From assembly GCA_002878375.1 (NCBI GenBank), contig NIRF01000009.1, positions 1 to 64,000 of the forward strand: 64,000 bases of DNA, written 5' to 3'. Below, piece after piece: positions 1 to 64,000 of this stretch. Source of the stretch: Dictyoglomus sp. NZ13-RE01. GTDB lineage: Bacteria > Dictyoglomota > Dictyoglomia > Dictyoglomales > Dictyoglomaceae. Positions within the stretch are counted from its first letter, which is position 1; each line of letters starts with the position of its first letter. The notes below the pieces were generated by a model, which searched no databases, was not told the origin of the DNA, and saw nothing but the letters and a program-made list of their open reading frames with translations. A program made the translations under genes and the position numbers.

Positions 1-124
1 AAGCTTTTTTAGAAAGAGCTCTAATTGATGGTTTTTTCTCTTTTATTAAACTCATTATTAACACAATTAAAATTTCTTTTATCTTTTTTCTTAAAGAAAA
101 ATCTGGTAGAATATTAATGACCAT
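1..124 (-). CDS. Start of a leftward gene cut by the window edge, possibly a transposase
   Basis: Only the first 41 codons are inside the window, with no stop, reading leftward from ATG at 122-124. The visible peptide is basic and hydrophobic, begins MVINILPDFSLRKK and shows no domain I can name. A good ribosome binding site (GGAGGTG) lies six bases upstream of the ATG, so the start is credible. That site is buried in a 13-bp hairpin stem (132-186), a device common in front of insertion-sequence transposases to block translation of read-through transcripts. The transposase idea rests on that hairpin and the basic N-terminus only. The sequence further left would decide it. Confidence 0.4.
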   Translation of the reverse strand, partial: MVINILPDFSLRKKIKEILIVLIMSLIKEKKPSIRALSKKA

Positions 125-131
125 AGTTTTC

Positions 132-186
132 ACCTCCCGGGGTTTGGATGTTATCTCTTTCTAATCTAATTCTAACCCTGGGAGGT
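132..186 (-). promoter_or_regulatory. Hairpin sequestering the ribosome binding site of the leftward gene
   Basis: ACCTCCCGGGGTT (132-144) and AACCCTGGGAGGT (174-186) are inverted copies with one G-T type mismatch, separated by 29 bases. In leftward RNA one arm contains the GGAGGT of the gene starting at 124, so folding would hide it. Read rightward, the stem is followed by a T run and could act as a terminator. Both readings fit the sequence; which one is used is not known. Confidence 0.55.
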
Positions 187-230
187 TTTTCTTTTCAAAA
201 ACTGATTACAGGTCAGCCTCGTATTAACTA

Positions 231-259
231 TTGACACATGTAATTTTACATTTTATACT
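231..259 (+). promoter_or_regulatory. Sigma-70-type promoter of the LacI/ABC/sialidase operon
   Basis: A perfect -35 TTGACA (231-236) is followed after 17 bases by TATACT (254-259). Transcription would start about 40 bases before the regulator gene. The spacer contains TGTAATTTTACA (239-250), inverted TGTAA/TTACA arms, and a wider inverted pair GTAATTTT/AAAATTAC (240-247, 264-271) brackets the -10. These resemble a regulator binding site and may allow autoregulation by the LacI-type protein, but the central CG typical of LacI-family operators is absent. Confidence 0.75.
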
Positions 260-299
260 ACGAAAAATTACAGTTTTGTTGGATAGGGTGATTTAAAGA

Positions 300-1319
300 A
301 TGAAAAAAGTTACTATAAGAGAGATAGCAAAAACAGCTGGGGTTTCTACTGCAACAGTTTCTCGTGCTTTATCTGGAGTGGGCTATGTAAGTGAAGAAAC
401 AAAGAAAAAAATTATAGAAATAAGTGAAAAGCTTGGATACAAATTAGAAAAGAAAAAACATAAAAAGACTTTAACTAAAGTAATTGGCGTAATAGTTACA
501 GATGTAACAAATCCATTTTTTACACAAGTAGTAAGAGGCATAGAAGATACTTTGAACAACATGGGATATAGCCTTATTTTATGTAATAGTGATGAAGATA
601 TTGAAAAAGAAAAAGAGTATTTTAGAGTTTTAGAGAGTAAAAAAGTAGATGGGATTATTCTTACTCCTGCGGGAGGAAGCCATAAGCATTTACTCCATTA
701 TTTAAAAAAGGATATTCCCATTGTCCTTTTAGATAGATTGATCGAGGAAGTAGAATTAGATGCGGTAATTATTGATAATGTTGCTGGAGCTTATGAAGGG
801 GTAAAACATTTAATTCAACAAGGTTATAGAAAAATTGGAGCAATTATTGGACCTTTAAGTGTAATGACTTCAAAGGAGAGATTAGAAGGATATAAAAAGG
901 CATTGGAAGAGGCAGGTATAGAAATTAGAGAAGATTTTGTAGAAAATGGTGAATATACTCAAAATGGGGGATATAGGGCTGTTAAAAAGCTTCTTTCAAA
1001 AGGGAAGATTGATGCCCTTTTTATTGCTAACAATGTAATGACTATAGGAGCTATGCTTGCTATTTCAGAACTAAATATAAATGTTCCGGAAGAATTGGGG
1101 ATTGTAGGTTTTGATGATATTGATTTGGCACCTCTATTGAAATGTCCCTTAACTACAATCTCTCAGCCTACATATTTAATTGGAGTAAATTCCGCCCAAA
1201 TTCTAATAAGGAGATTGCAAGGAAAAGGGAAGAAAGAAAAAGAGATTGTGGTTTTAAAACCTCGGTTAATAGTAAGGGAATCAAGTAGAAGAATGATTTT
1301 AAAGGAGGATAGGAGGTGA
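300..1319 (+). CDS. LacI/GalR-family transcriptional regulator
   Basis: A 339-residue DNA-binding regulator. Residues 1-50 form the classic LacI helix-turn-helix (TIREIAKTAGVSTATVSRAL) with hinge helix, and residues 60-335 form the periplasmic-binding-protein-like sugar sensor (VIGVIVTDVTNPFF, GIVGFDDIDLAPLL). It heads an operon with an ABC sugar importer, a sialidase-like protein and an aldolase, so it probably senses the imported sugar or a breakdown product and represses its own promoter at 231-259. The length is normal for the family. The effector cannot be read from the sequence. Confidence 0.93.
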   Translation: MKKVTIREIAKTAGVSTATVSRALSGVGYVSEETKKKIIEISEKLGYKLEKKKHKKTLTKVIGVIVTDVTNPFFTQVVRGIEDTLNNMGYSLILCNSDEDIEKEKEYFRVLESKKVDGIILTPAGGSHKHLLHYLKKDIPIVLLDRLIEEVELDAVIIDNVAGAYEGVKHLIQQGYRKIGAIIGPLSVMTSKERLEGYKKALEEAGIEIREDFVENGEYTQNGGYRAVKKLLSKGKIDALFIANNVMTIGAMLAISELNINVPEELGIVGFDDIDLAPLLKCPLTTISQPTYLIGVNSAQILIRRLQGKGKKEKEIVVLKPRLIVRESSRRMILKEDRR

Positions 1320-1373
1320 GAAGATTTTAAGTTTTTCTTGTTATGGAAAATTTTTCAAGGGGAGGTTAAATAT

Positions 1374-2648
1374 ATGAAAAAGTTAATTCTTAGTATTTTA
1401 ATGATTGCATTACTTTTAACTTTTGCTACTGTTGCCCAAGCAAAAAAGACTATTTATTTTAATACTCTTTTCCATAGTGGCGATGCTCAGGCAATGGAAA
1501 AAATTGTCAAACTTGTAAATGAAACCCAAAAAGATTATTACGTAGATCTTACTCAGGGACAATGGGAAAATTATTATGCTCAGCTTTTTAATGCAGTAGT
1601 AGCAGGAAATCCACCACATCTCGGCATTTGTCATACTAACATGTTCCCATCTATGAAAGATGCTTTGACTCCTTTAGACAAGAGTCCTGCAGGAAATCTG
1701 CTTAAAATTGTGGGAATAGATAAAAATAATTATATACCACAATTATGGAAAGCTGCTAATATTGATGGAGCACAGTATGGGGTACCCTTGGATACTCATA
1801 TGTGGGCAATGTGGTATAACAAAAAGATCTTTAAGGAGGCAGGACTCGATCCAGAGAAACCCCCAACAAATTTAGAAGAACTTACTAAAGCAGCGGAAGC
1901 TATAAAGAAGGCAGGTTATTACGCAGTTCATTTTGCGGAAGATGCTTTACCAAGGAAAATTATGAGGGCATGGTATATATTTTATTGGCAGTTAGGAGGA
2001 GAATTGTTTGATAAAAATTATACAAAAGCTACTTTCAATAATTCAAGAGGGCTGAGGGCTTTAAAATTCCTTGTAGATTCAGTTTTGAAATATAAGTGGA
2101 ACGAACCAGGAACCGATGGATTCAAACAATTTGCCAGTGGAAGATTAGGAATACTATTTGCTGGAAATTGGTACTATCCTACTGCTGTTTCTGCTGGGAT
2201 AGATTTTGGGGTAGCTCCCATTCCTAAAATTTTCTATTATCCAAAAACTTGGGGAAATAGCCATAATCTTGTTATTCCTAAGCTTCCCAAGACAGCAACT
2301 CCCCAAGATTATATTGATGCTGCAAGAGTTTTGAAGCTTATTAGCGAAAAGTCTTATCTTTGGGGATTGTATGGAGGACATATGCCAGCATATCTTCCTG
2401 CAAAACAGAATAAAGAACTCTTAGAAAGTGATACATGGAAGAGATCTTTATCAGTATTTTCCTACATGGCAGAGAAAGGTTATGTACATTATCCTCCTGA
2501 CCATCCTAAGGCAGCAGAACTTGAACAGGCTATTCAAACAAATATTCAACTTGCATATAATGGAAGTATAACTCCTGAAGAAGCATTAAAGAGAGCAGAG
2601 GCAGAATGTAATAGAATTCTTGCGGAATATAATGCTCAAAAGAAGTAG
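1374..2648 (+). CDS. Extracellular sugar-binding protein of an ABC importer (family 1, CUT1)
   Basis: Exported solute-binding protein of 424 residues. The N-terminus MKKLILSILMIALLLTFATV followed by AQA is a signal peptide with a likely cleavage after AQA. I chose ATG 1374 because GGGGAGGTTAAA precedes it at good spacing; an upstream TTG at 1338 would add twelve residues before the signal sequence and has no ribosome binding site. The body resembles the MalE/UgpB type (TFNNSRGLRALKFLVDS, QFASGRLGILFAGNW). It should capture a sugar for the two permeases that follow. No ATPase is encoded nearby, so a shared MsmK/MalK-type ATPase encoded elsewhere is presumed. Substrate is unknown; the downstream aldolase and sialidase-like protein suggest an acidic or amino sugar. 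Confidence 0.9.
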   Translation: MKKLILSILMIALLLTFATVAQAKKTIYFNTLFHSGDAQAMEKIVKLVNETQKDYYVDLTQGQWENYYAQLFNAVVAGNPPHLGICHTNMFPSMKDALTPLDKSPAGNLLKIVGIDKNNYIPQLWKAANIDGAQYGVPLDTHMWAMWYNKKIFKEAGLDPEKPPTNLEELTKAAEAIKKAGYYAVHFAEDALPRKIMRAWYIFYWQLGGELFDKNYTKATFNNSRGLRALKFLVDSVLKYKWNEPGTDGFKQFASGRLGILFAGNWYYPTAVSAGIDFGVAPIPKIFYYPKTWGNSHNLVIPKLPKTATPQDYIDAARVLKLISEKSYLWGLYGGHMPAYLPAKQNKELLESDTWKRSLSVFSYMAEKGYVHYPPDHPKAAELEQAIQTNIQLAYNGSITPEEALKRAEAECNRILAEYNAQKK

Positions 2649-2659
2649 AAATAAACAGC

Positions 2660-2684
2660 GAGGGATGGCATAAAGCCATCCCTC
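2660..2684 (+). terminator. Stem-loop between binding-protein and permease genes
   Basis: GAGGGATGGC and GCCATCCCTC form a perfect 10-bp stem with a 5-base loop just after the binding-protein stop. There is no strong T run, so it is more likely an mRNA stabiliser or partial attenuator that lets the binding protein be made in excess of the permeases. Confidence 0.7.
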
Positions 2685-2704
2685 TTCAAAAAGGAGGATT
2701 ATTT

Positions 2705-3589
2705 ATGTTTAGTAAGAGAATGAAAGAGGATCTCGTGGGGATCTTATATATTCTCCCCTTTGGTATTATTTGGTTAATTTTTAGTGCTTGGCCTACAATT
2801 TATGGATTTGTAATAAGTCTTTATGATTGGAATCCTTTGAAGGGGTCAAAATTCTTAGGCTTTGGAAATTATATATATCTCTTTACTCATAATAGGTTTT
2901 GGAACTCATTGTTTAGAACCCTAGAGTTTGCAGGGATATTCATCATATTAACTCTTCTTTTGGCTTTATCTTTTGCCTTTTTACTTTATTTTTTCCCAAA
3001 GAGTAAGACAAGAACCTTTTCAGAAAGTTTTCTGTTTTTTCCATATTTATTAAATGTGTCTGTTATTGCACTGATCTGGAAATGGCTTTTAGATCCAGAT
3101 TTTGGATTAATAACATATTATATATCATCTATTTTAGGGAAAGCTCCAAGATTTCTAAATAGTATCTTTTGGGCAGTTCCTGCTATTGCTTTAGCTTCTG
3201 CCTGGTGGCTCAGTGGTTATAGAACTACTATATTTTTAACAGCCTTAGAAACTGTACCTAAGGAGTTAGTGGAATCAGCAAAAATTGATGGAGCAGGTAC
3301 TTGGATAATTATGTGGAAAATTCTATTTCCCCTGATAAGACCACAATTTCTATTTTCATTAGTATTAACTACTATTTCTGGATTTACTGCTTTAGGTCAG
3401 GTAATGATCATGACTGATGGAGGTCCTGGAAATGCTTCAGAAGTTTTAGCTTTATATCTTTATAGATTAGGATTTCAATATTTTGATATGGGAAAAGCAG
3501 CAGCTGCAGGTTCTGTTCTGGTAGTAATAATGTTTGTACTAACTCTAGTAGGAATGAAAATTTTAGGACTGGGAGGAGAAATAGAATGA
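2705..3589 (+). CDS. Sugar ABC transporter permease, MalF type
   Basis: Integral membrane protein of 294 residues with about six hydrophobic segments. The cytoplasmic EAA loop that docks the ATPase is visible around residues 195-215 (ESAKIDGAGTWIIMWKILFP). A strong AAGGAGG lies seven bases before the ATG. It pairs with the next permease, whose start overlaps this stop by four bases (ATGA), to form the channel for the binding protein at 1374-2648. Confidence 0.92.
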   Translation: MFSKRMKEDLVGILYILPFGIIWLIFSAWPTIYGFVISLYDWNPLKGSKFLGFGNYIYLFTHNRFWNSLFRTLEFAGIFIILTLLLALSFAFLLYFFPKSKTRTFSESFLFFPYLLNVSVIALIWKWLLDPDFGLITYYISSILGKAPRFLNSIFWAVPAIALASAWWLSGYRTTIFLTALETVPKELVESAKIDGAGTWIIMWKILFPLIRPQFLFSLVLTTISGFTALGQVMIMTDGGPGNASEVLALYLYRLGFQYFDMGKAAAAGSVLVVIMFVLTLVGMKILGLGGEIE

Positions 3590-4395
3590 AAAACTTATTA
3601 TATAGGATTATTCTTATAGTTGTATCTATTATTTGGATGATACCTATTCTTTGGATGATAGATACTGCTTTTAAGCCTACACCTCATATTTTTACAATTC
3701 CTCCCAAATGGATTTCTCCTTCTTATACTTTGGAACATTTTTATCATTTAATTGAAAAATGGCCTATGGGACAATGGTTCATTAATAGTACTATCATTGC
3801 AGGTTTGTCAACCATAATTTCTATTATACTTGCAATTCCTGCCGCATTTTCCTTTGCTCGTTTAAGATGGAGGGGAAGAGATATTCTCTTTATTATCTTT
3901 TTAATAACAATGCTTGCTCCCTGGCAGGTAAATATTATCCCTCTTTATTTTATAATGAATAGTTTTAAGCTTCTTAATACTCATATTTCTGTAATATTGC
4001 CTATAATTGCAATGTCAATAAGTGTTTTTCTTTTAAGACAATTTTTTGTTACTATTCCTAAGGATATTGAAGAATCCGCAAAAATAGATGGATGTTCCTC
4101 CTTTCAAATTCTAATTAAGATTATTATTCCCATGTCTTTACCTGCAATTGCAGCTTTGGGGATATATATATTCATATTTGCATGGAATGAATATACTTGG
4201 AGCTTAGTTGCCTTACAGAGGACCAAAATGTTTACAATACCAATAGGTTTAAAAGCTATTCAGGGAGCATATGATATTGATTACGGTCTTCTAATGATGG
4301 CAGCATTCTTAGCAACATTACCTGTTCTTGTTGTATTTCTAATTTTAAGAAAAAGAATAATGGAGGGTATGAGTTGGTCTGGAACAATAAGATGA
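3586..4395 (+). CDS. Sugar ABC transporter permease, MalG type
   Basis: Second membrane subunit, 269 residues, about six membrane spans. The EAA loop is at about residues 160-180 (ESAKIDGCSSFQILIKIIIP), and the C-terminus has the MalG-like GMSWSGTIR. Its start overlaps the previous stop and its stop overlaps the next start (ATGA at 4392-4395), so translation of permeases and downstream enzyme is coupled. Confidence 0.92.
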   Translation: MKNLLYRIILIVVSIIWMIPILWMIDTAFKPTPHIFTIPPKWISPSYTLEHFYHLIEKWPMGQWFINSTIIAGLSTIISIILAIPAAFSFARLRWRGRDILFIIFLITMLAPWQVNIIPLYFIMNSFKLLNTHISVILPIIAMSISVFLLRQFFVTIPKDIEESAKIDGCSSFQILIKIIIPMSLPAIAALGIYIFIFAWNEYTWSLVALQRTKMFTIPIGLKAIQGAYDIDYGLLMMAAFLATLPVLVVFLILRKRIMEGMSWSGTIR

Positions 4396-5393
4396 AGTTA
4401 GAATTGATTTTTTCGCAATTTATTTTCTATAAAAATGAGAGTTATCCTTTTTCCCATTGTGCTTCTATTTATGAAAAAAGAGATGGGAATATTTTGGTAG
4501 TTTGGTATTCAGGAAAGTATGAAACTTCTCCTGATCAAGCTATTTTAATTTCTGAGTTTGATGGAGAAAATTGGAGTAAACCTCAAATTGTAGTAGACAC
4601 CCCTAACAAGGCGGATGGAAATCCCGTACTGTTTGAATGGAAGGACAGGTTATATCTTTTTTATGTGACTATTGAAGGGGGAGGACTTCCTCCTGATTTA
4701 GGAAAAAACTTTGTAGAGGAACTGCAAAAAGGAAACCTTAAGGGAGCGTGGGATACTTGTAGCATAAGATATAGGGAGTCTCAGGACGGCGGAAAAAGCT
4801 TTGGAGAAGAAAAAATATTTAGAAAAGAATGGGGATGGATGATAAGATCAAGACCCTTAATTCTTTCAAATGGAGAACTTTTGTTTCCTTTTTATGATGA
4901 AAGGGAATGGAAAGTATTTTTGGGAATAACAAAAGATGGCTTTGATTCCTTCGAATTTTATGGAGGACTAAAAACTCCTAAAGGATGCATTCATCCTGTA
5001 GTTGTAGAGGTTAAAAATGGAGAGCTTGTATGTTTTATGAGGACAAGAGATGGTTTTATTTATAAATCAAAATCAATAGATTTTGGAAGAACATGGGAAA
5101 ATCCATCCCCAACTTCTATAAAAAATCCAAATAGTGGAATAGATCTTATCAAATTAAGAAAGGGATATTATCTTTTAGCATATAACGATAGCTCTGAAAA
5201 AAGAACTCCTTTAAGTTTAGCTTTATCAAAAAATCTTGAAGATTGGATAAAGGTGTTAGATGTAGAAAATGAGCCCTTTGAGTTCTCATATCCTAATCTT
5301 TTAGAAGCGAAGAGCGGTAATATTCATTTAGTCTATACCTGGAAAAGAACCCATATAAAACATTGCATTTTTAAATTTTTGGAGGAGGAATAG
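4392..5393 (+). CDS. Exo-sialidase-like six-bladed beta-propeller protein (BNR/Asp-box)
   Basis: A 333-residue protein of the sialidase superfamily. Two Asp-box motifs are visible: SQDGGKSF near residue 133 and SIDFGRTW near residue 228. RSRPLILSNGELLFPFYDE and GCIHPVVVEVKNGELVCFMRT are typical propeller blades carrying possible active-site arginines. There is no signal peptide, so it acts in the cytoplasm on an imported substrate. ATG 4392 overlaps the permease stop (ATGA); the in-frame TTG at 4374 lies inside the permease gene and has no ribosome binding site. With the neighbouring NanA/DapA-type aldolase it suggests degradation of a sialic-acid-like or other 2-keto-acid sugar. Many proteins of this fold are not sialidases, so the exact glycosidase activity is uncertain. 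Confidence 0.75.
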   Translation: MKLELIFSQFIFYKNESYPFSHCASIYEKRDGNILVVWYSGKYETSPDQAILISEFDGENWSKPQIVVDTPNKADGNPVLFEWKDRLYLFYVTIEGGGLPPDLGKNFVEELQKGNLKGAWDTCSIRYRESQDGGKSFGEEKIFRKEWGWMIRSRPLILSNGELLFPFYDEREWKVFLGITKDGFDSFEFYGGLKTPKGCIHPVVVEVKNGELVCFMRTRDGFIYKSKSIDFGRTWENPSPTSIKNPNSGIDLIKLRKGYYLLAYNDSSEKRTPLSLALSKNLEDWIKVLDVENEPFEFSYPNLLEAKSGNIHLVYTWKRTHIKHCIFKFLEEE

Positions 5394-5396
5394 AAA

Positions 5397-6299
5397 ATGA
5401 GACTTCTTGAGGGAGTAGTAGTTGCCCATACGACACCTTTTCATGAGGATGAATCTATAGATTATGAGGCATTGAGAAAATATGTAAATTTTGTTATTGA
5501 AAAGAAAGTTCATGGAATATTTGTATGTGGGACTACAGGAGAAGGATTGATTTTATCCATAGAGGAGAGAAAAAAGGTTTTAGAAACCATCATAGAGGAG
5601 AATAAGGGAAGAATAGCTGTAGTTGCCCATTGTGGTGCCATAAATTTAAGAGATACCATGGAGCTTATTGATCACGCAAAAAAAGTAGGAGCAGATGGCG
5701 TTGGAATAGTAGCTCCTTTTTATTATTCTTACACTGAAAAGGAGCTTTATAACTACTATGCTACTATAGCAAGAGAGTTTAAAGATATTCCTATATATCT
5801 TTATAATATCCCATCTTTAGCTAAAAATGAGCTCTCTATACCTCTTGTCTCTAAACTTTCCTATGATTTTGAGAATATAGTTGGGATAAAGGATAGTAGT
5901 GGGAATTTTTCCACTATCTTAGGATATATCTATAATACAAGAAAGGATTTTATTGTAATAACAGGATATGATAGGGCTTTCTTTCCATCTCTCATGATGG
6001 GAGGAAAAGGAACTGTAACAGGACCTGGAGGTGTGTTCCCTGAAATCTTTGTTAAAATTTATGATTCCTTTAAGAAGAAAGATTATGAAGCTTGTTTAGA
6101 ATTACAAAAGAAACAGACAAAACTTTCTCTTTCCCTTCATGATGGTGCCAGTATTCCTGTACTTAAAAAAGCTTTAGAGTTTAGGGGAATTGGAAAGGGA
6201 TATATGAGAAGACCATTTCTTCCTTTAAATGAAGAAGAAAGTAGAAGCTTAAGAGAAGATTTAGAAAAGGTTCTTCTTGAAGTGGGACTAAGCTTCTAA
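5397..6299 (+). CDS. DapA/NanA-family class I aldolase (N-acetylneuraminate lyase-like)
   Basis: A 300-residue TIM-barrel of the dihydrodipicolinate synthase/N-acetylneuraminate lyase family. The pyruvate-binding GTTGEG is at about residues 44-49, the catalytic tyrosine is in IYLYNIP (about 138), and the Schiff-base lysine is in VGIKDSSG (about 167). Members cleave or form 2-keto-3-deoxy acids with pyruvate. Three bases separate it from the sialidase-like gene, and it closes the operon. Context favours a catabolic pyruvate lyase over lysine biosynthesis: it sits with a sugar importer and a LacI regulator, with no other lysine gene nearby. The precise substrate is open (sialic acid, 2-keto-3-deoxygluconate or similar). 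Confidence 0.82.
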   Translation: MRLLEGVVVAHTTPFHEDESIDYEALRKYVNFVIEKKVHGIFVCGTTGEGLILSIEERKKVLETIIEENKGRIAVVAHCGAINLRDTMELIDHAKKVGADGVGIVAPFYYSYTEKELYNYYATIAREFKDIPIYLYNIPSLAKNELSIPLVSKLSYDFENIVGIKDSSGNFSTILGYIYNTRKDFIVITGYDRAFFPSLMMGGKGTVTGPGGVFPEIFVKIYDSFKKKDYEACLELQKKQTKLSLSLHDGASIPVLKKALEFRGIGKGYMRRPFLPLNEEESRSLREDLEKVLLEVGLSF

Positions 6300-6301
6300 A
6301 T

Positions 6302-6955
6302 TTAAGTCCATTCTGCACTTATTACATTATCGAGCTCTACTAATCTTGCTATAACTTCTTCCTCTGAAAGTTTAGCAGGAAGTTTTAAATTAAGGGTTAG
6401 AATAACTTTTCCATCCCACTCTGAAGAGATTTCAATTTGCTTTATATCCACATTCATACTTCCAAGAAGGGATCCTATAGCCCCAATAGATCCAGGTCTA
6501 TCTTCTATTACGCATCTTAAGGATAATGGCTTGTGGCTTCCAATAAGAGATACCTCGAGTTTTACTGCCAGAATTAAAGTTGCCACTACTAAAAGGGTAG
6601 TTAAAATTGCAGGAAAATATAATCCTACACCAACAGCAAGTCCAATACCTGCTACTGTCCATATACTTGCTGCAGTGGTAAGCCCTTTGATAGTTGCTCC
6701 AGTTCTTAATATGGTTCCCGCCCCTATAAAACCGATACCAGTTATTACTTGAGCTGCAATTCTCCCAGGATCAGAGGGATATCTTCCAGGAAAGCCATAG
6801 GCTGAGACTATCATAATTAGAGTAGAGCCAAGACATACCAACATATGGGTTCGAAGGCCTGCTGGCTTTTCTTCTTTCTCTCTCTCCCAACCTATAATTC
6901 CGCCTAATACTACAGATAATAAAAGTCTTAGAACTATTTCTAAATCATTAATCAT
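6302..6955 (-). CDS. MgtC/SapB-family membrane protein
   Basis: A 217-residue protein with four or five membrane spans in residues 1-140 and a C-terminal ACT-like soluble domain (about 143-217, CVIEDRPGSIGAIGSLLG). The family signature is clear: GGIIGWEREKEEKPAGLRTH followed by MLVCLGSTLIM, and TGIGFIGAGTI. MgtC proteins affect magnesium homeostasis or inhibit F-ATPase in pathogens; the role in free-living thermophiles is unclear. It converges on the aldolase gene with two bases between stops. The transcript seems to start at or next to the ATG, so translation is probably leaderless. Confidence 0.9.
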   Translation of the reverse strand: MINDLEIVLRLLLSVVLGGIIGWEREKEEKPAGLRTHMLVCLGSTLIMIVSAYGFPGRYPSDPGRIAAQVITGIGFIGAGTILRTGATIKGLTTAASIWTVAGIGLAVGVGLYFPAILTTLLVVATLILAVKLEVSLIGSHKPLSLRCVIEDRPGSIGAIGSLLGSMNVDIKQIEISSEWDGKVILTLNLKLPAKLSEEEVIARLVELDNVISAEWT

Positions 6956-6963
6956 TTTTTAAA

Positions 6964-6969
6964 ATTATA
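6964..6969 (-). promoter_or_regulatory. Extended -10 of the MgtC-like gene, probably leaderless
   Basis: Read leftward, TGGTATAAT gives an extended -10 (TGn plus TATAAT at 6969-6964) only eight bases before the ATG at 6955. Transcription should begin within a base or two of the start codon, and no ribosome binding site is present. No -35 match is seen, as usual for an extended -10. Confidence 0.55.
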
Positions 6970-7165
6970 CCATGTATATGGGATTTGTAATAGTGTAAAG
7001 CTCTTTTGTATCATCTTTTGGATCATGCATCTCTATCCTGAATATGGAAGAGTGAGGTTGATTTATTGATTGTGCTTATGGTTGTAGGTAAATAAAAGTA
7101 ATTACAGGTCAGGTATTATAATAAACTTGAAACAAATTCTAAGAGAGTGATAACATTTAACATAT

Positions 7166-8688
7166 ATGGTGGAGAAAAGTTCTATATCTTATCTATATAA
7201 AAGATGGAGAAAGCATAGAGTTGATTATTTATTAAAAAGTTTGCTTATTGGGATTTTATCGGGAATTTCTATATCTTTCTTTAGAATAAGCATAGGTAAA
7301 ATTTTATCTTTATCAATTAAAATATACGAAGTTATAAATAAATACTGATTATAGGATTACTGCTTGGATACATAACCAAAAAGGAACCTTTTATAAAGGG
7401 AAGTGGTATACCCCAAATTAAAGGTAAAATTATAGGCTATATTGATGACATGTCCTATTTTAGAATATTTTTTCTAAAGTTTTTAGGGACTATTCTTTCC
7501 ATTGGCTCTGGTTTGTCCTTAGGTAGGGAGGGACCATCTATTCAAATTGGAGCTTCTATAGGGGGAATAGTAAGCAAGATATCTAAATGTATAAGGATGG
7601 AGGAAAAATATTTGGTTACGTGTGGGGAAAGTGCAGGGCTTGCATCAGCCTTTAATGCTCCTCTGGCAGGTGCTATATTTGCCATAGAAGAACTGCACAA
7701 AAGCTTTTCACCTCTTTTACTAATTTCTGTTATGCTTTCTTCATTATCATCCGCTTTTGTTACCTATTTAATTTTAGGACCAAAAGTTGTATTTGATATT
7801 AGAAATTTAAGTCTAATGCCTTTAGATAAATACTTTTATTTGATATTTTTAGGAATTATCTTGGGTTTCTTAGGAAAAGTTTTTAATGAAGGTTTATTAA
7901 GATTTTAGGAAATATACAAGAGACAAAAAATAAAAGACCATATTAAACCTATAATTCCAATACTTTTCTCTATCATTATTGGATATTACCTACCTGAGGT
8001 TCTTGGGGGTGGGGAGCATCTCATTGATGACTTAATCCATAAGGTATTCAATATTGAGTTTTTGCTTCTTTTATTCCTTGTTAAATTTATGTTTACAATG
8101 ATAAGTTATGGCTCGGGAGTGCCTGGCGGTATCTTTATGCCCCTACTTACAATTGGTTCAATTATTGGAGCTATTTATGGAAAAATTGTAATTTCTTTTG
8201 CAGACTTAAATTCATCTCTACTAAATAATTTTATTGTTTTTGCTATGTCTGGATATTTTTCCGCTATAGTTGGAGCACCTATTACTGGACTCATTTTAAT
8301 TACAGAAATGACAGGAAACTTTAACCATCTTTTTCCATCCGCTTTAGTTTCCCTTATTGCCTATATGACCTCTCTACTTTTAAAAAATGCTCCTATTTAT
8401 GATTCACTTTTGGATAGAATAATAGAAGAAAGAAAAATCTTATCCCAAGTTGAAAACAAAGAGAAGGTGATTTTAGAGATACTTGTACCTGTTGGCTACC
8501 GATGGGAAGGGAAAAGAATAAAAGATATAAATTTGCCTAAGGATTCTCTAATTATAGGAGTAAAAAGAGGGGAAATGGAGATTGTTCCAAGGGGAGATAC
8601 TTTAATTCTTCCAGGAGATTATTTAATAATCCTTACAGAAAAGGAAAATGAAGTAAAGATAAGAAAGCTTATTTCAACCTCACAATAA
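7166..8688 (+). pseudogene. ClC-type chloride channel/antiporter gene with a frameshift and an in-frame TAG
   Basis: Three open segments (7166-7348, 7351-7908, 7909-8688) together encode a full bacterial ClC protein with a C-terminal TrkA-C (RCK_C) domain. ClC landmarks are GSGIP (about 7408), GREGP (about 7525) and GSGVPGGIFMP (about 8113); the TrkA-C part is VGYRWEGKRIKDINLP onward. The frame changes between 7342 and 7348 as if one base were lost, and the frame is then cut by TAG at 7906-7908, after which it runs on unbroken in the same frame. Apart from these two lesions the sequence is well conserved, so decay is recent or the two changes are sequence errors. As given, no complete ClC protein can be made. 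Confidence 0.85.
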
Positions 8689-8693
8689 CTATT

Positions 8694-8722
8694 TTGACAC
8701 TTTTATTGTATTTGTTTAAAAT
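8694..8722 (+). promoter_or_regulatory. Promoter of the HEPN/MNT pair
   Basis: TTGACA (8694-8699), 17-base spacer, TAAAAT (8717-8722). The predicted start near 8729 leaves room for the ribosome binding site GCGAGGGG before TTG 8759 but not for one before TTG 8735, which supports the later start. Confidence 0.75.
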
Positions 8723-8758
8723 GAACTTAGAAATTTGAGGAAAAGCGAGGGGTATTTT

Positions 8759-9151
8759 TTGGAAAGAAGTAAAGACTGGATGGACTCTTTTGAGGGAGAT
8801 CTTGAACATGCAAAGCATGACTTAGAGCACGGCTTTTATAACTGGGCTTGTTTTTCTGCCCAGCAATCTGCAGAGAAGGCTGTAAGGGCGGTTTTTCAAA
8901 AATTAGGAGTACAAGCGTGGGGACATTCCGTGGCGGACCTTTTGGAAGAGCTTAGCAAACAATACGAAATTCCAAAAGAGTTAAAAGATTTTGCCCTTGA
9001 GTTAGATAAAGCATATATCCCTACAAGATATCCTGATGCCCTTCCTTCGGGGTCCCCAAGGAGTAAGTATTCTAAAATTGAGGCGGAAAGGTTGATAAAT
9101 TATGCAGAAAAAATTATCAAGTTCTGTAAAGATCTTCTATCCACAATATAG
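8759..9151 (+). CDS. HEPN-domain protein (toxin-like partner of MNT nucleotidyltransferase)
   Basis: An all-helical HEPN protein of about 130 residues. I place the start at TTG 8759 (giving MERSKDWMDSF) because GCGAGGGG lies six bases upstream and family members usually begin near such a sequence. The conserved core is NWACFSAQQSAEKAVRAV, then WGHSVADLLEEL, and a C-terminal YIPTRYPDALPSGSP. HEPN proteins paired with minimal nucleotidyltransferases act as RNase-type toxins in several known systems. I do not see the canonical R-x4-6-H ribonuclease motif here, so toxicity is uncertain. The partner's start lies inside this gene's last 50 bases. Confidence 0.88.
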   Translation: MERSKDWMDSFEGDLEHAKHDLEHGFYNWACFSAQQSAEKAVRAVFQKLGVQAWGHSVADLLEELSKQYEIPKELKDFALELDKAYIPTRYPDALPSGSPRSKYSKIEAERLINYAEKIIKFCKDLLSTI

Positions 9152-9455
9152 TAAAGAAGAAGTGCTTGAAAAAATAAGAGAAGCCTTACCTCAACTTTCC
9201 GAAAATCTTCCCTTGGTTCTTGTAGTACTTTTTGGATCCTATGCAAAAGGAAATTTTACTGCCTTTAGTGATATAGACCTTCTTGTAGTCTATGAGGACC
9301 CTATACGTGAGGATGCATTTAAAATTGTGAAAAAATCTATTAGATTAAGAGGTTTGGAGCCCCATGTTTATTCTCTCAGTGAATTTAAAGAAATGGAAAA
9401 TACAATTAGTAAAATGATAGAAAATGGTGTGATTATTTTAGATAAAACAAAATAA
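9102..9455 (+). CDS. MNT-domain minimal nucleotidyltransferase (antitoxin-like)
   Basis: A 117-residue DNA polymerase beta-like nucleotidyltransferase. The catalytic motif GSYAKGNFTAFSDIDLLVV shows the GS dipeptide and the two metal-binding aspartates of SDID. In HEPN/MNT systems such a protein modifies (adenylylates) the HEPN partner and neutralises it. The ATG at 9102 overlaps the HEPN gene by 50 bases; a GTG at 9162, just after the HEPN stop, is a possible shorter start that keeps the whole catalytic domain. The pair sits directly upstream of a type I restriction locus. Confidence 0.88.
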   Translation: MQKKLSSSVKIFYPQYSKEEVLEKIREALPQLSENLPLVLVVLFGSYAKGNFTAFSDIDLLVVYEDPIREDAFKIVKKSIRLRGLEPHVYSLSEFKEMENTISKMIENGVIILDKTK

Positions 9456-9505
9456 ATGAGATATAATATAAAAATAAAGAGGCTTCTTAAAGAGTAGCGG
9501 AATTT

Positions 9506-9904
9506 ATGCAGAGAGACAATCAATTAGTTGGCAATATAGGCTTATTTTATGTTTGTTATGAGCTATCAAAAAGAGGATGGAACTGTTTACCTACAACAAG
9601 GAACGCAAAAGGAGTAGACATTGTAATTTATAGCCAAGACGCCCAAAAAAAATTAACCATTCAAGTTAAAGCTTTAACTCAACGTAGTGCAGTACCTTTT
9701 GGCTCAAATCCTCACCTAATTGCTGACTTATTAATAATTGTTAGAAATGTATTTGATAGCCCAATAGTATATATAATGAAAATAGATGAAGTAAGAGAGC
9801 GCTTACATAAGACTGAAAATAAAAAGGGAGAGGTGGCTTACTGGTTGGAATATAAAGATTATGAAGATTTCAAAGATAGATGGGAATTAATAGAAAGTAT
9901 ATGA
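9506..9904 (+). CDS. Small PD-(D/E)XK nuclease-fold protein next to the type I R-M genes
   Basis: A 132-residue protein of unknown function. The segment around residues 9-55 looks like a PD-(D/E)XK endonuclease-fold core: G-N-x-G at 9-12, helix with E19, then GVDIVIYS (D38) and IQVK (Q53-V54-K55), i.e. the D-x(n)-(E/Q)xK metal-binding pattern with Q at the usual E position. No DNA-recognition domain is visible. A TATAAT sits at 9462-9467 without a clear -35. It lies 38 bases before hsdM on the same strand, so an accessory role in defence or in restriction is likely but not shown. Confidence 0.6.
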   Translation: MQRDNQLVGNIGLFYVCYELSKRGWNCLPTTRNAKGVDIVIYSQDAQKKLTIQVKALTQRSAVPFGSNPHLIADLLIIVRNVFDSPIVYIMKIDEVRERLHKTENKKGEVAYWLEYKDYEDFKDRWELIESI

Positions 9905-9942
9905 ACAATATAACCAATGTAATTTTTAGGAGGTAAAGAAGT

Positions 9943-11472
9943 ATGAAAGAAATAGACCTAAACTTTGAAGATGAACTTTGGAGAGCTGCGGATAAACTTA
10001 GAAAAAAAGTTGAGGTTCATGAATATAAATATGTAGTACTTGGACTTATATTTCTAAGATATTTATCTTTTGCTTTTGAGGAAAGAAGAAATGAATTATT
10101 AAATAAGGAGAGAGGTTATTCTGAAGATATTAAATTACAGCTTTGTGAAGATAGAGATTTTTATTTAGCTGATAAAACTCTGTATATTCCAGAAATGGCA
10201 AGATGGGACTATATAAAAAAGAATGCGAATCAACCCAACATTGGAGAAATATTAGATAAAGCTATAGAAATACTTGAGAACGAATATCCTGATAAACTAA
10301 AGGATGTTATTCCTAAGATATACACGAGAATCAATCTTGATCATCATGATCTTTCTTATCTTATAAATCTTTTCTCTCAAATTGATTTTGGCACAGCTCA
10401 CAGAGAAAAGGATATTTTTGGAAGGATTTATGAATATTTTCTTGGGAAATTTACTGAGGCAGAAGGTAAAAAGGGTGGTGAATTTTATACTCCAAGATGT
10501 CTTACAAAACTTATTGTTGAGATTTTAGATATAAAGGGAGGAAGAATTTTTGACCCTGCTTGTGGAAGTGGGGGATTTTTTGTTTCTGCTATTGAGAAGC
10601 TGGAAAGAGAAGGAATTGATCCTTATAATCTTTCTATATATGGACAAGAATCAAAGGAATTCGTTTGGAAAATGTGTAAAATGAATCTTGTAATAAGGGG
10701 AGCTGAAGGAGATATAAGAATAGGTGATTCCTATCATGATGACAAATTTTTTGATCTAAGGGCAGATTATATAGTTTCAAATCCACCTTTTAATGATAGT
10801 GGCTGGGGAAGAGATAGAGTGAAGCCTGAAGATCCAAGATTCAAGTATGGATTACCTCCAGAGAATAATGGCAACTTTGTTTGGATTCAGCATTATATTT
10901 ATCATTTAGCTCCAAATGGAAAAGCTGGTTTCGTAATGGCAAATGGTGCACTATCAGCAGGAGGTATTGAAGGAGAGATAAGAAAAAAGATTATTGAGGA
11001 CGATTTAGTTTATGGCATAATAGCTACTCCAGCAAAACTTTTTTATACAGTATCTCTTCCTGCCTCTCTCTGGTTCTTGAGGAAATCAAAGCCTGAACAT
11101 ATGAGAGGTAAAACTTTATTTATCTATGCTAAGAACATGTATCAACCTATATCCAGAAGACAAGTTACCTTCACAGAAGAGCATATTGCAAAAATCGTTG
11201 AAAAATTTAGAATGTTTGAAAGAGGAGAATCTGAAGAAAAAATAAATGAGATTGGTTTCGCCAAGGTAGCCACTTTGGAAGAAATTGCAAAAAATGGTTA
11301 TGTTCTAACCCCAGGAAGATATGTAGGCATAAAACTTAATAACGAAGAGGATGAAACCTTTGAAGAAAAAATGCAGGCTTATTCTTCTGAATTATCAAAT
11401 CTCATTCGAGAAGAAAGAGAATTGACTGAGAAAATTAAAGAGGTTTACAAGTCCTTAGGATGGGAAATATAA
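9943..11472 (+). CDS. hsdM: Type I restriction-modification system, DNA methyltransferase subunit
   Basis: A 509-residue N6-adenine methyltransferase subunit. After the N-terminal helical HsdM domain (about 1-140), the SAM-binding motif I is DPACGSGGFFV (about 204-214) and the catalytic motif IV is NPPF (about 281-284). GGEFYTPRCLTKLIVEIL is a typical HsdM segment just before the catalytic domain. AGGAGGTAAAGA precedes the ATG. It forms an M2S complex with the HsdS encoded 23 bases downstream, methylating host DNA, and works with HsdR for cleavage. Confidence 0.95.
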   Translation: MKEIDLNFEDELWRAADKLRKKVEVHEYKYVVLGLIFLRYLSFAFEERRNELLNKERGYSEDIKLQLCEDRDFYLADKTLYIPEMARWDYIKKNANQPNIGEILDKAIEILENEYPDKLKDVIPKIYTRINLDHHDLSYLINLFSQIDFGTAHREKDIFGRIYEYFLGKFTEAEGKKGGEFYTPRCLTKLIVEILDIKGGRIFDPACGSGGFFVSAIEKLEREGIDPYNLSIYGQESKEFVWKMCKMNLVIRGAEGDIRIGDSYHDDKFFDLRADYIVSNPPFNDSGWGRDRVKPEDPRFKYGLPPENNGNFVWIQHYIYHLAPNGKAGFVMANGALSAGGIEGEIRKKIIEDDLVYGIIATPAKLFYTVSLPASLWFLRKSKPEHMRGKTLFIYAKNMYQPISRRQVTFTEEHIAKIVEKFRMFERGESEEKINEIGFAKVATLEEIAKNGYVLTPGRYVGIKLNNEEDETFEEKMQAYSSELSNLIREERELTEKIKEVYKSLGWEI

Positions 11473-11495
11473 TGAGATAATTTGAGGTAATAACT

Positions 11496-12785
11496 ATGCT
11501 TAAATTCAGATGGGAAACAGAATTTAAGGAGACGGAGATTGGAGAGATACCGAAGGATTGGGAAGTGAAGAGGCTGGGGGATATTGCAAATATATCAACT
11601 GGGGGAACACCATCAAGAAAAGTAAAAAAATATTGGGGTGGTGAGATAAATTGGCTAAAAAGTCAAGAAGTAAACGATAATTATATATATGACACAGAAG
11701 AAAAAATTACAGAAGAGGGTAGAAGAAATAGTAACGCAAAAAGAATTTATCCACCTGGAACTTTGATTCTAGCAATATATGCCGCCCCAACAGCTGGTAG
11801 AGTCGGAATTCTAAAAACATATTCAACAATCAATCAGGCACTAGCTGCTTTAGAATCAGAATGTAACGAATTTTTGTTTTATTCTTTTATTGGGAATAGA
11901 GAAAGGTTATTATTATTTGCATCAGGAGCTGCACAACAAAATTTGAATTTAGATTTGATTAGGGACTTTGCCATTCCTTTTCCTCCCCTCCCCGAGCAAT
12001 CCCGCATTGCTACCGTTTTATCGTGGTTTGATGAGCTTATTGAGAATAAAAAGCGTCAGAATGAGATTTTGGAAAAGACCGCGATGGCGATTTTTAAATC
12101 CTGGTTCATCGACTTTGAGCATTTTAAAGATGAAGAGTTTGTTTATAATGAAGATTTGGGAAAGGAGATACCTAAGGGGTGGGAAGTGAGAAGGTTGGGG
12201 GAGGTGGCAGAAATAATAAGAGGTGTTTCATTTCAACAAGATGAAAGTTCTTTCGAGTATTTTCCAAAATCTGTGCCTATGATCAGAGCGAATAATATTA
12301 TGGATAACAAAAGTATTGATTTCAGAGATTTAATGTTTATTCCTTCACATAAAGTTCCGGAATTCAAAAAACTTAGGGAAAAAGACATAATTATGGTAGG
12401 ATCTAATGGAAATCCTAGTTTGGTCGGTAAGTTTGCTGTTTTTGTTGAAAACCCAGATTTTCCCGAAATTTCATTTGGTTCATTTATGTATTGTATTAGA
12501 ACAAGATTTGACTATATTTTTTCAAATCTTAACTCAGATTATTTTAAAGAATTCCTTTCATCCGTGGTTTCTGGTACAAATATTTCAAATTTAAAAAAAT
12601 CCGACCTTGAAAACTATAAACTTTTATTCCCTCCTTTACCCATTCTCCAACGCTACCACTCCCTCGTTGAGCCTCTCTTTCAAAAAATTATCCTCAATCA
12701 AAAGCAAATTATGATTTTGAGGAAAATTAGGGATACCCTCTTGCCTCTGCTGGTTTTTGGAAAATTAAGAGTGGAGGAGATATAA
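11496..12785 (+). CDS. hsdS: Type I restriction-modification system, specificity subunit
   Basis: A 429-residue HsdS with two target-recognition domains (about 15-150 and 225-360), each followed by a conserved helical spacer. Both domains begin with the same kind of entry, IPKDWEVKRLGD and IPKGWEVRRLGE, and end in FPPLPEQSRIATVL and FPPLPILQRYHSLV. The spacer DNA (about 11970-12230) is visibly more G+C-rich and uses different codons from the AT-rich recognition domains, which suggests exchange of domains by recombination. The two domains set a bipartite recognition sequence that cannot be read from the protein. Confidence 0.94.
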   Translation: MLKFRWETEFKETEIGEIPKDWEVKRLGDIANISTGGTPSRKVKKYWGGEINWLKSQEVNDNYIYDTEEKITEEGRRNSNAKRIYPPGTLILAIYAAPTAGRVGILKTYSTINQALAALESECNEFLFYSFIGNRERLLLFASGAAQQNLNLDLIRDFAIPFPPLPEQSRIATVLSWFDELIENKKRQNEILEKTAMAIFKSWFIDFEHFKDEEFVYNEDLGKEIPKGWEVRRLGEVAEIIRGVSFQQDESSFEYFPKSVPMIRANNIMDNKSIDFRDLMFIPSHKVPEFKKLREKDIIMVGSNGNPSLVGKFAVFVENPDFPEISFGSFMYCIRTRFDYIFSNLNSDYFKEFLSSVVSGTNISNLKKSDLENYKLLFPPLPILQRYHSLVEPLFQKIILNQKQIMILRKIRDTLLPLLVFGKLRVEEI

Positions 12786-12788
12786 AAT

Positions 12789-15700
12789 ATGAAAGCAAAA
12801 CTTACTGAAGACTATCTCGTTGAGCAGTCAGTTATAAACTGGTTGAAAGAGCTTAGCTATGGTTATATTCACGGCTCACAATTAAACCCTGAAAGTGGAG
12901 AAAGGGAATCCTACAGGGATGTCATTCTCAAAAGGCGCTTTATTAATGCTATAAAGAAAATCAATCCATGGCTTGATGACCTTTTAGCTGAAGAGGTATA
13001 TAAAAAAGTAACTCATCTTGAGCATCCAGATTTTGTAGTAAAAGGGAAGCAATTTTACGAATTATTAACCAATGGTGTAAAACTCACCTATAAAGAGGGA
13101 AAAGAAGAAAAAACAAGGCTTGTAAAATTAATTGATTTTGAAAATCCGGATAATAATGAGTTTATAGTCGCTAATCAATTTACAGTTGAGTATCAGTATG
13201 AAAAAGAAATGTATAGAAGACCTGATATAGTCATATTCATAAATGGTTTACCAGTCGCAGTATTTGAACTTAAAAGCTTTAATGCCAATGAAACTGCAAA
13301 ATCTGCCTTCAATGATCATAAAATGAAAATGAAGGATATTCCCCAATTATATGCTTATGCCCAAATCCTTGTTGTGAGTGATGGCTTTGAAACCAAATAT
13401 GGTTCTCCTACAAGTGATTGGGATAGATTTTTTGTGTGGGAAGGTATATTAAGTGATGATGATGTTGTAGTAAGGGAAATTGAGGAAGGTCAATTTGAAT
13501 ATTTCTATAAAAATCAGAAAATGACTTCGCTCGAAGTTCTTTTAAAAGGTCTTTTCAGGAAGGAGCATTTATTGGAATATATTGAAGATTTTATACTCTA
13601 TGATAAAACCGGAGAAACATATGAGAAAAAGATAGCAATATTCCATCAGTTCTATACAGTTAAAAAAGCTATAGAAAGGACCAAAAATTGTGTTCTCGAG
13701 GGGAAAAGTCCAGAAGATAGAAGAATTGGGGTAGTATGGCATACTCAAGGTTCTGGAAAATCTCTTACTATGCTCTTTTATGCCAGAAAAGCATTAAAGA
13801 TAAAAGAATTTGAAAATCCATTATTACTTTTTATAACCGATAGAAGAAATCTTGACGAACAACTTTATGATCTTTTCTCTTTTATGCATGTAAATCGTGC
13901 GGAAAGTATAAAAGATCTTCAAGAGTTAATTAAAACATCTGCAGGAGGAATAATCTTTACAACTATTCAAAAATTCAGTACAGGAAAAAGTGAAGAGTAT
14001 CCTTTACTCACAGAAAGAAGAAATGTCATTGTAATTGCAGATGAAGCCCATAGAAGCCAGTATAGAGAACTTGCTCGAAACTTAAGAAAAGCCATCCCCA
14101 ATGCATCATTTATGGGGTTTACTGCTACACCAATAGAACTTCAGGATAGGGATACATATCTTGTCTTTGGTGAACCTATAAGTATCTATTCTATGGATAG
14201 AGCAAAAAGGCATAAAGTAGTTGTCCCTATATATTACGAGGCAAGGCTTTCAAAACTTCATTTGACAAATGAATTTATAGATGATGAATTCGAAGAAATA
14301 TCAGAATTTATGGATGAACAAGAGAAAGAAGCTGTTAAAAGAAAATATGCAAAACTTGAGAAATTAATTTTGAATCCTGAGAGATTAAAAGAGATTGCAA
14401 GAGATATAGTAGAACATTTCCATAAGAGAGAACAAGAAATGGAAGGAAAGGCGATGGTAGTTACCATATCGAGACAAGTTGCAATAAAACTTTACGAGGA
14501 GATAATAAAACTACCTAATGCACCCTCTGTGGCTGTTGTAATTTCTGGAAGTAAGTATAAAGATCCAGAAGAGTTCTGGCCCCATTTAAGGAATAAACAT
14601 GAACTTGAGGAACTTCTAAATAATTTCAAAAATCCAAAGAAGGACCCTAAGATGGTAATAGTAGTTGATATGCTTTTGACAGGTTTTGATGTTCCTTGCC
14701 TACACACTATGTATTTTGATAAACCTATGAAGGACCATTCTTTAGTTCAAGCTATAGCAAGGGTAAATAGGGTATTTAAAGATAAACCAGGGGGATTAAT
14801 TGTTGACTATATAGGGATAGCAGATAATTTGAGAAAGTCCTTAAGTAAATACACTATTGAGGCTATAAAGGAAGTGCTTACAGATATAAATGAGGTACTC
14901 ACTTTACTTAAGGAAAAATATGACATAATTTCTTCTATTTTTAATGGAATAGATTATAAAGGATGGAGAAAACTTAGCCCAGAGGAGCTCTCAAGACTAA
15001 CAACGATTGCATATAACAAAATTGCAAGTGATGATAAAAAAGATATGTTTATAAAAAACTTTATAGCACTTAAAAAGCTTTATTTACTCGCAAGTCCTCA
15101 TCCTGAAACATATAAAATAAAGGACGATATTATGTTTTTTGAAATGATTAAAAAAATGATAGTAAAGTATTCAACTGCTAAAACCAGAGAAATTTCAAGA
15201 GATTTAGAATATGAGATTAATTTACTTATTTCCAAGAGTATTTCTGCAGAGGAACCAATAGATATTTTTACATTTCTTGGTAAAGAAAAACCAGAAATTT
15301 CTATTTTAGATGAAGAATTTTTAGAACAATTTAAGAATATGGAATATAAAAATTATGCTGCAGATTTGTTAATGAAGATAATTAATGACGAATTAAGAGT
15401 AAGATTGAGAAGAAATCCCTTCCGATATAAATCCCTTTATGAACTTCTTGAAAAATTAATTGATAATTATAATGTTAGGTTAATAACAACCACCGATGTT
15501 ATAGAAAAACTAATAGAGATAGCTCGTGAAATTAGAAAAAAGCAAGAAGAAGGTAAAAAACTGGATTTAACTGAAGAGGAACTTGCCTTCTATGATCTTT
15601 TATCTTCTAAAGAAAAGATTTTTAATAATTATGAAGAGATAAAAAATATAGCAAAATTGATTGTGGATAAGCTTGGTAATTTTGTAAAAGTAACGGACTG

Positions 15701-15848
15701 GAATAGGAAAGAATTTATAAAAGCTAAAATAAGAGCTGAGCTTAAAGAAATTTTATTAAATACTATAGGCTCTCGCATGTCCTACCAGGAAATTAATAAT
15801 CTTACCTCGCAAATGCTCTCTCAGGCTGAAGAATTATGGAGTGCCTAA
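12789..15848 (+). CDS. hsdR: Type I restriction-modification system, restriction (translocase/nuclease) subunit
   Basis: A 1019-residue HsdR. The N-terminal nuclease carries RPDIVIFINGLPVAVFELKS (about 145-163) with the PD...ELK catalytic triad. The SF2 translocase shows Walker A HTQGSGKS (about 317-324), the DEAH box ADEAHRS (about 416) and GFTATP (about 443). The long C-terminal helical region contacts the methylase complex. Three bases separate it from hsdS, so hsdM-S-R form one operon. All key motifs are intact, so the enzyme should be active. It restricts unmodified foreign DNA. Confidence 0.95.
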   Translation: MKAKLTEDYLVEQSVINWLKELSYGYIHGSQLNPESGERESYRDVILKRRFINAIKKINPWLDDLLAEEVYKKVTHLEHPDFVVKGKQFYELLTNGVKLTYKEGKEEKTRLVKLIDFENPDNNEFIVANQFTVEYQYEKEMYRRPDIVIFINGLPVAVFELKSFNANETAKSAFNDHKMKMKDIPQLYAYAQILVVSDGFETKYGSPTSDWDRFFVWEGILSDDDVVVREIEEGQFEYFYKNQKMTSLEVLLKGLFRKEHLLEYIEDFILYDKTGETYEKKIAIFHQFYTVKKAIERTKNCVLEGKSPEDRRIGVVWHTQGSGKSLTMLFYARKALKIKEFENPLLLFITDRRNLDEQLYDLFSFMHVNRAESIKDLQELIKTSAGGIIFTTIQKFSTGKSEEYPLLTERRNVIVIADEAHRSQYRELARNLRKAIPNASFMGFTATPIELQDRDTYLVFGEPISIYSMDRAKRHKVVVPIYYEARLSKLHLTNEFIDDEFEEISEFMDEQEKEAVKRKYAKLEKLILNPERLKEIARDIVEHFHKREQEMEGKAMVVTISRQVAIKLYEEIIKLPNAPSVAVVISGSKYKDPEEFWPHLRNKHELEELLNNFKNPKKDPKMVIVVDMLLTGFDVPCLHTMYFDKPMKDHSLVQAIARVNRVFKDKPGGLIVDYIGIADNLRKSLSKYTIEAIKEVLTDINEVLTLLKEKYDIISSIFNGIDYKGWRKLSPEELSRLTTIAYNKIASDDKKDMFIKNFIALKKLYLLASPHPETYKIKDDIMFFEMIKKMIVKYSTAKTREISRDLEYEINLLISKSISAEEPIDIFTFLGKEKPEISILDEEFLEQFKNMEYKNYAADLLMKIINDELRVRLRRNPFRYKSLYELLEKLIDNYNVRLITTTDVIEKLIEIAREIRKKQEEGKKLDLTEEELAFYDLLSSKEKIFNNYEEIKNIAKLIVDKLGNFVKVTDWNRKEFIKAKIRAELKEILLNTIGSRMSYQEINNLTSQMLSQAEELWSA

Positions 15849-15905
15849 GCTCAAAATAATGAAGGTTTTTGAAATAATTTTGAGGTGGACTCCTGGAGGT
15901 GGAGA

Positions 15906-17129
15906 ATGGGTAAATATATAAAATTATTAATCATTCTTTTTGTTACCATCTCCTTATTAATTAAGCCTATTCTTGGATGCACTATCTTTTATATCTTAGA
16001 TAAAAATGGGAATGTGCTTGTAGGAAGAAATTTTGATTCTGAAGGGAAGGGAGGAAGGATATGGTTTATTCCTCCTGAGGATAAAGATAATGGTATGGCA
16101 ATCATAGAACAGCTGGGAGTAGACATGCCCTATGAGGGAATAAATGATAAAGGTTTATTTATAGGTATATCCGCAGTTCCCAATACTCATACGCCCTTTT
16201 CTCCTTTTAAGCCTATAAGGATAAGTTTAGAGATGGTGAAATTGGTTTTGGCAAAGGCTAAATCTGTAGATGAGGCATTAAGCATATTCCCTAAATATTC
16301 TGTAGTGTTTGGGGTTTTATTTGGAAATCCCATTATTCACTACATGATTGTTGATAAAGATGGAAATTCCGCTATAGTGGAATATGTTGAGAATAAGATG
16401 GTTATAATAAAAGATCCTTTGAAATCACAAATTATGACGAACCATTTTATATCAAGACCAGATATAAAGCCAGATAATGAAACATCCTTTGAAAGATATA
16501 ATATAGTTAAGGAGAATTTAGATAAAACCTTTAATGTAGAGGATGTAAAAGATCTATTGAGAAGAGTGCGCCAAAATACTACTTTGTGGTCAAATGTTTA
16601 TGATCTTAATAATAAAACTATTTATATAACCTATAGAGATTCAGATACGGAAGTTTTTAATCTTCATGATGAGCTATCAAAGGGAAAACATAGATATGAT
16701 CTTGAAAGTCTAAAAGATAGGAAATCCTTAGAATATATTGAGAGTAAATCTAAAGTAATCTTAAGACCCCATTGGGGATATGGATATAGGGATGGGATAG
16801 AAGTTTCCCACCAGGGAATAAGGCTTTTAATTCCCATGGATATTTCAAAAAGATATGGCTTTGAATTTACAAAATTTGGAAGTCTTTTTTCTTTTGGTAT
16901 TGTATTAGAGAGAAGGTTTAATGAGCTATTTAATACCTCCATAGGAGTTTTAGATTATTTTGATTCTCAAGAGAGCAAAAGTAGTTCCTTGGGATTCGTA
17001 TTAAACTTGGGCTGGGAGCCCGACAACCATATACCCTTTAAGCCCTTTTTGACCTATAGGCTTGATATAATTTTTAGGGATATAAGATTAATAAATTCTG
17101 TAAGTACAGGATTTAGCTTTGAGTTTTGA
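15906..17129 (+). CDS. Exported N-terminal-nucleophile amide hydrolase (choloylglycine hydrolase-like) with an unusual C-terminal region
   Basis: A 407-residue protein starting at ATG 15906, five bases after GGAGGT; an earlier GTG (15885) lacks such a site. Residues 1-24 are a signal peptide ending ILG, and cleavage would expose C25 as the N-terminal nucleophile. C25 is followed by TIFYILDKNGNVLVGRNFD, the signature of linear amide hydrolases (penicillin V acylase/bile salt hydrolase or acyl-CoA:6-APA type). The hydrolase domain ends near residue 230. The last 100 or so residues look like amphipathic beta strands and the chain ends in GFSFEF, as outer-membrane barrel strands do. The natural amide substrate is unknown. 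The next gene, psuK, starts inside its last codons. Confidence 0.75.
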   Translation: MGKYIKLLIILFVTISLLIKPILGCTIFYILDKNGNVLVGRNFDSEGKGGRIWFIPPEDKDNGMAIIEQLGVDMPYEGINDKGLFIGISAVPNTHTPFSPFKPIRISLEMVKLVLAKAKSVDEALSIFPKYSVVFGVLFGNPIIHYMIVDKDGNSAIVEYVENKMVIIKDPLKSQIMTNHFISRPDIKPDNETSFERYNIVKENLDKTFNVEDVKDLLRRVRQNTTLWSNVYDLNNKTIYITYRDSDTEVFNLHDELSKGKHRYDLESLKDRKSLEYIESKSKVILRPHWGYGYRDGIEVSHQGIRLLIPMDISKRYGFEFTKFGSLFSFGIVLERRFNELFNTSIGVLDYFDSQESKSSSLGFVLNLGWEPDNHIPFKPFLTYRLDIIFRDIRLINSVSTGFSFEF

Positions 17130-18051
17130 AGGAAAAAGAGATTATATTACCGTTATAGGGGGAGCCAATGTTGATATTAAGGGGAGAAGTTTTGATGTAC
17201 TGAAGATGGGTACATCAAATCCAGGCGCCATTAATATCTCTCCAGGAGGGGTAGGAAGAAATATTGCCCATAATCTATCTTTGCTCAATATTCCAGTTAT
17301 ACTGCTAACTTGTATAGGGAAGGATCTTTTTGGAAGGATGGTATATGAGGAGACGGAAAAAGCCAAGGTAAATATGGAGCATGTGAAGGTATCAAAAGAA
17401 AGAACAGGGGTTTATCTTGCTATACTAAACGAAAAGGGAGAGATGGAGGTTGCACTTTCTGACATGAGAATCTTAGAAGAAGTTGACCTTTCATATATAG
17501 AAGAAAAAATGGATGTAATTAAAGGAAGTAAAATTGTAGTATTAGATACAAATTTAAATACCAATATTATTGAACTTGTTGTAAATCTTTGTAATGATAG
17601 AAATATTCCTGTTGTTGTAGATCCTGTATCTTATGAAAAAGCAAAAAAGATAAAAGGTTTAGTCCATAAAATTGATTATTTAATTCCTAATAAAAGGGAG
17701 CTTTTTTCAATTGTAAATAATGAAAGGGAGGATATAATAACCGCGGTGCATGAATTGAAAAGTATGGGAGCAAAAGAAGTAATTGTTAAATTAGGTGAAA
17801 AAGGTATTTTTGTCTCATCAGAAAATGAATTTATCCCTCCCATACCTTATAACGTGGTTGATGTAACGGGAGCAGGTGACTCTTTCACTGCTGGATTTAC
17901 CTATGGAGTTTATCATGGATATGCCATTAGGGAAGCTGTAATGTTTGGGCTTGCTGTATCCGCCCTTACTATATCCACTCCCTATTCTGTTTATCCAGAG
18001 CTTTCTGAGGAAAAAATTAAAAAATTTTTAGGAGAGGTATTTGAAAGATGA
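17119..18051 (+). CDS. psuK: PfkB-family carbohydrate kinase, probable pseudouridine kinase
   Basis: A 310-residue ribokinase-type kinase. The N-terminal substrate signature is SPGGVGRNIAHNLSLL (about 42-57) and the C-terminal ATP/catalytic motif is DVTGAGDSFTAGF (about 249-261) with the catalytic aspartate in GAGD. The immediate partner, overlapping by four bases, is psuG, which makes pseudouridine the likely substrate. The best start is TTG 17119, overlapping the upstream hydrolase gene by eleven bases; no ATG is available before the conserved ITVIGGANVD. The kinase phosphorylates pseudouridine to pseudouridine 5'-phosphate. Confidence 0.85.
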   Translation: MSFEGKRDYITVIGGANVDIKGRSFDVLKMGTSNPGAINISPGGVGRNIAHNLSLLNIPVILLTCIGKDLFGRMVYEETEKAKVNMEHVKVSKERTGVYLAILNEKGEMEVALSDMRILEEVDLSYIEEKMDVIKGSKIVVLDTNLNTNIIELVVNLCNDRNIPVVVDPVSYEKAKKIKGLVHKIDYLIPNKRELFSIVNNEREDIITAVHELKSMGAKEVIVKLGEKGIFVSSENEFIPPIPYNVVDVTGAGDSFTAGFTYGVYHGYAIREAVMFGLAVSALTISTPYSVYPELSEEKIKKFLGEVFER

Positions 18052-18971
18052 AGGAGTATATAGATTTTTCTGAGGAAGTTAAGACTGCATTAGAGGAGAA
18101 AAAGCCAATTGTTGCTTTGGAGTCTACCATAATAGCCCATGGTATGCCCTATCCTGAGAATATAGAGACTGCAAAAGAGGTTGAAAGAATAATTAGGGAG
18201 GAGGGAGCTGTCCCTGCAACCATTGCCATAATTAAGGGAAAAATAAAGATAGGATTAAAGGATGAGGACTTGGAGTTTATAGGCAGATCAAAGGATGTTA
18301 TTAAAGCAAGCAGAAGAGATATTCCTATAGCCATTGCAAAGAAGTTAAGTGCATCAACAACAGTATCTGCTACCATGATTTGTGCAGATCTTGCTAATAT
18401 AAAAATTTTTGTAACAGGAGGAATAGGTGGAGTTCATAGGGGAGCAGAAGAAACCTTTGATATCTCTGCAGACTTAGAAGAACTTTCAAGGACCAATATC
18501 GCAGTAGTATGCTCTGGGGCAAAATCCATATTAGACCTTCCTCGTACCTTAGAGTATTTGGAGACAAAAGGGGTGCCTGTCATTGGATTTAAAACCATTG
18601 AATTTCCTGCCTTTTATACAAGAAGTAGTGGACTTTTCTTAGATTATAGGGCGGAATCAGAGGAAGAGGTAGCAAGAATTTTAAAAACAAAGTGGGACTT
18701 GGGACTTTCTGGAGGTGTAGTTATTGCTAATCCTATCCCAGAAGAATACTCCTTAGATAAAAAATATATGGATGAAATTATTGAGAAAGCTATTAAGGAG
18801 GCAGAAAGAAGGGGAGTAAGAGGGAAGGCACTCACTCCATTCCTTCTGGATAAAATTAAGGAGCTAACAGGCGGAGAAAGCCTAAAAGCAAATATAGAAC
18901 TTGTTAAGAATAATGCAAAAGTTGGAGCAAGAATTTCAATAGAGTTTAATAGGTTGGTTTTAAGAGATTAG
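18048..18971 (+). CDS. psuG: Pseudouridine-5'-phosphate glycosidase
   Basis: A 307-residue enzyme that splits the C-C glycosidic bond of pseudouridine 5'-phosphate to uracil and ribose 5-phosphate. The family signature VALESTIIAHGMPYPEN is at about residues 23-39, with FVTGGIGGVHRGAEETFDIS (about 123-142) and GFKTIEFPAFYTRSSGL (about 184-200) in the active site. Its ATG overlaps the psuK stop (ATGA), so kinase and glycosidase are coupled. A strong bidirectional terminator follows. Confidence 0.95.
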   Translation: MKEYIDFSEEVKTALEEKKPIVALESTIIAHGMPYPENIETAKEVERIIREEGAVPATIAIIKGKIKIGLKDEDLEFIGRSKDVIKASRRDIPIAIAKKLSASTTVSATMICADLANIKIFVTGGIGGVHRGAEETFDISADLEELSRTNIAVVCSGAKSILDLPRTLEYLETKGVPVIGFKTIEFPAFYTRSSGLFLDYRAESEEEVARILKTKWDLGLSGGVVIANPIPEEYSLDKKYMDEIIEKAIKEAERRGVRGKALTPFLLDKIKELTGGESLKANIELVKNNAKVGARISIEFNRLVLRD

Positions 18972-18986
18972 TAAAATTAATGAAAA

Positions 18987-19015
18987 AACCTCCCCAAAAT
19001 TTTTTTGGGGAGGTT
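18987..19015. terminator. Bidirectional terminator between psuG and the convergent lyase gene
   Basis: AACCTCCCC and GGGGAGGTT form a 9-bp stem (extended by A-T pairs inward), with A runs on the left and T runs on the right, so it can terminate both the psuKG operon and the leftward lyase operon. Confidence 0.88.
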
Positions 19016-19022
19016 AATTTTT

Positions 19023-20180
19023 TTATGCACTCCTGAAAAGTTTTGTTAGTACGAATTCTTTATGGTTAAGGACTTCTGCACAGGTTAATCTTCCTGAAAT
19101 AACTTTCAGTAAGTAGTTCCAGAGTTTTTCTCCTGCTTCTTCCAAACTTTCTTCCAATGTCAAAACCTTACTTACGTCAACATCTATGTGTTCACTCATT
19201 GTTTTTACAGTTTTTGGATTTCCAGATATTTTAATTACAGGTATTATAAGATTTCCTACCACGTTTCCTTGTCCTGTTGGGAAGAGGTGTACAACAGCCC
19301 CGCCAGCTGCAAATAGAGTAATAGCCTCTGCTGCAGCAGAAGAGGTATTCATGAAGTAGAGCCCTTTACCTTTAGGAGTCTCTGCCATTTCCAGAACTCC
19401 ATCCACTTTTGCCTTTCCAATTTTTTGAATATTTCCTAAAGCCTTTTCCTCTATGGTACTTAATCCACCTTTAATATTTCCTTCTGTAGGCTGTGAACCT
19501 AAGAGATCAACCCCTTCTCTTTTTATAAATTCTTGATATTCATTGAATATTTCTAAAAATTTTGCTCTTTCTTTTTCGTCTTTAATCCTTTCTGCAATTA
19601 TATGTTCTCCTCCTGTGAGTTCCGATGTTTCCCCAAAGAGAACAGTTCCTCCGAGAGATACTAATTTTTCTACAACTTTTCCTACAGTAGGATTTGCTGC
19701 AAGACCTGAAGTTGTGTCTGATTCTCCACATTTTATACTCATTACAAGCTCTGAAATGTCTACCTCTTCTCTTTCTATTTGTGAGGCATCTTGAACTAAT
19801 TTCATGGCAACTCTTTCTGCTCTTTCAACAGTCTTTAACTCTCCATAACCTTCAATACCAAAAACTTCTACTGGTTTTCCAGTTTTAGCAATACCCTCTG
19901 CAATTTTATTTGCCCAATTCTCTTCTATTCCAATTACTATGGCGGAAGCTATATTGGGATTAGCTCCAGTCCCTATCATAGTACGGAAAAATAAGTCTAA
20001 ATCTCTTCCAAATTGAAGTCTTCCATAAGGATGTGTAACAGGAAGGGTTCCTGAGATTGCTTGGCATACCTTTTCTACAGCAGCATTAGATATGTCATCA
20101 ACAGAAATAACTGCAACATAATTTCTTACTCCCACTCTTCCATCTGGTCTTCTATACCCTTTAAAGGTTATTCTTTCCAT
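19023..20180 (-). CDS. UxaA/SuyB-family lyase, large subunit (candidate sulfolactate sulfo-lyase beta)
   Basis: A 385-residue member of the altronate/galactarate dehydratase superfamily lacking the fused N-terminal SAF domain, which is a separate gene upstream. Start is ATG 20180, eight bases after AGGAGG; the earlier GTG overlaps that ribosome binding site. It opens with FKGYRRPDGRVGVRN. The segments HPYGRLQFGRDLDLFFRT (about 46-63) and IKCGESDTTSGLAANPTVG (about 148-166) remind me more of SuyB, the large subunit of (2R)-3-sulfolactate sulfo-lyase, than of UxaA, which usually has CGGSD; this is from memory, not a search. SuyAB splits sulfolactate to pyruvate and sulfite. The length (about 385) also fits SuyB rather than the roughly 495-residue fused UxaA. 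A split altronate or galactarate dehydratase is the alternative. Confidence 0.68.
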   Translation of the reverse strand: MERITFKGYRRPDGRVGVRNYVAVISVDDISNAAVEKVCQAISGTLPVTHPYGRLQFGRDLDLFFRTMIGTGANPNIASAIVIGIEENWANKIAEGIAKTGKPVEVFGIEGYGELKTVERAERVAMKLVQDASQIEREEVDISELVMSIKCGESDTTSGLAANPTVGKVVEKLVSLGGTVLFGETSELTGGEHIIAERIKDEKERAKFLEIFNEYQEFIKREGVDLLGSQPTEGNIKGGLSTIEEKALGNIQKIGKAKVDGVLEMAETPKGKGLYFMNTSSAAAEAITLFAAGGAVVHLFPTGQGNVVGNLIIPVIKISGNPKTVKTMSEHIDVDVSKVLTLEESLEEAGEKLWNYLLKVISGRLTCAEVLNHKEFVLTKLFRSA

Positions 20181-20182
20181 CT

Positions 20183-20470
20183 TTACCACCTCCTACTCTT
20201 AATGTTATGTACATGTACATGCTGTCCCTTTTTAATATTTTCTTTGGCTTCGCCAATTATTTCTCCATACTTAACTACAAGTTCTCCCTTGTTAATATCC
20301 TGAAGAGCTATTTTGTGTCCCAATGGGATATTATCTAAAGCTTCCAATTCTATCCATTTTCCTGCCTCTAAGTAGTATCCTTTTACTTTTTCTCCTTTTT
20401 CTATATCTGCAACAGCAACTCCCACATTATCTTTTTCGTGATGAACAAGAAATTTATGCTCCATACTCAC
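20183..20470 (-). CDS. SAF-domain small subunit of the UxaA/SuyA-type lyase (candidate sulfolactate sulfo-lyase alpha)
   Basis: A 95-residue SAF-domain protein. It contains PLGHKIALQDINKGELVVKYG (about 49-69) and ends GQHVHVHNIKSRRW, both typical of UxaA N-terminal domains and SuyA. It starts at GTG 20470 (or ATG 20464) just after GGAGG, overlapping the regulator's stop, and ends two bases before the large-subunit ATG. Regulator, small subunit and large subunit therefore form one tight leftward operon. As a stand-alone small subunit it matches the SuyA arrangement, but split altronate dehydratases also have it. Confidence 0.7.
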   Translation of the reverse strand: MSMEHKFLVHHEKDNVGVAVADIEKGEKVKGYYLEAGKWIELEALDNIPLGHKIALQDINKGELVVKYGEIIGEAKENIKKGQHVHVHNIKSRRW

Positions 20471-21165
20471 TTAACCTCCTTCATGGAAATTTTTTCAAGG
20501 TAATTTTTTAATGCTACTTCTCGAGTGTTTCTAATATGGATTCTCATATATTCCTCTGCAAGATCTGGATTCCTTTCTTCAAGAGCCTTGATTATATTTT
20601 TGTGTTCTTTTAGAGATGCGTCCGCTCTACCAGGAATATTTATAGAGCTCGTCATTAGAAGCCTTATCTGACTTCTAATGTTTTCAAGTATTTTAAAAAG
20701 TCTCTTATTCCCACTTTTATCCCAAATAGTTTTGTGAAATTTCTCATCAATATCAGAATATTTTTTTAGTTTGTCCTGGGAGATATATTTTTCTCCCTCA
20801 TCAATAAGTTCTTTCAAGGTTTTTAATGTGTCTTCATCTATATTTTCACAAAGTTTTCTTACTGCAAAGCCTTCCAATACCTCTCTTAATTCATAAATCT
20901 CAATGGCATCTTCAATACTTATTTTGGCTACAAACATTCCTCTTCTTGGTATATTTTCTACTAAACCCTCTCTTTCCAATCTTACTAAAGCTTCTTTAAC
21001 TGGGGTTCTACTGATGTTCAATTCATTACATAGCATGTCTACAGTGAGTTTTGTGCCAGGTGGAAATTGACCTGAGATTATTGCCTCCCTGATGTTTTCA
21101 TAAGCTCTAATTGATATTAATGTTTCTTGAATTGGCTTCAAATTTTTTATTTTCCCTCCTTTCAT
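20467..21165 (-). CDS. GntR/FadR-family transcriptional regulator
   Basis: A regulator with an N-terminal winged helix (AYENIREAIISGQFPPG, then LNISRTPVKEALVRLEREGL) and a C-terminal all-helical FCD effector domain (about 90-225; DIDEKFHKTIW and SLKEHKNIIKALEERN carry probable metal/ligand residues). The start needs care. The promoter -10 lies at 21181-21176, so longer forms beginning at TTG 21204 are excluded. ATG 21165 would be almost leaderless, while TTG 21141 follows AAAGGAGGG at a long 12-13 base spacing. It is divergent from the catabolic operon and probably represses both promoters through the repeats at 21182-21222. The effector may be a pathway acid such as sulfolactate. Confidence 0.88.
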   Translation of the reverse strand: MKGGKIKNLKPIQETLISIRAYENIREAIISGQFPPGTKLTVDMLCNELNISRTPVKEALVRLEREGLVENIPRRGMFVAKISIEDAIEIYELREVLEGFAVRKLCENIDEDTLKTLKELIDEGEKYISQDKLKKYSDIDEKFHKTIWDKSGNKRLFKILENIRSQIRLLMTSSINIPGRADASLKEHKNIIKALEERNPDLAEEYMRIHIRNTREVALKNYLEKISMKEVK

Positions 21166-21175
21166 TTTTTCTTCA

Positions 21176-21204
21176 ATTATACATTTTAAATTTAAAATTT
21201 TCAA
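21176..21204 (-). promoter_or_regulatory. Leftward promoter for the regulator-lyase operon
   Basis: Leftward TTGAAA (21204-21199), exactly 17 bases, then TATAAT (21181-21176). The spacer holds one copy of the 13-base repeat CATTTTAAATTTA. Confidence 0.8.
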
Positions 21205-21222
21205 CTTGACATTTTAAATTTA
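21182..21222. promoter_or_regulatory. Two direct 13-bp repeats in the divergent promoters: probable FadR-type operator
   Basis: CATTTTAAATTTA occurs at 21182-21194 and again at 21210-21222, in the same orientation and 28 bases apart, which is close to three helical turns at about 9.3 bases per turn only loosely. One copy fills the spacer of the leftward promoter and the other fills the spacer of the rightward promoter. Each copy contains the near-palindrome TTTAAATTTA. Binding of one regulator would shut both operons. Confidence 0.6.
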
Positions 21223-21234
21223 GATTGATAGAAT
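21206..21234 (+). promoter_or_regulatory. Rightward promoter for the catabolic operon
   Basis: Perfect TTGACA (21206-21211), 17-base spacer, TAGAAT (21229-21234). The start of transcription near 21241 leaves a short leader containing AAGGAGAGGAG before ATG 21270. No further promoter or terminator is evident up to 31236, so eight genes probably share this transcript. Confidence 0.8.
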
Positions 21235-21269
21235 TTTTTACAAAAAGAAAGGTAAGGAGAGGAGTAATC

Positions 21270-22661
21270 ATGAGGTTAATAAATGTTTATAATCCATACG
21301 ATGGTAGTGTTGTGGATACCATTCCTGAATCGACCCTGGAGGATGTAGAGAAGGCAATAGAAAATGCAGAAAAAGGTAAAAAAATCATGGCGGAGATGAG
21401 CCTATACGAGAGATCCGAAATCCTCAGAAAAACTGCAGAAATCATTGAAAAGAATAAAGAAGATTTTGCTATAACCTTAGTGAAAGAAGTAGGAAAAACA
21501 ATCAAAGAGGCAAGAGTCGAGGTAAGAAGAGCGGTAGAAATTTTTAGATTAGCAAGTGAAGAAGCCAAAAGGATTCATGGCGAAACCCTACCTTTTGATA
21601 GTGTTCTTCATGCGGAAAAAAGAACTGGTTATTTTATGAGGGTTCCTGTAGGTATTATTGCCGCTATTACACCCTTTAATGTGCCTTTGGTTCTTGCTTG
21701 TCATAAAATAGCTCCTGCAATAGCAGGTGGAAATTCTGTAGTATTTAAGCCTTCCACAGCAACACCTCTTGCAGATATTAAATTAGCAAAGGCTTTAGTT
21801 GAGGCTGGACTTCCTCAAGAAGCAATTAATGTGGTCGTTGGTCCTGGAAGTACTGTAGGGGATGCAATTGTTAAGGATAATAGAATAAGAATGATTAGCT
21901 TTACTGGAAGTAAGGATGTGGGCTTAGAAATATTGAAAAAGGCGGGACTTAAAAAGGTTACTTTGGAGCTTGGTTCTAACTCCGCTCTTATCCTTTCTAA
22001 TAAGGGAGACGTTGATTCTGCAGTCTCTGCTACTGTTAAAGGAGGTTATGCAGTAGCTGGACAAGTTTGTATATCCGTACAAAGAGTACTGGTACATAAA
22101 GATAAATTTGATGAGTTTACCAATAAACTTATCGAAGCAGTCAAAAAAATCAAAATTGGCGATCCCATGAGAGAAGATACCGATATGGGTCCCATGATTA
22201 ATGAAGATTCTGCAAGAAGAGTTGAAGAATGGATAAAAGAAGCAGTGGATATGGGTGCAAAAGTAGTTGTAGGAGGAAAGAGAGAAAGAACATTATTTGA
22301 ACCTACAGTAGTAATAAATGTACCTCAGGAAGCAAAACTTTTCCAAAAGGAGGTTTTCGGACCTGTCGTATTAGTTAACTCCTTTAATTCTCTTTCTGAG
22401 GCTATTGAGATGGCAAATAACTCTGAATATGGACTTCAGGCAGGAATATTTACTAATGATATTGAAGAAGCTTTCTATGCCATCAAAAAATTGGAAGTGG
22501 GAGGAGTTATTGTCAATGATGCTCCTTCATATAGAGCGGATTTTATGCCTTATGGTGGTGTAAAGGGAAGTGGTTTAGGAAGAGAAGGAGTAAGGTATGC
22601 TTTAGAAGAAATGACTGAAATAAAAACTATATGTTTTAATCTTAAGGGAGGTGTCTTATGA
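21270..22661 (+). CDS. NAD(P)-dependent aldehyde dehydrogenase (lactaldehyde/sulfolactaldehyde dehydrogenase-like)
   Basis: A 463-residue ALDH-superfamily enzyme. The start is ATG 21270 after AAGGAGAGGAG; longer forms would begin inside the promoter. The general base is E233 in LELGSN and the catalytic thiol is C267 in [24 protein letters not shown] (about 134-148) and KPSTATP shape the cofactor site. By overall character it resembles the lactaldehyde/glyceraldehyde dehydrogenase branch (short, about 460 residues). In context it would oxidise the three-carbon aldehyde released by the next gene's transaldolase: sulfolactaldehyde to sulfolactate if the pathway handles sulfoquinovose, or lactaldehyde to lactate if it handles a 6-deoxysugar. 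Confidence 0.88.
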
Positions 22662-23302
22662 AAATCTTTCTTGATACAGCAAATATAAGCGAGATAAAGG
22701 ATGCATGGAATTCAGGAATTATAGATGGTGTAACTACAAATCCTACTCACATTTCTAAGGAAAATAAAAAATTTAGAGAATTAGTAGAAGAAATATGCTC
22801 AATTGTAAAGGGTCCTGTAAGTGTGGAAGCTGTAAGTCTTAATGCGGAAGATATTGTGAAGGAAGCAGAAGAGCTTTCAAAAATAGCTCCCAATATTGTT
22901 ATAAAGATTCCAGCTATAAAAGAAGGGATAAAAGCTGCAAAGATTCTCTCAGAAAAGGGGATAAAAACAAATATAACACTTGTCTTTTCACCATCACAGG
23001 CTCTTTTCGCTGCAAAAGCAGGAGCCACTTATGTAAGCCCCTTTGTGGGAAGATTGGATGATATTAGTGAAGATGGAATGAGTCTTGTAGCGGATATAAA
23101 GAAAATATATGCAAATTATGGATTTAAAACAGAAATAATTGTATCCGCAATTAGAAACCCCATGCATGTGGTAAAAGCTGCATTAATTGGGGCGGATGTG
23201 GCAACCATGAGATATGAGATATTGATGTCTCTATTTAAGCATCCTATGACTGACCTTGGTCTCGAGCAATTTTTAAAAGATTGGGAAAAAGTGCCTAAAT
23301 AA
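22658..23302 (+). CDS. Small transaldolase/fructose-6-phosphate aldolase-like protein
   Basis: A 214-residue class I aldolase of the TalC/FSA subfamily. [20 protein letters not shown] with VTTNPTHI is the N-terminal signature, and the Schiff-base lysine is K83 in VIKIP. Family members either transfer dihydroxyacetone between sugars or cleave fructose 6-phosphate. ATG overlaps the dehydrogenase stop (ATGA), so aldehyde producer and consumer are translationally coupled. In transaldolase-type sulfoglycolysis such an enzyme moves the C1-C3 unit of 6-deoxy-6-sulfofructose onto glyceraldehyde 3-phosphate, leaving sulfolactaldehyde. Housekeeping transaldolase is less likely in this cluster. Confidence 0.88.
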
Positions 23303-23304
23303 TT

Positions 23305-24524
23305 ATGTTTAAATATCATCTTCCTTATGGAGAAGGCTTTATAGAGGTTAATGTCCCAAAGGAAGCGGAAGTTTTGAAACCAAACTTCCAGGGGAAGGCT
23401 ATTTCTTTAGAAAAAGAGCTTAAGGAGTCTTTGGAAAAGCCTATTAATTTTCTATCTCTTTCTGAATTTCTTAGAGATAAAAGGGAGATTGCAATAAGTA
23501 TAGAGGATGATACAAGACCTATAGATAATAAAAAGATTCTTAGAGTGTTATTTGATTATCTTAGAGAGAGTGGTATTTATAATAAAAACGTAAAAATTAT
23601 TGTGGCTACAGGTCTTCATAAGGATAATACTAAGTATGATTTTTCTGATATAAGCTATGGATTTTCTGTTGAAGTAATTAAACATGATCCCGACAATAAT
23701 CTCTTTTTCTTTGAAGATGAAAATTTGGGACCTGTTGGGATTAATGAGAATTTTGTAAAAGCAGATGCAAGAATAATTATTGGAGATGTAATTCCACATC
23801 AAATTTTTGGTTTTTCAGGACCACCAAAAAGCATAATTCCAGGTCTTTGTGATAGAAAGACCATAAATTATACCCATAAGCAAGTTTTATATCATGATTT
23901 TAAAGCAGGAAGAAGAGAGAATATTGTTAGAAGATGGGTAGAAGAATTTTCAAGAAAGATTCCTGATATTTTTGCTATTAATATTGTTCAAAATATTAGA
24001 AAGGAAATTGTGGGGTAGCTTCGGGAGAGTTAATAGCATCCTTCCAAAAAGCCATAGAAGAGTCTGAAAAATTATATTGTGTGAAGATTGATAAGATCTA
24101 CGATGTAGTAATTACGTCTCCTGGAGGATACCCAATAGATCAGGATCTATATCAGACCCAAAAAGCTTTTACCCATGCAAGCTATGCTACAAAGGAAAAA
24201 GGCAAAATTATAGTTTTTTCACCTTGCACAAGAGGATGGGGTTCTGAAGACTTTATGAAGATTACAATGAATTTGAAAGATATAGACGAAACAATTAATA
24301 ATCTTAGAGAAAATTTTTCCGTTGGCAAACATAAGCTTCTATTTTTCTTAGAATTAGCTAAAAAATATAATCTTTATCTCTATAGTGACTTCGATTTTTC
24401 TAATTCTCCCTTAACAAAATTTATAAATATTATTTCGGAGAATGATTTATACAAAATCATTTCTACTGATGAAAGTTTGGCTATCTTGATGGGGGGGGGT
24501 GATTTTACAGTTCCAATAATTTAA
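23305..24524 (+). pseudogene. LarA-family (lactate racemase-like, DUF2088) gene with a one-base frameshift
   Basis: Two segments, 23305-24018 and about 24003-24524, encode the N- and C-terminal halves of one LarA-type protein. N-terminal landmarks are IEDDTRPI, IVATGLHKDN and GDVIPHQIFGFSGPPKSI, which include probable nickel-pincer-binding histidines and lysine. The C-terminal half has YDVVITSPGGYPIDQDLYQ. The frame switches within 24000-24018; adding one G to the run at 24012-24015 restores a continuous reading frame. The C-terminus crosses a run of nine G at 24491-24499. Either the gene is recently inactivated, the G run slips, or the sequence has an error. The intact protein could racemise a 2-hydroxy acid such as lactate or sulfolactate; LarA needs cofactor genes (larB, C, E) not seen here. 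Confidence 0.82.
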
Positions 24525-24594
24525 AAGAAAGGAGGGAGAGAAGGCATATTTTAGTTTCCAAAAACCTCAATTACTTTAAAGGGAGGTTAAAAGT

Positions 24595-25896
24595 ATGAAA
24601 AAATTAGTGTTAGGTTTACTTACTTTGTTTCTAATATCTTTAAGCTTTGTTTTAGCCCAAGGAGCTCCTTACAAAACAACAATAAATGTTCTTGTATGGG
24701 ATGATGCCCATACAAAAGCAGTAAAAACTCTAATTCCAGATTTTGAAAAAGCCACAGGTATAAAAGTAAACTTTGTTGCTCTTCCAACAAGATCAGTACT
24801 GGAAAAAGCGGCGATTGGAATTTCTATGGATAGAACCGATTACGACTTAGTCTCTATTGATGAGCCTTTTGTTCCTCAATTTGGAGAATTACTCCTCAAC
24901 TACAATCTCTGGCCACAAGGTAAGGTCTTTCCAAAGGTGGATTTAAAGGATATTGTAGAGGGTGCAGTAAATGCAAGTATGTGGGAAGGCTCTCCAAGAG
25001 GTCTTCCTATAAACGGTAATGTTTACGTTTACATCTATAGAAAAGATCTCTTTGATGATCCAAAGAATAAGGAAGAATTTAAGAAAGAATATGGCTATGA
25101 ACTAAATCCTCCAAATACTTTCAAAGAGCTTCTTGATGTTAGTAGATTTTTTGCAAAGAAACCAAATATGTATGGATTTGGACCATTTACTATAAAGGCA
25201 GAAGGAGTGACAGCTGAAGCAGTGTTTATTTTATCTTCTTTTGGTACTGATATACTAAAGGTGAGTGGTAAAAATGTTAAATTGGTTCTTGACAAGAAAA
25301 AGGCTGTGGATGCAATTAACTTCTATAAGCAACTATTAGAGACAGCTCCTCCAGGAAAACTCTCCTTTGGACATACTGAAAGAATTCAAGCCTTCAATAT
25401 GGGACAAATTGCAGTAATGTTCCAATGGCCTGCTTTAATTCCTAATCATGAAGATCCAAAACAGTCTCTTGTTGCAGGAAAAGTTGGCTATATGGTTCCT
25501 CCTGCAGGTCCTGCTCGAAGAGTAGCAGTTACAGGATGTTGGATTCTTGGAATTCCTAAGGCATCAAAGAATAAGCTTGCTGCAGCAGAATTTGCTTACT
25601 GGTGGGCATCAAAAGAGGCTGGAAGGAAACTAATAGAGGCAGGAATGTCTCCTGTAAGAAAGGATCTATTATCTGATCCAGAACTTCAAAAGACAAGAAA
25701 GTGGTATCAAGCAACTTTAGAAGCCTTTAAATATGGAATAAGCCGTCCAAGATTTAAGGATTATGCAAGAGTATCTGAAGTGATACAAGTTTATTGGACA
25801 AAAGGAATAAGTGGTGAGCTAACTCCAGAACAAGCAGTAGATGCTATGTATAACGAGATAGAAAAAATACTAAAGGAGGGGGGCTATGGTCAATAA
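24595..25896 (+). CDS. Extracellular sugar-binding protein of the catabolic cluster's ABC importer
   Basis: A 433-residue family 1 solute-binding protein with signal peptide (MKKLVLGLLTLFLISLSFVL, cleavage near AQG). A GGGAGGTT precedes the ATG. Features include NVLVWDDAHTKAVKTLIPDFE at the N-terminal lobe and AFNMGQIAVMFQWPALIP in the hinge region. It feeds the two permeases that follow. In this cluster the ligand is probably the glycoside or free sugar processed by the GH31 enzyme and isomerase, but binding-site residues cannot be read from sequence alone. Its last codons overlap the next gene by eleven bases. Confidence 0.9.
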   Translation: MKKLVLGLLTLFLISLSFVLAQGAPYKTTINVLVWDDAHTKAVKTLIPDFEKATGIKVNFVALPTRSVLEKAAIGISMDRTDYDLVSIDEPFVPQFGELLLNYNLWPQGKVFPKVDLKDIVEGAVNASMWEGSPRGLPINGNVYVYIYRKDLFDDPKNKEEFKKEYGYELNPPNTFKELLDVSRFFAKKPNMYGFGPFTIKAEGVTAEAVFILSSFGTDILKVSGKNVKLVLDKKKAVDAINFYKQLLETAPPGKLSFGHTERIQAFNMGQIAVMFQWPALIPNHEDPKQSLVAGKVGYMVPPAGPARRVAVTGCWILGIPKASKNKLAAAEFAYWWASKEAGRKLIEAGMSPVRKDLLSDPELQKTRKWYQATLEAFKYGISRPRFKDYARVSEVIQVYWTKGISGELTPEQAVDAMYNEIEKILKEGGYGQ

Positions 25897-26788
25897 GAAG
25901 ATAAGTCTCTGGCGGGGAAATCCCCGCCAGTTCCTAAATAATGTGCTGTTCCTTGGTCCTGCTATTATTTTCCTTATTTTAATGCTTCTATATCCTCTTG
26001 TCTATTCTTTCTACATGTCTTTACATAAATGGGAGCTTGCTCAAGTAACTCCCCCCTCTTTTATAGGTCTTAAAAACTATATTAATCTCTTTAATGATCC
26101 TTTGTTTTGGAACGCCTTAAAAATACAAGTTATATTTGTAGCTATAGCAATTCCCATTGAGCTTGTGATTGGTCTATTAGTAGCTCTTTTATTCCAAATA
26201 GAGTTTCCAGGCAATAGAACAATGAGAACTTTACTTCTTCTACCCTTCTTTATTCTTCCATCCCTATCAGGAACTACCTGGAGATTTATTCTCCATCCTA
26301 CATATGGTGTTTTTGGAGCTATATATAGGTTCTTAGGAAAAGAGCCTGTGGACTGGCTAAGCAATGGTACTCTCACTTTCATAGCTGTTATTCTTCAAGA
26401 TATTTGGAGAACCTGGCCCTTTATGTTTATCACCCTCTATGCAGCCCTTTCAAATTTTCCTCAGGAGTTAAAAGAGGCAGCTGCAATAGATGGTGCAAAC
26501 AAAGTACAAACCTTTTTTAAGGTAACCCTTCCATTATTGGTACCTTCAATTATAGTAGCCTGTTTCCTTAGATTGATTGATGCGTTACGTATATTCTCTG
26601 AAGTATATGTAATGACCGAAGGTGGTCCAGGAAATGCAACTACATTCTTATCAATCTTTATTTACAAAAATGCCTTTAGATTTTTCCAAATGGGATATGC
26701 GAATGCTGCAGGATATATTCTTACAATTATAGCTTTAACCATAAGCGCTATTGGACTTACAAGAATATTTACAAGAGAAATGTATTAA
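25886..26788 (+). CDS. Sugar ABC transporter permease, MalF type
   Basis: A 300-residue permease with six membrane spans and the EAA loop KEAAAIDGANKVQTFFKVTLP (about 194-214). The ATG at 25886 follows AAGGAGGGG. Its first codons are unusual: bases 25909-25930 form a perfect 10-bp hairpin (CTGGCGGGGA/TCCCCGCCAG) inside the reading frame, encoding the short cytoplasmic lead SLWRGNPRQ. In the window's other importers the hairpin lies between the binding-protein and permease genes, so here the permease gene may have extended over it. Confidence 0.92.
   Translation: MVNKKISLWRGNPRQFLNNVLFLGPAIIFLILMLLYPLVYSFYMSLHKWELAQVTPPSFIGLKNYINLFNDPLFWNALKIQVIFVAIAIPIELVIGLLVALLFQIEFPGNRTMRTLLLLPFFILPSLSGTTWRFILHPTYGVFGAIYRFLGKEPVDWLSNGTLTFIAVILQDIWRTWPFMFITLYAALSNFPQELKEAAAIDGANKVQTFFKVTLPLLVPSIIVACFLRLIDALRIFSEVYVMTEGGPGNATTFLSIFIYKNAFRFFQMGYANAAGYILTIIALTISAIGLTRIFTREMY
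25909..25930 (+). other. Hairpin inside the 5' end of the permease gene
   Basis: CTGGCGGGGA and TCCCCGCCAG are perfect inverted repeats two bases apart. The position just after the binding-protein stop matches the stem-loops at 2660, 34451 and 39847, and suggests the same role in protecting or attenuating the mRNA between binding protein and permease. Confidence 0.75.
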
Positions 26789-26800
26789 AGAGGTGATATT

Positions 26801-27625
26801 GTGCTTAGAAAGAGATTAAAATCACTAATATTCATTTTAGCCTTAATTATCCTTATTATTGAGCTTTTACCTGCCATATTACTTTTTCTGACAAGTATAA
26901 AGACAAACATGGCTATATGGACTTCTCCCACCCCTTTTCATCCTTTCACTCCTACCATTGAGCAGTATATAGGAGTATTTAAAGAAACTACATTTGTTAA
27001 AAACATACTCAATAGTACTTATATAGCTGTTTGGACTACCCTTCTTTCAGTATTAGGAGGGGCTTTGGCTTCTTATGCCCTTGCCAGATTCCCCATAAAA
27101 AGAAAAAAAGAAATAGCTATGGGAATAATATTCAGTAGAATGATTCCTCAAATTGCTCTTGCAGTACCTATATACTCAATGATGAGAACCTTGGGTCTTT
27201 TAGATACCTATACCGGTCTCATCTTAGCCCATACAACTTTTAGTCTTCCCTATGTAGTATGGCTTCTTCTTCCTTTCTTCCAACAAATACCTGTAGAGTA
27301 TGAAGAAGCAGCATTAATTGATGGTTGTAATAAGCTTCAGGTTTTTAGCAAGATATTTCTTCCTTTGGCATCCTCAGGAATTATTGTTGCTATGACCTTT
27401 TGCTTCTTAGGTTCCTGGAATGATTTTATATACACATTAGTGCTAAGTAATGTTAAAACTACAACAGCTCCTATGTTAGTAACAACATTTGTAGGTATGT
27501 ATGCACCTGAGGTTGGAAAGATGAGTGCTGCAGGGATATTAATTATTCTTCCTGTATTCTTAATCGCCCTATTTCTACAAAAATACATAATTATGGGGCT
27601 TTCGGGAGGAGGAATAAAGGGATAA
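26801..27625 (+). CDS. Sugar ABC transporter permease, MalG type
   Basis: A 274-residue permease starting at GTG 26801 after AAGAGGTGAT. The EAA loop is EEAALIDGCNKLQVFSKIFLP (about 167-187) and the C-terminus GLSGGGIKG is typical of MalG-type subunits. It forms the channel with the preceding permease; the ATPase must come from elsewhere. Two bases separate it from the GH31 gene. Confidence 0.92.
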   Translation: MLRKRLKSLIFILALIILIIELLPAILLFLTSIKTNMAIWTSPTPFHPFTPTIEQYIGVFKETTFVKNILNSTYIAVWTTLLSVLGGALASYALARFPIKRKKEIAMGIIFSRMIPQIALAVPIYSMMRTLGLLDTYTGLILAHTTFSLPYVVWLLLPFFQQIPVEYEEAALIDGCNKLQVFSKIFLPLASSGIIVAMTFCFLGSWNDFIYTLVLSNVKTTTAPMLVTTFVGMYAPEVGKMSAAGILIILPVFLIALFLQKYIIMGLSGGGIKG

Positions 27626-27627
27626 TT

Positions 27628-29901
27628 ATGGATAAAATAATTAAATTGATAGAATATAGTATAAGGGATAACATTTTTCATGGTATTTTAAATACTGAAA
27701 AAGGAAAGTTTTTAAACCTATATATCTCTCTATACAATAAAGAATTTTGGAGAATACAATTATCGGAGGAAAGTCCTAAAAATAATCCTGTTCATCTTTT
27801 TCCTTCCTCTTTTAATGTAAGGGAGGAAGGAGAATTTGTTTTGATGGAAGGGGAAGAAATTGATTTATATATATTAAAAAGCCCCTTCTTCTTTTTCTTT
27901 AAAAAAGGAGAAGAAGTTATATTATCCTTGGATAATCACAGAAATGTGGGGCTTTTACATTTAACTCCCCCATTAGCAAAAAATGAAATTGGCTTTTGTG
28001 GGACATTCTCATTAGATTCTGAGGATAGAATTTTTGGTTTAGGTGAGTTTTTTACCCCATGTGAAAGACATTCCCAAGAATTGGAAGTTTGGGTAAATGA
28101 TGCCTATGGAACTTTTACACAAAGAGCTTACAAGCCTCTTCCTTTCTCGTGGAGTACAAAAGGATATGGAATATTATTTAATACTAATTATAAGACTAAG
28201 CATTATATAGCGCATCCTGATAAAAATCTTTCAGGCTACTATTTTGAGGATTATTCTTCTATATTAGATATATTCTTATTCTTTGGTAAAGAACCTAAGG
28301 AGATAATTAAAAAGTACCATATCTTAACAGGAAAGCCTGAAATACCGCCTTTTTGGAGTTTTGGTTTGTGGATGTCAAGATGCTACTATTGGGACGAAAA
28401 AACTGTTTTAGAGGTAGCAGAAACTTTAAGGGAGAAGAATATTCCCTGTGATGTAATAAATTTAGATGGAAGAGCTTGGCTTAGGCATGGATACCAAACA
28501 GATTTCCAATGGGATTTGGAAAGATATCCCGATCCAAAAAGACTAATATCAAGGCTTAAAGAGCTGGGATTTAGGGTTTGTTTATGGGAAAATCCCTATA
28601 TTTCTGAAAAATCCCCTCTATTTTATGAGGCTGAAAAGAACGGTTTCCTACTTAAAGATTTAAATGGTCAGACGAAAAAAATAAAGTGGGTTCCTGAAGA
28701 GTTTCAAGGATTGCATAATCCACCATCCGCAGGAATTGTGGATCTTACAAATCCAAAAGCAAGAGAATGGTACAAGGATCTTCATAGACCCTTATTAAGA
28801 ATGGGAATAGATACTTTTAAGACAGATTTTGGAGAGGAAATTCCAGAAGATGTCATAGCTTATAATGGAATGAAAGGTGATGAACTGCATAATTATTATG
28901 CCTTTATTTATAACCAGGTAGTATATGAGGTTGTAAAGGAGGAAAAGAAGGAAGGATTAGTTTGGGGAAGATCAGGCTATATTGGCTCCCAGACAATTCC
29001 TGTGCAGTGGGCAGGAGATACTGAAAGCTCTTATGAGGGAATGTTTACAAGTTTAAGAGGAGGATTAAGCTATGGGCTTTCTGGTGGTAACTTGCTATGG
29101 GCTCATGATTTAGGGGGATTTTATGGTGCAAAGCCAGACAGCCAGCTTTATATAAGATGGTCTGAATTTGCCTTACTAAATCCATTAGTTAGAGCCCACG
29201 GAACAACTCCAAGAGAGCCCTGGGAGTATGGAAAAGAAGCAGAAAGAATATTCAAAAAGTTTACATTTTTAAGATACTCTCTTCTCCCATATATATATTC
29301 TTCTGCTGTTGAAGGAAAAGAAACATCCCTACCTGTTATGAGACATCTAATACTGGAATTTCCAAAGGATCCTATATCCGCCTATATAGAGGATGAATAC
29401 CTTTTAGGAGATGATATACTCATTGCTCCCATTTTTACAAATAAAAATGAAAGAAAAATTTACCTACCAAGATGTAGGTGGTATGATTTTTGGGATAAGG
29501 ATTATTATGATGGTGAAAAGGTTTTAGAGAAGAAGGTTCCCTTAAGCAGAATACCTATTTTTATTAAGGAAGGAGCAATTATTCCAAGATTTATAAAAAT
29601 TGGGAGAAATACAGAAGAGCTTGAAGAAAAGTATTTGGTGGAGATTTGGTTTCCAAACGAGAAAAAGGAGAAAACTTTCTATACTAAAAATAACACTTTC
29701 AAGATAAAGTATGAGATGTTCCCAGACTACATGGAGTTTGATATAGAAAGTCAATTAAAAACAGATTTCATAGTACATATATTAGGTTTTAAAAACATAA
29801 GAGAAATAGACCCTGGCATAGACTATAATTATACTCCAAATGGAATTCTCTTTACTATAAAAGAATTGCAAAAGATAAATATAAAGTTATACAAGGAATA
29901 G
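27628..29901 (+). CDS. Family GH31 alpha-glycosidase (YicI-like architecture)
   Basis: A 757-residue retaining alpha-glycosidase. The nucleophile is D400 in FKTDFGEE and the acid/base is D464 in WAGDTESS; both are intact. Overall order and length match alpha-xylosidase YicI. At the start of the active-site loop the protein reads NLDGRAWLRHG (278-288), whereas YicI as I remember it has FDCFWM, so R282 replaces a residue close to the sugar's C5/C6. That change could suit an anionic sugar such as a sulfonate or uronic acid. The RxxW signature of known YihQ-type sulfoquinovosidases is not present. No signal peptide, so it acts on imported glycosides. Confidence 0.88.
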   Translation: MDKIIKLIEYSIRDNIFHGILNTEKGKFLNLYISLYNKEFWRIQLSEESPKNNPVHLFPSSFNVREEGEFVLMEGEEIDLYILKSPFFFFFKKGEEVILSLDNHRNVGLLHLTPPLAKNEIGFCGTFSLDSEDRIFGLGEFFTPCERHSQELEVWVNDAYGTFTQRAYKPLPFSWSTKGYGILFNTNYKTKHYIAHPDKNLSGYYFEDYSSILDIFLFFGKEPKEIIKKYHILTGKPEIPPFWSFGLWMSRCYYWDEKTVLEVAETLREKNIPCDVINLDGRAWLRHGYQTDFQWDLERYPDPKRLISRLKELGFRVCLWENPYISEKSPLFYEAEKNGFLLKDLNGQTKKIKWVPEEFQGLHNPPSAGIVDLTNPKAREWYKDLHRPLLRMGIDTFKTDFGEEIPEDVIAYNGMKGDELHNYYAFIYNQVVYEVVKEEKKEGLVWGRSGYIGSQTIPVQWAGDTESSYEGMFTSLRGGLSYGLSGGNLLWAHDLGGFYGAKPDSQLYIRWSEFALLNPLVRAHGTTPREPWEYGKEAERIFKKFTFLRYSLLPYIYSSAVEGKETSLPVMRHLILEFPKDPISAYIEDEYLLGDDILIAPIFTNKNERKIYLPRCRWYDFWDKDYYDGEKVLEKKVPLSRIPIFIKEGAIIPRFIKIGRNTEELEEKYLVEIWFPNEKKEKTFYTKNNTFKIKYEMFPDYMEFDIESQLKTDFIVHILGFKNIREIDPGIDYNYTPNGILFTIKELQKINIKLYKE

Positions 29902-29916
29902 GAGGAAAAGTTAGAA

Positions 29917-31236
29917 ATGCTAAATGTAGGTTTTATAGGGGTTACCCAGAAAACCTTTAAATATAGAAAAGAAGAAGTCTTTAATGAATCTATTAATGTT
30001 TTAAAATCTTTTGCGGATAAAGTGCCCTTTAATTTAATATATAATGATACTCTTATTGATGACCCAAACTTCTTAGCAGATCTAATGAGGGATTGGGAAA
30101 CAAAAATAGATCTACTCATAGTACAAACTACTACTTTTTCCTCTGGAAATATAGGAGAAATAATTGCTAAAAGTAATATACCTGTAATATATTGGGCATT
30201 ACCAGAGCCTGAAATTGCAAATAATTTGAAATGGAACTCTTTATGTGCCCTAAACTTTTTTGTAAGTTTGCTAAAAAGGTTTAATCCAAATAAGAAATTT
30301 AAATGGGTCTATTCACCTATCCATGATGCCTCTGATCTTTTAAGGGAGCTAAAGATATATAAGGTTGTAAAAAGCTTGAAAAACTTGAGAATTGGGCACC
30401 TTGTGGGTACGGCACCAGGATTCTTAAACTTAGATGTCTCCGAAGATCTAATTAAGGAAAAATTAGGTACAGAGATAGTTAAATTTCCTAACTTAGATCT
30501 TTTAATGGAAACCATTAAAAATTTAGATGAGGAAGAGGTAAAGAAAGAGAAAGCGAATTTAATAGGGAAGATTGATATGAAGATAGAAGAGAAATGGCTT
30601 GATGAAGGTATAAAAATATCCTTAGCTTTAAGAAAAATAGCAAAGGATTATAAATTGGAAGCTATTGCTTCCCGTTGCTGGCCAGACTTTAAAGAGAAGT
30701 TATCAATCTTCCCATGTTTTAGTTTTGCTGTCCTAAATGAAGAAATTCCTGTTTCTTGTGAGGGGGACATACTAAGCTCTTTAGCCATGTATATGCTCAA
30801 AGAACTATCACAAACACCTACCACAGTATTGGACTTGGTCTATTATGATGAGAAAGGTATAGTACTTTGGCATTGTGGAAATACTCCTTTATCTCTTACG
30901 AAGTCCAAGGTCTATTTAGATTACCAATTTAATCATCCTGGGATGGGAACTGTTATTGATAGTAGATTTAAAGAAGGAGAAGTAACTATATTTTCCTTTA
31001 ATCAGGACATGAAAAATGCTTTGGTATTCTCTGGAAAAATCTCATATCCATTTGATACAAAATTTCAAGGAAGTTTTGCGTATGTAACTGATCTAACTGT
31101 TAAGCCTAAAGAACTATTTGATATTATACTGAGAGAGGGTTTTCCACATCACTTGGTACTTTCCTATGGAAATTATGTTGATTTGATAAAGGAAGTTTTG
31201 TATTGGTTAGAAATACCAGTTATAATATTAAATTAG
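29917..31236 (+). CDS. L-fucose/L-arabinose isomerase-like ketol-isomerase
   Basis: A 439-residue protein of the fucose/arabinose isomerase superfamily. The C-terminal catalytic half is best marked: ASRCWPDFKEKL, PCFSFAVLNE and IPVSCEGDILSSLAMYML (about 285-302), where the E and D are probable metal ligands, followed by LWHCGNTP. These enzymes interconvert aldoses and ketoses with Mn2+. It ends the eight-gene operon. I recall that the sulfoquinovose isomerase of the Bacillus transaldolase-type pathway belongs to this superfamily, but could not check this. A 6-deoxyhexose is an alternative substrate. A terminator follows at once. Confidence 0.85.
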   Translation: MLNVGFIGVTQKTFKYRKEEVFNESINVLKSFADKVPFNLIYNDTLIDDPNFLADLMRDWETKIDLLIVQTTTFSSGNIGEIIAKSNIPVIYWALPEPEIANNLKWNSLCALNFFVSLLKRFNPNKKFKWVYSPIHDASDLLRELKIYKVVKSLKNLRIGHLVGTAPGFLNLDVSEDLIKEKLGTEIVKFPNLDLLMETIKNLDEEEVKKEKANLIGKIDMKIEEKWLDEGIKISLALRKIAKDYKLEAIASRCWPDFKEKLSIFPCFSFAVLNEEIPVSCEGDILSSLAMYMLKELSQTPTTVLDLVYYDEKGIVLWHCGNTPLSLTKSKVYLDYQFNHPGMGTVIDSRFKEGEVTIFSFNQDMKNALVFSGKISYPFDTKFQGSFAYVTDLTVKPKELFDIILREGFPHHLVLSYGNYVDLIKEVLYWLEIPVIILN

Positions 31237-31260
31237 ATTGGGGGCATTTTTGCCCCCAAT
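31237..31260. terminator. Bidirectional terminator between convergent operons
   Basis: ATTGGGGGCA and TGCCCCCAAT form a perfect 10-bp stem with a 4-base T loop, directly after the isomerase stop and just before the GH4 stop on the other strand. Confidence 0.85.
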
Positions 31261-31263
31261 CCC

Positions 31264-32622
31264 CTATTTATAATGCTTGTTTGCCTTTTCATTCCAAGGC
31301 TGAGAAAGGATGGTTTCTACCAAGTTCTTTCCCTGTTCAAAACTCTTTGTTCTTGGATCGTCCATAGTCATTAGTATCAAGCTTGTTCTATCACCTTCTA
31401 AGAAGGCTTGCAAAATCCTTTCCATTCTTAGCCATCTTGGGATCAATACATAAAGCATTAATCTTGAAGGGATCTTTTCTATTTTCTCCCTTTCTATTCC
31501 ATTCTTATCTACATATACTGGTATCTCCACTATTACATCATCAGGTATGCCTGGGATTGCAGAATTATTTGGCACATTTATTACTAATCTTCTCCTATGG
31601 TTATTCACTATAGAATCTACAAAAGGTATAATCGATTCCATACTCTCTTCTAATGGTATTTCAGAAGAAACAGGCACTTCTGGATTTTCTGCTATTCTTC
31701 TCATAGTATTTAATCTTAACTTTAAGCCGTATAAATACATGGTCCAACCAATCTCAGAATCAGGTCCTCCTGCTGGAAACCATTTCCTTTTCTCATTAAG
31801 GTCTGTATGGAACCACCAAGGAGATACACTTCTTGGAGTATCCCCAATAGGAAATAGCCCGTATAGTTTATACATCTCTACACTGGCTGGAGAAAGTTGG
31901 GTATATTCCCATGGAGATATCATGTAATCATAAGAATTCCAGAGCTCAGGTGCCTTCTTTTCTATCCACTCATCTATTAAAGGATATGCATTTTCCCCTT
32001 TGTATAGGAACTTTGTAAGAAAGATGCAGTGATTGAATCCTGCTACCTGCTCTTCCACCTCATTTTTATCCAGTCCTAAAGCACTTATCAAATGGAACAA
32101 TTCTAAATATCCATGACAAAATCCTACCACTTTCAGACCAGTAGTTCTCAAAACTAAGTTTGTCCCCTCAAAAACTGGATTAGATACTTGCAAAAACCAA
32201 GCATTAGGACTTATCTTCTCCACATCCTTTGCTAAATCCATTATGAAATTTAGCTGTTCATAAGCGGCGAAACCACCATAGTAATCACTTACCCTATCTC
32301 CAACTCCTCTGTAATATCCTAAACTCTCTGCAATCTCTCTTTCCTTCTCCATAAAATGATAACCACCAACTTTTACCGTATTTATTACAAAATCCGCCCC
32401 ATCAATAGCCTTTTTTCTATCTGTAGTCTTTTCCAATTTCAAATTAACTCCAGATTCCTTTTTGAATCTTTCTGCCAGGTTATAAACAAGGTTTAGCCTA
32501 TCCTCATCAATATCCATAAAGGTAACAGTGCTTCCTGCAAGATCTTTAAAAACATTAAGGTCCTGCAAAAGTCTCATGGAAAAAGCAACACTTCCCGCTC
32601 CAATAATAGCAATCTTAACCAT
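31264..32622 (-). CDS. Family GH4 glycosidase (NAD+ and Mn2+-dependent)
   Basis: A 452-residue GH4 enzyme starting at ATG 32622, a few bases after GAGGAGG. The N-terminal Rossmann fold binds NAD+ (KIAIIGAGSVAFS). The metal and redox residues are in VSNPVFEGTN, GFCHGYLELF (C-H-G) and GFNHCIFL. GH4 enzymes hydrolyse alpha- or beta-glycosides by oxidation-elimination at C3; alpha-glucosidase, alpha-galactosidase and alpha-glucuronidase members are hard to separate by eye. It probably processes an oligosaccharide taken up by the Opp-type importer at 35951-41758. Its first codons and upstream region lie in the 87-bp repeat. Confidence 0.9.
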   Translation of the reverse strand: MVKIAIIGAGSVAFSMRLLQDLNVFKDLAGSTVTFMDIDEDRLNLVYNLAERFKKESGVNLKLEKTTDRKKAIDGADFVINTVKVGGYHFMEKEREIAESLGYYRGVGDRVSDYYGGFAAYEQLNFIMDLAKDVEKISPNAWFLQVSNPVFEGTNLVLRTTGLKVVGFCHGYLELFHLISALGLDKNEVEEQVAGFNHCIFLTKFLYKGENAYPLIDEWIEKKAPELWNSYDYMISPWEYTQLSPASVEMYKLYGLFPIGDTPRSVSPWWFHTDLNEKRKWFPAGGPDSEIGWTMYLYGLKLRLNTMRRIAENPEVPVSSEIPLEESMESIIPFVDSIVNNHRRRLVINVPNNSAIPGIPDDVIVEIPVYVDKNGIEREKIEKIPSRLMLYVLIPRWLRMERILQAFLEGDRTSLILMTMDDPRTKSFEQGKNLVETILSQPWNEKANKHYK

Positions 32623-32684
32623 TCTGATACCTCCTCTCACTATTTATTATATTTATGACACATTACAACACGATCATCTACAAA
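32598..32684. repeat. 87-bp direct repeat, copy A (oppF tail plus GH4 start)
   Basis: This copy matches 35909-35995 with only four differences. Read leftward it contains the last codons of an OppF-like gene (ending FVDDRVVMCHKYNK, stop), a ribosome binding site and the first codons of the GH4 gene. Here the OppF part is a remnant and the GH4 part is functional. Confidence 0.95.
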
Positions 32685-32693
32685 AATAACTGA

Positions 32694-33545
32694 TCACTCT
32701 TTAACAGCACCTGAAGTCAATCCTTGAATTATAAGTCTTTGAAAAGCTAAAGCAATAAGAATTGGGGGAATTGATGCTACAATCCCAACTGTTGCCATAA
32801 GATTAAAGCTTACATAAAACCTTCCCATAAACTCAGATATAGTGACAGGCATAGTTTTGGAAGCTAAAGAGTCTGTAAGGACTAAAGCTAATAAAAACTC
32901 TCCCCAACAAGCAATAAATGTGAAAATCCCGGTAGTAAAAAGTGCTGGTCCTGATAGTGGAATAACAATTCTAAATAGTACTGTAGGGGGACTACAGCCA
33001 TCTACTAAAGCAGAATCTTCTATTTCTTTAGGAAGGGTATCAAAATATCCCTTTAAAATCCATATAGCCATTGGAAGATTAAGGGCTAGATATATTAAAC
33101 CAAGATAAAATTTAGTATCAAGAATTTTCAAGTAAGAGCCAATGACATAAAGTGATGTAACTAAAATTACAGGAGGAATCATTTGAATAAATAGGAGAAG
33201 AAAGACTACTATATTACTTGATAGAATCTTTAGTCTTGAAATAGCGTAGGCAGCTAAAGAACCCAGAAATACAGAAATTATAGATACAACAGTGCTTATT
33301 ATAAAACTATTCATTAGACCTACCCTAAAGGCATTAGTAGTTCCTGCTTTCTTAAAAAATACATTCCAATAGTTTTCAAAGGTAGGATGTGAAGGGAACC
33401 AACTGGCAGGAACTTTCGTTAATTCTGTTTCTTCAGAAATACTAGTTATAAAAGTCCAGAATATAGGGAGAAGAGTCCATATTAGGGCAAGAATAATTAA
33501 AATAATATCAATAAAATAAAATATCCTTTTCTTTAAATTACTCAT
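32694..33545 (-). CDS. Sugar ABC transporter permease, MalG type
   Basis: A 283-residue permease with six membrane spans, EAA loop EDSALVDGCSPPTVLFRIVIP (about 170-190) and C-terminal IQGLTSGAVKE. It ends ten bases before the OppF remnant in the 87-bp repeat. With the permease at 33555 and the binding protein at 34484 it makes up a complete importer except for the ATPase. The whole set lies between the repeat copies and was probably inserted as a unit. Confidence 0.92.
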   Translation of the reverse strand: MSNLKKRIFYFIDIILIILALIWTLLPIFWTFITSISEETELTKVPASWFPSHPTFENYWNVFFKKAGTTNAFRVGLMNSFIISTVVSIISVFLGSLAAYAISRLKILSSNIVVFLLLFIQMIPPVILVTSLYVIGSYLKILDTKFYLGLIYLALNLPMAIWILKGYFDTLPKEIEDSALVDGCSPPTVLFRIVIPLSGPALFTTGIFTFIACWGEFLLALVLTDSLASKTMPVTISEFMGRFYVSFNLMATVGIVASIPPILIALAFQRLIIQGLTSGAVKE

Positions 33546-33554
33546 AAGAACCCC

Positions 33555-34430
33555 CTAATAATTAATTTCACTCTTAAATAATTTAGTATAGATATAAACT
33601 AATACAAGTATAATAATTAAGAGAATAAAAGACATAGAGGCACCCTTACCAAATTGTAGAGAGTCAAAAACTGTAGAATACATTAAATGAGCTACAACTT
33701 GAGTTGTAGTTCCTGGACCTCCTCCAGTAAGAGCATAAACAATATCAAAAATTTTAAATGTTGCTATTGTTTTATATACAATAAGCATAAGATTTATAGG
33801 CATTAATAAAGGAAGAGTTATCTTGGAAAATATTTGCCAACTATTTGCTCCGTCAATCTCCGCAGCTTCATACAACTCATTAGGAATTGTTTGAAGGGCT
33901 GCTAAATATAAAATAATAGCAAAAGGGGTTCCTTCCCAAAGATTAACAATAATCAACATATGTATGGCAAGTTTTGGTTCTGAAAGCCAAGGAATATAAT
34001 GATTAATAATCCCTAATTGGTAAAGAAGGCTATTTAGAAATCCATAGTCTGAGTTATAGATCCATTTCCACATTAAAGCCTTAACAATAGTAGGAAGAAC
34101 ATAAGGAAAAAGTACTAAAGTCCTTGCAATTCCCCTAAATCTGAAATTTTTGTTAAGAAGAATTGCAATTCCTAAACCTAAAGACATTCCTACAAAAATA
34201 TCATAAAAAACAAAATATGCTGTTCTTAAAAAGGACATCCACCATTCAGAACTTCTTAAAACATCAATATAGTTATTTAATCCTACAAATTTAAGCTTTA
34301 AACCACCTAATCCTACTGATGTCTGGTAAAAAGAAAGAAACAAAGAATAAATTAGAGGATAAAAGAGAACTAATGTGATTACTAAAAAAGAAGGAAAGAT
34401 TAAAATATATCCAAATTTTTTTTGAAGCAC
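33555..34430 (-). CDS. Sugar ABC transporter permease, MalF type
   Basis: A 291-residue permease with six membrane spans and EAA loop YEAAEIDGANSWQIFSKITLP (about 188-208), followed by the usual TGGGPGTTTQV. A strong ribosome binding site (AGGAGGTAAAAG) precedes the ATG. Nine bases separate it from the partner permease. It belongs to the inserted three-gene importer. Confidence 0.92.
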   Translation of the reverse strand: MLQKKFGYILIFPSFLVITLVLFYPLIYSLFLSFYQTSVGLGGLKLKFVGLNNYIDVLRSSEWWMSFLRTAYFVFYDIFVGMSLGLGIAILLNKNFRFRGIARTLVLFPYVLPTIVKALMWKWIYNSDYGFLNSLLYQLGIINHYIPWLSEPKLAIHMLIIVNLWEGTPFAIILYLAALQTIPNELYEAAEIDGANSWQIFSKITLPLLMPINLMLIVYKTIATFKIFDIVYALTGGGPGTTTQVVAHLMYSTVFDSLQFGKGASMSFILLIIILVLVYIYTKLFKSEINY

Positions 34431-34450
34431 TTTTACCTCCTCCTAAGAAA

Positions 34451-34479
34451 AAAGGGGGGAGGAGAATCCTCCCCCCTTT
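34451..34479 (-). terminator. Perfect 13-bp stem-loop between binding-protein and permease genes
   Basis: AAAGGGGGGAGGA and TCCTCCCCCCTTT are perfect inverted repeats around a 3-base loop. It lies just after the binding-protein stop and is the most stable of four such hairpins in this window; likely mRNA 3'-end protection with partial read-through. Confidence 0.85.
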
Positions 34480-34483
34480 AATT

Positions 34484-35755
34484 TTACTTACCTAACTTGC
34501 TTTTTTCGTATTCTTCTTTTATCTCTAAAGCTTTCTTTTGGGCATCCTCCAAGGCTTGATCTACGCTCTTAATACCAGACAAAGCAGAGTTTAACTCTTT
34601 TGCAAACATTGTAGAGAAATCATGGTACCATGGAACTCTTGGTCTATTTACAACATATTTCCCTTGTTCTAATAGATCCTCAATTCCTGGGACTGCTTTT
34701 ATTACATCCTTATCGTTGAATACAGATGCCCATCCAGGAACTACTCCTTGTTCTATAGCTGCCTTTTTAGCTCCCTCTCTATCCGCCATAAAGAATATAA
34801 ATTTTATTGCCTCTTCTTTATGTTTTGAGCCTGCTGATACTGCCCATCCCATAGGTCCAGAGACAGTATATGGATGTTTTCCATCTATAGATGGCATTAG
34901 AGCTATTTTCCATTGCCCTACAGTTTTAGATTGACTTGGATCGTTAAGCATAACTAAAGGAAGTCCCCATCTCATTCCAAAAGCTACATCTCCTGCTGCC
35001 ATTGCTTTATCTACGTCGTTTTCTGTCCAAGAAATAGATGCAGGATTCACAATCTTGTACTTATGTATCATATCATACATAAATTGCAATGCTTGTTTTG
35101 CTAAAGGAGAATTTAGTTTAGGATTATTATCTTTATCAAAAAGTTCTGCGCCAAATGTAGCAGCAATTGCTACATAATCACAAATCAAACATTCTTTTGG
35201 AGCCCAACTCCACGCAGAAGCATATTTTACAATTCCTTTATTCTGAAGAGTTTGAGACATTTTCACAAATTCATCCCAAGTCTTAGGTGGATTTGTAAAT
35301 CCTGCCTTTTTGAGAAGATTAGCATTATAGAGGAAAGATTTCCATTCTGATGCCCAAGGAAGTCCATACCATTTACCTTTGTACATCATTCCATCAGCTG
35401 CAAAGGGTAACAAATCCTTTTTCATTTCAGGTGTTATATATTCATCTATTGCTAAAACCCATCCAGCTTCAGCATATTGTGGAACTTCTACACAATCGAT
35501 TACAAAGACATCATATGCAGAACCGCCAGCGAGGAATGATGCCATGAGTTTAATGTTCTGATCTCTTCCATATGGAACCACTGTGGTTGTTACTTTTATT
35601 CCGGTTTTATCTTGAAATTCTTTGTATCTTTTAATTAGCCACTCTAATCCACCAGGTCCATTTATTGTGTGTAATTCTACCTCTTCAGCAATTGTAAAGA
35701 CAAAAGCTAAAAGGAGAAAAATAAGAAAAACTTTAAGAAACTTTTTAAAGAACAT
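34484..35755 (-). CDS. Extracellular sugar-binding protein of the inserted ABC importer
   Basis: A 423-residue family 1 binding protein. Residues 1-23 (MFFKKFLKVFLIFLLLAFVF onward) are a signal peptide. LASFLAGGSAYDVFVIDCVEVPQYA and SGPMGWAVSAGSKHKEEA are typical of the CUT1 family. It is the first gene of a cassette that carries its own promoter and possible operator upstream (35850-35897). The substrate is unknown; its position before the GH4 gene suggests a di- or oligosaccharide. Confidence 0.9.
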   Translation of the reverse strand: MFFKKFLKVFLIFLLLAFVFTIAEEVELHTINGPGGLEWLIKRYKEFQDKTGIKVTTTVVPYGRDQNIKLMASFLAGGSAYDVFVIDCVEVPQYAEAGWVLAIDEYITPEMKKDLLPFAADGMMYKGKWYGLPWASEWKSFLYNANLLKKAGFTNPPKTWDEFVKMSQTLQNKGIVKYASAWSWAPKECLICDYVAIAATFGAELFDKDNNPKLNSPLAKQALQFMYDMIHKYKIVNPASISWTENDVDKAMAAGDVAFGMRWGLPLVMLNDPSQSKTVGQWKIALMPSIDGKHPYTVSGPMGWAVSAGSKHKEEAIKFIFFMADREGAKKAAIEQGVVPGWASVFNDKDVIKAVPGIEDLLEQGKYVVNRPRVPWYHDFSTMFAKELNSALSGIKSVDQALEDAQKKALEIKEEYEKSKLGK

Positions 35756-35849
35756 ATTTTCTCTCCCCCTTTTTAGGATTTTATGAATCCCCTAATTTTC
35801 AAAAATTAAGATTTAAAATTTCTCACCTCCTATTTGTTAATTTTCTTAA

Positions 35850-35897
35850 CTATAAGTTTATGATATTAAAAATCTTTTGTCAAGGATAAACTTATAG
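35850..35897 (-). promoter_or_regulatory. Promoter of the inserted importer, bracketed by an 11-bp inverted repeat
   Basis: Leftward TTGACA (35883-35878), 17 bases, TAAACT (35860-35855). CTATAAGTTTA (35850-35860) and its exact inverse TAAACTTATAG (35887-35897) flank it: one arm covers the -10, the other sits just upstream of the -35. This looks like a repressor operator with two half-sites. Confidence 0.7.
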
Positions 35898-35908
35898 AAA
35901 AGTTGTTA

Positions 35909-35995
35909 CTCCAATAATAGCAATCTTAACCATTCTGATACCTCCTCTCACTATTTACTATATTTATGACACATTACAATACGGTCGTCTACAAA
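35909..35995. repeat. 87-bp direct repeat, copy B (functional oppF tail plus GH4 start remnant)
   Basis: Matches 32598-32684 at 83 of 87 positions. Here the OppF end is the functional one and the GH4 start is a remnant encoding only MVKIAIIGV before similarity stops. The two copies enclose the 3.2-kb importer cassette. Confidence 0.95.
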
Positions 35996-36928
35996 GACCT
36001 TTTCAGGCTCCAATTTATGGCATATATCCTCTGCATCAGGACATCTTTCTGAAAATTTACATCCCAATTTAGCAAACTCTTTTGCCTCTATAGCGGAAAG
36101 CTTTATTTCACCCTTCCATCTCTTCTCAATATCTGGCTCAGGAACTGATTCTATTAGCAACTTTGTATAGGGATGCAAAGGAGATAGCATTACTTTTTCT
36201 ACAGGTCCAAACTCTATTATATTCCCCCTATACATTATAGCTATTCTATCACTTATGTAGTAGGCTGTAGCAAGATCATGAGTTATATATATAACAGAAA
36301 CCTTATAATTTTCCTTTAAATCTTTAAAAAGATTCACAATAGACATTCTTAGAGAAGCATCCACCATAGAGACAGGTTCATCCGCTACCAGTAAGGATGG
36401 ATTTGTGATGAGAGCTCTTGCTATGGATACTCTTTGAAGTTGTCCTCCTGAAAGTTCATGAGGATATCTTTTTTCTATCTCTCTTAAACTCAGTCCAACC
36501 GCTTGCAAATTTCTATCAATAGTATCGTAGGCTGAGTTTCTATCCATTGCAGTTTTAAAGTTTAAAGCTGTTTCAAATAAGTATGAGTCTACTCTTTTCA
36601 AGGGATTAAAGGATTCAAAAGGATTTTGGAATATTGGTTGGACCTCCTTCATAAAGGCTAATTTTTCTTCTTTTGAGGATATTTTTGTAATATTCTTCCC
36701 TTTATAATAAATTTTTCCAGAAGTTGGTTCTATAATTCCTAAAATCATACGAGCCAAAGTAGTTTTTCCACAACCACTTTCTCCAGCTATAGTAAGAATT
36801 TCAGGATTTTTCAGGGGCATATCAAAATATTCATGATTTACTGCTACCAACTTTGTTCCTAAAAATCTTCCTCCAATAACAAAAACCTTCGTTAAATTTT
36901 CTACAGAAAGAAGTTTATTATCCTTCAT
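35951..36928 (-). CDS. Oligopeptide/oligosaccharide ABC transporter ATPase, OppF type
   Basis: A 325-residue ATPase starting at ATG 36928, which overlaps the previous stop (ATGA) and follows GGGAGGTAG. Walker A is GESGCGKTT, the signature is LSGGQLQR, Walker B is LLVADEPVS, and the switch histidine is in YITHDL. The C-terminal oligopeptide-transporter extension carries the cysteines of CKFSERCPDAEDIC and VMCH, which bind an iron-sulfur cluster in some family members. It pairs with the OppD-type ATPase. Its last codons are in the 87-bp repeat. Confidence 0.93.
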   Translation of the reverse strand: MKDNKLLSVENLTKVFVIGGRFLGTKLVAVNHEYFDMPLKNPEILTIAGESGCGKTTLARMILGIIEPTSGKIYYKGKNITKISSKEEKLAFMKEVQPIFQNPFESFNPLKRVDSYLFETALNFKTAMDRNSAYDTIDRNLQAVGLSLREIEKRYPHELSGGQLQRVSIARALITNPSLLVADEPVSMVDASLRMSIVNLFKDLKENYKVSVIYITHDLATAYYISDRIAIMYRGNIIEFGPVEKVMLSPLHPYTKLLIESVPEPDIEKRWKGEIKLSAIEAKEFAKLGCKFSERCPDAEDICHKLEPEKVFVDDRIVMCHKYSK

Positions 36929-37920
36929 ATCTCTTCTACCTCCCTTGAGTAGAGAAAACAAGCAACCTTATGTCCATTCTCTACCTCAACCAATTCTGGT
37001 ATTTTCTCTTTGCAAATATCCATTGCATAAGGACAGCGAGGATGAAATCTACAGCCAGGAGGAGGATTTAAAAGGGATGGAGGAGAGCCTGGTGCACTTA
37101 CTCGAGGAGACTTATCACCAATTTTAGGAAGAGATTCAATAAGATACTTAGTATAGGGATGTTTTGGAAGCTTAAATATATCCTCTGTTTTTCCTACTTC
37201 AACAATTTTTCCTGCATACATAATAGCAATCCTATCCGCAATATTAGCATGTACCGCCATATCATGGGTAACTATTACTAAAGTATTTTTATATTCTGAT
37301 TGAATCTTTTTTAAGAGTTGAATAACCCCCCTTTGAACTACTACATCTAAGGCAGTTGTAGCCTCATCAGCAAAGATAATATAAGGTTTTAATAATGTTG
37401 CAAGGGCAATAGTAACCCTCTGTCTCATTCCACCAGATAATTGATGAGGATAGGAGTTTAAAACTTCTACTGGGAGACCTAAAGCTTTTATATGTTCCTC
37501 TATAAACTTTTTGTAATCTTTGTTAACTAAATTATTTCCGTGGGTATTTATTACATCCTCAAAGGTTTTAATAATTTTCCTGGTAGGATTAAGAACACTC
37601 ATTGAACCTTGAGGGATATAGGACATTTTTTTCCACCTAATGGAATCTAAATTTTCTTTTGGAATATGTGTGATATCTATCTCTTCATCTCCAAGTTTGT
37701 AAACAACTCTACCGCTAAGGAGCGTTAAAGGGGGTTTTATTAAGCCTACTAAAACCTTGAGAAGGGTACTTTTTCCACAGCCTGATTCTCCTGCGATACC
37801 GAAAATTTCATTTTCTTTAATACTTAAATTAATACCATCTACTGCTTTTACATTTCTTCTTATTCCATATAACGAGGCTACGTAGTATGCTTTTAAATTT
37901 TCTACCTTTAATATTTCCAT
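36925..37920 (-). CDS. Oligopeptide/oligosaccharide ABC transporter ATPase, OppD type
   Basis: A 331-residue ATPase with Walker A GESGCGKST, signature LSGGMRQR, Walker B IIFADEATTALD and switch VTHDM. The C-terminal extension has the cysteine set GCRFHPRCPYAMDIC plus VACF. It abuts the permease gene (one base between stop and start) and overlaps the OppF-type gene by four bases. In thermophiles such Opp/Dpp-type systems often carry beta-glucan or mannan oligosaccharides rather than peptides; the downstream GH4 enzyme supports that here. Confidence 0.93.
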   Translation of the reverse strand: MEILKVENLKAYYVASLYGIRRNVKAVDGINLSIKENEIFGIAGESGCGKSTLLKVLVGLIKPPLTLLSGRVVYKLGDEEIDITHIPKENLDSIRWKKMSYIPQGSMSVLNPTRKIIKTFEDVINTHGNNLVNKDYKKFIEEHIKALGLPVEVLNSYPHQLSGGMRQRVTIALATLLKPYIIFADEATTALDVVVQRGVIQLLKKIQSEYKNTLVIVTHDMAVHANIADRIAIMYAGKIVEVGKTEDIFKLPKHPYTKYLIESLPKIGDKSPRVSAPGSPPSLLNPPPGCRFHPRCPYAMDICKEKIPELVEVENGHKVACFLYSREVEEI

Positions 37921-38799
37921 TTATGCTTCACCACCTTTCTCCTCCATTATCATTCTTTGGAGTCTTGTTCTTGGATCTAAAAAGTTGCTAATACTTACTG
38001 ATAGCATATAAAGAGAAATGAATAAAATCACTGCTATAACTACAGGTGTTAAAATCCACCACCAAATGCCTCTAAAGATAGCTTGATATTGAACAGCCCA
38101 ATAAATGGTTGTCCCAATAGTTGGGGTCTCCAGGCTGGATAGACCAAATATGGATAAGGTAGTTTCCATTCCTATAGCCCAAAGAATTGTATTTATAAAA
38201 TTAGCCATTACCCATGGAATTACAAAAGGTAAATGCTCTTTTACTACCACCTTCATGGTTCCCATGCCAGAAAAATTAGCGGTATATGTAAACTCTCTTT
38301 CTCTTAAGCTAAGAACTATGGCTCTTACTTGCCTTCCACCCCATGGCCAAGAAAATAAGGAAAGAATTATTGCTATTAGCACTATGCTTAGATGTTCTTT
38401 TAGAATAGAAGATAGAAGAATTAGTATGGGAAGACTTGGAAGAACTATAAAGCTATCATTTATAGACATTAAGATTCTATCTAATCTTCCTCCTCTATAT
38501 CCTGCTATCAACCCAACTATTGTTCCTATTGAAATAGAAATAACTGCAGTTAGAGAACCTAAGGATAGAGAGTTTTTTATAGCATGGGTCATATTCCAAA
38601 ATATGTCTTGTCCCATTGAGTTTGTGCCTAATGGATATTTTAGAGAAGGGAGCATATCCTTAGGAACCACATTCCAAAGTTTTGGATCATATGGAGAAAA
38701 AAAGGAGAGAATAACTAAAATAATCAAAATCAAGATTACTGTAAAGCCAAAGGCAAATTTTTTATCATTCCTATAAAGGTCCTTAAATACAGTAAACAT
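37921..38799 (-). CDS. Oligopeptide/oligosaccharide ABC transporter permease, OppC type
   Basis: A 292-residue permease with about six membrane spans. The N-terminal NDKKFAFGFTVILILIIL segment and the PSLKYPLGTNSMGQDIF sequence are characteristic of OppC/DppC. The cytoplasmic coupling loop is ANFSGMGTMKVVVKEHLPFVIP. It follows the OppB-type gene by fourteen bases and is part of the five-gene operon running from 41758 to 35951. Confidence 0.92.
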   Translation of the reverse strand: MFTVFKDLYRNDKKFAFGFTVILILIILVILSFFSPYDPKLWNVVPKDMLPSLKYPLGTNSMGQDIFWNMTHAIKNSLSLGSLTAVISISIGTIVGLIAGYRGGRLDRILMSINDSFIVLPSLPILILLSSILKEHLSIVLIAIILSLFSWPWGGRQVRAIVLSLREREFTYTANFSGMGTMKVVVKEHLPFVIPWVMANFINTILWAIGMETTLSIFGLSSLETPTIGTTIYWAVQYQAIFRGIWWWILTPVVIAVILFISLYMLSVSISNFLDPRTRLQRMIMEEKGGEA

Positions 38800-38813
38800 A
38801 TATTTCCTTCCCC

Positions 38814-39824
38814 CTATCTGTATCTTACTCTTGGATCAAAAAGGGGATAAAGTAGATCAATTAGTAAAGCGGTTGTAGAGATACCTACAATTGAAAATAC
38901 AGCTATCCCCATCATTAGATTAAAATCTCCATTATTTATTGCCATATACAAAACTTGTCCCAGTCCTGGATACGAAAAAACACTCTCTGTAACTAATGAG
39001 CCACTAAAGATTCCTCCAATTTGAAGGGCAAGGTTTGTAATTTGTGGGAGCAAGCTATTTTTCATTACATACTGAAAAAGGATTTTTCTTCTTGGAATTC
39101 CCATGACCTCTGCATAAATTACGTAATCCTCCGCTTTTACAGTGGAGGTTAAAGACCTCATACTCAAAAACCACCAACCAATACCTACAATTATGAGGGC
39201 TAATGCGGGAAGAAAGGCGTGCTTAATGAGGTTTAATATAAAGCTAATAGAAAAAGAAGGTTTCATTCCTATACTGTAACCCCCTACTATGGGGAAAAAG
39301 GGGAATATGTATGCAAATAGAATAATTAATATTAAAGCCATTATGTAATATGGGATGGGATAGATACTCATAGCGACTACTGATAATATCTTTGACCATC
39401 TTTTCTCACTATAATAACCTGCAAGCCCTCCAAGAATATTTCCAATTATCCAAGAAAGTAAAGCAGCTATAATAAGAAGCCCAGCTGTCCATGGTAGTGA
39501 ATCTCTTATAATAGAAATTACTGGTGTAGGAAAGATAGAAAGAGATGGTCCAAAATCTCCCTTAAAAAGCCTTCCCCAAAACTTAATGTACTGTTCCCAA
39601 ACGCTACCTTTTAGACCATAAAGTTCCATCATGGTCTCTCTTAATTTTTCCAATGCTTGAGGATCTAAATACATGGAGCCATAAGAAGTCATTCTGTTCA
39701 TAACTGAAACGACTGGATCTAATGGGGTAAAGCGTGGAACTAAAAAAACTATGGTTATACCAATAAAAATAACCACAAAATATTGTATCAATCTTGGTAA
39801 TATATACCTCTTTAAAAAATTCAT
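38814..39824 (-). CDS. Oligopeptide/oligosaccharide ABC transporter permease, OppB type
   Basis: A 336-residue permease with six membrane spans; it begins RYILPRLIQYFVVIFIGITI, typical of OppB/DppB. A long periplasmic loop of about 60 residues follows the first span, and TESVFSYPGLGQVLYMAI with a coupling loop YAEVMGIPRRKILFQYVMKN follows later. A hairpin separates it from the binding-protein gene upstream. Confidence 0.92.
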   Translation of the reverse strand: MNFLKRYILPRLIQYFVVIFIGITIVFLVPRFTPLDPVVSVMNRMTSYGSMYLDPQALEKLRETMMELYGLKGSVWEQYIKFWGRLFKGDFGPSLSIFPTPVISIIRDSLPWTAGLLIIAALLSWIIGNILGGLAGYYSEKRWSKILSVVAMSIYPIPYYIMALILIILFAYIFPFFPIVGGYSIGMKPSFSISFILNLIKHAFLPALALIIVGIGWWFLSMRSLTSTVKAEDYVIYAEVMGIPRRKILFQYVMKNSLLPQITNLALQIGGIFSGSLVTESVFSYPGLGQVLYMAINNGDFNLMMGIAVFSIVGISTTALLIDLLYPLFDPRVRYR

Positions 39825-39846
39825 TTTTAAAACCTCCTGACCAAAA

Positions 39847-39879
39847 GGAACCCCATCCTCTTTTTGAGGACGGGGCTCC
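39847..39879 (-). terminator. Stem-loop between the Opp-type binding-protein and permease genes
   Basis: GGAACCCCATCCTC pairs with GAGGACGGGGCTCC around a 5-base T loop, with two A/C mismatches. Its position after the binding-protein stop parallels the other importers in the window. Confidence 0.75.
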
Positions 39880-39898
39880 TTCTAATTTTTTATACTTC

Positions 39899-41758
39899 CT
39901 ATTTTCTTCCAGTACTTCTTATAAATGGTAGAATAAACTTAAATTGACCCCACCACCATACAGGAGCCATGTAAGGGTTATCTGCGGATGGATAGTTTGT
40001 CCAGTAATAGTGATCCTGAGCGGAGAATTTCAAGTTTATTATTGTGATAGGATGAGGCATTTCCTCAACAAAAACTTTAATGAAATCCATAACAAGTTCT
40101 TTCGCCTTTGGATCTTCTGGTTGTAATTTTACTAGTTTATCAAGAATATCGTCTGTTTTCTTACTCTTCCATCTTATTTGGTTAGTTGTAGCAACTTCTC
40201 CTGTAGGTTTATAGAATTTAGAATGAAATCCTTGGAGGAAGGGATATACATCTGTAGCTGGGACTGCCCAATAGGAGCCTACATCAAAATCACCAATATT
40301 CCACTTCGTCCAGAATGGTCCTGCCTCTACAGTCTCCACAGTAGTATCTATACCAAACTTTCTCCATTGATCTGCAACTGCAAAGGCTAATCTTGTAGCA
40401 TGGATTTCAAAGTTTGCAGGGGCAGTTATGGTAATTTTCCAAGGCTTACCATCGGGAAGATACCATTTTCCACCAACTTTCTTAAATCCATTCTTTACTA
40501 ATAGTTTTTCTGCTTCGTCTGGTGCATATTTCCACCAACCATATCCAAAAATCTCCCTTGGCTCTCCTTTTATTTTGTAGCCTTTACTTTTTGCAAAATC
40601 CGCAATTCTATATGGGACGGTTGGATCCCAAGGTTTAAATCCATCTTCTAAGGCAAAATCCTTTAGCCAGTCCTCAAGAGGAGCGTAATATTCCTTTAAC
40701 AGAGACTGTGTAGCACACATATATAGTGGATTGACTCTTGAGATTCCACCAAATCCTGAAGTAACCACATCTACAATATCTATAGCCAATGTCAGTGCCC
40801 ATCTTACATCTTTATTGTTATATGGGAATTTTTCTAAGTTCATTGCCATTATTCTTGCCCTTACATCATCCATCCATGCCCATGGAAAGTCTTTATACCA
40901 AACTCTTGAATAGGGATTGCCCTTTCTTAAAACCTCCCATGCTTCTGGAGTTAGATCGAAGATTAGATCTAATTCATGTTTTGTTTGTGCAATAACTTTC
41001 TTTTCGTCAGGACCATAGTAGATAAATAGTACATACTTTGGTCTTGGCATTCCATATAATAATCCAACACTGGTTCTTCTCCAATCATTTCTCCTTTCAA
41101 AGAGCCACCAATATCCTTGTGGATCATAATCCTTAAGAACATAGGGTCCAAGAGAAACAGGAGGATTAAATTCAAACTTCAAAGGATCCTCTACTTTTTC
41201 AAATATATGCTTTGGCATAATATAGCATGTGGAGTAGACCAAGGAAGTAAATATGTGGTGAAATGCAGGAGTTGGATTCTTTAACTCAAAAACTACTGTA
41301 TAGTCATCAGTTTTATAAACCTTAGATACATAGGTATTAAATTGGGCACTATAGCTCATTCCAGGATTTTTCATTAGATATTCCACAGTAAAAACTACAT
41401 CATCCGCTGTAAAAGGCTTTCCATCGCTCCAATAAATTCCCTTTCTTAGCTTTACTGTCATCTTTTTGAAATCCTTATCATAAATGGGTGCTTCTTGCGC
41501 TAAAGCATTTATAGTTTTTCCTGTTTGAGGATCAAGATACCATAATCCATCTAAAAGCATTTGCTGAGTACCATTTCCTACACTAACACCTGGCTTCCAG
41601 AAGTTAAAATCCTTAGGATTTGCTAATCTACCATGAAGAGCATCTACAATGAGGGTTTCGTTGCGTGGTAAATTGGGAAGTATCTGAGAAAATGTAACAG
41701 AACTACCTAACAAGGAAAGTAAAAGAATCAAAACAATAGTAAAAGATAACTTTTTCAT
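39899..41758 (-). CDS. Family 5 solute-binding protein of the Opp-type importer
   Basis: A 619-residue exported binding protein with signal peptide (MKKLSFTIVLILLLSLLGSS; cleavage near TFS). Family 5 marks include LAQEAPIYDKDFKKMTVKLR, IYWSDGKPFTADDVVFTVEY and SLGPYVLKDYDPQGYWW. Proteins of this size and tryptophan-rich character in thermophiles bind cello- or mannooligosaccharides; the exact ligand is not visible. It is first in the operon. GAGGAGGTG precedes the ATG, and a -10-like TATAAT lies at 41911-41906 without a good -35. Confidence 0.92.
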   Translation of the reverse strand: MKKLSFTIVLILLLSLLGSSVTFSQILPNLPRNETLIVDALHGRLANPKDFNFWKPGVSVGNGTQQMLLDGLWYLDPQTGKTINALAQEAPIYDKDFKKMTVKLRKGIYWSDGKPFTADDVVFTVEYLMKNPGMSYSAQFNTYVSKVYKTDDYTVVFELKNPTPAFHHIFTSLVYSTCYIMPKHIFEKVEDPLKFEFNPPVSLGPYVLKDYDPQGYWWLFERRNDWRRTSVGLLYGMPRPKYVLFIYYGPDEKKVIAQTKHELDLIFDLTPEAWEVLRKGNPYSRVWYKDFPWAWMDDVRARIMAMNLEKFPYNNKDVRWALTLAIDIVDVVTSGFGGISRVNPLYMCATQSLLKEYYAPLEDWLKDFALEDGFKPWDPTVPYRIADFAKSKGYKIKGEPREIFGYGWWKYAPDEAEKLLVKNGFKKVGGKWYLPDGKPWKITITAPANFEIHATRLAFAVADQWRKFGIDTTVETVEAGPFWTKWNIGDFDVGSYWAVPATDVYPFLQGFHSKFYKPTGEVATTNQIRWKSKKTDDILDKLVKLQPEDPKAKELVMDFIKVFVEEMPHPITIINLKFSAQDHYYWTNYPSADNPYMAPVWWWGQFKFILPFIRSTGRK

Positions 41759-42008
41759 TTGAACACCTCCTCAATGAGAAATATTCCCCTAAAATTAGAG
41801 GTTGGAAAGGTGATTTTCTTTTCTAATTTCACCTCCTTTATTAAAAATTTAGTTGCTGAGGATTTTACAATTAATGTTTCTTTTATTAGTATTTCTTTTT
41901 TGTTTATTATAAACTTTTCTAACTATATTGTACTATATAGAAATAAAATATCAAGAATTAAATTGATGCTGTGGATAAATAAGTATAACAAAGGAGATCG
42001 AAGAAGCC
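41759..42008. other. Intergenic region upstream of the Opp-type operon
   Basis: It holds the leader and probable promoter (leftward TATAAT at 41911-41906) of the binding-protein gene, and a second AAAGGAGGTG (about 41828-41837) not followed by a usable gene. A rightward frame of 92 codons crosses it, but that frame has poor coding character and runs into the methylase gene on the other strand. I see no RNA gene here. Confidence 0.5.
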
Positions 42009-42923
42009 TTAAAATTCAAATAACTTTGGCATATTAAAATTTAAGATAAATTCCTTAATGCGTTTCTCTGCTAATTTTACATACTCTTCATTAATTTCGT
42101 ATCCAATATAGTGGCGGTTTGCTTTAATTGCTGCTATAGCTGTTTGCCCACTACCCATAAAAGGATCTAAAACAATTTCGTTCTCAAAAGTATAAAGCTG
42201 AATTAAACGATAGGGTAATTCTACTGGAAAAGGTGCTGGATGACCAACCTTATTTGCTGATTCTGCGGGAAATGTCCAAACGCTTTTGGTAAATTCAAGA
42301 AATTCCTCTTTAGTAATTGTACTTTTTCTTCCCAAATTTTCCCTTGAGAATGTAGATTTTGAAAATATCAGAATATATTCGTGAATATCTCTCAATGTGG
42401 GATTTCTTGCTGAAAGCCAACTCCCCCAAGCAGTTGAAGGACTACTACTCGCCTTGTTCCATATGATTTCACCACGCATTAAGAAACCTAAATCAAGCAT
42501 ATCTTCAATAATAAATGCATGAAGTGGGATGTAAGGTTTTCTTCCAAGATTAGCAATATTTATACACACCCTTCCACCAGGTACAAGAACTCTTTTAGCT
42601 TCATTCCAAACCTTTCTTAAAAATTCTCTATATTCATTTAAAGTAAGGTTTTTATCATATTCTTTTCCTACATTATATGGTGGAGAAGTAACTATTAGGT
42701 GGATACTATTGTCTGGTAATTCATCCATCTTTTCACAGGACTTACAAAAAATCTTGTCAATAAACTGAGGTGGAATTGCATTTTCTGAATATTTTACAAA
42801 TTCCTCTTTTGGTAACCCCTCATATAATCTGCTAGTATAAAATGGTGTAGCATCATGATTTATCCTTCCAGGAGAACCAAATATACTTGTTCTTGTGCCC
42901 TCTTTTTTCTGATATTTTCTCAT
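42009..42923 (-). CDS. Type II DNA methyltransferase, beta class, probably N4-cytosine
   Basis: A 304-residue methyltransferase. Motif IV TSPPYN is at residues 79-84 and motif I DPFMGSGQTAIAA follows near 250, the beta-class order. TSPPY most often goes with N4-cytosine methylation. It ends with a SAM-binding helix region (ANRHYIGYEINEEYVKLAEKR). The restriction enzyme gene lies immediately upstream with no spacer, so the two form a unit. The partner's family (ThaI-like, CGCG) would fit methylation of a cytosine in that site; this is inference. Confidence 0.88.
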   Translation of the reverse strand: MRKYQKKEGTRTSIFGSPGRINHDATPFYTSRLYEGLPKEEFVKYSENAIPPQFIDKIFCKSCEKMDELPDNSIHLIVTSPPYNVGKEYDKNLTLNEYREFLRKVWNEAKRVLVPGGRVCINIANLGRKPYIPLHAFIIEDMLDLGFLMRGEIIWNKASSSPSTAWGSWLSARNPTLRDIHEYILIFSKSTFSRENLGRKSTITKEEFLEFTKSVWTFPAESANKVGHPAPFPVELPYRLIQLYTFENEIVLDPFMGSGQTAIAAIKANRHYIGYEINEEYVKLAEKRIKEFILNFNMPKLFEF

Positions 42924-43556
42924 TTATTCGTCCCTCCAGAGATCAACCCATCTTTTATATGGATTTAGCTCTATTTTTGTTCTTCTCCATTCTATCGGAA
43001 TGCATCTCGTTTCACTATCTTTTACTAAAGTTGTGAGCGCGTCTTTATTGATTTCAATACCTCTGGGATTTGTACCTGATTTAGGAGGTTTTATATAAAA
43101 TTCTCTACCTAATTGCTTAAAAGTCCCTTTCTGTACTGCTAAGGGAATATGATAGAATCCTCCAATATCATTCCAGTTTATTTGTACAAGTAAAATATCA
43201 CAGCGTGGGTAATAATTTTCCATAAATTCTTTTGCTTTTTGGGCATCAACAGTCCAAGTTAGTTTAACTCCACTTAATTTTTTACTCGTAATTGTTTTAA
43301 TTGATATTGGTTCTCCAAATAATTTTACATCTACTTCTGGTTCTGTTATAGGAATTTCTGTTTCAACATTTTCCTCACCAAATTTATAAATGAGCAATGC
43401 AACTATTATTCGTTCACGAATTGAGCCAATTTCCATACCTATTTTACCTGCTCTTGAGCTTTCCAGTTCTGCAATTTGAAACAAATAGGGCAGGCGTTTT
43501 TTAATTTTCTCAACAAGTTTTCTATCTTCAAATATTTCTATTATATGGTTAGACAT
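42924..43556 (-). CDS. Type II restriction endonuclease, ThaI-like
   Basis: A 210-residue endonuclease. ELESSRAGKIGMEIGSIRERI near the N-terminus is, from memory, characteristic of the ThaI family (recognising CGCG). The catalytic core fits PD-(D/E)XK with ITEPEVDVKLFGEPISIKT (about 67-85). AGGAGGA precedes the ATG. It is directly followed by the methyltransferase gene. About 150 bases upstream hold no gene, and I could not identify a convincing promoter or a controller-protein box there. Confidence 0.72.
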   Translation of the reverse strand: MSNHIIEIFEDRKLVEKIKKRLPYLFQIAELESSRAGKIGMEIGSIRERIIVALLIYKFGEENVETEIPITEPEVDVKLFGEPISIKTITSKKLSGVKLTWTVDAQKAKEFMENYYPRCDILLVQINWNDIGGFYHIPLAVQKGTFKQLGREFYIKPPKSGTNPRGIEINKDALTTLVKDSETRCIPIEWRRTKIELNPYKRWVDLWRDE

Positions 43557-43707
43557 TCTTACTTCCTCCTACAAGTTTTGTAACAACAAAAATTTATATA
43601 GTTTTTCCATAAATATTTAACACTACCATAGAAAAGTTTATACTAATGTTTTTCTTGTTCTTATTATATCAATTTTTAACTTTACAGGATAATTCTTTCC
43701 TCCTTAA

Positions 43708-44823
43708 TCACTTTAAGTATGTTACTTTATAAGTATATTCTAATGTGAAGGTGCTTTGTGCCTTTACCTCCACTTTAAATAATGCTCTATTTTCATCCAA
43801 TCTTTCTGCAGGTATATTGGAGGATGTTATTTGCCAGCCCTTACCTAAATATTCAATAACATCTATCACTACATTTTCCTTCTTAGCATTTAAAAGCTTA
43901 ATTTTTACACTACTTTCTTTAACAGTGTAATTTCCATTTTTCTTTTCTGTTGAGGATACAACTATTCTTTCCCCTTTTAGATCAAAATCAATCCCCTGTA
44001 GAATAGATATTTTTTTCTCTTCAGGGGTGTTGTCTAAGGGAGATTCTCCAAGAAATACTGTTCTACCTTGATCTTTTACAAATATGTTTATGTTTCCTTC
44101 AGGAATAGGTATTCCAAGCCCATTTTCCTTTTTGTTATCAAACTCCCAAAAGATAAAAACACTATCAAAGGATTTTGAGTATTCATAGATATATCTTTTT
44201 AGGGCATTCTTTATATTTGTATCTATTAATGGAATAATTTTTGTCCCATTTGGAGATATACTAATCTCATCAGGAATTGAATAGATTTTATAACCCTGTA
44301 AGGATTCAAAGGATTTTTCTTTTTGCATGGACATATCTGCTTCCATGTCTACACTTTTAAGGTCAAAAAATCTATCTTCCGTAAGAGAAACCTCACCTGC
44401 AAGAAGATTAACCTTTACATTTTGGAGGTAGCTTGGCGTATTATTTTTAATTAGCACATTAGTTTTAAATTTTAGTTGGTCATTATCTATGAGTAGGAGA
44501 TGATAAGCGGACCAATTAATATTCTGAAGAATATAAAATATATCCAAGGTTTCTTCCATGTCTGATGGAGACTCAATCCAAACTCCAGTTGGAGGATATA
44601 ATACCTCTGTTATTATAGAGCCATTATTAGTCACAATGAAAAAGGAGTCTGGAGATACATTTTGAGGAATCTCAGAGAGTGGTACAAAATTTATACCTTT
44701 TTTCAACTGTACCTTTTTAGTAATGGATACTACCGCTAAATTTTGCTGATAGATAGTAACCTGGTTTTGGGCAAAGGCGATGGTAATTAGGAAAAGTAAG
44801 GTTAAGAGGATTAAAAACTTCAT
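43708..44823 (-). CDS. Exported DUF4139-like protein
   Basis: A 371-residue protein with a clear signal peptide (MKFLILLTLLFLITIAFA, cleavage before QNQ). The rest is rich in beta structure: VTIYQQNLAVVSITKKVQL at the start and KSSVKIKLLNAKK-type strands near the end (YTVKESSVKIKLLNAKKENV), as in DUF4139 proteins. IYILQNINWSAYHLLLI-like strands lie in between. Function is unknown; it is probably in the periplasm or on the cell surface. A leftward TATAAT is at 44869-44864 and a good AGGAGG precedes the ATG. Confidence 0.7.
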   Translation of the reverse strand: MKFLILLTLLFLITIAFAQNQVTIYQQNLAVVSITKKVQLKKGINFVPLSEIPQNVSPDSFFIVTNNGSIITEVLYPPTGVWIESPSDMEETLDIFYILQNINWSAYHLLLIDNDQLKFKTNVLIKNNTPSYLQNVKVNLLAGEVSLTEDRFFDLKSVDMEADMSMQKEKSFESLQGYKIYSIPDEISISPNGTKIIPLIDTNIKNALKRYIYEYSKSFDSVFIFWEFDNKKENGLGIPIPEGNINIFVKDQGRTVFLGESPLDNTPEEKKISILQGIDFDLKGERIVVSSTEKKNGNYTVKESSVKIKLLNAKKENVVIDVIEYLGKGWQITSSNIPAERLDENRALFKVEVKAQSTFTLEYTYKVTYLK

Positions 44824-44905
44824 GTTGAAACCTCCTAAAAAAGTTTAAAACTTTTTCATTTTTATTATACAATATACTTACAGACTTTAATAGGGAGGAA
44901 GAAGT

Positions 44906-45091
44906 ATGGATATTTATAGACCTATATTGGTAACCCTTATATGGGGTCTAATCTTAGAGATCCTTGTCCTTGTTTACTACCTTCTTAATAGATTCTATCC
45001 CTTTGAATTTTACTTAAATTTAGTTGTGATGGTTATTAATATATTTGGGCTTTTGTTTATATGGAGAAGAATGAAGAGGGAGTTTATGTAA
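44906..45091 (+). CDS. Small two-span membrane protein
   Basis: A 61-residue protein with an excellent ribosome binding site (GGGAGGA, six bases before the ATG). Two hydrophobic segments, about residues 7-27 and 36-53, are followed by the basic tail WRRMKREFM, so both ends probably face the cytoplasm. I do not recognise a family. Its last 72 bases overlap, on the opposite strand, the 3' end of the YkoP-like gene. It is divergent from the DUF4139-like gene. Confidence 0.6.
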   Translation: MDIYRPILVTLIWGLILEILVLVYYLLNRFYPFEFYLNLVVMVINIFGLLFIWRRMKREFM

Positions 45092-45670
45092 ATTTCTTTT
45101 AAGGATCTCCTTTTTTATCCAGATATGATATCTTTTTGCTTTAAAAAAATCCTTCTTTCTTTTAAGACTTTGGGGATTATAGGCGTAGACTAAACACCAG
45201 CTATATCCATTTTGTAAGAATCTATAGAAATCTTCCCCTCTTGTCTTTCCCTCCTCTACTTCTAACACTAAAAATCCAAGCTTTTTCAAAAAATTCATTA
45301 TCCTTTCCTGATCGACAAAGAAAAAGGCTATTTCTCCCATCAAATACTCAGAATTTTTCCAAGGAGAGTTTTCAAGAAATTTCAAAAGCTCTAAAAAGGA
45401 TAGATTTAGAAGATGTAGGAATTTTTTACCCCAAGCTAAACTAACACCATCCTGAGGAAGTTTTGGGAGATGTTCATTCCATAGATGTAATTCTATATAC
45501 CAGGTGCCTTTTTTAATGAGATCACCATTAGGAAGGTAAATATCTTTTTTAGCTTTAACAGGTCTATACCTTAAGATACAATAGGGATTTTGAGTAAGGA
45601 TCTTTACTCCCTGAACCTTACTTACAATCTTATCGAGCAGAATTATCAGAAAACCAAAAAAGCTTTGCAC
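45020..45670 (-). CDS. YkoP-like domain protein
   Basis: A 216-residue protein. NPYCILRYRPVKAKKDIYLPNG (about 28-49) followed by GTWYIELHLWNEHLP (about 55-69) matches, as I recall, the YkoP-like domain found alone or attached to polysaccharide deacetylases and glycosyltransferases. The basic C-terminus (SPYKQKPKYINNHHN) is antisense to the small membrane protein's gene. Function is unknown; a cell-surface polysaccharide role is a guess from the family. Confidence 0.65.
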   Translation of the reverse strand: MQSFFGFLIILLDKIVSKVQGVKILTQNPYCILRYRPVKAKKDIYLPNGDLIKKGTWYIELHLWNEHLPKLPQDGVSLAWGKKFLHLLNLSFLELLKFLENSPWKNSEYLMGEIAFFFVDQERIMNFLKKLGFLVLEVEEGKTRGEDFYRFLQNGYSWCLVYAYNPQSLKRKKDFFKAKRYHIWIKKEILKRNLHKLPLHSSPYKQKPKYINNHHN

Positions 45671-45698
45671 TCTTTATTATACTTCCAAGAGCAAAATT

Positions 45699-47093
45699 TT
45701 ACACCTGTGGCACATCAAACCTAAACTTAATTTTACCTTCCTCAAGAAATTTTAAAAAGTATATAAAGGGATTGGATAGGGACTTTTCATCCCTAAAGCA
45801 GTAAATATTTGTGCCATGGTTGGGAACTGAGAATATTGCTATCTTTTTTTCAGGATGAATCTTCCTTTCATTAATAGCATAGAATATGGCATATCTGCTC
45901 ATTTCATGCATAAGATCTACACCACAGCCAACAGGTGGATACTTTTCTATATCCTGTGGCACATAAATGATCTTCTCATCATCAAAGTAATCTATTCCTC
46001 TATGAAGATGAACTATTCCCAAAATTTCAGGAATATCCTGACCAAGTTCCTTAAGGGGCAATGTAAATTCTTCTGCCTCTACCGATGGTCCCTTTACTTC
46101 TATATTCTCAATATTAAAAACCTCTACGATCCCTTCTTCAGTTGGGATAACAGGAACTAAATCCTTAGGAGATAGGTTTGACTTATCCACATTAAATCTG
46201 CCTGATGCAGTTACTACAAAAAGTTTTAATTCATAGTCATAGGACATAAAGGCACCTTCCGCCTGTCTTGAGTAGGATAGGATCATGGATATAAATTTAC
46301 CTAATTTTTCATTCTTAACTAAGCTATTTATCTCCACAGGAGAGGATAGAAGCCCCTTTTCTCCTAAATACCTTCCAAGATTTATTATAGATCTAACACC
46401 TATGGAGTTTTCCCACTTATCATAGGGGATAACATCATTTCTTTTCCTGTGTCCTCCAACCTCTTTACAGGAGCCAAATACCCTAAGCCTTTTTGAAAGC
46501 TCTTTTGTATCTTTTAAAACAGGGCATCCTCCTTCTAAGGTGGAAAGAATAAAACCATTCACATAAATATCATTGTTCTTTAATTTGTAAGGGATGATGA
46601 TATTTTTAAAGGCACCAAGTTTTGCCATAAACATCCTAAATAGAAGTATCTTTTTATCATAGGGAAGATTAAATATCAATTCTTTCTCATCATGGATAAA
46701 AATAACATTAATGAAATTGGGATGGGGAGATGGGGAAAGATTAAGGGTATTTTTCCCTATCTCTATAGCAAAAGGAGGGAAAACTTCTGGTAAATTCTCC
46801 CTAAGGAATTCCTCAAAGCCTTCAAAGGAATTTGGGTATGGAAAATCACCTATTGCTACAGGATTTAGTATTATACCAAAAGGCACATGAAATTCCTTTT
46901 TAAATAATTCTTTATGCTCTTCATAGATGTAAGTATTGCTTCCCAAATTTTTAAAATTTTCCCTTATATCCTCATAAAATATTTTGAAGTATGTATTAAT
47001 TGCATTTAACTCCTCTTTACTAATTTTCTCGTCTACTACATTCAGATTATTGTAGACTATTAGTGTTGGGTTCCTATCCCACCAATCTTTCAT
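45699..47093 (-). CDS. Unrecognised 464-residue cytoplasmic protein
   Basis: I do not recognise this protein. There is no signal peptide or membrane span. Sequence suggests a folded enzyme: GGCPVLKDTKELSKRLRVFGSC in the middle, then IPEILGIVHLHRGIDYFDDEK and YPPVGCGVDLMHEMSRYA near residues 360-410, with clustered histidines and cysteines that could bind metal. The ATG at 47093 is followed by KDWWDRNP; GGGAGAAAT lies just upstream. It is in line with the signalling genes upstream, with a parS site in the 44-base gap. Confidence 0.6.
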   Translation of the reverse strand: MKDWWDRNPTLIVYNNLNVVDEKISKEELNAINTYFKIFYEDIRENFKNLGSNTYIYEEHKELFKKEFHVPFGIILNPVAIGDFPYPNSFEGFEEFLRENLPEVFPPFAIEIGKNTLNLSPSPHPNFINVIFIHDEKELIFNLPYDKKILLFRMFMAKLGAFKNIIIPYKLKNNDIYVNGFILSTLEGGCPVLKDTKELSKRLRVFGSCKEVGGHRKRNDVIPYDKWENSIGVRSIINLGRYLGEKGLLSSPVEINSLVKNEKLGKFISMILSYSRQAEGAFMSYDYELKLFVVTASGRFNVDKSNLSPKDLVPVIPTEEGIVEVFNIENIEVKGPSVEAEEFTLPLKELGQDIPEILGIVHLHRGIDYFDDEKIIYVPQDIEKYPPVGCGVDLMHEMSRYAIFYAINERKIHPEKKIAIFSVPNHGTNIYCFRDEKSLSNPFIYFLKFLEEGKIKFRFDVPQV

Positions 47094-47117
47094 ATTTCTC
47101 CCTCTTTTTAATGTTAA

Positions 47118-47133
47118 TGTTTCACGTGAAACA
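47118..47133. other. parS centromere site (ParB/Spo0J binding)
   Basis: TGTTTCACGTGAAACA is a perfect 16-bp palindrome identical to the consensus chromosomal parS. It sits in the only gap between two leftward genes. parS sites recruit ParB for origin segregation and usually cluster near the replication origin. Confidence 0.88.
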
Positions 47134-47137
47134 ATTT

Positions 47138-50100
47138 TTAGTCAAAGTATTTTTCGCTTATAGAGATTATATCAATATTTTTCAGAGAGTCAATGAGATT
47201 AGTAGAAATGTTGGATATAAATATATTGGTTATATATGGGTCAAGCTTTTTGCCTGATTCTTCCATCATAATCTCTATAGCTTTTTCTAACTCATAGGCT
47301 TTTCTATATGGTCTATCAGAAGTTAGGGCATCAAATACATCTGCGATTGCTATTATCCTGGAAAGAAGGGGAATATCTTCTCCTGAGAGACCATCCGGAT
47401 ATCCTGTTCCATCCCATTTCTCATGGTGATGCCTTACTATTCTTGCTATTTCTGGATCTAATGGCAGTATTATCTCCTCCCCTATTGTTGGGTGCTCTTT
47501 AACTATTATTTCAAATTCTTCCTCTGTCAATTTCCCTTTTTTATTCAGAATCTCCTCAGGAACTCCTATCTTTCCTACGTCATGAAGCAGTCCTGCCATC
47601 ATTATCTTTTGCAGACTTTCTTTATCCAATTGGAGTTTTTCTCCAATGAATAGGGATAGGAATGTAACTCTTTCCGAGTGCCCCTTTGTATATGGATCTT
47701 TTGACTCTATAGCTCTTGTTATGGATAACATGTATCCTAAGAGCAACTCTTTTGCCCTTTGATGGGATGTTACCATTTGGAATAAATTAGCTACATACCT
47801 TCCATATCTTTCAAAAAATGCTCTCTCTTCATCCTCAAATTTTTTAATAGTGTTGAAACGAATGTAAAATATGGGGAAATTAGTGACATTGGTATAAACT
47901 GAGACCTCCTCATCACTTATTTGGGAGACCTTATCTTCGAGAGTTTTTAAAATTATTCCCTCTTCATTTCTAAAAGAAGTAGAATCCATATAGTATCCAT
48001 TATATAGATGGAATTTAAAATCTTTCTTCTCTTTCTCCAATATTCCTACATAATCCAAATCTTCATACAACTCTTTCAAAATTTCATAAACGTGTTTTAT
48101 AATCTCATCCTTTTTTGAGCTTAAGGTTATGTTTCTATAGAGGGAAATTCCAGCCTTATCAAAGGATTGCAACTTATTTAGCTTATCATATGCTAATTTG
48201 CTCTCAATAAAGGCTGTTGAAAGCTTTGATAGTGCTTCCGCTATTTTAAAATCTTCCCTTTTGAAAACCTCCTTCTCTGAAAAACTATCAAAAAATATAC
48301 CTCCAAAGTATTCATTGTTTATAAATATAGGGGCTACCAAGGTTTGCTTAATTTTCTCTGATCCTGCTAAGTTAAATTGTTCTCTAAGATGAGAGGGCAA
48401 TGTATTATTGAAAGAAACAATATCTTTAACTATATGAGCTTTATTTTCCTTTGGCTTATAAATTGTATCATCATTTAAAATTATATTATGTAAAATTTCT
48501 TTATTATATCCAAAGGAATCTTCATATTTGTAATAGTCTCCATGTTTAATTATTATAGAGCCTGCATCCGCATGGGGTATTAAACTCCTTCCTACATTCA
48601 ATATACCTTTGAAAAACTCCTCATCCTCAAGGGATATATCTATCTTTGAAAATTCAGAAATCATATACATGATCTTTTCCTCTGCCTTTTTTAAAGAGTC
48701 TGTAAGAAGCCTATTTTTTATATGGGCGGAGACCAGGTTTGATATAGATTTAGCAATCTCTATATCCTCAGTGGAATATTCCTGAGAGCTGTAAAATAGT
48801 ATCAATGCACCATAATAATTATTATCCACTATGTAGGGTACATGTAATAGGGAATAATTTTTAGCATCCTCCGCCTTAATAATATTAGGGATCATTGTAG
48901 GATGAGATAAAATCTCCTCTATTAATTCATTATCACAATCACCTACTTGCGCCTTAATAGAAAATCTATTATTTTCTTTTATTACCACTATTCCTCCTAT
49001 TGCATTTTTAATTATGGATAAAGTATAGTTTAAAAGCCTTCTATAAAATTCAGTTGTATTTTGCTCTATATCAGTAGTGCTAAAAAACTCAACAAGCCTT
49101 GATAGCTTATCCGAAAGGGTAAGGGATGATGAATATTGATTTATAGCAATGCTTTTTAGCTCTTCCCATTCTTTATAATAGACCCCTGTCAAATGAACCA
49201 TATAGGTGACAATACTTAATATTAGTAAAATTATAAATAGGATCATAGGGGAAAGTTTATATATTATCTCATTAATAAAGGTTTTGTAGGGTGCTATGGA
49301 ATAGATATAGGATATATTACCTGCAATTTTTAGAGGGGTCCTTACTAAAAAGACTCTTCCCCATTCCTTAATGATATCTTTTACATTCTTAAATAGTAAT
49401 TCTTTTTTAGATGCAATAATAATGTTTCCTTTACTATCTGTAATTAAGTTTATCTCTCCCCTTAAGGATTCAGTTTTTAAAATGATATTTAATAATGGAG
49501 TATCCTTAAAAAGTACTGCTAAGGAACCTGAAAATACCCCTTTATAGAAAAGGGGCTCATGGTAAATAAATGTGGGAAATCCTTTATTTTGGGTATATGG
49601 ATATGTAAAGATAATTTTCCCTTCTTTATTCATGCGGGTAATACTTGCTATTATTCCATCATTTCTAAGATAATAAGATACGAGAGCTTTCTTTCCCTTC
49701 TCATTAAGGAATATAATATTTTCATCCTCTCCCAAGCTTCTCAATTCTTTACTAATTTTCTCAATAAGATTTATAAACTTATCTTCAATATTCTTGGTAT
49801 TTAAGGTGAGTTCATACTGAAAATTGTTATTTAACTCTTTTATACTCTTATTAAAATAGGAAAAAGCTATGAAGGTAACTAAGGAGAAAATGATGGTCCA
49901 AATAAGACCAGCCCTTAAAAAATTATTTATAAAATTTAGACTGGATGAGATAGTTATCTCCTCTTCTTTTTTGGCACTTGCATTAATTACTGCCTTCAAA
50001 AAAGTAATGAAAAGTATGGTAGATGAGATGCCTCTCAATAAAAAGGAGAAAAATTTTAATTCTTGCAGAAAGCTTATATTATAAAAGGAGGAAAAAGCTT

Positions 50101-50632
50101 TTAATAGATAATCTAAACTAACACTTAGAGAGAAAAAACCAAGAGAAAGAGATCTATAAAAGGTTCTCTCTCTTATGAGAAGATAAATGGTTCCTACTGA
50201 AGAGAGTAGTATTACTATTATGGCATAGTATATAAAGAGGTCTAAAGCCAAGATATAATTTTTGTTTATTAGAGCAAGGAATGGAGGAAGTAGAAGTAAG
50301 AGTGAATAAAAATATATTCTTTTAGGGATAGTTATCTTTTCAGTAATCTCTCTTTTTATTTGAATTATAGATATGAGGATAAATAAATAAGAAAAAAAGA
50401 TACACAAATTCCCAATAAGAATGGCATTTTCTAATTTTAAAGGAGATTGGAGTATAAGAAAGTTTTTAATGGTTACAGAAACTCCGGTAAGAATGGATGA
50501 TACTACTATGGATTGAATGCCATTTATTTTTCCATTTTTTGAAGTTAGTTTAAATCTTAAGAGAGCAATTATCCCAATAGGTAGAAGCCAAACTAAATAT
50601 TCCAAAAAAGCATTTATATATTTAATAATCAT
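47138..50632 (-). CDS. Membrane sensor with GAF domains and HD-GYP phosphodiesterase domain
   Basis: An 1164-residue sensory protein. About seven or eight membrane spans fill residues 1-215. Another span (about 235-255) leads to an extracytoplasmic sensor region (about 260-470) that ends in a further span (about 475-495). Two or three GAF-like domains follow (about 530-950). The C-terminus is an HD-GYP domain (about 960-1155) with HSERV, LLHDVGKIGVP, RHHHEKWDGTGYPDGL and ADVFDAL. HD-GYP enzymes hydrolyse cyclic di-GMP; all metal-binding residues appear intact. It lies two bases downstream of the PAS-GGDEF-HD-GYP gene, so the two are co-expressed. Confidence 0.9.
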   Translation of the reverse strand: MIIKYINAFLEYLVWLLPIGIIALLRFKLTSKNGKINGIQSIVVSSILTGVSVTIKNFLILQSPLKLENAILIGNLCIFFSYLFILISIIQIKREITEKITIPKRIYFYSLLLLLPPFLALINKNYILALDLFIYYAIIVILLSSVGTIYLLIRERTFYRSLSLGFFSLSVSLDYLLKAFSSFYNISFLQELKFFSFLLRGISSTILFITFLKAVINASAKKEEEITISSSLNFINNFLRAGLIWTIIFSLVTFIAFSYFNKSIKELNNNFQYELTLNTKNIEDKFINLIEKISKELRSLGEDENIIFLNEKGKKALVSYYLRNDGIIASITRMNKEGKIIFTYPYTQNKGFPTFIYHEPLFYKGVFSGSLAVLFKDTPLLNIILKTESLRGEINLITDSKGNIIIASKKELLFKNVKDIIKEWGRVFLVRTPLKIAGNISYIYSIAPYKTFINEIIYKLSPMILFIILLILSIVTYMVHLTGVYYKEWEELKSIAINQYSSSLTLSDKLSRLVEFFSTTDIEQNTTEFYRRLLNYTLSIIKNAIGGIVVIKENNRFSIKAQVGDCDNELIEEILSHPTMIPNIIKAEDAKNYSLLHVPYIVDNNYYGALILFYSSQEYSTEDIEIAKSISNLVSAHIKNRLLTDSLKKAEEKIMYMISEFSKIDISLEDEEFFKGILNVGRSLIPHADAGSIIIKHGDYYKYEDSFGYNKEILHNIILNDDTIYKPKENKAHIVKDIVSFNNTLPSHLREQFNLAGSEKIKQTLVAPIFINNEYFGGIFFDSFSEKEVFKREDFKIAEALSKLSTAFIESKLAYDKLNKLQSFDKAGISLYRNITLSSKKDEIIKHVYEILKELYEDLDYVGILEKEKKDFKFHLYNGYYMDSTSFRNEEGIILKTLEDKVSQISDEEVSVYTNVTNFPIFYIRFNTIKKFEDEERAFFERYGRYVANLFQMVTSHQRAKELLLGYMLSITRAIESKDPYTKGHSERVTFLSLFIGEKLQLDKESLQKIMMAGLLHDVGKIGVPEEILNKKGKLTEEEFEIIVKEHPTIGEEIILPLDPEIARIVRHHHEKWDGTGYPDGLSGEDIPLLSRIIAIADVFDALTSDRPYRKAYELEKAIEIMMEESGKKLDPYITNIFISNISTNLIDSLKNIDIISISEKYFD

Positions 50633-50634
50633 AA

Positions 50635-52026
50635 TTATCCCAAAATATTTAGAAAGATAGGAACCAAATTAGGATCAAATTGTATTCCTGCATATCTTTT
50701 CAATTCCTCAATAGCCTCCTTTTTTGTTTTTGCCTTTTTATAAGGTCTTCCTCTTATCATTACATCATAAGCATCAGCAATCATAAAAATTCTTGAAACC
50801 AAAGGAATATCTTCTCCTTTAAGTTTTCTTGGGTATCCTTCTCCATTCCACCATTCATGATGGGAAAGGATCTCATCTAATATGATGGATAGTTCATAGC
50901 TTGCTCCTGCAATTCTATATCCTATCTCTGGATGCTTTTTAACAATTTCCCACTCCTCTTCATTTAAAGGACCATTCTTCTTTAATATGGTAGGGGGTAA
51001 GGCTATCTCTCCGATATCATGGAAATGAGAAAGAAGAGATAGTTTTTCCCTCTCTACATCGGAAAGATATAAGTAATCCGCCATTCTTAAACATAGTGTT
51101 TCTATATTATCCTCATGCTCTTTACTCTCATAGCTATTTTCCCAAAGAAGACTCTTAAGGGATAATAGTACAGACTCTCTAAAGGTTTTTCCCTCAATCA
51201 GTTTATTTCTATACATCCTATCTTCCGCTATCTTAATAATATCTTCTATATTCTCCCTTTCCTCCTCCTTCGTGGCATATCCTAAGGATATACTTAGCTT
51301 TATTGCATTATTGTTTTCAATACTGTATTTTTCACAATTTCTTTTTATCCTCTCGCATACCTCCTGAGCTGTGAATTTGTCAGTTTTGGGAAGAAGAATG
51401 GTAAATTCGTCCCCTCCCCATCGAGCAATGATATCCTCTTTTCTACACGAATTTCTTAATACATCCGCTATGGCTATAATGAATTTATCTCCCTCTTCAT
51501 GTCCAAAGGCATCATTTATGAGCTTTAGACCATTTAAATCTCCCATGATTACTGTAAGGGGAAGATTCCTTTTTGTGTTTAGTCTCCTTAATTCCTCCTC
51601 AAAAAAGTATCTATTGTAAAGTCCTGTAAGAGAATCATGAAAACTTAAATATTTTATTTCTTCCTCCATCTTCTTCTTCTCAGTAATATCCATTGTAAGT
51701 TCTACTGCGCCTATTATATTTCCATTCTCATCTAATACCGGATATCCCCTTATAAACCATATTCTTCCATTGGGAGTCTTTATTTCTGCCTCTTGGGGCA
51801 TTTTTGTATCCATAGCCTTTTTAACAGGACAGTTTTCGCAGATGCTCTCTCTTTTATGCCAAAGATTATAGCATTTTTTATTTATCAATTCTTCCTTGGG
51901 TAGATTTAGAGAGTCTCCTGCGGACTTATTGGCATAAAGGATATTCATATCCTTGTCGTAGAGGATAACATGCTCTTTTATGGAATCTAAAATAATATCT
52001 TTCAGTATTTCCTCTTTAAATAACAT
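50635..52026 (-). CDS. PAS-GGDEF-HD-GYP signalling protein
   Basis: A 463-residue soluble protein. The N-terminal PAS domain (1-115) contains C52, H57, C63 and C66, a cluster that could bind a metal, heme or iron-sulfur group. A diguanylate cyclase domain follows with intact WGGDEF (about 205), and then HD-GYP with HFHDIGEIALPP, SHHEWWNGEGYPRKL and ADAYDVM. It therefore carries both a potential synthase and a potential hydrolase for cyclic di-GMP, probably switched by the PAS signal. Promoter at 52076-52049. Confidence 0.9.
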   Translation of the reverse strand: MLFKEEILKDIILDSIKEHVILYDKDMNILYANKSAGDSLNLPKEELINKKCYNLWHKRESICENCPVKKAMDTKMPQEAEIKTPNGRIWFIRGYPVLDENGNIIGAVELTMDITEKKKMEEEIKYLSFHDSLTGLYNRYFFEEELRRLNTKRNLPLTVIMGDLNGLKLINDAFGHEEGDKFIIAIADVLRNSCRKEDIIARWGGDEFTILLPKTDKFTAQEVCERIKRNCEKYSIENNNAIKLSISLGYATKEEERENIEDIIKIAEDRMYRNKLIEGKTFRESVLLSLKSLLWENSYESKEHEDNIETLCLRMADYLYLSDVEREKLSLLSHFHDIGEIALPPTILKKNGPLNEEEWEIVKKHPEIGYRIAGASYELSIILDEILSHHEWWNGEGYPRKLKGEDIPLVSRIFMIADAYDVMIRGRPYKKAKTKKEAIEELKRYAGIQFDPNLVPIFLNILG

Positions 52027-52048
52027 AAAAGACGTCCTTTTTTCTTTT

Positions 52049-52076
52049 ATTATACAAAAAATTCATTACATGTTAA
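52049..52076 (-). promoter_or_regulatory. Promoter of the cyclic-di-GMP signalling operon
   Basis: Leftward TTAACA (52076-52071), 16 bases, TATAAT (52054-52049), about 20 bases before the ATG. Confidence 0.6.
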
Positions 52077-52110
52077 AATATTTTCAAATAGAGGGGAGAG
52101 TTTTGGAAAG

Positions 52111-52545
52111 ATGTATGAGGATTTGGTAAGGCAGATACTGCTTTATTTTTCTGCAAATAAGCCTCCTATAAAGCCTGAGCTTATCTCTTTTGGTCTTGGC
52201 ATAGATATCCATTATACTAATCTTCCTGCAGGTTCCGGTCTACTTATCTTATACAATGATAAACAGATTATGTTAGTAGAGGAGAAGGATCCCATGGTAA
52301 GAAAGAGGTTTACTATTGCTCACGAACTGGGGCATTATTTCCTCCATGATGGGGATTCTCTAAGATTTGATAAGAAGAAGGAGAGGGAGGCAAATATTTT
52401 TGCAGGTACCCTTCTTCTCCCCTATTTTATATTGGAAAATTATCTACATCTTTCCATCCCTCAGATTGCTAAGATTTTTTGGGTATCCCAAGATACTGTA
52501 AGAATAAGATTGGAATATCTTCGCAAAGAGAAAAAAATTTATTGA
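52111..52545 (+). CDS. ImmA/IrrE-family metallopeptidase
   Basis: A 144-residue zinc metallopeptidase. The HExxH motif is H71-E72-L-G-H75 in AHELGHYFLH, and the third ligand is probably E93 in EREANIFAGTLLLP. The C-terminal IPQIAKIFWVSQDTVRIRL looks like a small helix-turn-helix. Family members cleave Xre-type repressors in mobile elements or respond to DNA damage. Here no Xre-type repressor gene is adjacent, so the target is unknown. GGGGAGAG and GGAAAG precede the ATG. Confidence 0.88.
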   Translation: MYEDLVRQILLYFSANKPPIKPELISFGLGIDIHYTNLPAGSGLLILYNDKQIMLVEEKDPMVRKRFTIAHELGHYFLHDGDSLRFDKKKEREANIFAGTLLLPYFILENYLHLSIPQIAKIFWVSQDTVRIRLEYLRKEKKIY

Positions 52546-52553
52546 AAAAAAAT

Positions 52554-52582
52554 TTGCAATTAATAGGGAAATGGTATATAAT
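52554..52582 (+). promoter_or_regulatory. Promoter of the flavodiiron protein gene
   Basis: TTGCAA (52554-52559), 17 bases, TATAAT (52577-52582). Transcription would begin near 52589, leaving a leader with GGGAGG before ATG 52629. Confidence 0.7.
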
Positions 52583-52628
52583 TATTGCGAAAATAAGACT
52601 AAAAAAGTATAAATTGGGAGGTTGAAAT

Positions 52629-53807
52629 ATGAAACCAAGAGTTATAAAAGAGAATATATATTATGTGGGGGCGCAGGATTGGAATAGAAGACTTTTTGAT
52701 TCCTTAATTCCTTTGCCAGATGGAACAAGCTACAATGCCTATTTAATAGTAGGGAGCGAAAAAACCGCCCTAATTGATACAGTAGATCCATCAAAGAAGG
52801 ATATACTATTCTCCTACTTAGAAGAGATAGATAATATAGATTATATAATTTCGCACCATGCGGAGCAGGACCATTCAGGCTCTATCCCTTATGTGTTGGA
52901 GAAGTATAAAAATGCAAAGGTGGTTACAAATCTAAAAGGAAAAGAGTTACTTAGTTTACACCTTCATATACCAGAGGATAGGTTTATTACGGTGGCAGAT
53001 GGTGAAACCTTATCCTTGGGGGATAAAACCCTGAAGTTTATATATACGCCATGGGTACACTGGCCGGAAACAATGGTTAGCTATCTTTTAGAGGATGAGA
53101 TACTCTTTACCTGCGACCTTTTTGGTTCCCACTTGGCAACTTCAGACCTTTATGTAACTGATGAGGGATTAGTTTATGAGTCTGCAAAAAGATATTATGC
53201 GGAGATTATGATGCCTTTTAGGGCTATTATCCAGAAAAATTTGGAGAAGCTAAGCCCATATAAGATTAGTATGATTGCTCCAAGTCATGGACCCATATAC
53301 CAAAATCCCAATTTTATAATCTCCGCCTATAATGATTGGGTAAATAATCCCCCTAAAAATATTGTGGTTATACCATATGTATCCATGCATGATAGTACTA
53401 AGATCATGGTTGATTACCTTACGGAAAGATTGATCGAGAAGGGAATAAAGGTGGAGATTTTTGACCTATCCTCTGCTGATATTGGGAAACTGGCTATATC
53501 TTTAGTGGATGCAGGAAGTATAATTATAGGAACGCCAACGGTTCTTACAGGACCACATCCCCATGTGGTTTTTGCAGTTTATTTGGCAAATGCTCTAAAG
53601 CCTAAAGCAAAATTGGTTTCTATTATTGGATCCTATGGTTGGGGAGGAAAAACTGTAGATATAATAAAAGGAATGATAACAAATCTTGATGCAGAAATCC
53701 TTGATCCCGTGCTTGTAAAGGGTCTTTCTAAGAAAGAAGATTTAAAACTTTTAGATGAGCTTTCCGAAAAAGTATATAGGAAGCATAAGGAGTTGGGATT
53801 AGTTTAA
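52629..53807 (+). CDS. fprA: Flavodiiron protein (oxygen/nitric oxide reductase)
   Basis: A 392-residue A-type flavodiiron protein. The metallo-beta-lactamase-like domain has the diiron ligands H77-x-E79-x-D81-H82 (HAEQDHSG), a histidine in WVHWPE, an aspartate in CDLFG and a histidine in PSHGP. The C-terminal flavodoxin domain (about 250-392) starts VVIPYVSMHDSTKIMVDYL and has IGTPTVLTGPHP. It reduces O2 to water or NO to N2O using electrons from rubredoxin or a similar donor, protecting an anaerobe. No rubredoxin gene is adjacent. It has its own promoter. Confidence 0.95.
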   Translation: MKPRVIKENIYYVGAQDWNRRLFDSLIPLPDGTSYNAYLIVGSEKTALIDTVDPSKKDILFSYLEEIDNIDYIISHHAEQDHSGSIPYVLEKYKNAKVVTNLKGKELLSLHLHIPEDRFITVADGETLSLGDKTLKFIYTPWVHWPETMVSYLLEDEILFTCDLFGSHLATSDLYVTDEGLVYESAKRYYAEIMMPFRAIIQKNLEKLSPYKISMIAPSHGPIYQNPNFIISAYNDWVNNPPKNIVVIPYVSMHDSTKIMVDYLTERLIEKGIKVEIFDLSSADIGKLAISLVDAGSIIIGTPTVLTGPHPHVVFAVYLANALKPKAKLVSIIGSYGWGGKTVDIIKGMITNLDAEILDPVLVKGLSKKEDLKLLDELSEKVYRKHKELGLV

Positions 53808-53813
53808 TATAGA

Positions 53814-54860
53814 TTAGGAGGGGGGTGATTTCATCTTTTCAATGATGCCTCCACAAAGGACAAAATCTTCAAGGTAACAAACTAAGATTTGTCCTGGAGC
53901 TGGTGCCCATTGAGGCTCCTTAAATTCTACCATTACCTCCTCTTCTGATATAATTTTTAGCTCTGCAGGCTGGGGCTTCATGTTGTAGCGGATCATAGCA
54001 AAAACATCTATTCTTTTCTTCTTAGGTTTAAAGGATGGGAAATTAACATTTTTTGCATATACTAAATTTGACAAGATTCTTTCTCTTTCAGCCACTATTA
54101 CTAATCCTTCCTCGGGTACTATTTCCTTCACATATACAGGTTTTCCCATAGCTACTTTTAATCCCTTTCTTTGCCCAATGGTAAAAGAAAATACTCCATC
54201 ATGTTCTCCTACTATCCTTCCATCTTCCGTTATAATTTTTCCCTTCTTCTCCTTTACATATTTTTTTATAAACTCTCTGTAATCGTTATTGGGAAGAAAG
54301 CATATTTCTTGGCTTTCGCTTTTTTCCTCTGTGACCAAATTATTTTCTCTTGCAATTCTTCTTACCTCTTCTTTTGTGTAATCTCCTAAGGGGAAAAGGG
54401 ATTTTTCTATCTGTTCCTGGGTTAGATAGGCTAAAAAGTAGGACTGATCTTTTCTTTCATCCTTTGCCCTTTTCAACAAGAACACTTTCCTTTCCTGATC
54501 CCATTCTTTTTTTACATAGTGACCTGTGGCAAAATATTCTGCGGATATTTCTTTGGCTCTTTTCATCAATAAACCAAATTTTATAAATCTATTACAAAAC
54601 ATACAAGGATTAGGAGTATATCCCTTTTCGTAGGACTCTACAAAATATTTAACAATAGTTTCTTCAAACTCTCTTTTTAGGTTAATTACATAGTGAGGAA
54701 TATTGAGAAGATAGGCTACTTTTTTGGCATCATTAATGGAGGTTGAAGAAACGGAAATATTCATGGTTAATCCTATAACTTCGTATCCTTCCTTTAAAAG
54801 TAGTAGGGCTGTTACACTACTATCAACCCCACCACTCATTGCTACAACAACTCTACTCAC
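53814..54860 (-). CDS. mnmA: tRNA-specific 2-thiouridylase
   Basis: A 348-residue enzyme that makes 2-thiouridine at tRNA position 34. The PP-loop is SGGVDSS (9-15). The catalytic and sulfur-carrying cysteines are probably C89 in CMFCN and C187 in SQEICFLP, and ATGHYVK is the tRNA-binding loop region. Its start overlaps the end of the cysteine desulfurase gene by eight bases, linking sulfur donor and acceptor. It converges on fprA with six bases between stops and no clear terminator. Confidence 0.95.
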   Translation of the reverse strand: MSRVVVAMSGGVDSSVTALLLLKEGYEVIGLTMNISVSSTSINDAKKVAYLLNIPHYVINLKREFEETIVKYFVESYEKGYTPNPCMFCNRFIKFGLLMKRAKEISAEYFATGHYVKKEWDQERKVFLLKRAKDERKDQSYFLAYLTQEQIEKSLFPLGDYTKEEVRRIARENNLVTEEKSESQEICFLPNNDYREFIKKYVKEKKGKIITEDGRIVGEHDGVFSFTIGQRKGLKVAMGKPVYVKEIVPEEGLVIVAERERILSNLVYAKNVNFPSFKPKKKRIDVFAMIRYNMKPQPAELKIISEEEVMVEFKEPQWAPAPGQILVCYLEDFVLCGGIIEKMKSPPS

Positions 54861-56031
54861 GCTTTAATGTCCACCCCTGTTTATATGGAGATATGGATCT
54901 TAACTTTTCTACTGTTTTTTCTAAAACGTCCAAGGTATAGTCTAAGTCTTCTTTTGTAGTCCAAAGTCCCAGGGTAAATCTTAAGGCACCCTGTACAAGC
55001 TCTATAGGTACTCCTATGGCGGAAAGAACATGGGAGGGCTCTAAGGAACTTGAGCTACATGCAGATCCTGTAGATACCGCAATACCTTCTAAGTCTAAGT
55101 TTAAAAGTAGAGCTTCTCCTTCAACGTATGCAAAACTAAAATTAATATTATTAGGAAGTCTTTTTTCCCTATGACCATTCAGATAAACATCAGTTATTCT
55201 CTTTTCTACCTCACTGATGAAGTAGTCTCTAAGCTCTGTTAATCTTTTCATTTCTTGATCTAATTCTTTTACAGCAAGCTCAATGGCAGTACCAAAACCC
55301 ACTATTCCTGCTACATTCTCTGTTCCTGCTCTTTTTCTGCTTTCCTGCTCTCCCCCATGAATTAAAGAGTATAATTTGCTCCCCTTTCTTATATACAAAG
55401 CTCCTATTCCTTTTGGACCATAAAACTTATGGGCAGAAATTGAAAGGAAATCAATCCCTAAATCATTAACATCTACAGGTATATGACCTACAGTTTGTAC
55501 AGCATCTGTATGGAAGTAAACATTCCTTTCTCTTGCAATTTGGGCAAGCTCTTTAATAGGCTCTATGGTTCCTATCTCATTGTTGGCGTGCATGATGGAT
55601 ATTAATATAGTGTCCTTCCTGATGGCTTTTTTTAGATCGTCGGGATCTATAAGTCCATATCTATCTACAGGAAGGTATGTAACTTCAAATCCCAATTTCT
55701 CTAAGAAATGGCATGGTTCCAATACAGCATGGTGCTCTATTGGGGTTGTAATAATATGTTTTCCTTTTTCCTGCAGGGCAAAGGCAACCCCTTTTAATAC
55801 CATATTATTTGCCTCGGTACCACCACTGGTAAATATTATTTCTTCAGGCTTTGCGGAGATAGCTTTTGCTACTTTTTCCCTGGCAGATTCAATAGCATTT
55901 CTTGTTTCTCTTCCAAATCTATGTAAACTTGATGGATTTCCAAAATATTCCTTTAAGTAAGGCTCCATAGCGGACCATACTTCTGGTCTCACAGGTGTTG
56001 TGGCTGCATAATCCAAATATACTTTTCTCAT
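54853..56031 (-). CDS. nifS: Cysteine desulfurase, NifS/IscS family
   Basis: A 392-residue PLP enzyme. The PLP lysine is in SAHKFYGPKG (about residue 203) and the persulfide cysteine is in STGSACSSSSLEPSHVL (about 322). It opens with the usual YLDYAATTPVRPEV. It delivers sulfur for tRNA thiolation by the coupled mnmA and perhaps for iron-sulfur clusters; no scaffold gene is adjacent. A very good promoter lies upstream, divergent from the marR gene. Confidence 0.94.
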   Translation of the reverse strand: MRKVYLDYAATTPVRPEVWSAMEPYLKEYFGNPSSLHRFGRETRNAIESAREKVAKAISAKPEEIIFTSGGTEANNMVLKGVAFALQEKGKHIITTPIEHHAVLEPCHFLEKLGFEVTYLPVDRYGLIDPDDLKKAIRKDTILISIMHANNEIGTIEPIKELAQIARERNVYFHTDAVQTVGHIPVDVNDLGIDFLSISAHKFYGPKGIGALYIRKGSKLYSLIHGGEQESRKRAGTENVAGIVGFGTAIELAVKELDQEMKRLTELRDYFISEVEKRITDVYLNGHREKRLPNNINFSFAYVEGEALLLNLDLEGIAVSTGSACSSSSLEPSHVLSAIGVPIELVQGALRFTLGLWTTKEDLDYTLDVLEKTVEKLRSISPYKQGWTLKRE

Positions 56032-56067
56032 TATTTACTCCTCCTTTTTTTGACTAATTTAGTATAA

Positions 56068-56096
56068 ATTATATGAAATTGGAAATTAAATGTCAA
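56068..56096 (-). promoter_or_regulatory. Promoter of the nifS-mnmA operon
   Basis: Leftward TTGACA (56096-56091), 17 bases, TATAAT (56073-56068); perfect consensus in both boxes. AGGAGGAG precedes the start codon. Confidence 0.85.
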
Positions 56097-56126
56097 AAAT
56101 TTCTCTTTCATTTTTTCCTTTTCTAT

Positions 56127-56148
56127 GATAATATTTAGTTAGCTAAAT
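56127..56148 (+). promoter_or_regulatory. -10 element and MarR-type operator of the exporter operon
   Basis: GATAAT (56127-56132, with TATG before it) overlaps the palindrome ATTTAG-TTAG-CTAAAT (56133-56148). A palindrome of this size at the transcription start is the usual MarR autoregulation site. No good -35 is visible. Confidence 0.6.
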
Positions 56149-56169
56149 AATTTTTAAGGAAGATTTGGA

Positions 56170-56625
56170 ATGAAAGATCCTTTATATAGCTTATTTAAGG
56201 ATGTATTAAGGGAACATTTTATAAGAAGGGAGATGCTCCTTGGAAAAGTAAAACTTTTTCGAGGACAAGCTCCTGTACTCCTTCTACTTTCTGAGAGGGA
56301 TGGGATTACTCAGAAGGAGATAGCGTATGAGCTAAAAATAAAACCATCTACTTTGAACCTTATTCTAAGAAGATTAGAGAAAAGAGGATACATAGTTAAA
56401 AGAAGGGATGAAAAGGATAAAAGATTTACAAAGATTTATATTACTGAAGAGGGGAAAAATTTAGTATGTAAGCTAAAGAGCATTTTTGAAACCCTCTCTC
56501 AGGACTGTTTTGGCATATTAAATGAGGAGGAGAGAAGATTTTTGGAGGAAGTTTTCATTAAAATTAGGGAGAATTTGAGAAGGTTAAATGAGGAAGGAGA
56601 TGGAAAGAAATGCGGAAAATTCTAA
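56170..56625 (+). CDS. MarR-family transcriptional regulator
   Basis: A 151-residue winged-helix regulator. ITQKEIAYELKIKPSTLNLILRRLEKRGYI is the DNA-binding helix-turn-helix and RRDEKDKRFTKIYITEEGK is the wing. It probably represses its own promoter and the two exporter genes, which overlap it (next start at 56610), and is released by a transported compound. One cysteine-rich tail (GKKCGKF) arises from the overlap with the next gene. Confidence 0.92.
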   Translation: MKDPLYSLFKDVLREHFIRREMLLGKVKLFRGQAPVLLLLSERDGITQKEIAYELKIKPSTLNLILRRLEKRGYIVKRRDEKDKRFTKIYITEEGKNLVCKLKSIFETLSQDCFGILNEEERRFLEEVFIKIRENLRRLNEEGDGKKCGKF

Positions 56626-58337
56626 AGTATTTAAGACCATATCTTCATTTTTTAATTCTTGCCCCACTATTTATGGTAGTAGAGGTTATCTGTGATCTTT
56701 ATCAGCCTACCTTTCTTGCAAGAATTGTGGACGAAGGACTACTAAAACATAATCTTCCTTTTATCATAAATACTGGGCTTAAGATGGTAGGAGTTGCCTT
56801 GATTGGTCTTGTTGGGGGAGTTGGCTGTGGTATCTTTGCAAACTTTGCTTCACAAAATTTTAGTGCGGACTTAAGAAAGGATTTATTTAAAAAGATACAA
56901 TCCTTCTCCTTTTCCAATATAGATAAGTTTCATACATCTTCATTAATTACAAGATTAACCAATGATATTACTCAATTGCAAAATGCCGTTACTATGTCTT
57001 TAACAATAGTTGTTAGAGCTCCTCTTCTTTTTATCGGTGGAATTATAATGGCTGTTTCAATAAATAGGAGTTTGTCCACTATCTTTCTTTTTGTTATTCC
57101 CCTTTTATCCTTTATTTTTATCTTTATTATGAAAAAGAGTTTTCCATTATTTACTGAAATGCAAAAAAGAATAGATGGGTTAAATAGGGTTGTTAGGGAG
57201 AACTTGGCAGGAATTAGGATTGTAAGGGCATTTATGAGAAGTGATTTTGAAAAGGAAAGATTCAGGAAGGCAAATGAAATGCTAATGAATGCGGTTAAGA
57301 GAGCCATAAGATTAACTGTATATGGTATGCCTCTTTTTATGTTGGTGATGAATTTCAGTATGATTTTTGTTTTGTGGTATGGAGGATTTCAGGTAAAAAG
57401 TGGCACCATGCAGGTAGGAGAGATCATGGCATATATAAATTACATGATGCAGATTATGTTTTCTCTTATGATGATTGGAAACATTTTGATGTTTATATCA
57501 AGGGCATCTGCCTCTGTTGAAAGAATAAATGAGATATTAGATGAGAAAGTTTCCATTGAAAGTAAGGAAAAACCTGTAAAAAAGACCATTGAGAGGGGAG
57601 AAGTTGTTTTTGATCATGTTTATTTTAGTTATAACAGTGATGAGTATGTTTTAAAAGATATTTCTTTTATTGCTAAGCCCTCAGAGATTGTTGCTATTAT
57701 TGGAACTACAGGCTCAGGTAAATCTACGTTAGTAAATCTGATACCAAGGTTATACGATGTTTCTTCTGGAAGGGTTTTGATTGATGATGTGGATGTTAGA
57801 GATTATGATCTGGAGGGACTTAGAAGTTCAATTGCTATGGTGCCTCAAGATACTATTCTTTTTACAGGGACCATTAGGGAGAATATATTATTTGGGAGAG
57901 AAGATGCAACAGAAGAAGTCATAGAGTCTGCAAAGATTGCCCAAGCCCACAATTTCATCATGAATTTACCACAAGGTTATGATACTGTTATTGGAGAAAG
58001 AGGAGTTACACTATCAGGAGGACAAAAACAAAGGATTGCCATTGCAAGAGCCATCATTAGAAAGCCTAAGATCCTTATTCTTGATGATTGTACCTCTGCA
58101 GTAGATTTTGCTACTGAGCAAAGGATTTTGAGAGGATTAAAGGAAATCATGAAAAATTCTACAACCTTTATTATTGCACAAAGAATAAGTACTGTTATGA
58201 ATGCGGATAAGATTATTGTGATGGATAGGGGAAGAATATCAGGAATAGGAAAGCATGAAGAACTCTTGAAGAGTAACAAGGTATATCAGGAGATCTTTAA
58301 GTCGCAGCTTGGTGAGGAGGGAATAGAGTATGCGTGA
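56610..58337 (+). CDS. Heterodimeric ABC exporter subunit with degenerate catalytic site (TM287-like)
   Basis: A 575-residue half-transporter with six membrane spans (about 15-300) and a nucleotide-binding domain. Walker A is GTTGSGKST and the signature is canonical LSGGQKQR. The catalytic glutamate after Walker B is replaced by aspartate ([12 protein letters not shown]), and the switch histidine by glutamine (IIAQRIST). These are the hallmark changes of the degenerate half of heterodimeric exporters such as Thermotoga TM287/288. It overlaps both marR (16 bases) and the second subunit (8 bases). Confidence 0.93.
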
Positions 58338-60153
58338 TCAGAGAAGGATGGGACCAGGACCCATATTTAGAGGACCAGGTGGAAGACCACCTTTAAGGAG
58401 TTATACGGATGTTAAGGTAAAGGATCCATGGGGAACCCTTAGAAAATTAATTGGTTACTTAGGTATATTTAAGGTTAGATTACTTATTGCTTTTCTTTTA
58501 GTATTGATTTCTTCCTTGCTGGGAATTTTAGGACCATTCCTAATTGGAAAAGCAATTGATAATTATATAGTGCCAAAGAGGTTTGAGGGATTTTTTAACT
58601 TTTTATTATTTCTTGGAGGAATATATGTTTTAGGGGCAGTTTTGGCTTGGATTCAGGGGTATTTAATGCTGGATACTACACAAAGGCTTGTTTTTAAAAT
58701 GAGAGAGGATTTATTTAATAAGATTCATGCACTTCCCTTGAAATATTTTGATCTGAGACCCTATGGAGATATTATGAGTAGGTTTACCAATGATATAGAT
58801 AATATTGGTTTTGTACTGGGAAATAGCATTATCCAGATGTTTTCAGGGATTATAACCTTAGCAGGAATCTTTATTATGATGTTAAGGGTAAATGTAACCC
58901 TTACTTTTATAAGTATGATTACTATTCCTCTTACTATTTTTGTAACAGAGTTTATTTCACGAAGGACAAGAAATTTATTTTATGCTAATCAATCGATATT
59001 AGGTAAATTGAATAGCATAATTGAAGAGGATGTTTCAGGACTTAAGATTATAAAAATATTCAATAGGGAGAAGAAAGAGTATGAAAAATTCTCTGTAGTA
59101 AATGAGGAGCTGAGAAGGGTAGGAGTATGGGCACAGATTTATTCACGTATTATTGGTCCTATTATGAACCTTCTTAATAACCTAAGCTTTGCTATTATTG
59201 CAGGATTTGGCGGTTGGTTTGCCTTCAGGGGACTCATATCCATTGGAACTATCTCTGTATTTTTAAGTTACTCAAGACAATTTACAAGACCAATAAATGA
59301 ACTTGCCAACCAATTTAATATGATACAGTCCGCCATTGCAAGTGCAGAGAGAATCTTTGAGGTTATGGCGGAAGAGGAAGAGAAAGAGGATGATAAAAAC
59401 TTAATAGAGTTAAAAGAGGTAAAAGGAGAGGTAGAATTTAGAAATGTTTATTTCTCCTACAAGCCAGGTGTACCAGTGCTAAAAAATATTAATTTTAGGG
59501 CTCTTCCTGGTCAAAAAATAGCCATCGTAGGTCCAACAGGAGCTGGAAAGACAACTATAGCAAGCTTAATTGCACGTTTTTATGATGTAGATGAGGGAAG
59601 TATATTATTAGATGGAATAGATATTAGAAAGATAGAGAAGAGTAGTTTAAGGGCTAATTTGGGTATTGTTTTACAAGATACTTATCTTTTTTCAGAAACA
59701 GTAATGGAAAATATTAGATATGGAAGACTTTCTGCTACTGATGAGGAAGTAAAAGAAGCTGCAAGGCTTGCACATGCAGAGGAGTTTATCTTGAGCCTGC
59801 CAAAAGGCTATTATACTGTACTTTCTGAAGATGGAGGAAGCCTTAGTCAGGGACAAAGACAGCTCATTGCTATTGCAAGGGCTATTTTGGCGGATCCTAA
59901 GATATTAATTTTAGATGAGGCAACCAGCAACGTAGATACTATGACAGAAAGATACATACAATCCGCCATGCTTAGACTAATGGAGGGAAGAACAAGTTTT
60001 ATTATAGCTCATAGGCTAAGCACCATAAAAAATGCAGATCTAATCCTCGTGGTAAACCACGGAGAAATAATTGAGAGGGGTACCCACGAAGAACTATTAA
60101 GAAAGAGGGGCTTTTACTACAATCTTTATATGAGCCAGTTCAGTGAAGTGGAG

Positions 60154-60177
<24 letters not shown>
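58330..60177 (+). CDS. Heterodimeric ABC exporter subunit with consensus catalytic site (TM288-like)
   Basis: A 615-residue half-transporter with an N-terminal glycine/proline-rich extension (about 1-35), six membrane spans and a nucleotide-binding domain. Walker A is GPTGAGKTT, Walker [13 protein letters not shown] keeps the catalytic glutamate and the switch is IIAHRLST. Its signature is altered to LSQGQRQ, which faces the degenerate site. Together the pair has one active and one inactive ATP site. Probably a multidrug or lipid exporter controlled by the MarR-type regulator. Its last 24 bases overlap the convergent cysK gene. Confidence 0.94.
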
Positions 60178-61077
<900 letters not shown>

Positions 61078-61105
61078 TCTTTAATCTCCTCCTTTTTTGA
61101 TACGA

Positions 61106-61111
61106 ATTATA
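61106..61111 (-). promoter_or_regulatory. Extended -10 of cysK
   Basis: Leftward TGGTATAAT has both TGn and a perfect TATAAT; the -35 region is poor, as allowed for extended -10 promoters. Confidence 0.55.
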
Positions 61112-61150
61112 CCATTTTTGTGTGAAAAATAAAGGGAGTAGGATTATAGT

Positions 61151-61179
61151 TTGAAAAGCTATAAATTTTTTGTTAATAT
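61151..61179 (+). promoter_or_regulatory. Promoter of the DpnII-type restriction-modification pair, leaderless
   Basis: TTGAAA (61151-61156), 17 bases, TAATAT (61174-61179). The ATG at 61186 is only six bases after the -10, so the transcript probably begins at the start codon; no ribosome binding site is present. Confidence 0.6.
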
Positions 61180-61185
61180 AAAAAC

Positions 61186-62136
61186 ATGAAGATAATACGA
61201 AGGAAAGCTACAAAAGAAAATAAATACGTAGAGATGAAAGAGGTAACTCAAGAGGAATATCTTGAGTTTATTAAAGAAAATGACATCATTGTTATTGAAG
61301 ATGTTCAGATAAAGCTAAGGAAAACCTGGAATATTAAGAGCTTTTCTCCCCCTGAGGAGTATGAATTAGAAAAAAGTACCGTTTGGAGCTTTCCAGAGAG
61401 AGGAAGCTGGGCTACCCATGTGGGAGATTATAGAGGGAATTGGTCCCCTTACATCCCGAGAAACCTAATATTAAAATATTCTCAAAAGGGAGATTGGATT
61501 TTGGACCAGATGATGGGAAGTGGAACTACTTTGGTAGAGGCAAAGCTTTTGGGAAGAAATGCTATAGGGGTAGATATAAATTTAAGTGCAGTTATGTTGG
61601 CAAGAGACAGACTGAATTTTTCCTACAATCCCCTTTTAGAGGAGTATAAAGAGCCTATTATTAAAACTTACTTTGGAGATGCGAGAAATTTAGATAAAAT
61701 TGAAAATGACAGTATAGATCTTATAGCCACTCACCCTCCCTATGCTAATATAATCTCTTATTCAAAAAAGAATAGGCTTGAGAATGATTTATCACAGCTT
61801 CCCCTTGAAGAGTATTTACTTGAAATGAGAAAAGTTGCTGAAGAGGCTTTTAGGGTATTAAAGCCTGGTAAGATATGTGCCATATTAATTGGAGATACAA
61901 GGAAACACAAGCATTATATTCCTCTTGCTTTTAGAGTTATGGAAGTTTTTTTAGATGTTGGTTTTATTTTGAAGGAAGATATTATAAAGGTCCAATGGAA
62001 TATGAAGACTACAAGAGAAAAATGGAGTTTTAGAAATTATGATTTTTACCTAATTTCTCATGAACATATATTTGTATTTAGAAAACCTGAAGATACAAAA
62101 GAATATAAAAAGTACAAGTTTAGTATTAAATGGTGA
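61186..62136 (+). CDS. DNA methyltransferase of a DpnII-type restriction-modification pair
   Basis: A 316-residue methyltransferase. Motif I is LDQMMGSGTTLVEA (about 106-119) and motif IV is THPPYAN (182-188), in the order I then IV, unlike the beta-class methylase at 42009. The N-terminal segment with SPPEEYELEKSTVWSFPERG may hold motif X. THPPY differs from the DPPY of Dam-type adenine methylases that usually accompany DpnII, so the modified base may be cytosine N4; this is uncertain. The endonuclease gene starts seven bases before its stop. Confidence 0.82.
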   Translation: MKIIRRKATKENKYVEMKEVTQEEYLEFIKENDIIVIEDVQIKLRKTWNIKSFSPPEEYELEKSTVWSFPERGSWATHVGDYRGNWSPYIPRNLILKYSQKGDWILDQMMGSGTTLVEAKLLGRNAIGVDINLSAVMLARDRLNFSYNPLLEEYKEPIIKTYFGDARNLDKIENDSIDLIATHPPYANIISYSKKNRLENDLSQLPLEEYLLEMRKVAEEAFRVLKPGKICAILIGDTRKHKHYIPLAFRVMEVFLDVGFILKEDIIKVQWNMKTTREKWSFRNYDFYLISHEHIFVFRKPEDTKEYKKYKFSIKW

Positions 62137-63026
62137 AAGAGCCAGATAAATACAAAAAGTTAGGATTTAACAGCCTTGATGAATATGCAAATTACTTTTT
62201 TAGTACCCTTCTTCCAAGCAATAAAACTTATGAATATTTTGTAGATTGGGAAAAGGTCAAAGAGAACATATTTAGATATCTCAATGAAATATCATTATTA
62301 AATACTCTTTCTCGGGTTCCTTCTAATCAGAGAAAAGAAAGGTTTATAGAAATAATAAAGGAATATCCAAGGGTAGTTAAAGTAATTCCGGTACTTATTG
62401 CGGAAAGAATAAAAAATTCCCATATAGATATTTTTGATCCTGATTTAGAGGAACTTATTAGGATAGATTTAGATATTAATAATATTGATGAAACTTCCCT
62501 TCAAAAAATAACAGAATTTGTTGAGAAGGTAGGGGTATTGGCTCTATTCTCAGAGATAAAGGATTTATATGATTATCTAATGGGTGTAGAAGTGGGTATT
62601 GATACAAATGCAAGGAAAAATAGAAGTGGAAAGATTTTTGAAGATATGGTAGAGGGAAAGCTAAGAAAAATTCTTAGATCTTATAAAATATTAAGGAATG
62701 ATACAAATTTTTCATTATATAAACAACATACAAAATTCAAGACTAAAACTCATGATTTTACTATTTATAAAGATAATTTAGAAAGACCAATAGCAATTGT
62801 TGAGTGCAGTTTTTATAATATATCAGGGAGTAAGGAAATATCTATATCAGAAAGTTATGAAGAATTATCTAATTTAGCAAGAAATCTAAATATCTCCTTC
62901 ATATGGGTTACCGATGGTCCTGCTTGGATTAAAATGAAAGGACAAATTCTCCATTCTATTAGAAATATTGATTGGATTTTGAATTACAAAATGCTGGAAT
63001 TAATAAAATTCATCGTGGAAAAATAA
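62130..63026 (+). CDS. DpnII/MboI-family restriction endonuclease
   Basis: A 298-residue endonuclease, close to the usual length of the family. GIDTNARKNRSGKIFEDMVE (about 156-175) is the family signature. HDFTIY (D near 207) and IAIVECSFYNISGSKEISIS (E near 219) form the PD-(D/E)XK-like catalytic core. DpnII enzymes usually cut GATC; the specificity here is not proved. GTG or ATG start at 62130 overlaps the methylase gene, so both proteins are made from one message. Confidence 0.82.
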   Translation: MVKEPDKYKKLGFNSLDEYANYFFSTLLPSNKTYEYFVDWEKVKENIFRYLNEISLLNTLSRVPSNQRKERFIEIIKEYPRVVKVIPVLIAERIKNSHIDIFDPDLEELIRIDLDINNIDETSLQKITEFVEKVGVLALFSEIKDLYDYLMGVEVGIDTNARKNRSGKIFEDMVEGKLRKILRSYKILRNDTNFSLYKQHTKFKTKTHDFTIYKDNLERPIAIVECSFYNISGSKEISISESYEELSNLARNLNISFIWVTDGPAWIKMKGQILHSIRNIDWILNYKMLELIKFIVEK

Positions 63027-63045
63027 AGGCACTCTATCTCTCTAT

Positions 63046-63074
63046 TTGAATTATTTTTTAGAAATAGTTATAAT
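63046..63074 (+). promoter_or_regulatory. Promoter of the phosphotriesterase-family gene
   Basis: TTGAAT (63046-63051), 17 bases, TATAAT (63069-63074), about 20 bases before ATG 63096, which follows AAGGGTGA. Confidence 0.7.
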
Positions 63075-63095
63075 ACTCAAAAAGGGTGAATTTTT

Positions 63096-64000
63096 ATGAT
63101 AATGACTGTGAGAGGGAAAATAGAGGATGATGATTTGGGGAAAACCCTAATTCATGAGCACATCTTGGTAGATTTTAGAGGAGCAGAGTTTAGCAAGGAT
63201 AAGGGATATTTTATAGATGAGGTTGTTGAGATAGTTCTTCCCTATTTATTAGAGATAAAAGAATTGGGTTATAAGACTTTTGTAGATTGTACTCCTGCTT
63301 ATATCGGAAGGGATCCAGAATTACTTTTAAAGCTTTCTAATATGTCAGGCTTGAATATTATTACAAATACAGGATTTTATTGTGCAGGAAATGATAAATA
63401 TATTCCGAGATTTGCCTATGATATGACTGAGAAGGAAATTTCTAACATTTGGATAGAAGAATGGAAGAATGGTATAAATGGGAGTGTCAGACCTGGGTTC
63501 ATAAAAATTGGTGTTGACCCAGGACCATTGAGAGAAATAGAGAAGAAAATTGTGAAAAGTGCTTGTCTTACCTATCATGAGACAGGGCTTACTATAGCAT
63601 GCCATACAGGAGAAGCTCAATGTGCTTTGGAGGTTTTGTCTATTATAAAAGATTATGATGTTCCCACTTCTTCTCTGATCATAGTTCATGCGGATGGTAT
63701 AGAAAAAGAGGTTATATGGAATTTGGCAGAGGAAGGGTGTTTTATAGAGTTTGATTCAGTTGGAGGAAGACCTTTAGAATACCATGTTGATTTAATTAGA
63801 AAGGCTGTAGAAAAAGGGGTTGAAGATAGGCTTTTGATCTCTCATGATGCAGGTTGGTATAATGTTGGAGAAAAGGATGGAGGTAAAGAAAGGTTTAGAC
63901 CCTACACAACCATTGAGAAAGAACTTATTCCAGAGCTTGAAAAATATTTTTCTAAGGCTCTTTCTCAAAAGTTATTAATAGATAATCCCAAGAGGGCTCT
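63096..64000 (+). CDS. Phosphotriesterase-family metal-dependent hydrolase (3' end outside the window)
   Basis: The first 301 codons of an amidohydrolase-superfamily gene running off the right edge. Metal ligands are visible in order: H20 and H22 in LIHEHILVD, the probably carbamylated lysine in GFIKIGVD (about 144), histidines in ACHTGEA (about 170) and IVHADG (about 198), and the aspartate in LISHDAGW (about 251). Family members include phosphotriesterases, lactonases and resiniferatoxin-binding-protein-like enzymes. A lactonase acting on a sugar lactone is plausible in this organism. The start may be ATG 63096 or 63102. Confidence 0.88.
   Translation, partial: MIMTVRGKIEDDDLGKTLIHEHILVDFRGAEFSKDKGYFIDEVVEIVLPYLLEIKELGYKTFVDCTPAYIGRDPELLLKLSNMSGLNIITNTGFYCAGNDKYIPRFAYDMTEKEISNIWIEEWKNGINGSVRPGFIKIGVDPGPLREIEKKIVKSACLTYHETGLTIACHTGEAQCALEVLSIIKDYDVPTSSLIIVHADGIEKEVIWNLAEEGCFIEFDSVGGRPLEYHVDLIRKAVEKGVEDRLLISHDAGWYNVGEKDGGKERFRPYTTIEKELIPELEKYFSKALSQKLLIDNPKRA

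Follow-up and report, generated by a model that had tools for sequence, protein, structure and literature searches.

Transaldolase-type sulfoglycolysis (sulfo-TAL) is known from Priestia megaterium/aryabhattai and gut Firmicutes, in which a SftI-type isomerase, a class I transaldolase and a sulfolactaldehyde (SLA) dehydrogenase operate without a kinase and the known versions export sulfolactate or DHPS; a sulfo-TAL pathway with DHPS as its end product has also been published for Thermotogae (PMC12890257). Sulfolactate degradation by SlcC/ComC and the sulfo-lyase SuyAB is known from Chromohalobacter and Paracoccus. In the soil bacterium Paracoccus wurundjeri, a tandem sulfofucose pathway leads from the sulfosugar to (S)-SLA by an Entner-Doudoroff entry and, after racemisation by SlcC/ComC, from sulfolactate to sulfite by SuyAB, and the 2025 paper describing it regards a sulfosugar-cleaving pathway plus sulfite release within one bacterium as unusual (PMC12421959). 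The locus described here, from the hot-spring bacterium Dictyoglomus sp. NZ13-RE01, resembles the first of these systems in its isomerase, transaldolase, dehydrogenase and lack of a kinase, whereas its regulon additionally includes SuyAB and LarA; it shares with P. wurundjeri both halves of the route in one organism, and it differs in having a transaldolase entry and a larA gene where ComC would be. It likely encodes the one-cell degradation of a 6-sulfo sugar to pyruvate and sulfite, with sulfoquinovose or one of its glycosides as the most probable substrate.

Judged from its sequence features, the region 18987-31262 of the window (the whole stretch of 64,000 nucleotides that was analysed) is a closed, jointly regulated catabolic gene block bracketed by two terminator-like hairpins, with gntR-suyA-suyB oriented one way and aldehyde dehydrogenase-transaldolase-larA-ABC importer-GH31-isomerase divergently. 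Its features are as follows.

18987..19015, unstranded: terminator-like hairpin, suyB-side boundary of the regulon (consensus scan only)
19023..20189, minus: suyB, predicted large subunit of sulfolactate sulfo-lyase, 388 aa (Pfam GD_AH_second and GD_AH_C; SuyB clade)
20183..20470, minus: suyA, small SAF-domain subunit (PF08666; domain search), overlapping both gntR and suyB
20467..21204, minus: GntR/FCD regulator, start probably slightly inside the ORF, downstream of the promoter (profile and domain matches, promoter scan)
21176..21204, minus: promoter-like site for gntR-suyAB, TTGAAA-17-TATAAT, containing operator copy 1 (consensus scan, 11/12)
21182..21199, unstranded: putative operator copy 1, CATTTTAAATTTAAAATT (repeat comparison)
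21206..21234, plus: promoter-like site of the importer/catabolic operon, with TTGACA-17-TAGAAT and operator copy 2 (consensus scan, 11/12)
21210..21227, unstranded: putative operator copy 2, CATTTTAAATTTAGATTG (repeat comparison)
21225..22661, plus: aldehyde dehydrogenase, predicted sulfolactaldehyde dehydrogenase, start probably ATG 21270 (profile and domain matches)
22658..23302, plus: TalC/FSA-type transaldolase, predicted sulfofructose transaldolase, with Ala164, Arg132 and Arg166 (profile match, alignment, tree)
23305..24018, plus: larA, part encoding the N-terminal Lar_N domain; the reading frame breaks close to its end (profile and domain matches, comparison with relatives)
24081..24524, plus: larA C-terminal part (LarA_C), in a different frame (profile and domain matches, comparison with relatives)
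24595..25896, plus: ABC sugar-binding protein (domain search; 52% identity to Pseudothermotoga L042)
25886..26788, plus: ABC permease 1 (ORF; relatives and Pseudothermotoga locus)
26801..27625, plus: ABC permease 2 (ORF; relatives and Pseudothermotoga locus)
27628..29901, plus: YicI-like alpha-glycosidase of family GH31; a DGRAW segment is present, the YihQ sulfonate motif absent (profile, domain, alignment)
29917..31236, plus: AraA/FucI-fold aldose-ketose isomerase, distant SftI homologue (NCBIfam match, alignment, model fold)
31235..31262, unstranded: terminator-like hairpin, bidirectional, regulon boundary (consensus scan only)

Every gene that the initial annotation had named is present where it had been placed (ORF, profile and domain matches), and its claim that the divergent unit holds no sugar kinase was borne out; a PfkB-like gene (17119-18051) falls before the terminator at 18987-19015, beside a gene resembling PsuG. 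The block is exactly syntenic in two other Dictyoglomaceae genomes, one of them from another genus, which excludes a chance assembly. The neighbouring GH4/ABC operon (31264-35755) is excluded from the regulon because it was not found in the stretch of relative L022 and lies beyond the terminator. The operator copies are confined to the gntR/dehydrogenase intergenic stretch, with two per genome in the three cluster-bearing genomes and none in two genomes without the cluster, and GntR would repress both divergent operons with one operator bound in each of two back-to-back promoters. The Rfam scan returned no elements in the window.

In the proposed route, the ABC importer would take up the substrate and GH31 would free the sugar, which the isomerase would convert to 6-sulfofructose. 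The transaldolase would then transfer the non-sulfonated C3 half to glyceraldehyde-3-phosphate, giving fructose-6-phosphate and (S)-sulfolactaldehyde, a transfer that would make a kinase unnecessary. The predicted aldehyde dehydrogenase would oxidise (S)-sulfolactaldehyde to (S)-sulfolactate, LarA would racemise it and so join the (S) product to an (R)-specific SuyAB, and SuyAB would eliminate sulfite from (R)-sulfolactate, leaving pyruvate; substrates and directions are predicted for every step, and the sulfite would presumably exit the cell. A domain search found no NIR_SIR domain (sulfite reductase) in the genome and no match to the exporter TauE was found there, both of which count against a sulfosugar pathway.

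The lyase carries much of the argument. Both of the segments on which the initial annotation had relied (CGESDTTSG and HPYGRLQFG) lie in the 388-aa protein, and the two-gene lyase that it had described was recovered, with a separate SAF-domain small subunit beside the large one; a SuyA homologue adjoins SuyB in 79 of 80 loci. SuyB falls within a 31-row clade of sulfolactate-lyase genes (support 100/100) that includes SlcC/ComC/TauE-linked SuyB; a branch of 1.25 lies between this clade and UxaA/GarD. It is 56-61% identical to proteins encoded beside SlcC/ComC/TauE genes. The lyase tree, which had been proposed at the outset as the test of the sulfosugar claim, thus does not group SuyB with altronate/galactarate dehydratases, and a UxaA or GarD function was rejected on this placement.

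The transaldolase is the single TAL_FSA gene of the genome; among the Dictyoglomaceae genomes searched, the gene is present in the three with the cluster and missing from four others, and it is therefore assigned to the cluster pathway. A housekeeping role was rejected on the same distribution. Position 164 is Ala in 8/8 SuyAB-linked transaldolases and in BmSF-TAL, and Ser in 27/27 ordinary transaldolases and four solved ones, with at least three separate Ser-to-Ala changes on the transaldolase tree. The residues W-A-R orient the sulfonate in BmSF-TAL (PMC11659671); on our reading of the alignment this motif maps onto columns at which the window enzyme has Ala164 and Arg166, with Arg132 instead of Trp (R-A-R). 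Membership of the BmSF-TAL clade was rejected, since BmSF-TAL and the transaldolases of L042 and L083 form a 100/100 clade without the window enzyme, which thus represents a lineage separate from known sulfo-TAL; this placement and the retained Arg132 count against a sulfosugar substrate. Of the initial proposal of transaldolase-type sulfoglycolysis feeding SuyAB, the core is supported, whereas the transaldolase lies outside the known SF-TAL clade.

In NCBIfam, the isomerase matches a single model, that of the sulfoquinovose isomerase SftI (NF048012), at 181 bits, and this score, far under the cut-off of 700 bits, sets the protein apart from known sulfo-TAL and counts against the sulfosugar reading. 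A direct sequence search of the PDB gave no match; the relation came from fold comparison, in which the AF2 model (pLDDT 93.3) matched L-arabinose isomerase with a TM of 0.86. Residues E282, D306 and H319 are invariant across 19 aligned isomerase sequences. The GH31 glycosidase noted initially is present, although it scores as YicI-like and is no YihQ-type sulfoquinovosidase. At the columns of what we take to be the YihQ sulfonate-binding set (Q262/Q288/R301/W304/Y508) it has Y, D, G, T and F; it was therefore rejected as a YihQ orthologue, and the missing residues count against the sulfosugar reading. The closest solved enzyme is the alpha-xylosidase YicI, whose catalytic Asp pair is conserved in the window protein and whose Cys307-Phe308 is absent.

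These features of GH31 leave some room, as a less probable variant of the main explanation, for a sulfosugar other than sulfoquinovose (e.g., sulfofucose or an archaeal-glycoprotein sulfosugar) with the same downstream chemistry. The DGRAW segment is shared with the SuyA-adjacent GH31 of Chloroflexota L066, and sulfofucose, reported in an extremophile archaeon, would yield the same (S)-sulfolactaldehyde (PMC12421959). On the other hand, the SftI family of the isomerase and the YihQ of a Pseudothermotoga cluster favour sulfoquinovose.

A 6-deoxysugar route without any sulfonate, in which isomerase and transaldolase lead to lactaldehyde and then lactate, LarA is a lactate racemase and the SuyAB-like pair is otherwise employed, would agree with the non-YihQ GH31, with the membership of LarA in the lactate racemase superfamily and with the best NCBIfam match of the aldehyde dehydrogenase, lactaldehyde dehydrogenase (559 bits, under the cut-off of 650). 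It is nonetheless improbable: it leaves SuyAB jobless, because lactate has nothing to eliminate, while SuyB sits firmly in the sulfo-lyase clade, and Ala164 goes with SuyAB. Additionally, the intact D. turgidum-like LarA scores closer to the malate racemase LarAH6 (293 bits, under its cut-off of 500) than to lactate racemase (218 bits), which fits a second negative charge. Hexuronate or aldarate breakdown by a split altronate/galactarate-type dehydratase is very improbable, since the Pfam families that SuyB shares with UxaA/GarD and a weak TIGR03248 match (173 of 731 bits) are outweighed by the tree, and such a route has no place for a transaldolase or a lactaldehyde-type dehydrogenase.

Under the preferred sulfosugar-to-sulfite route, LarA is the least conventional member. 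The LarA-type protein of the initial annotation was confirmed in its Lar_N and LarA_C domains, common to the malate racemases LarAH5/LarAH6, and in its catalytic His/Lys segments, found in the window and in relatives, but its reading frame is split in this assembly. The frame changes near 24,010-24,020 at a GGGG run, which counts against the sulfosugar reading; larA is one intact ORF in both relatives, L022 and L023. The cofactor gene larC is present in the genome and uninformative, since all Dictyoglomaceae searched carry it with or without the cluster. At other loci, LarA beside SuyAB largely excludes SlcC/ComC (p = 0.002), and LarA is therefore predicted to be a nickel-dependent sulfolactate racemase. 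ComC-type racemisation elsewhere was rejected, with a ComC homologue in 0/7 Dictyoglomaceae genomes searched. We found no report of sulfolactate racemisation by LarA, and sulfolactate is unmentioned in two papers on the LarA superfamily. On balance, and somewhat less firmly than the overall route, we favour LarA as a nickel-pincer-dependent racemase that would, in an anaerobe, supply SuyAB with (R)- from (S)-sulfolactate without SlcC/ComC, a pair of NAD-dependent dehydrogenases, and complete a one-cell sulfosugar-to-sulfite route in thermophiles, with Ser-to-Ala changes having recurrently made sulfofructose transaldolases.

Thermophilic anaerobes would thus carry the sulfosugar-to-sulfite route within a single closed regulon. 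Among these cluster-bearing organisms is what appears to be D. turgidum, which can be cultured; D. thermophilum apparently lacks the cluster. If true, single-cell sulfosugar mineralisation would extend into hot anoxic habitats and the LarA superfamily would gain a new substrate; Ala164 would serve as a one-residue marker for ordinary-looking sulfofructose transaldolases, and the YicI-like GH31 group would be flagged as candidate sulfosugar glycosidases.

The initial suggestion that no described thermophile takes sulfoquinovose or a relative to sulfite needs narrowing: comparable clusters occur in Pseudothermotoga, Thermogemmatispora and other hot-habitat loci, although the Thermotogae sulfo-TAL of the literature ends in DHPS (PMC12890257). 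The Pseudothermotoga locus L042 joins homologues of the ABC importer, transaldolase, SuyAB, aldehyde dehydrogenase (54% identical to that of the window) and isomerase with a true YihQ sulfoquinovosidase, at 883 bits against a cut-off of 553.

The window (33.8% G+C, from an assembly of 1.93 Mb) harbors a regulon, very probably for a sulfosugar, that is real, coherent and well conserved. The importer, GH31 glycosidase, isomerase, transaldolase, dehydrogenase and lyase pair that the initial annotation had placed in one divergent region all lie between two hairpins:

18987-19015, terminator-like hairpin, one edge of the two divergent operons
Between the hairpins, minus strand, operon gntR-suyA-suyB
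21204-21176, minus strand, promoter-like site, 11/12 consensus matches
21206-21234, plus strand, promoter-like site, 11/12 consensus matches
Between the hairpins, plus strand, operon aldehyde dehydrogenase-transaldolase-larA-binding protein-two permeases-GH31-isomerase
31235-31262, terminator-like hairpin, the other edge

Several adjacent genes overlap by a few bases, as expected of genes on one transcript. Gene order and orientation are the same in two other Dictyoglomaceae genomes, G003 (64–91% identity; a single contig of 1,855,560 bases) and G001 (55–81%), so that the conservation spans two genera; G004, a further genome of the family, is also a single contig (2.0 Mb). Four other family genomes contain neither a close isomerase homolog nor transaldolase-family and LarA-family proteins above cut-off. 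A sulfosugar pathway ending in cleavage of sulfolactate by SuyAB is very probably what the cluster encodes. The pathway type is already known, and the variations that are new here are the combination and the proposed LarA step.

The two back-to-back promoter-like sites are the best in the region, and in each of them a single copy of the palindrome CATTTTAAATTTAAAATG occupies the spacer that separates the two hexamers. About 50 bases around the palindromes are identical or nearly so in the three cluster-bearing genomes, with diverged flanks. Allowing up to two mismatches, the pattern has two sites in each of these three genomes, both at the cluster, and none in two genomes without it; the counts alone carry little weight because a reversed-pattern control gave similar counts in some genomes, and it is the shared location that constitutes evidence. 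We infer that GntR binds the palindromes.

The lyase could have been an altronate-type dehydratase, and the comparison of SuyB with UxaA that had been proposed decides for SuyB: in a tree of 44 rows the window protein falls inside a clade of 31 SuyB rows (support 100/100), which is parted from other UxaA-family proteins by a branch of 1.25; the root of the tree lies between this clade and E. coli UxaA and GarD. The function of this clade rests on published SuyAB work and on gene context, in a tree without a purified-SuyB sequence; its members neighbor SlcC, ComC, TauE, SuyZ, HpsN or TRAP genes. The divergent haloarchaeal row L167 attaches just outside the clade on a long branch, a position not to be over-read, and its gene adjoins ComC and a sulfate-exporter-type gene. 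Three haloarchaeal SuyB-like proteins (L035, L166, L167) show 34–42% identity; one lies next to ComC and an exporter, the others next to LUD-domain or acid-sugar kinase genes. Neither a sulfite reductase domain nor a TauE exporter was found in the Dictyoglomus genome, therefore sulfite must exit by another route.

A SuyB scan gave 80 loci, with isomerase homologs in 10 and transaldolases in six. The clearest relative is a Pseudothermotoga locus (L042) with binding protein, permeases, transaldolase, SuyA, SuyB, dehydrogenase, GH31 and isomerase; similar sets occur in Thermogemmatispora (L062) and two Chloroflexota loci (L066, L083). In L042 the GH31 belongs to the YihQ type of sulfoquinovosidase, scoring 883 bits where the cut-off is 553, and 714 bits against E. 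coli YihQ. The transaldolase of this locus is nearest the sulfofructose transaldolase BmSF-TAL (228 bits), and the locus thereby fixes the substrate class for the related enzyme set.

The transaldolase-type enzyme that had been noticed in the cluster was borne out as the genome's only TAL_FSA protein. It is nearest ordinary transaldolases (298 bits to T. maritima 1vpx, 179 bits to BmSF-TAL), and its position 164 is Ala, as in all eight aligned SuyAB-linked transaldolases and BmSF-TAL, whereas Ser occupies it in 27/27 transaldolases from other genomes and in four of known structure. A W-A-R motif is described as orienting the sulfonate in BmSF-TAL (PMC11659671); by our own identification its three residues would align with Arg132 (where BmSF-TAL, L042 and L083 have Trp), Ala164 and Arg166. 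Membership of the BmSF-TAL clade was rejected because the tree places the window enzyme elsewhere: BmSF-TAL shares a branch with the enzymes of Pseudothermotoga and Anaerolineae, and the SuyAB-linked ones of Dictyoglomaceae, Thermogemmatispora and Verrucomicrobia stand apart, with at least three Ser/Ala changes needed (bootstrap not fully settled). With, on this reading, two of the three W-A-R residues and a separate place in the tree, the window enzyme is best described, from its sequence, as probably convergent with BmSF-TAL.

Of the NCBIfam models, only that of the sulfoquinovose isomerase SftI matches the isomerase, scoring 181 bits where the cut-off is 700; SuyAB-linked homologs in Chloroflexota score 234–311 bits. 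The AlphaFold model of the window isomerase (19 sequences, pLDDT 93.3) resembles L-arabinose isomerase with a TM of 0.86 and L-fucose isomerase with one of 0.80, in keeping with the FucI-like assignment made at first.

The window GH31 is YicI-like (417 bits to YicI) and has Y, D, G, T and F at five positions which we take to be those of the YihQ sulfonate site. It reads DGRAW where YicI has D-C307-F308-W; since YicI residues 307/308 presumably point toward C5/C6 of the sugar, the Arg is, by analogy, a candidate sulfonate ligand. The segment recurs in the L066 GH31, whose gene overlaps suyA, and is absent from that of L062.

Sulfolactaldehyde derived from sulfohexoses is (S), SuyAB is described as (R)-specific, and SlcC/ComC racemise between the two (PMC12421959, PMC12890257). 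None of seven Dictyoglomaceae genomes has a ComC-family gene. LarA lies near SuyAB in 10 of the 80 loci (in L041 and L074 it overlaps the stop of suyB), and SlcC or ComC is present at one of these ten versus 44 of the 70 without LarA (Fisher p=0.002; p = 0.011 on full-flank loci only; the loci are not independent). Malate is sulfolactate with a carboxylate in place of the sulfonate, and five tested SuyAB-linked LarA proteins score above the cut-off of the malate racemase LarAH5; the D. turgidum-like LarA reaches 293 bits to LarAH6, under cut-off. The LarA of these clusters is somewhat more probably a sulfolactate racemase than not, an activity of which no description was found for LarA-type proteins in the open-access literature. 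Neither LarA nor SlcC/ComC lies near SuyAB in L042; Moorella sulfitireducens and M. stamsii (L043, L045) have a SuyAB pair near which neither SlcC nor ComC nor LarA was recognised. The LarA-type protein first reported is present as two halves: a single shift of frame close to a GGGG run splits the gene (23305-24524), which is intact in both relatives; the halves are still 63–64% identical to an intact relative, therefore the break is either an assembly (sequencing) error or a recent loss.

Elsewhere in the window, 371- and 464-aa proteins without a Pfam match adjoin a 1164-aa protein whose sole match is a C-terminal HD domain (43708-50632). A type I restriction-modification specificity subunit (Pfam) is followed by an apparent restriction subunit (11496-15848), and 15885-17129 encodes a choloylglycine-hydrolase-like N-terminal domain with a beta-barrel-looking C-terminal part. 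A PfkB-family-like kinase and a gene resembling, by eye, pseudouridine-5'-phosphate glycosidase (17119-18971) probably serve pseudouridine breakdown. Past the terminator, a convergent operon (31264-35755, minus strand) encodes a GH4 glycosidase together with an ABC importer of its own.
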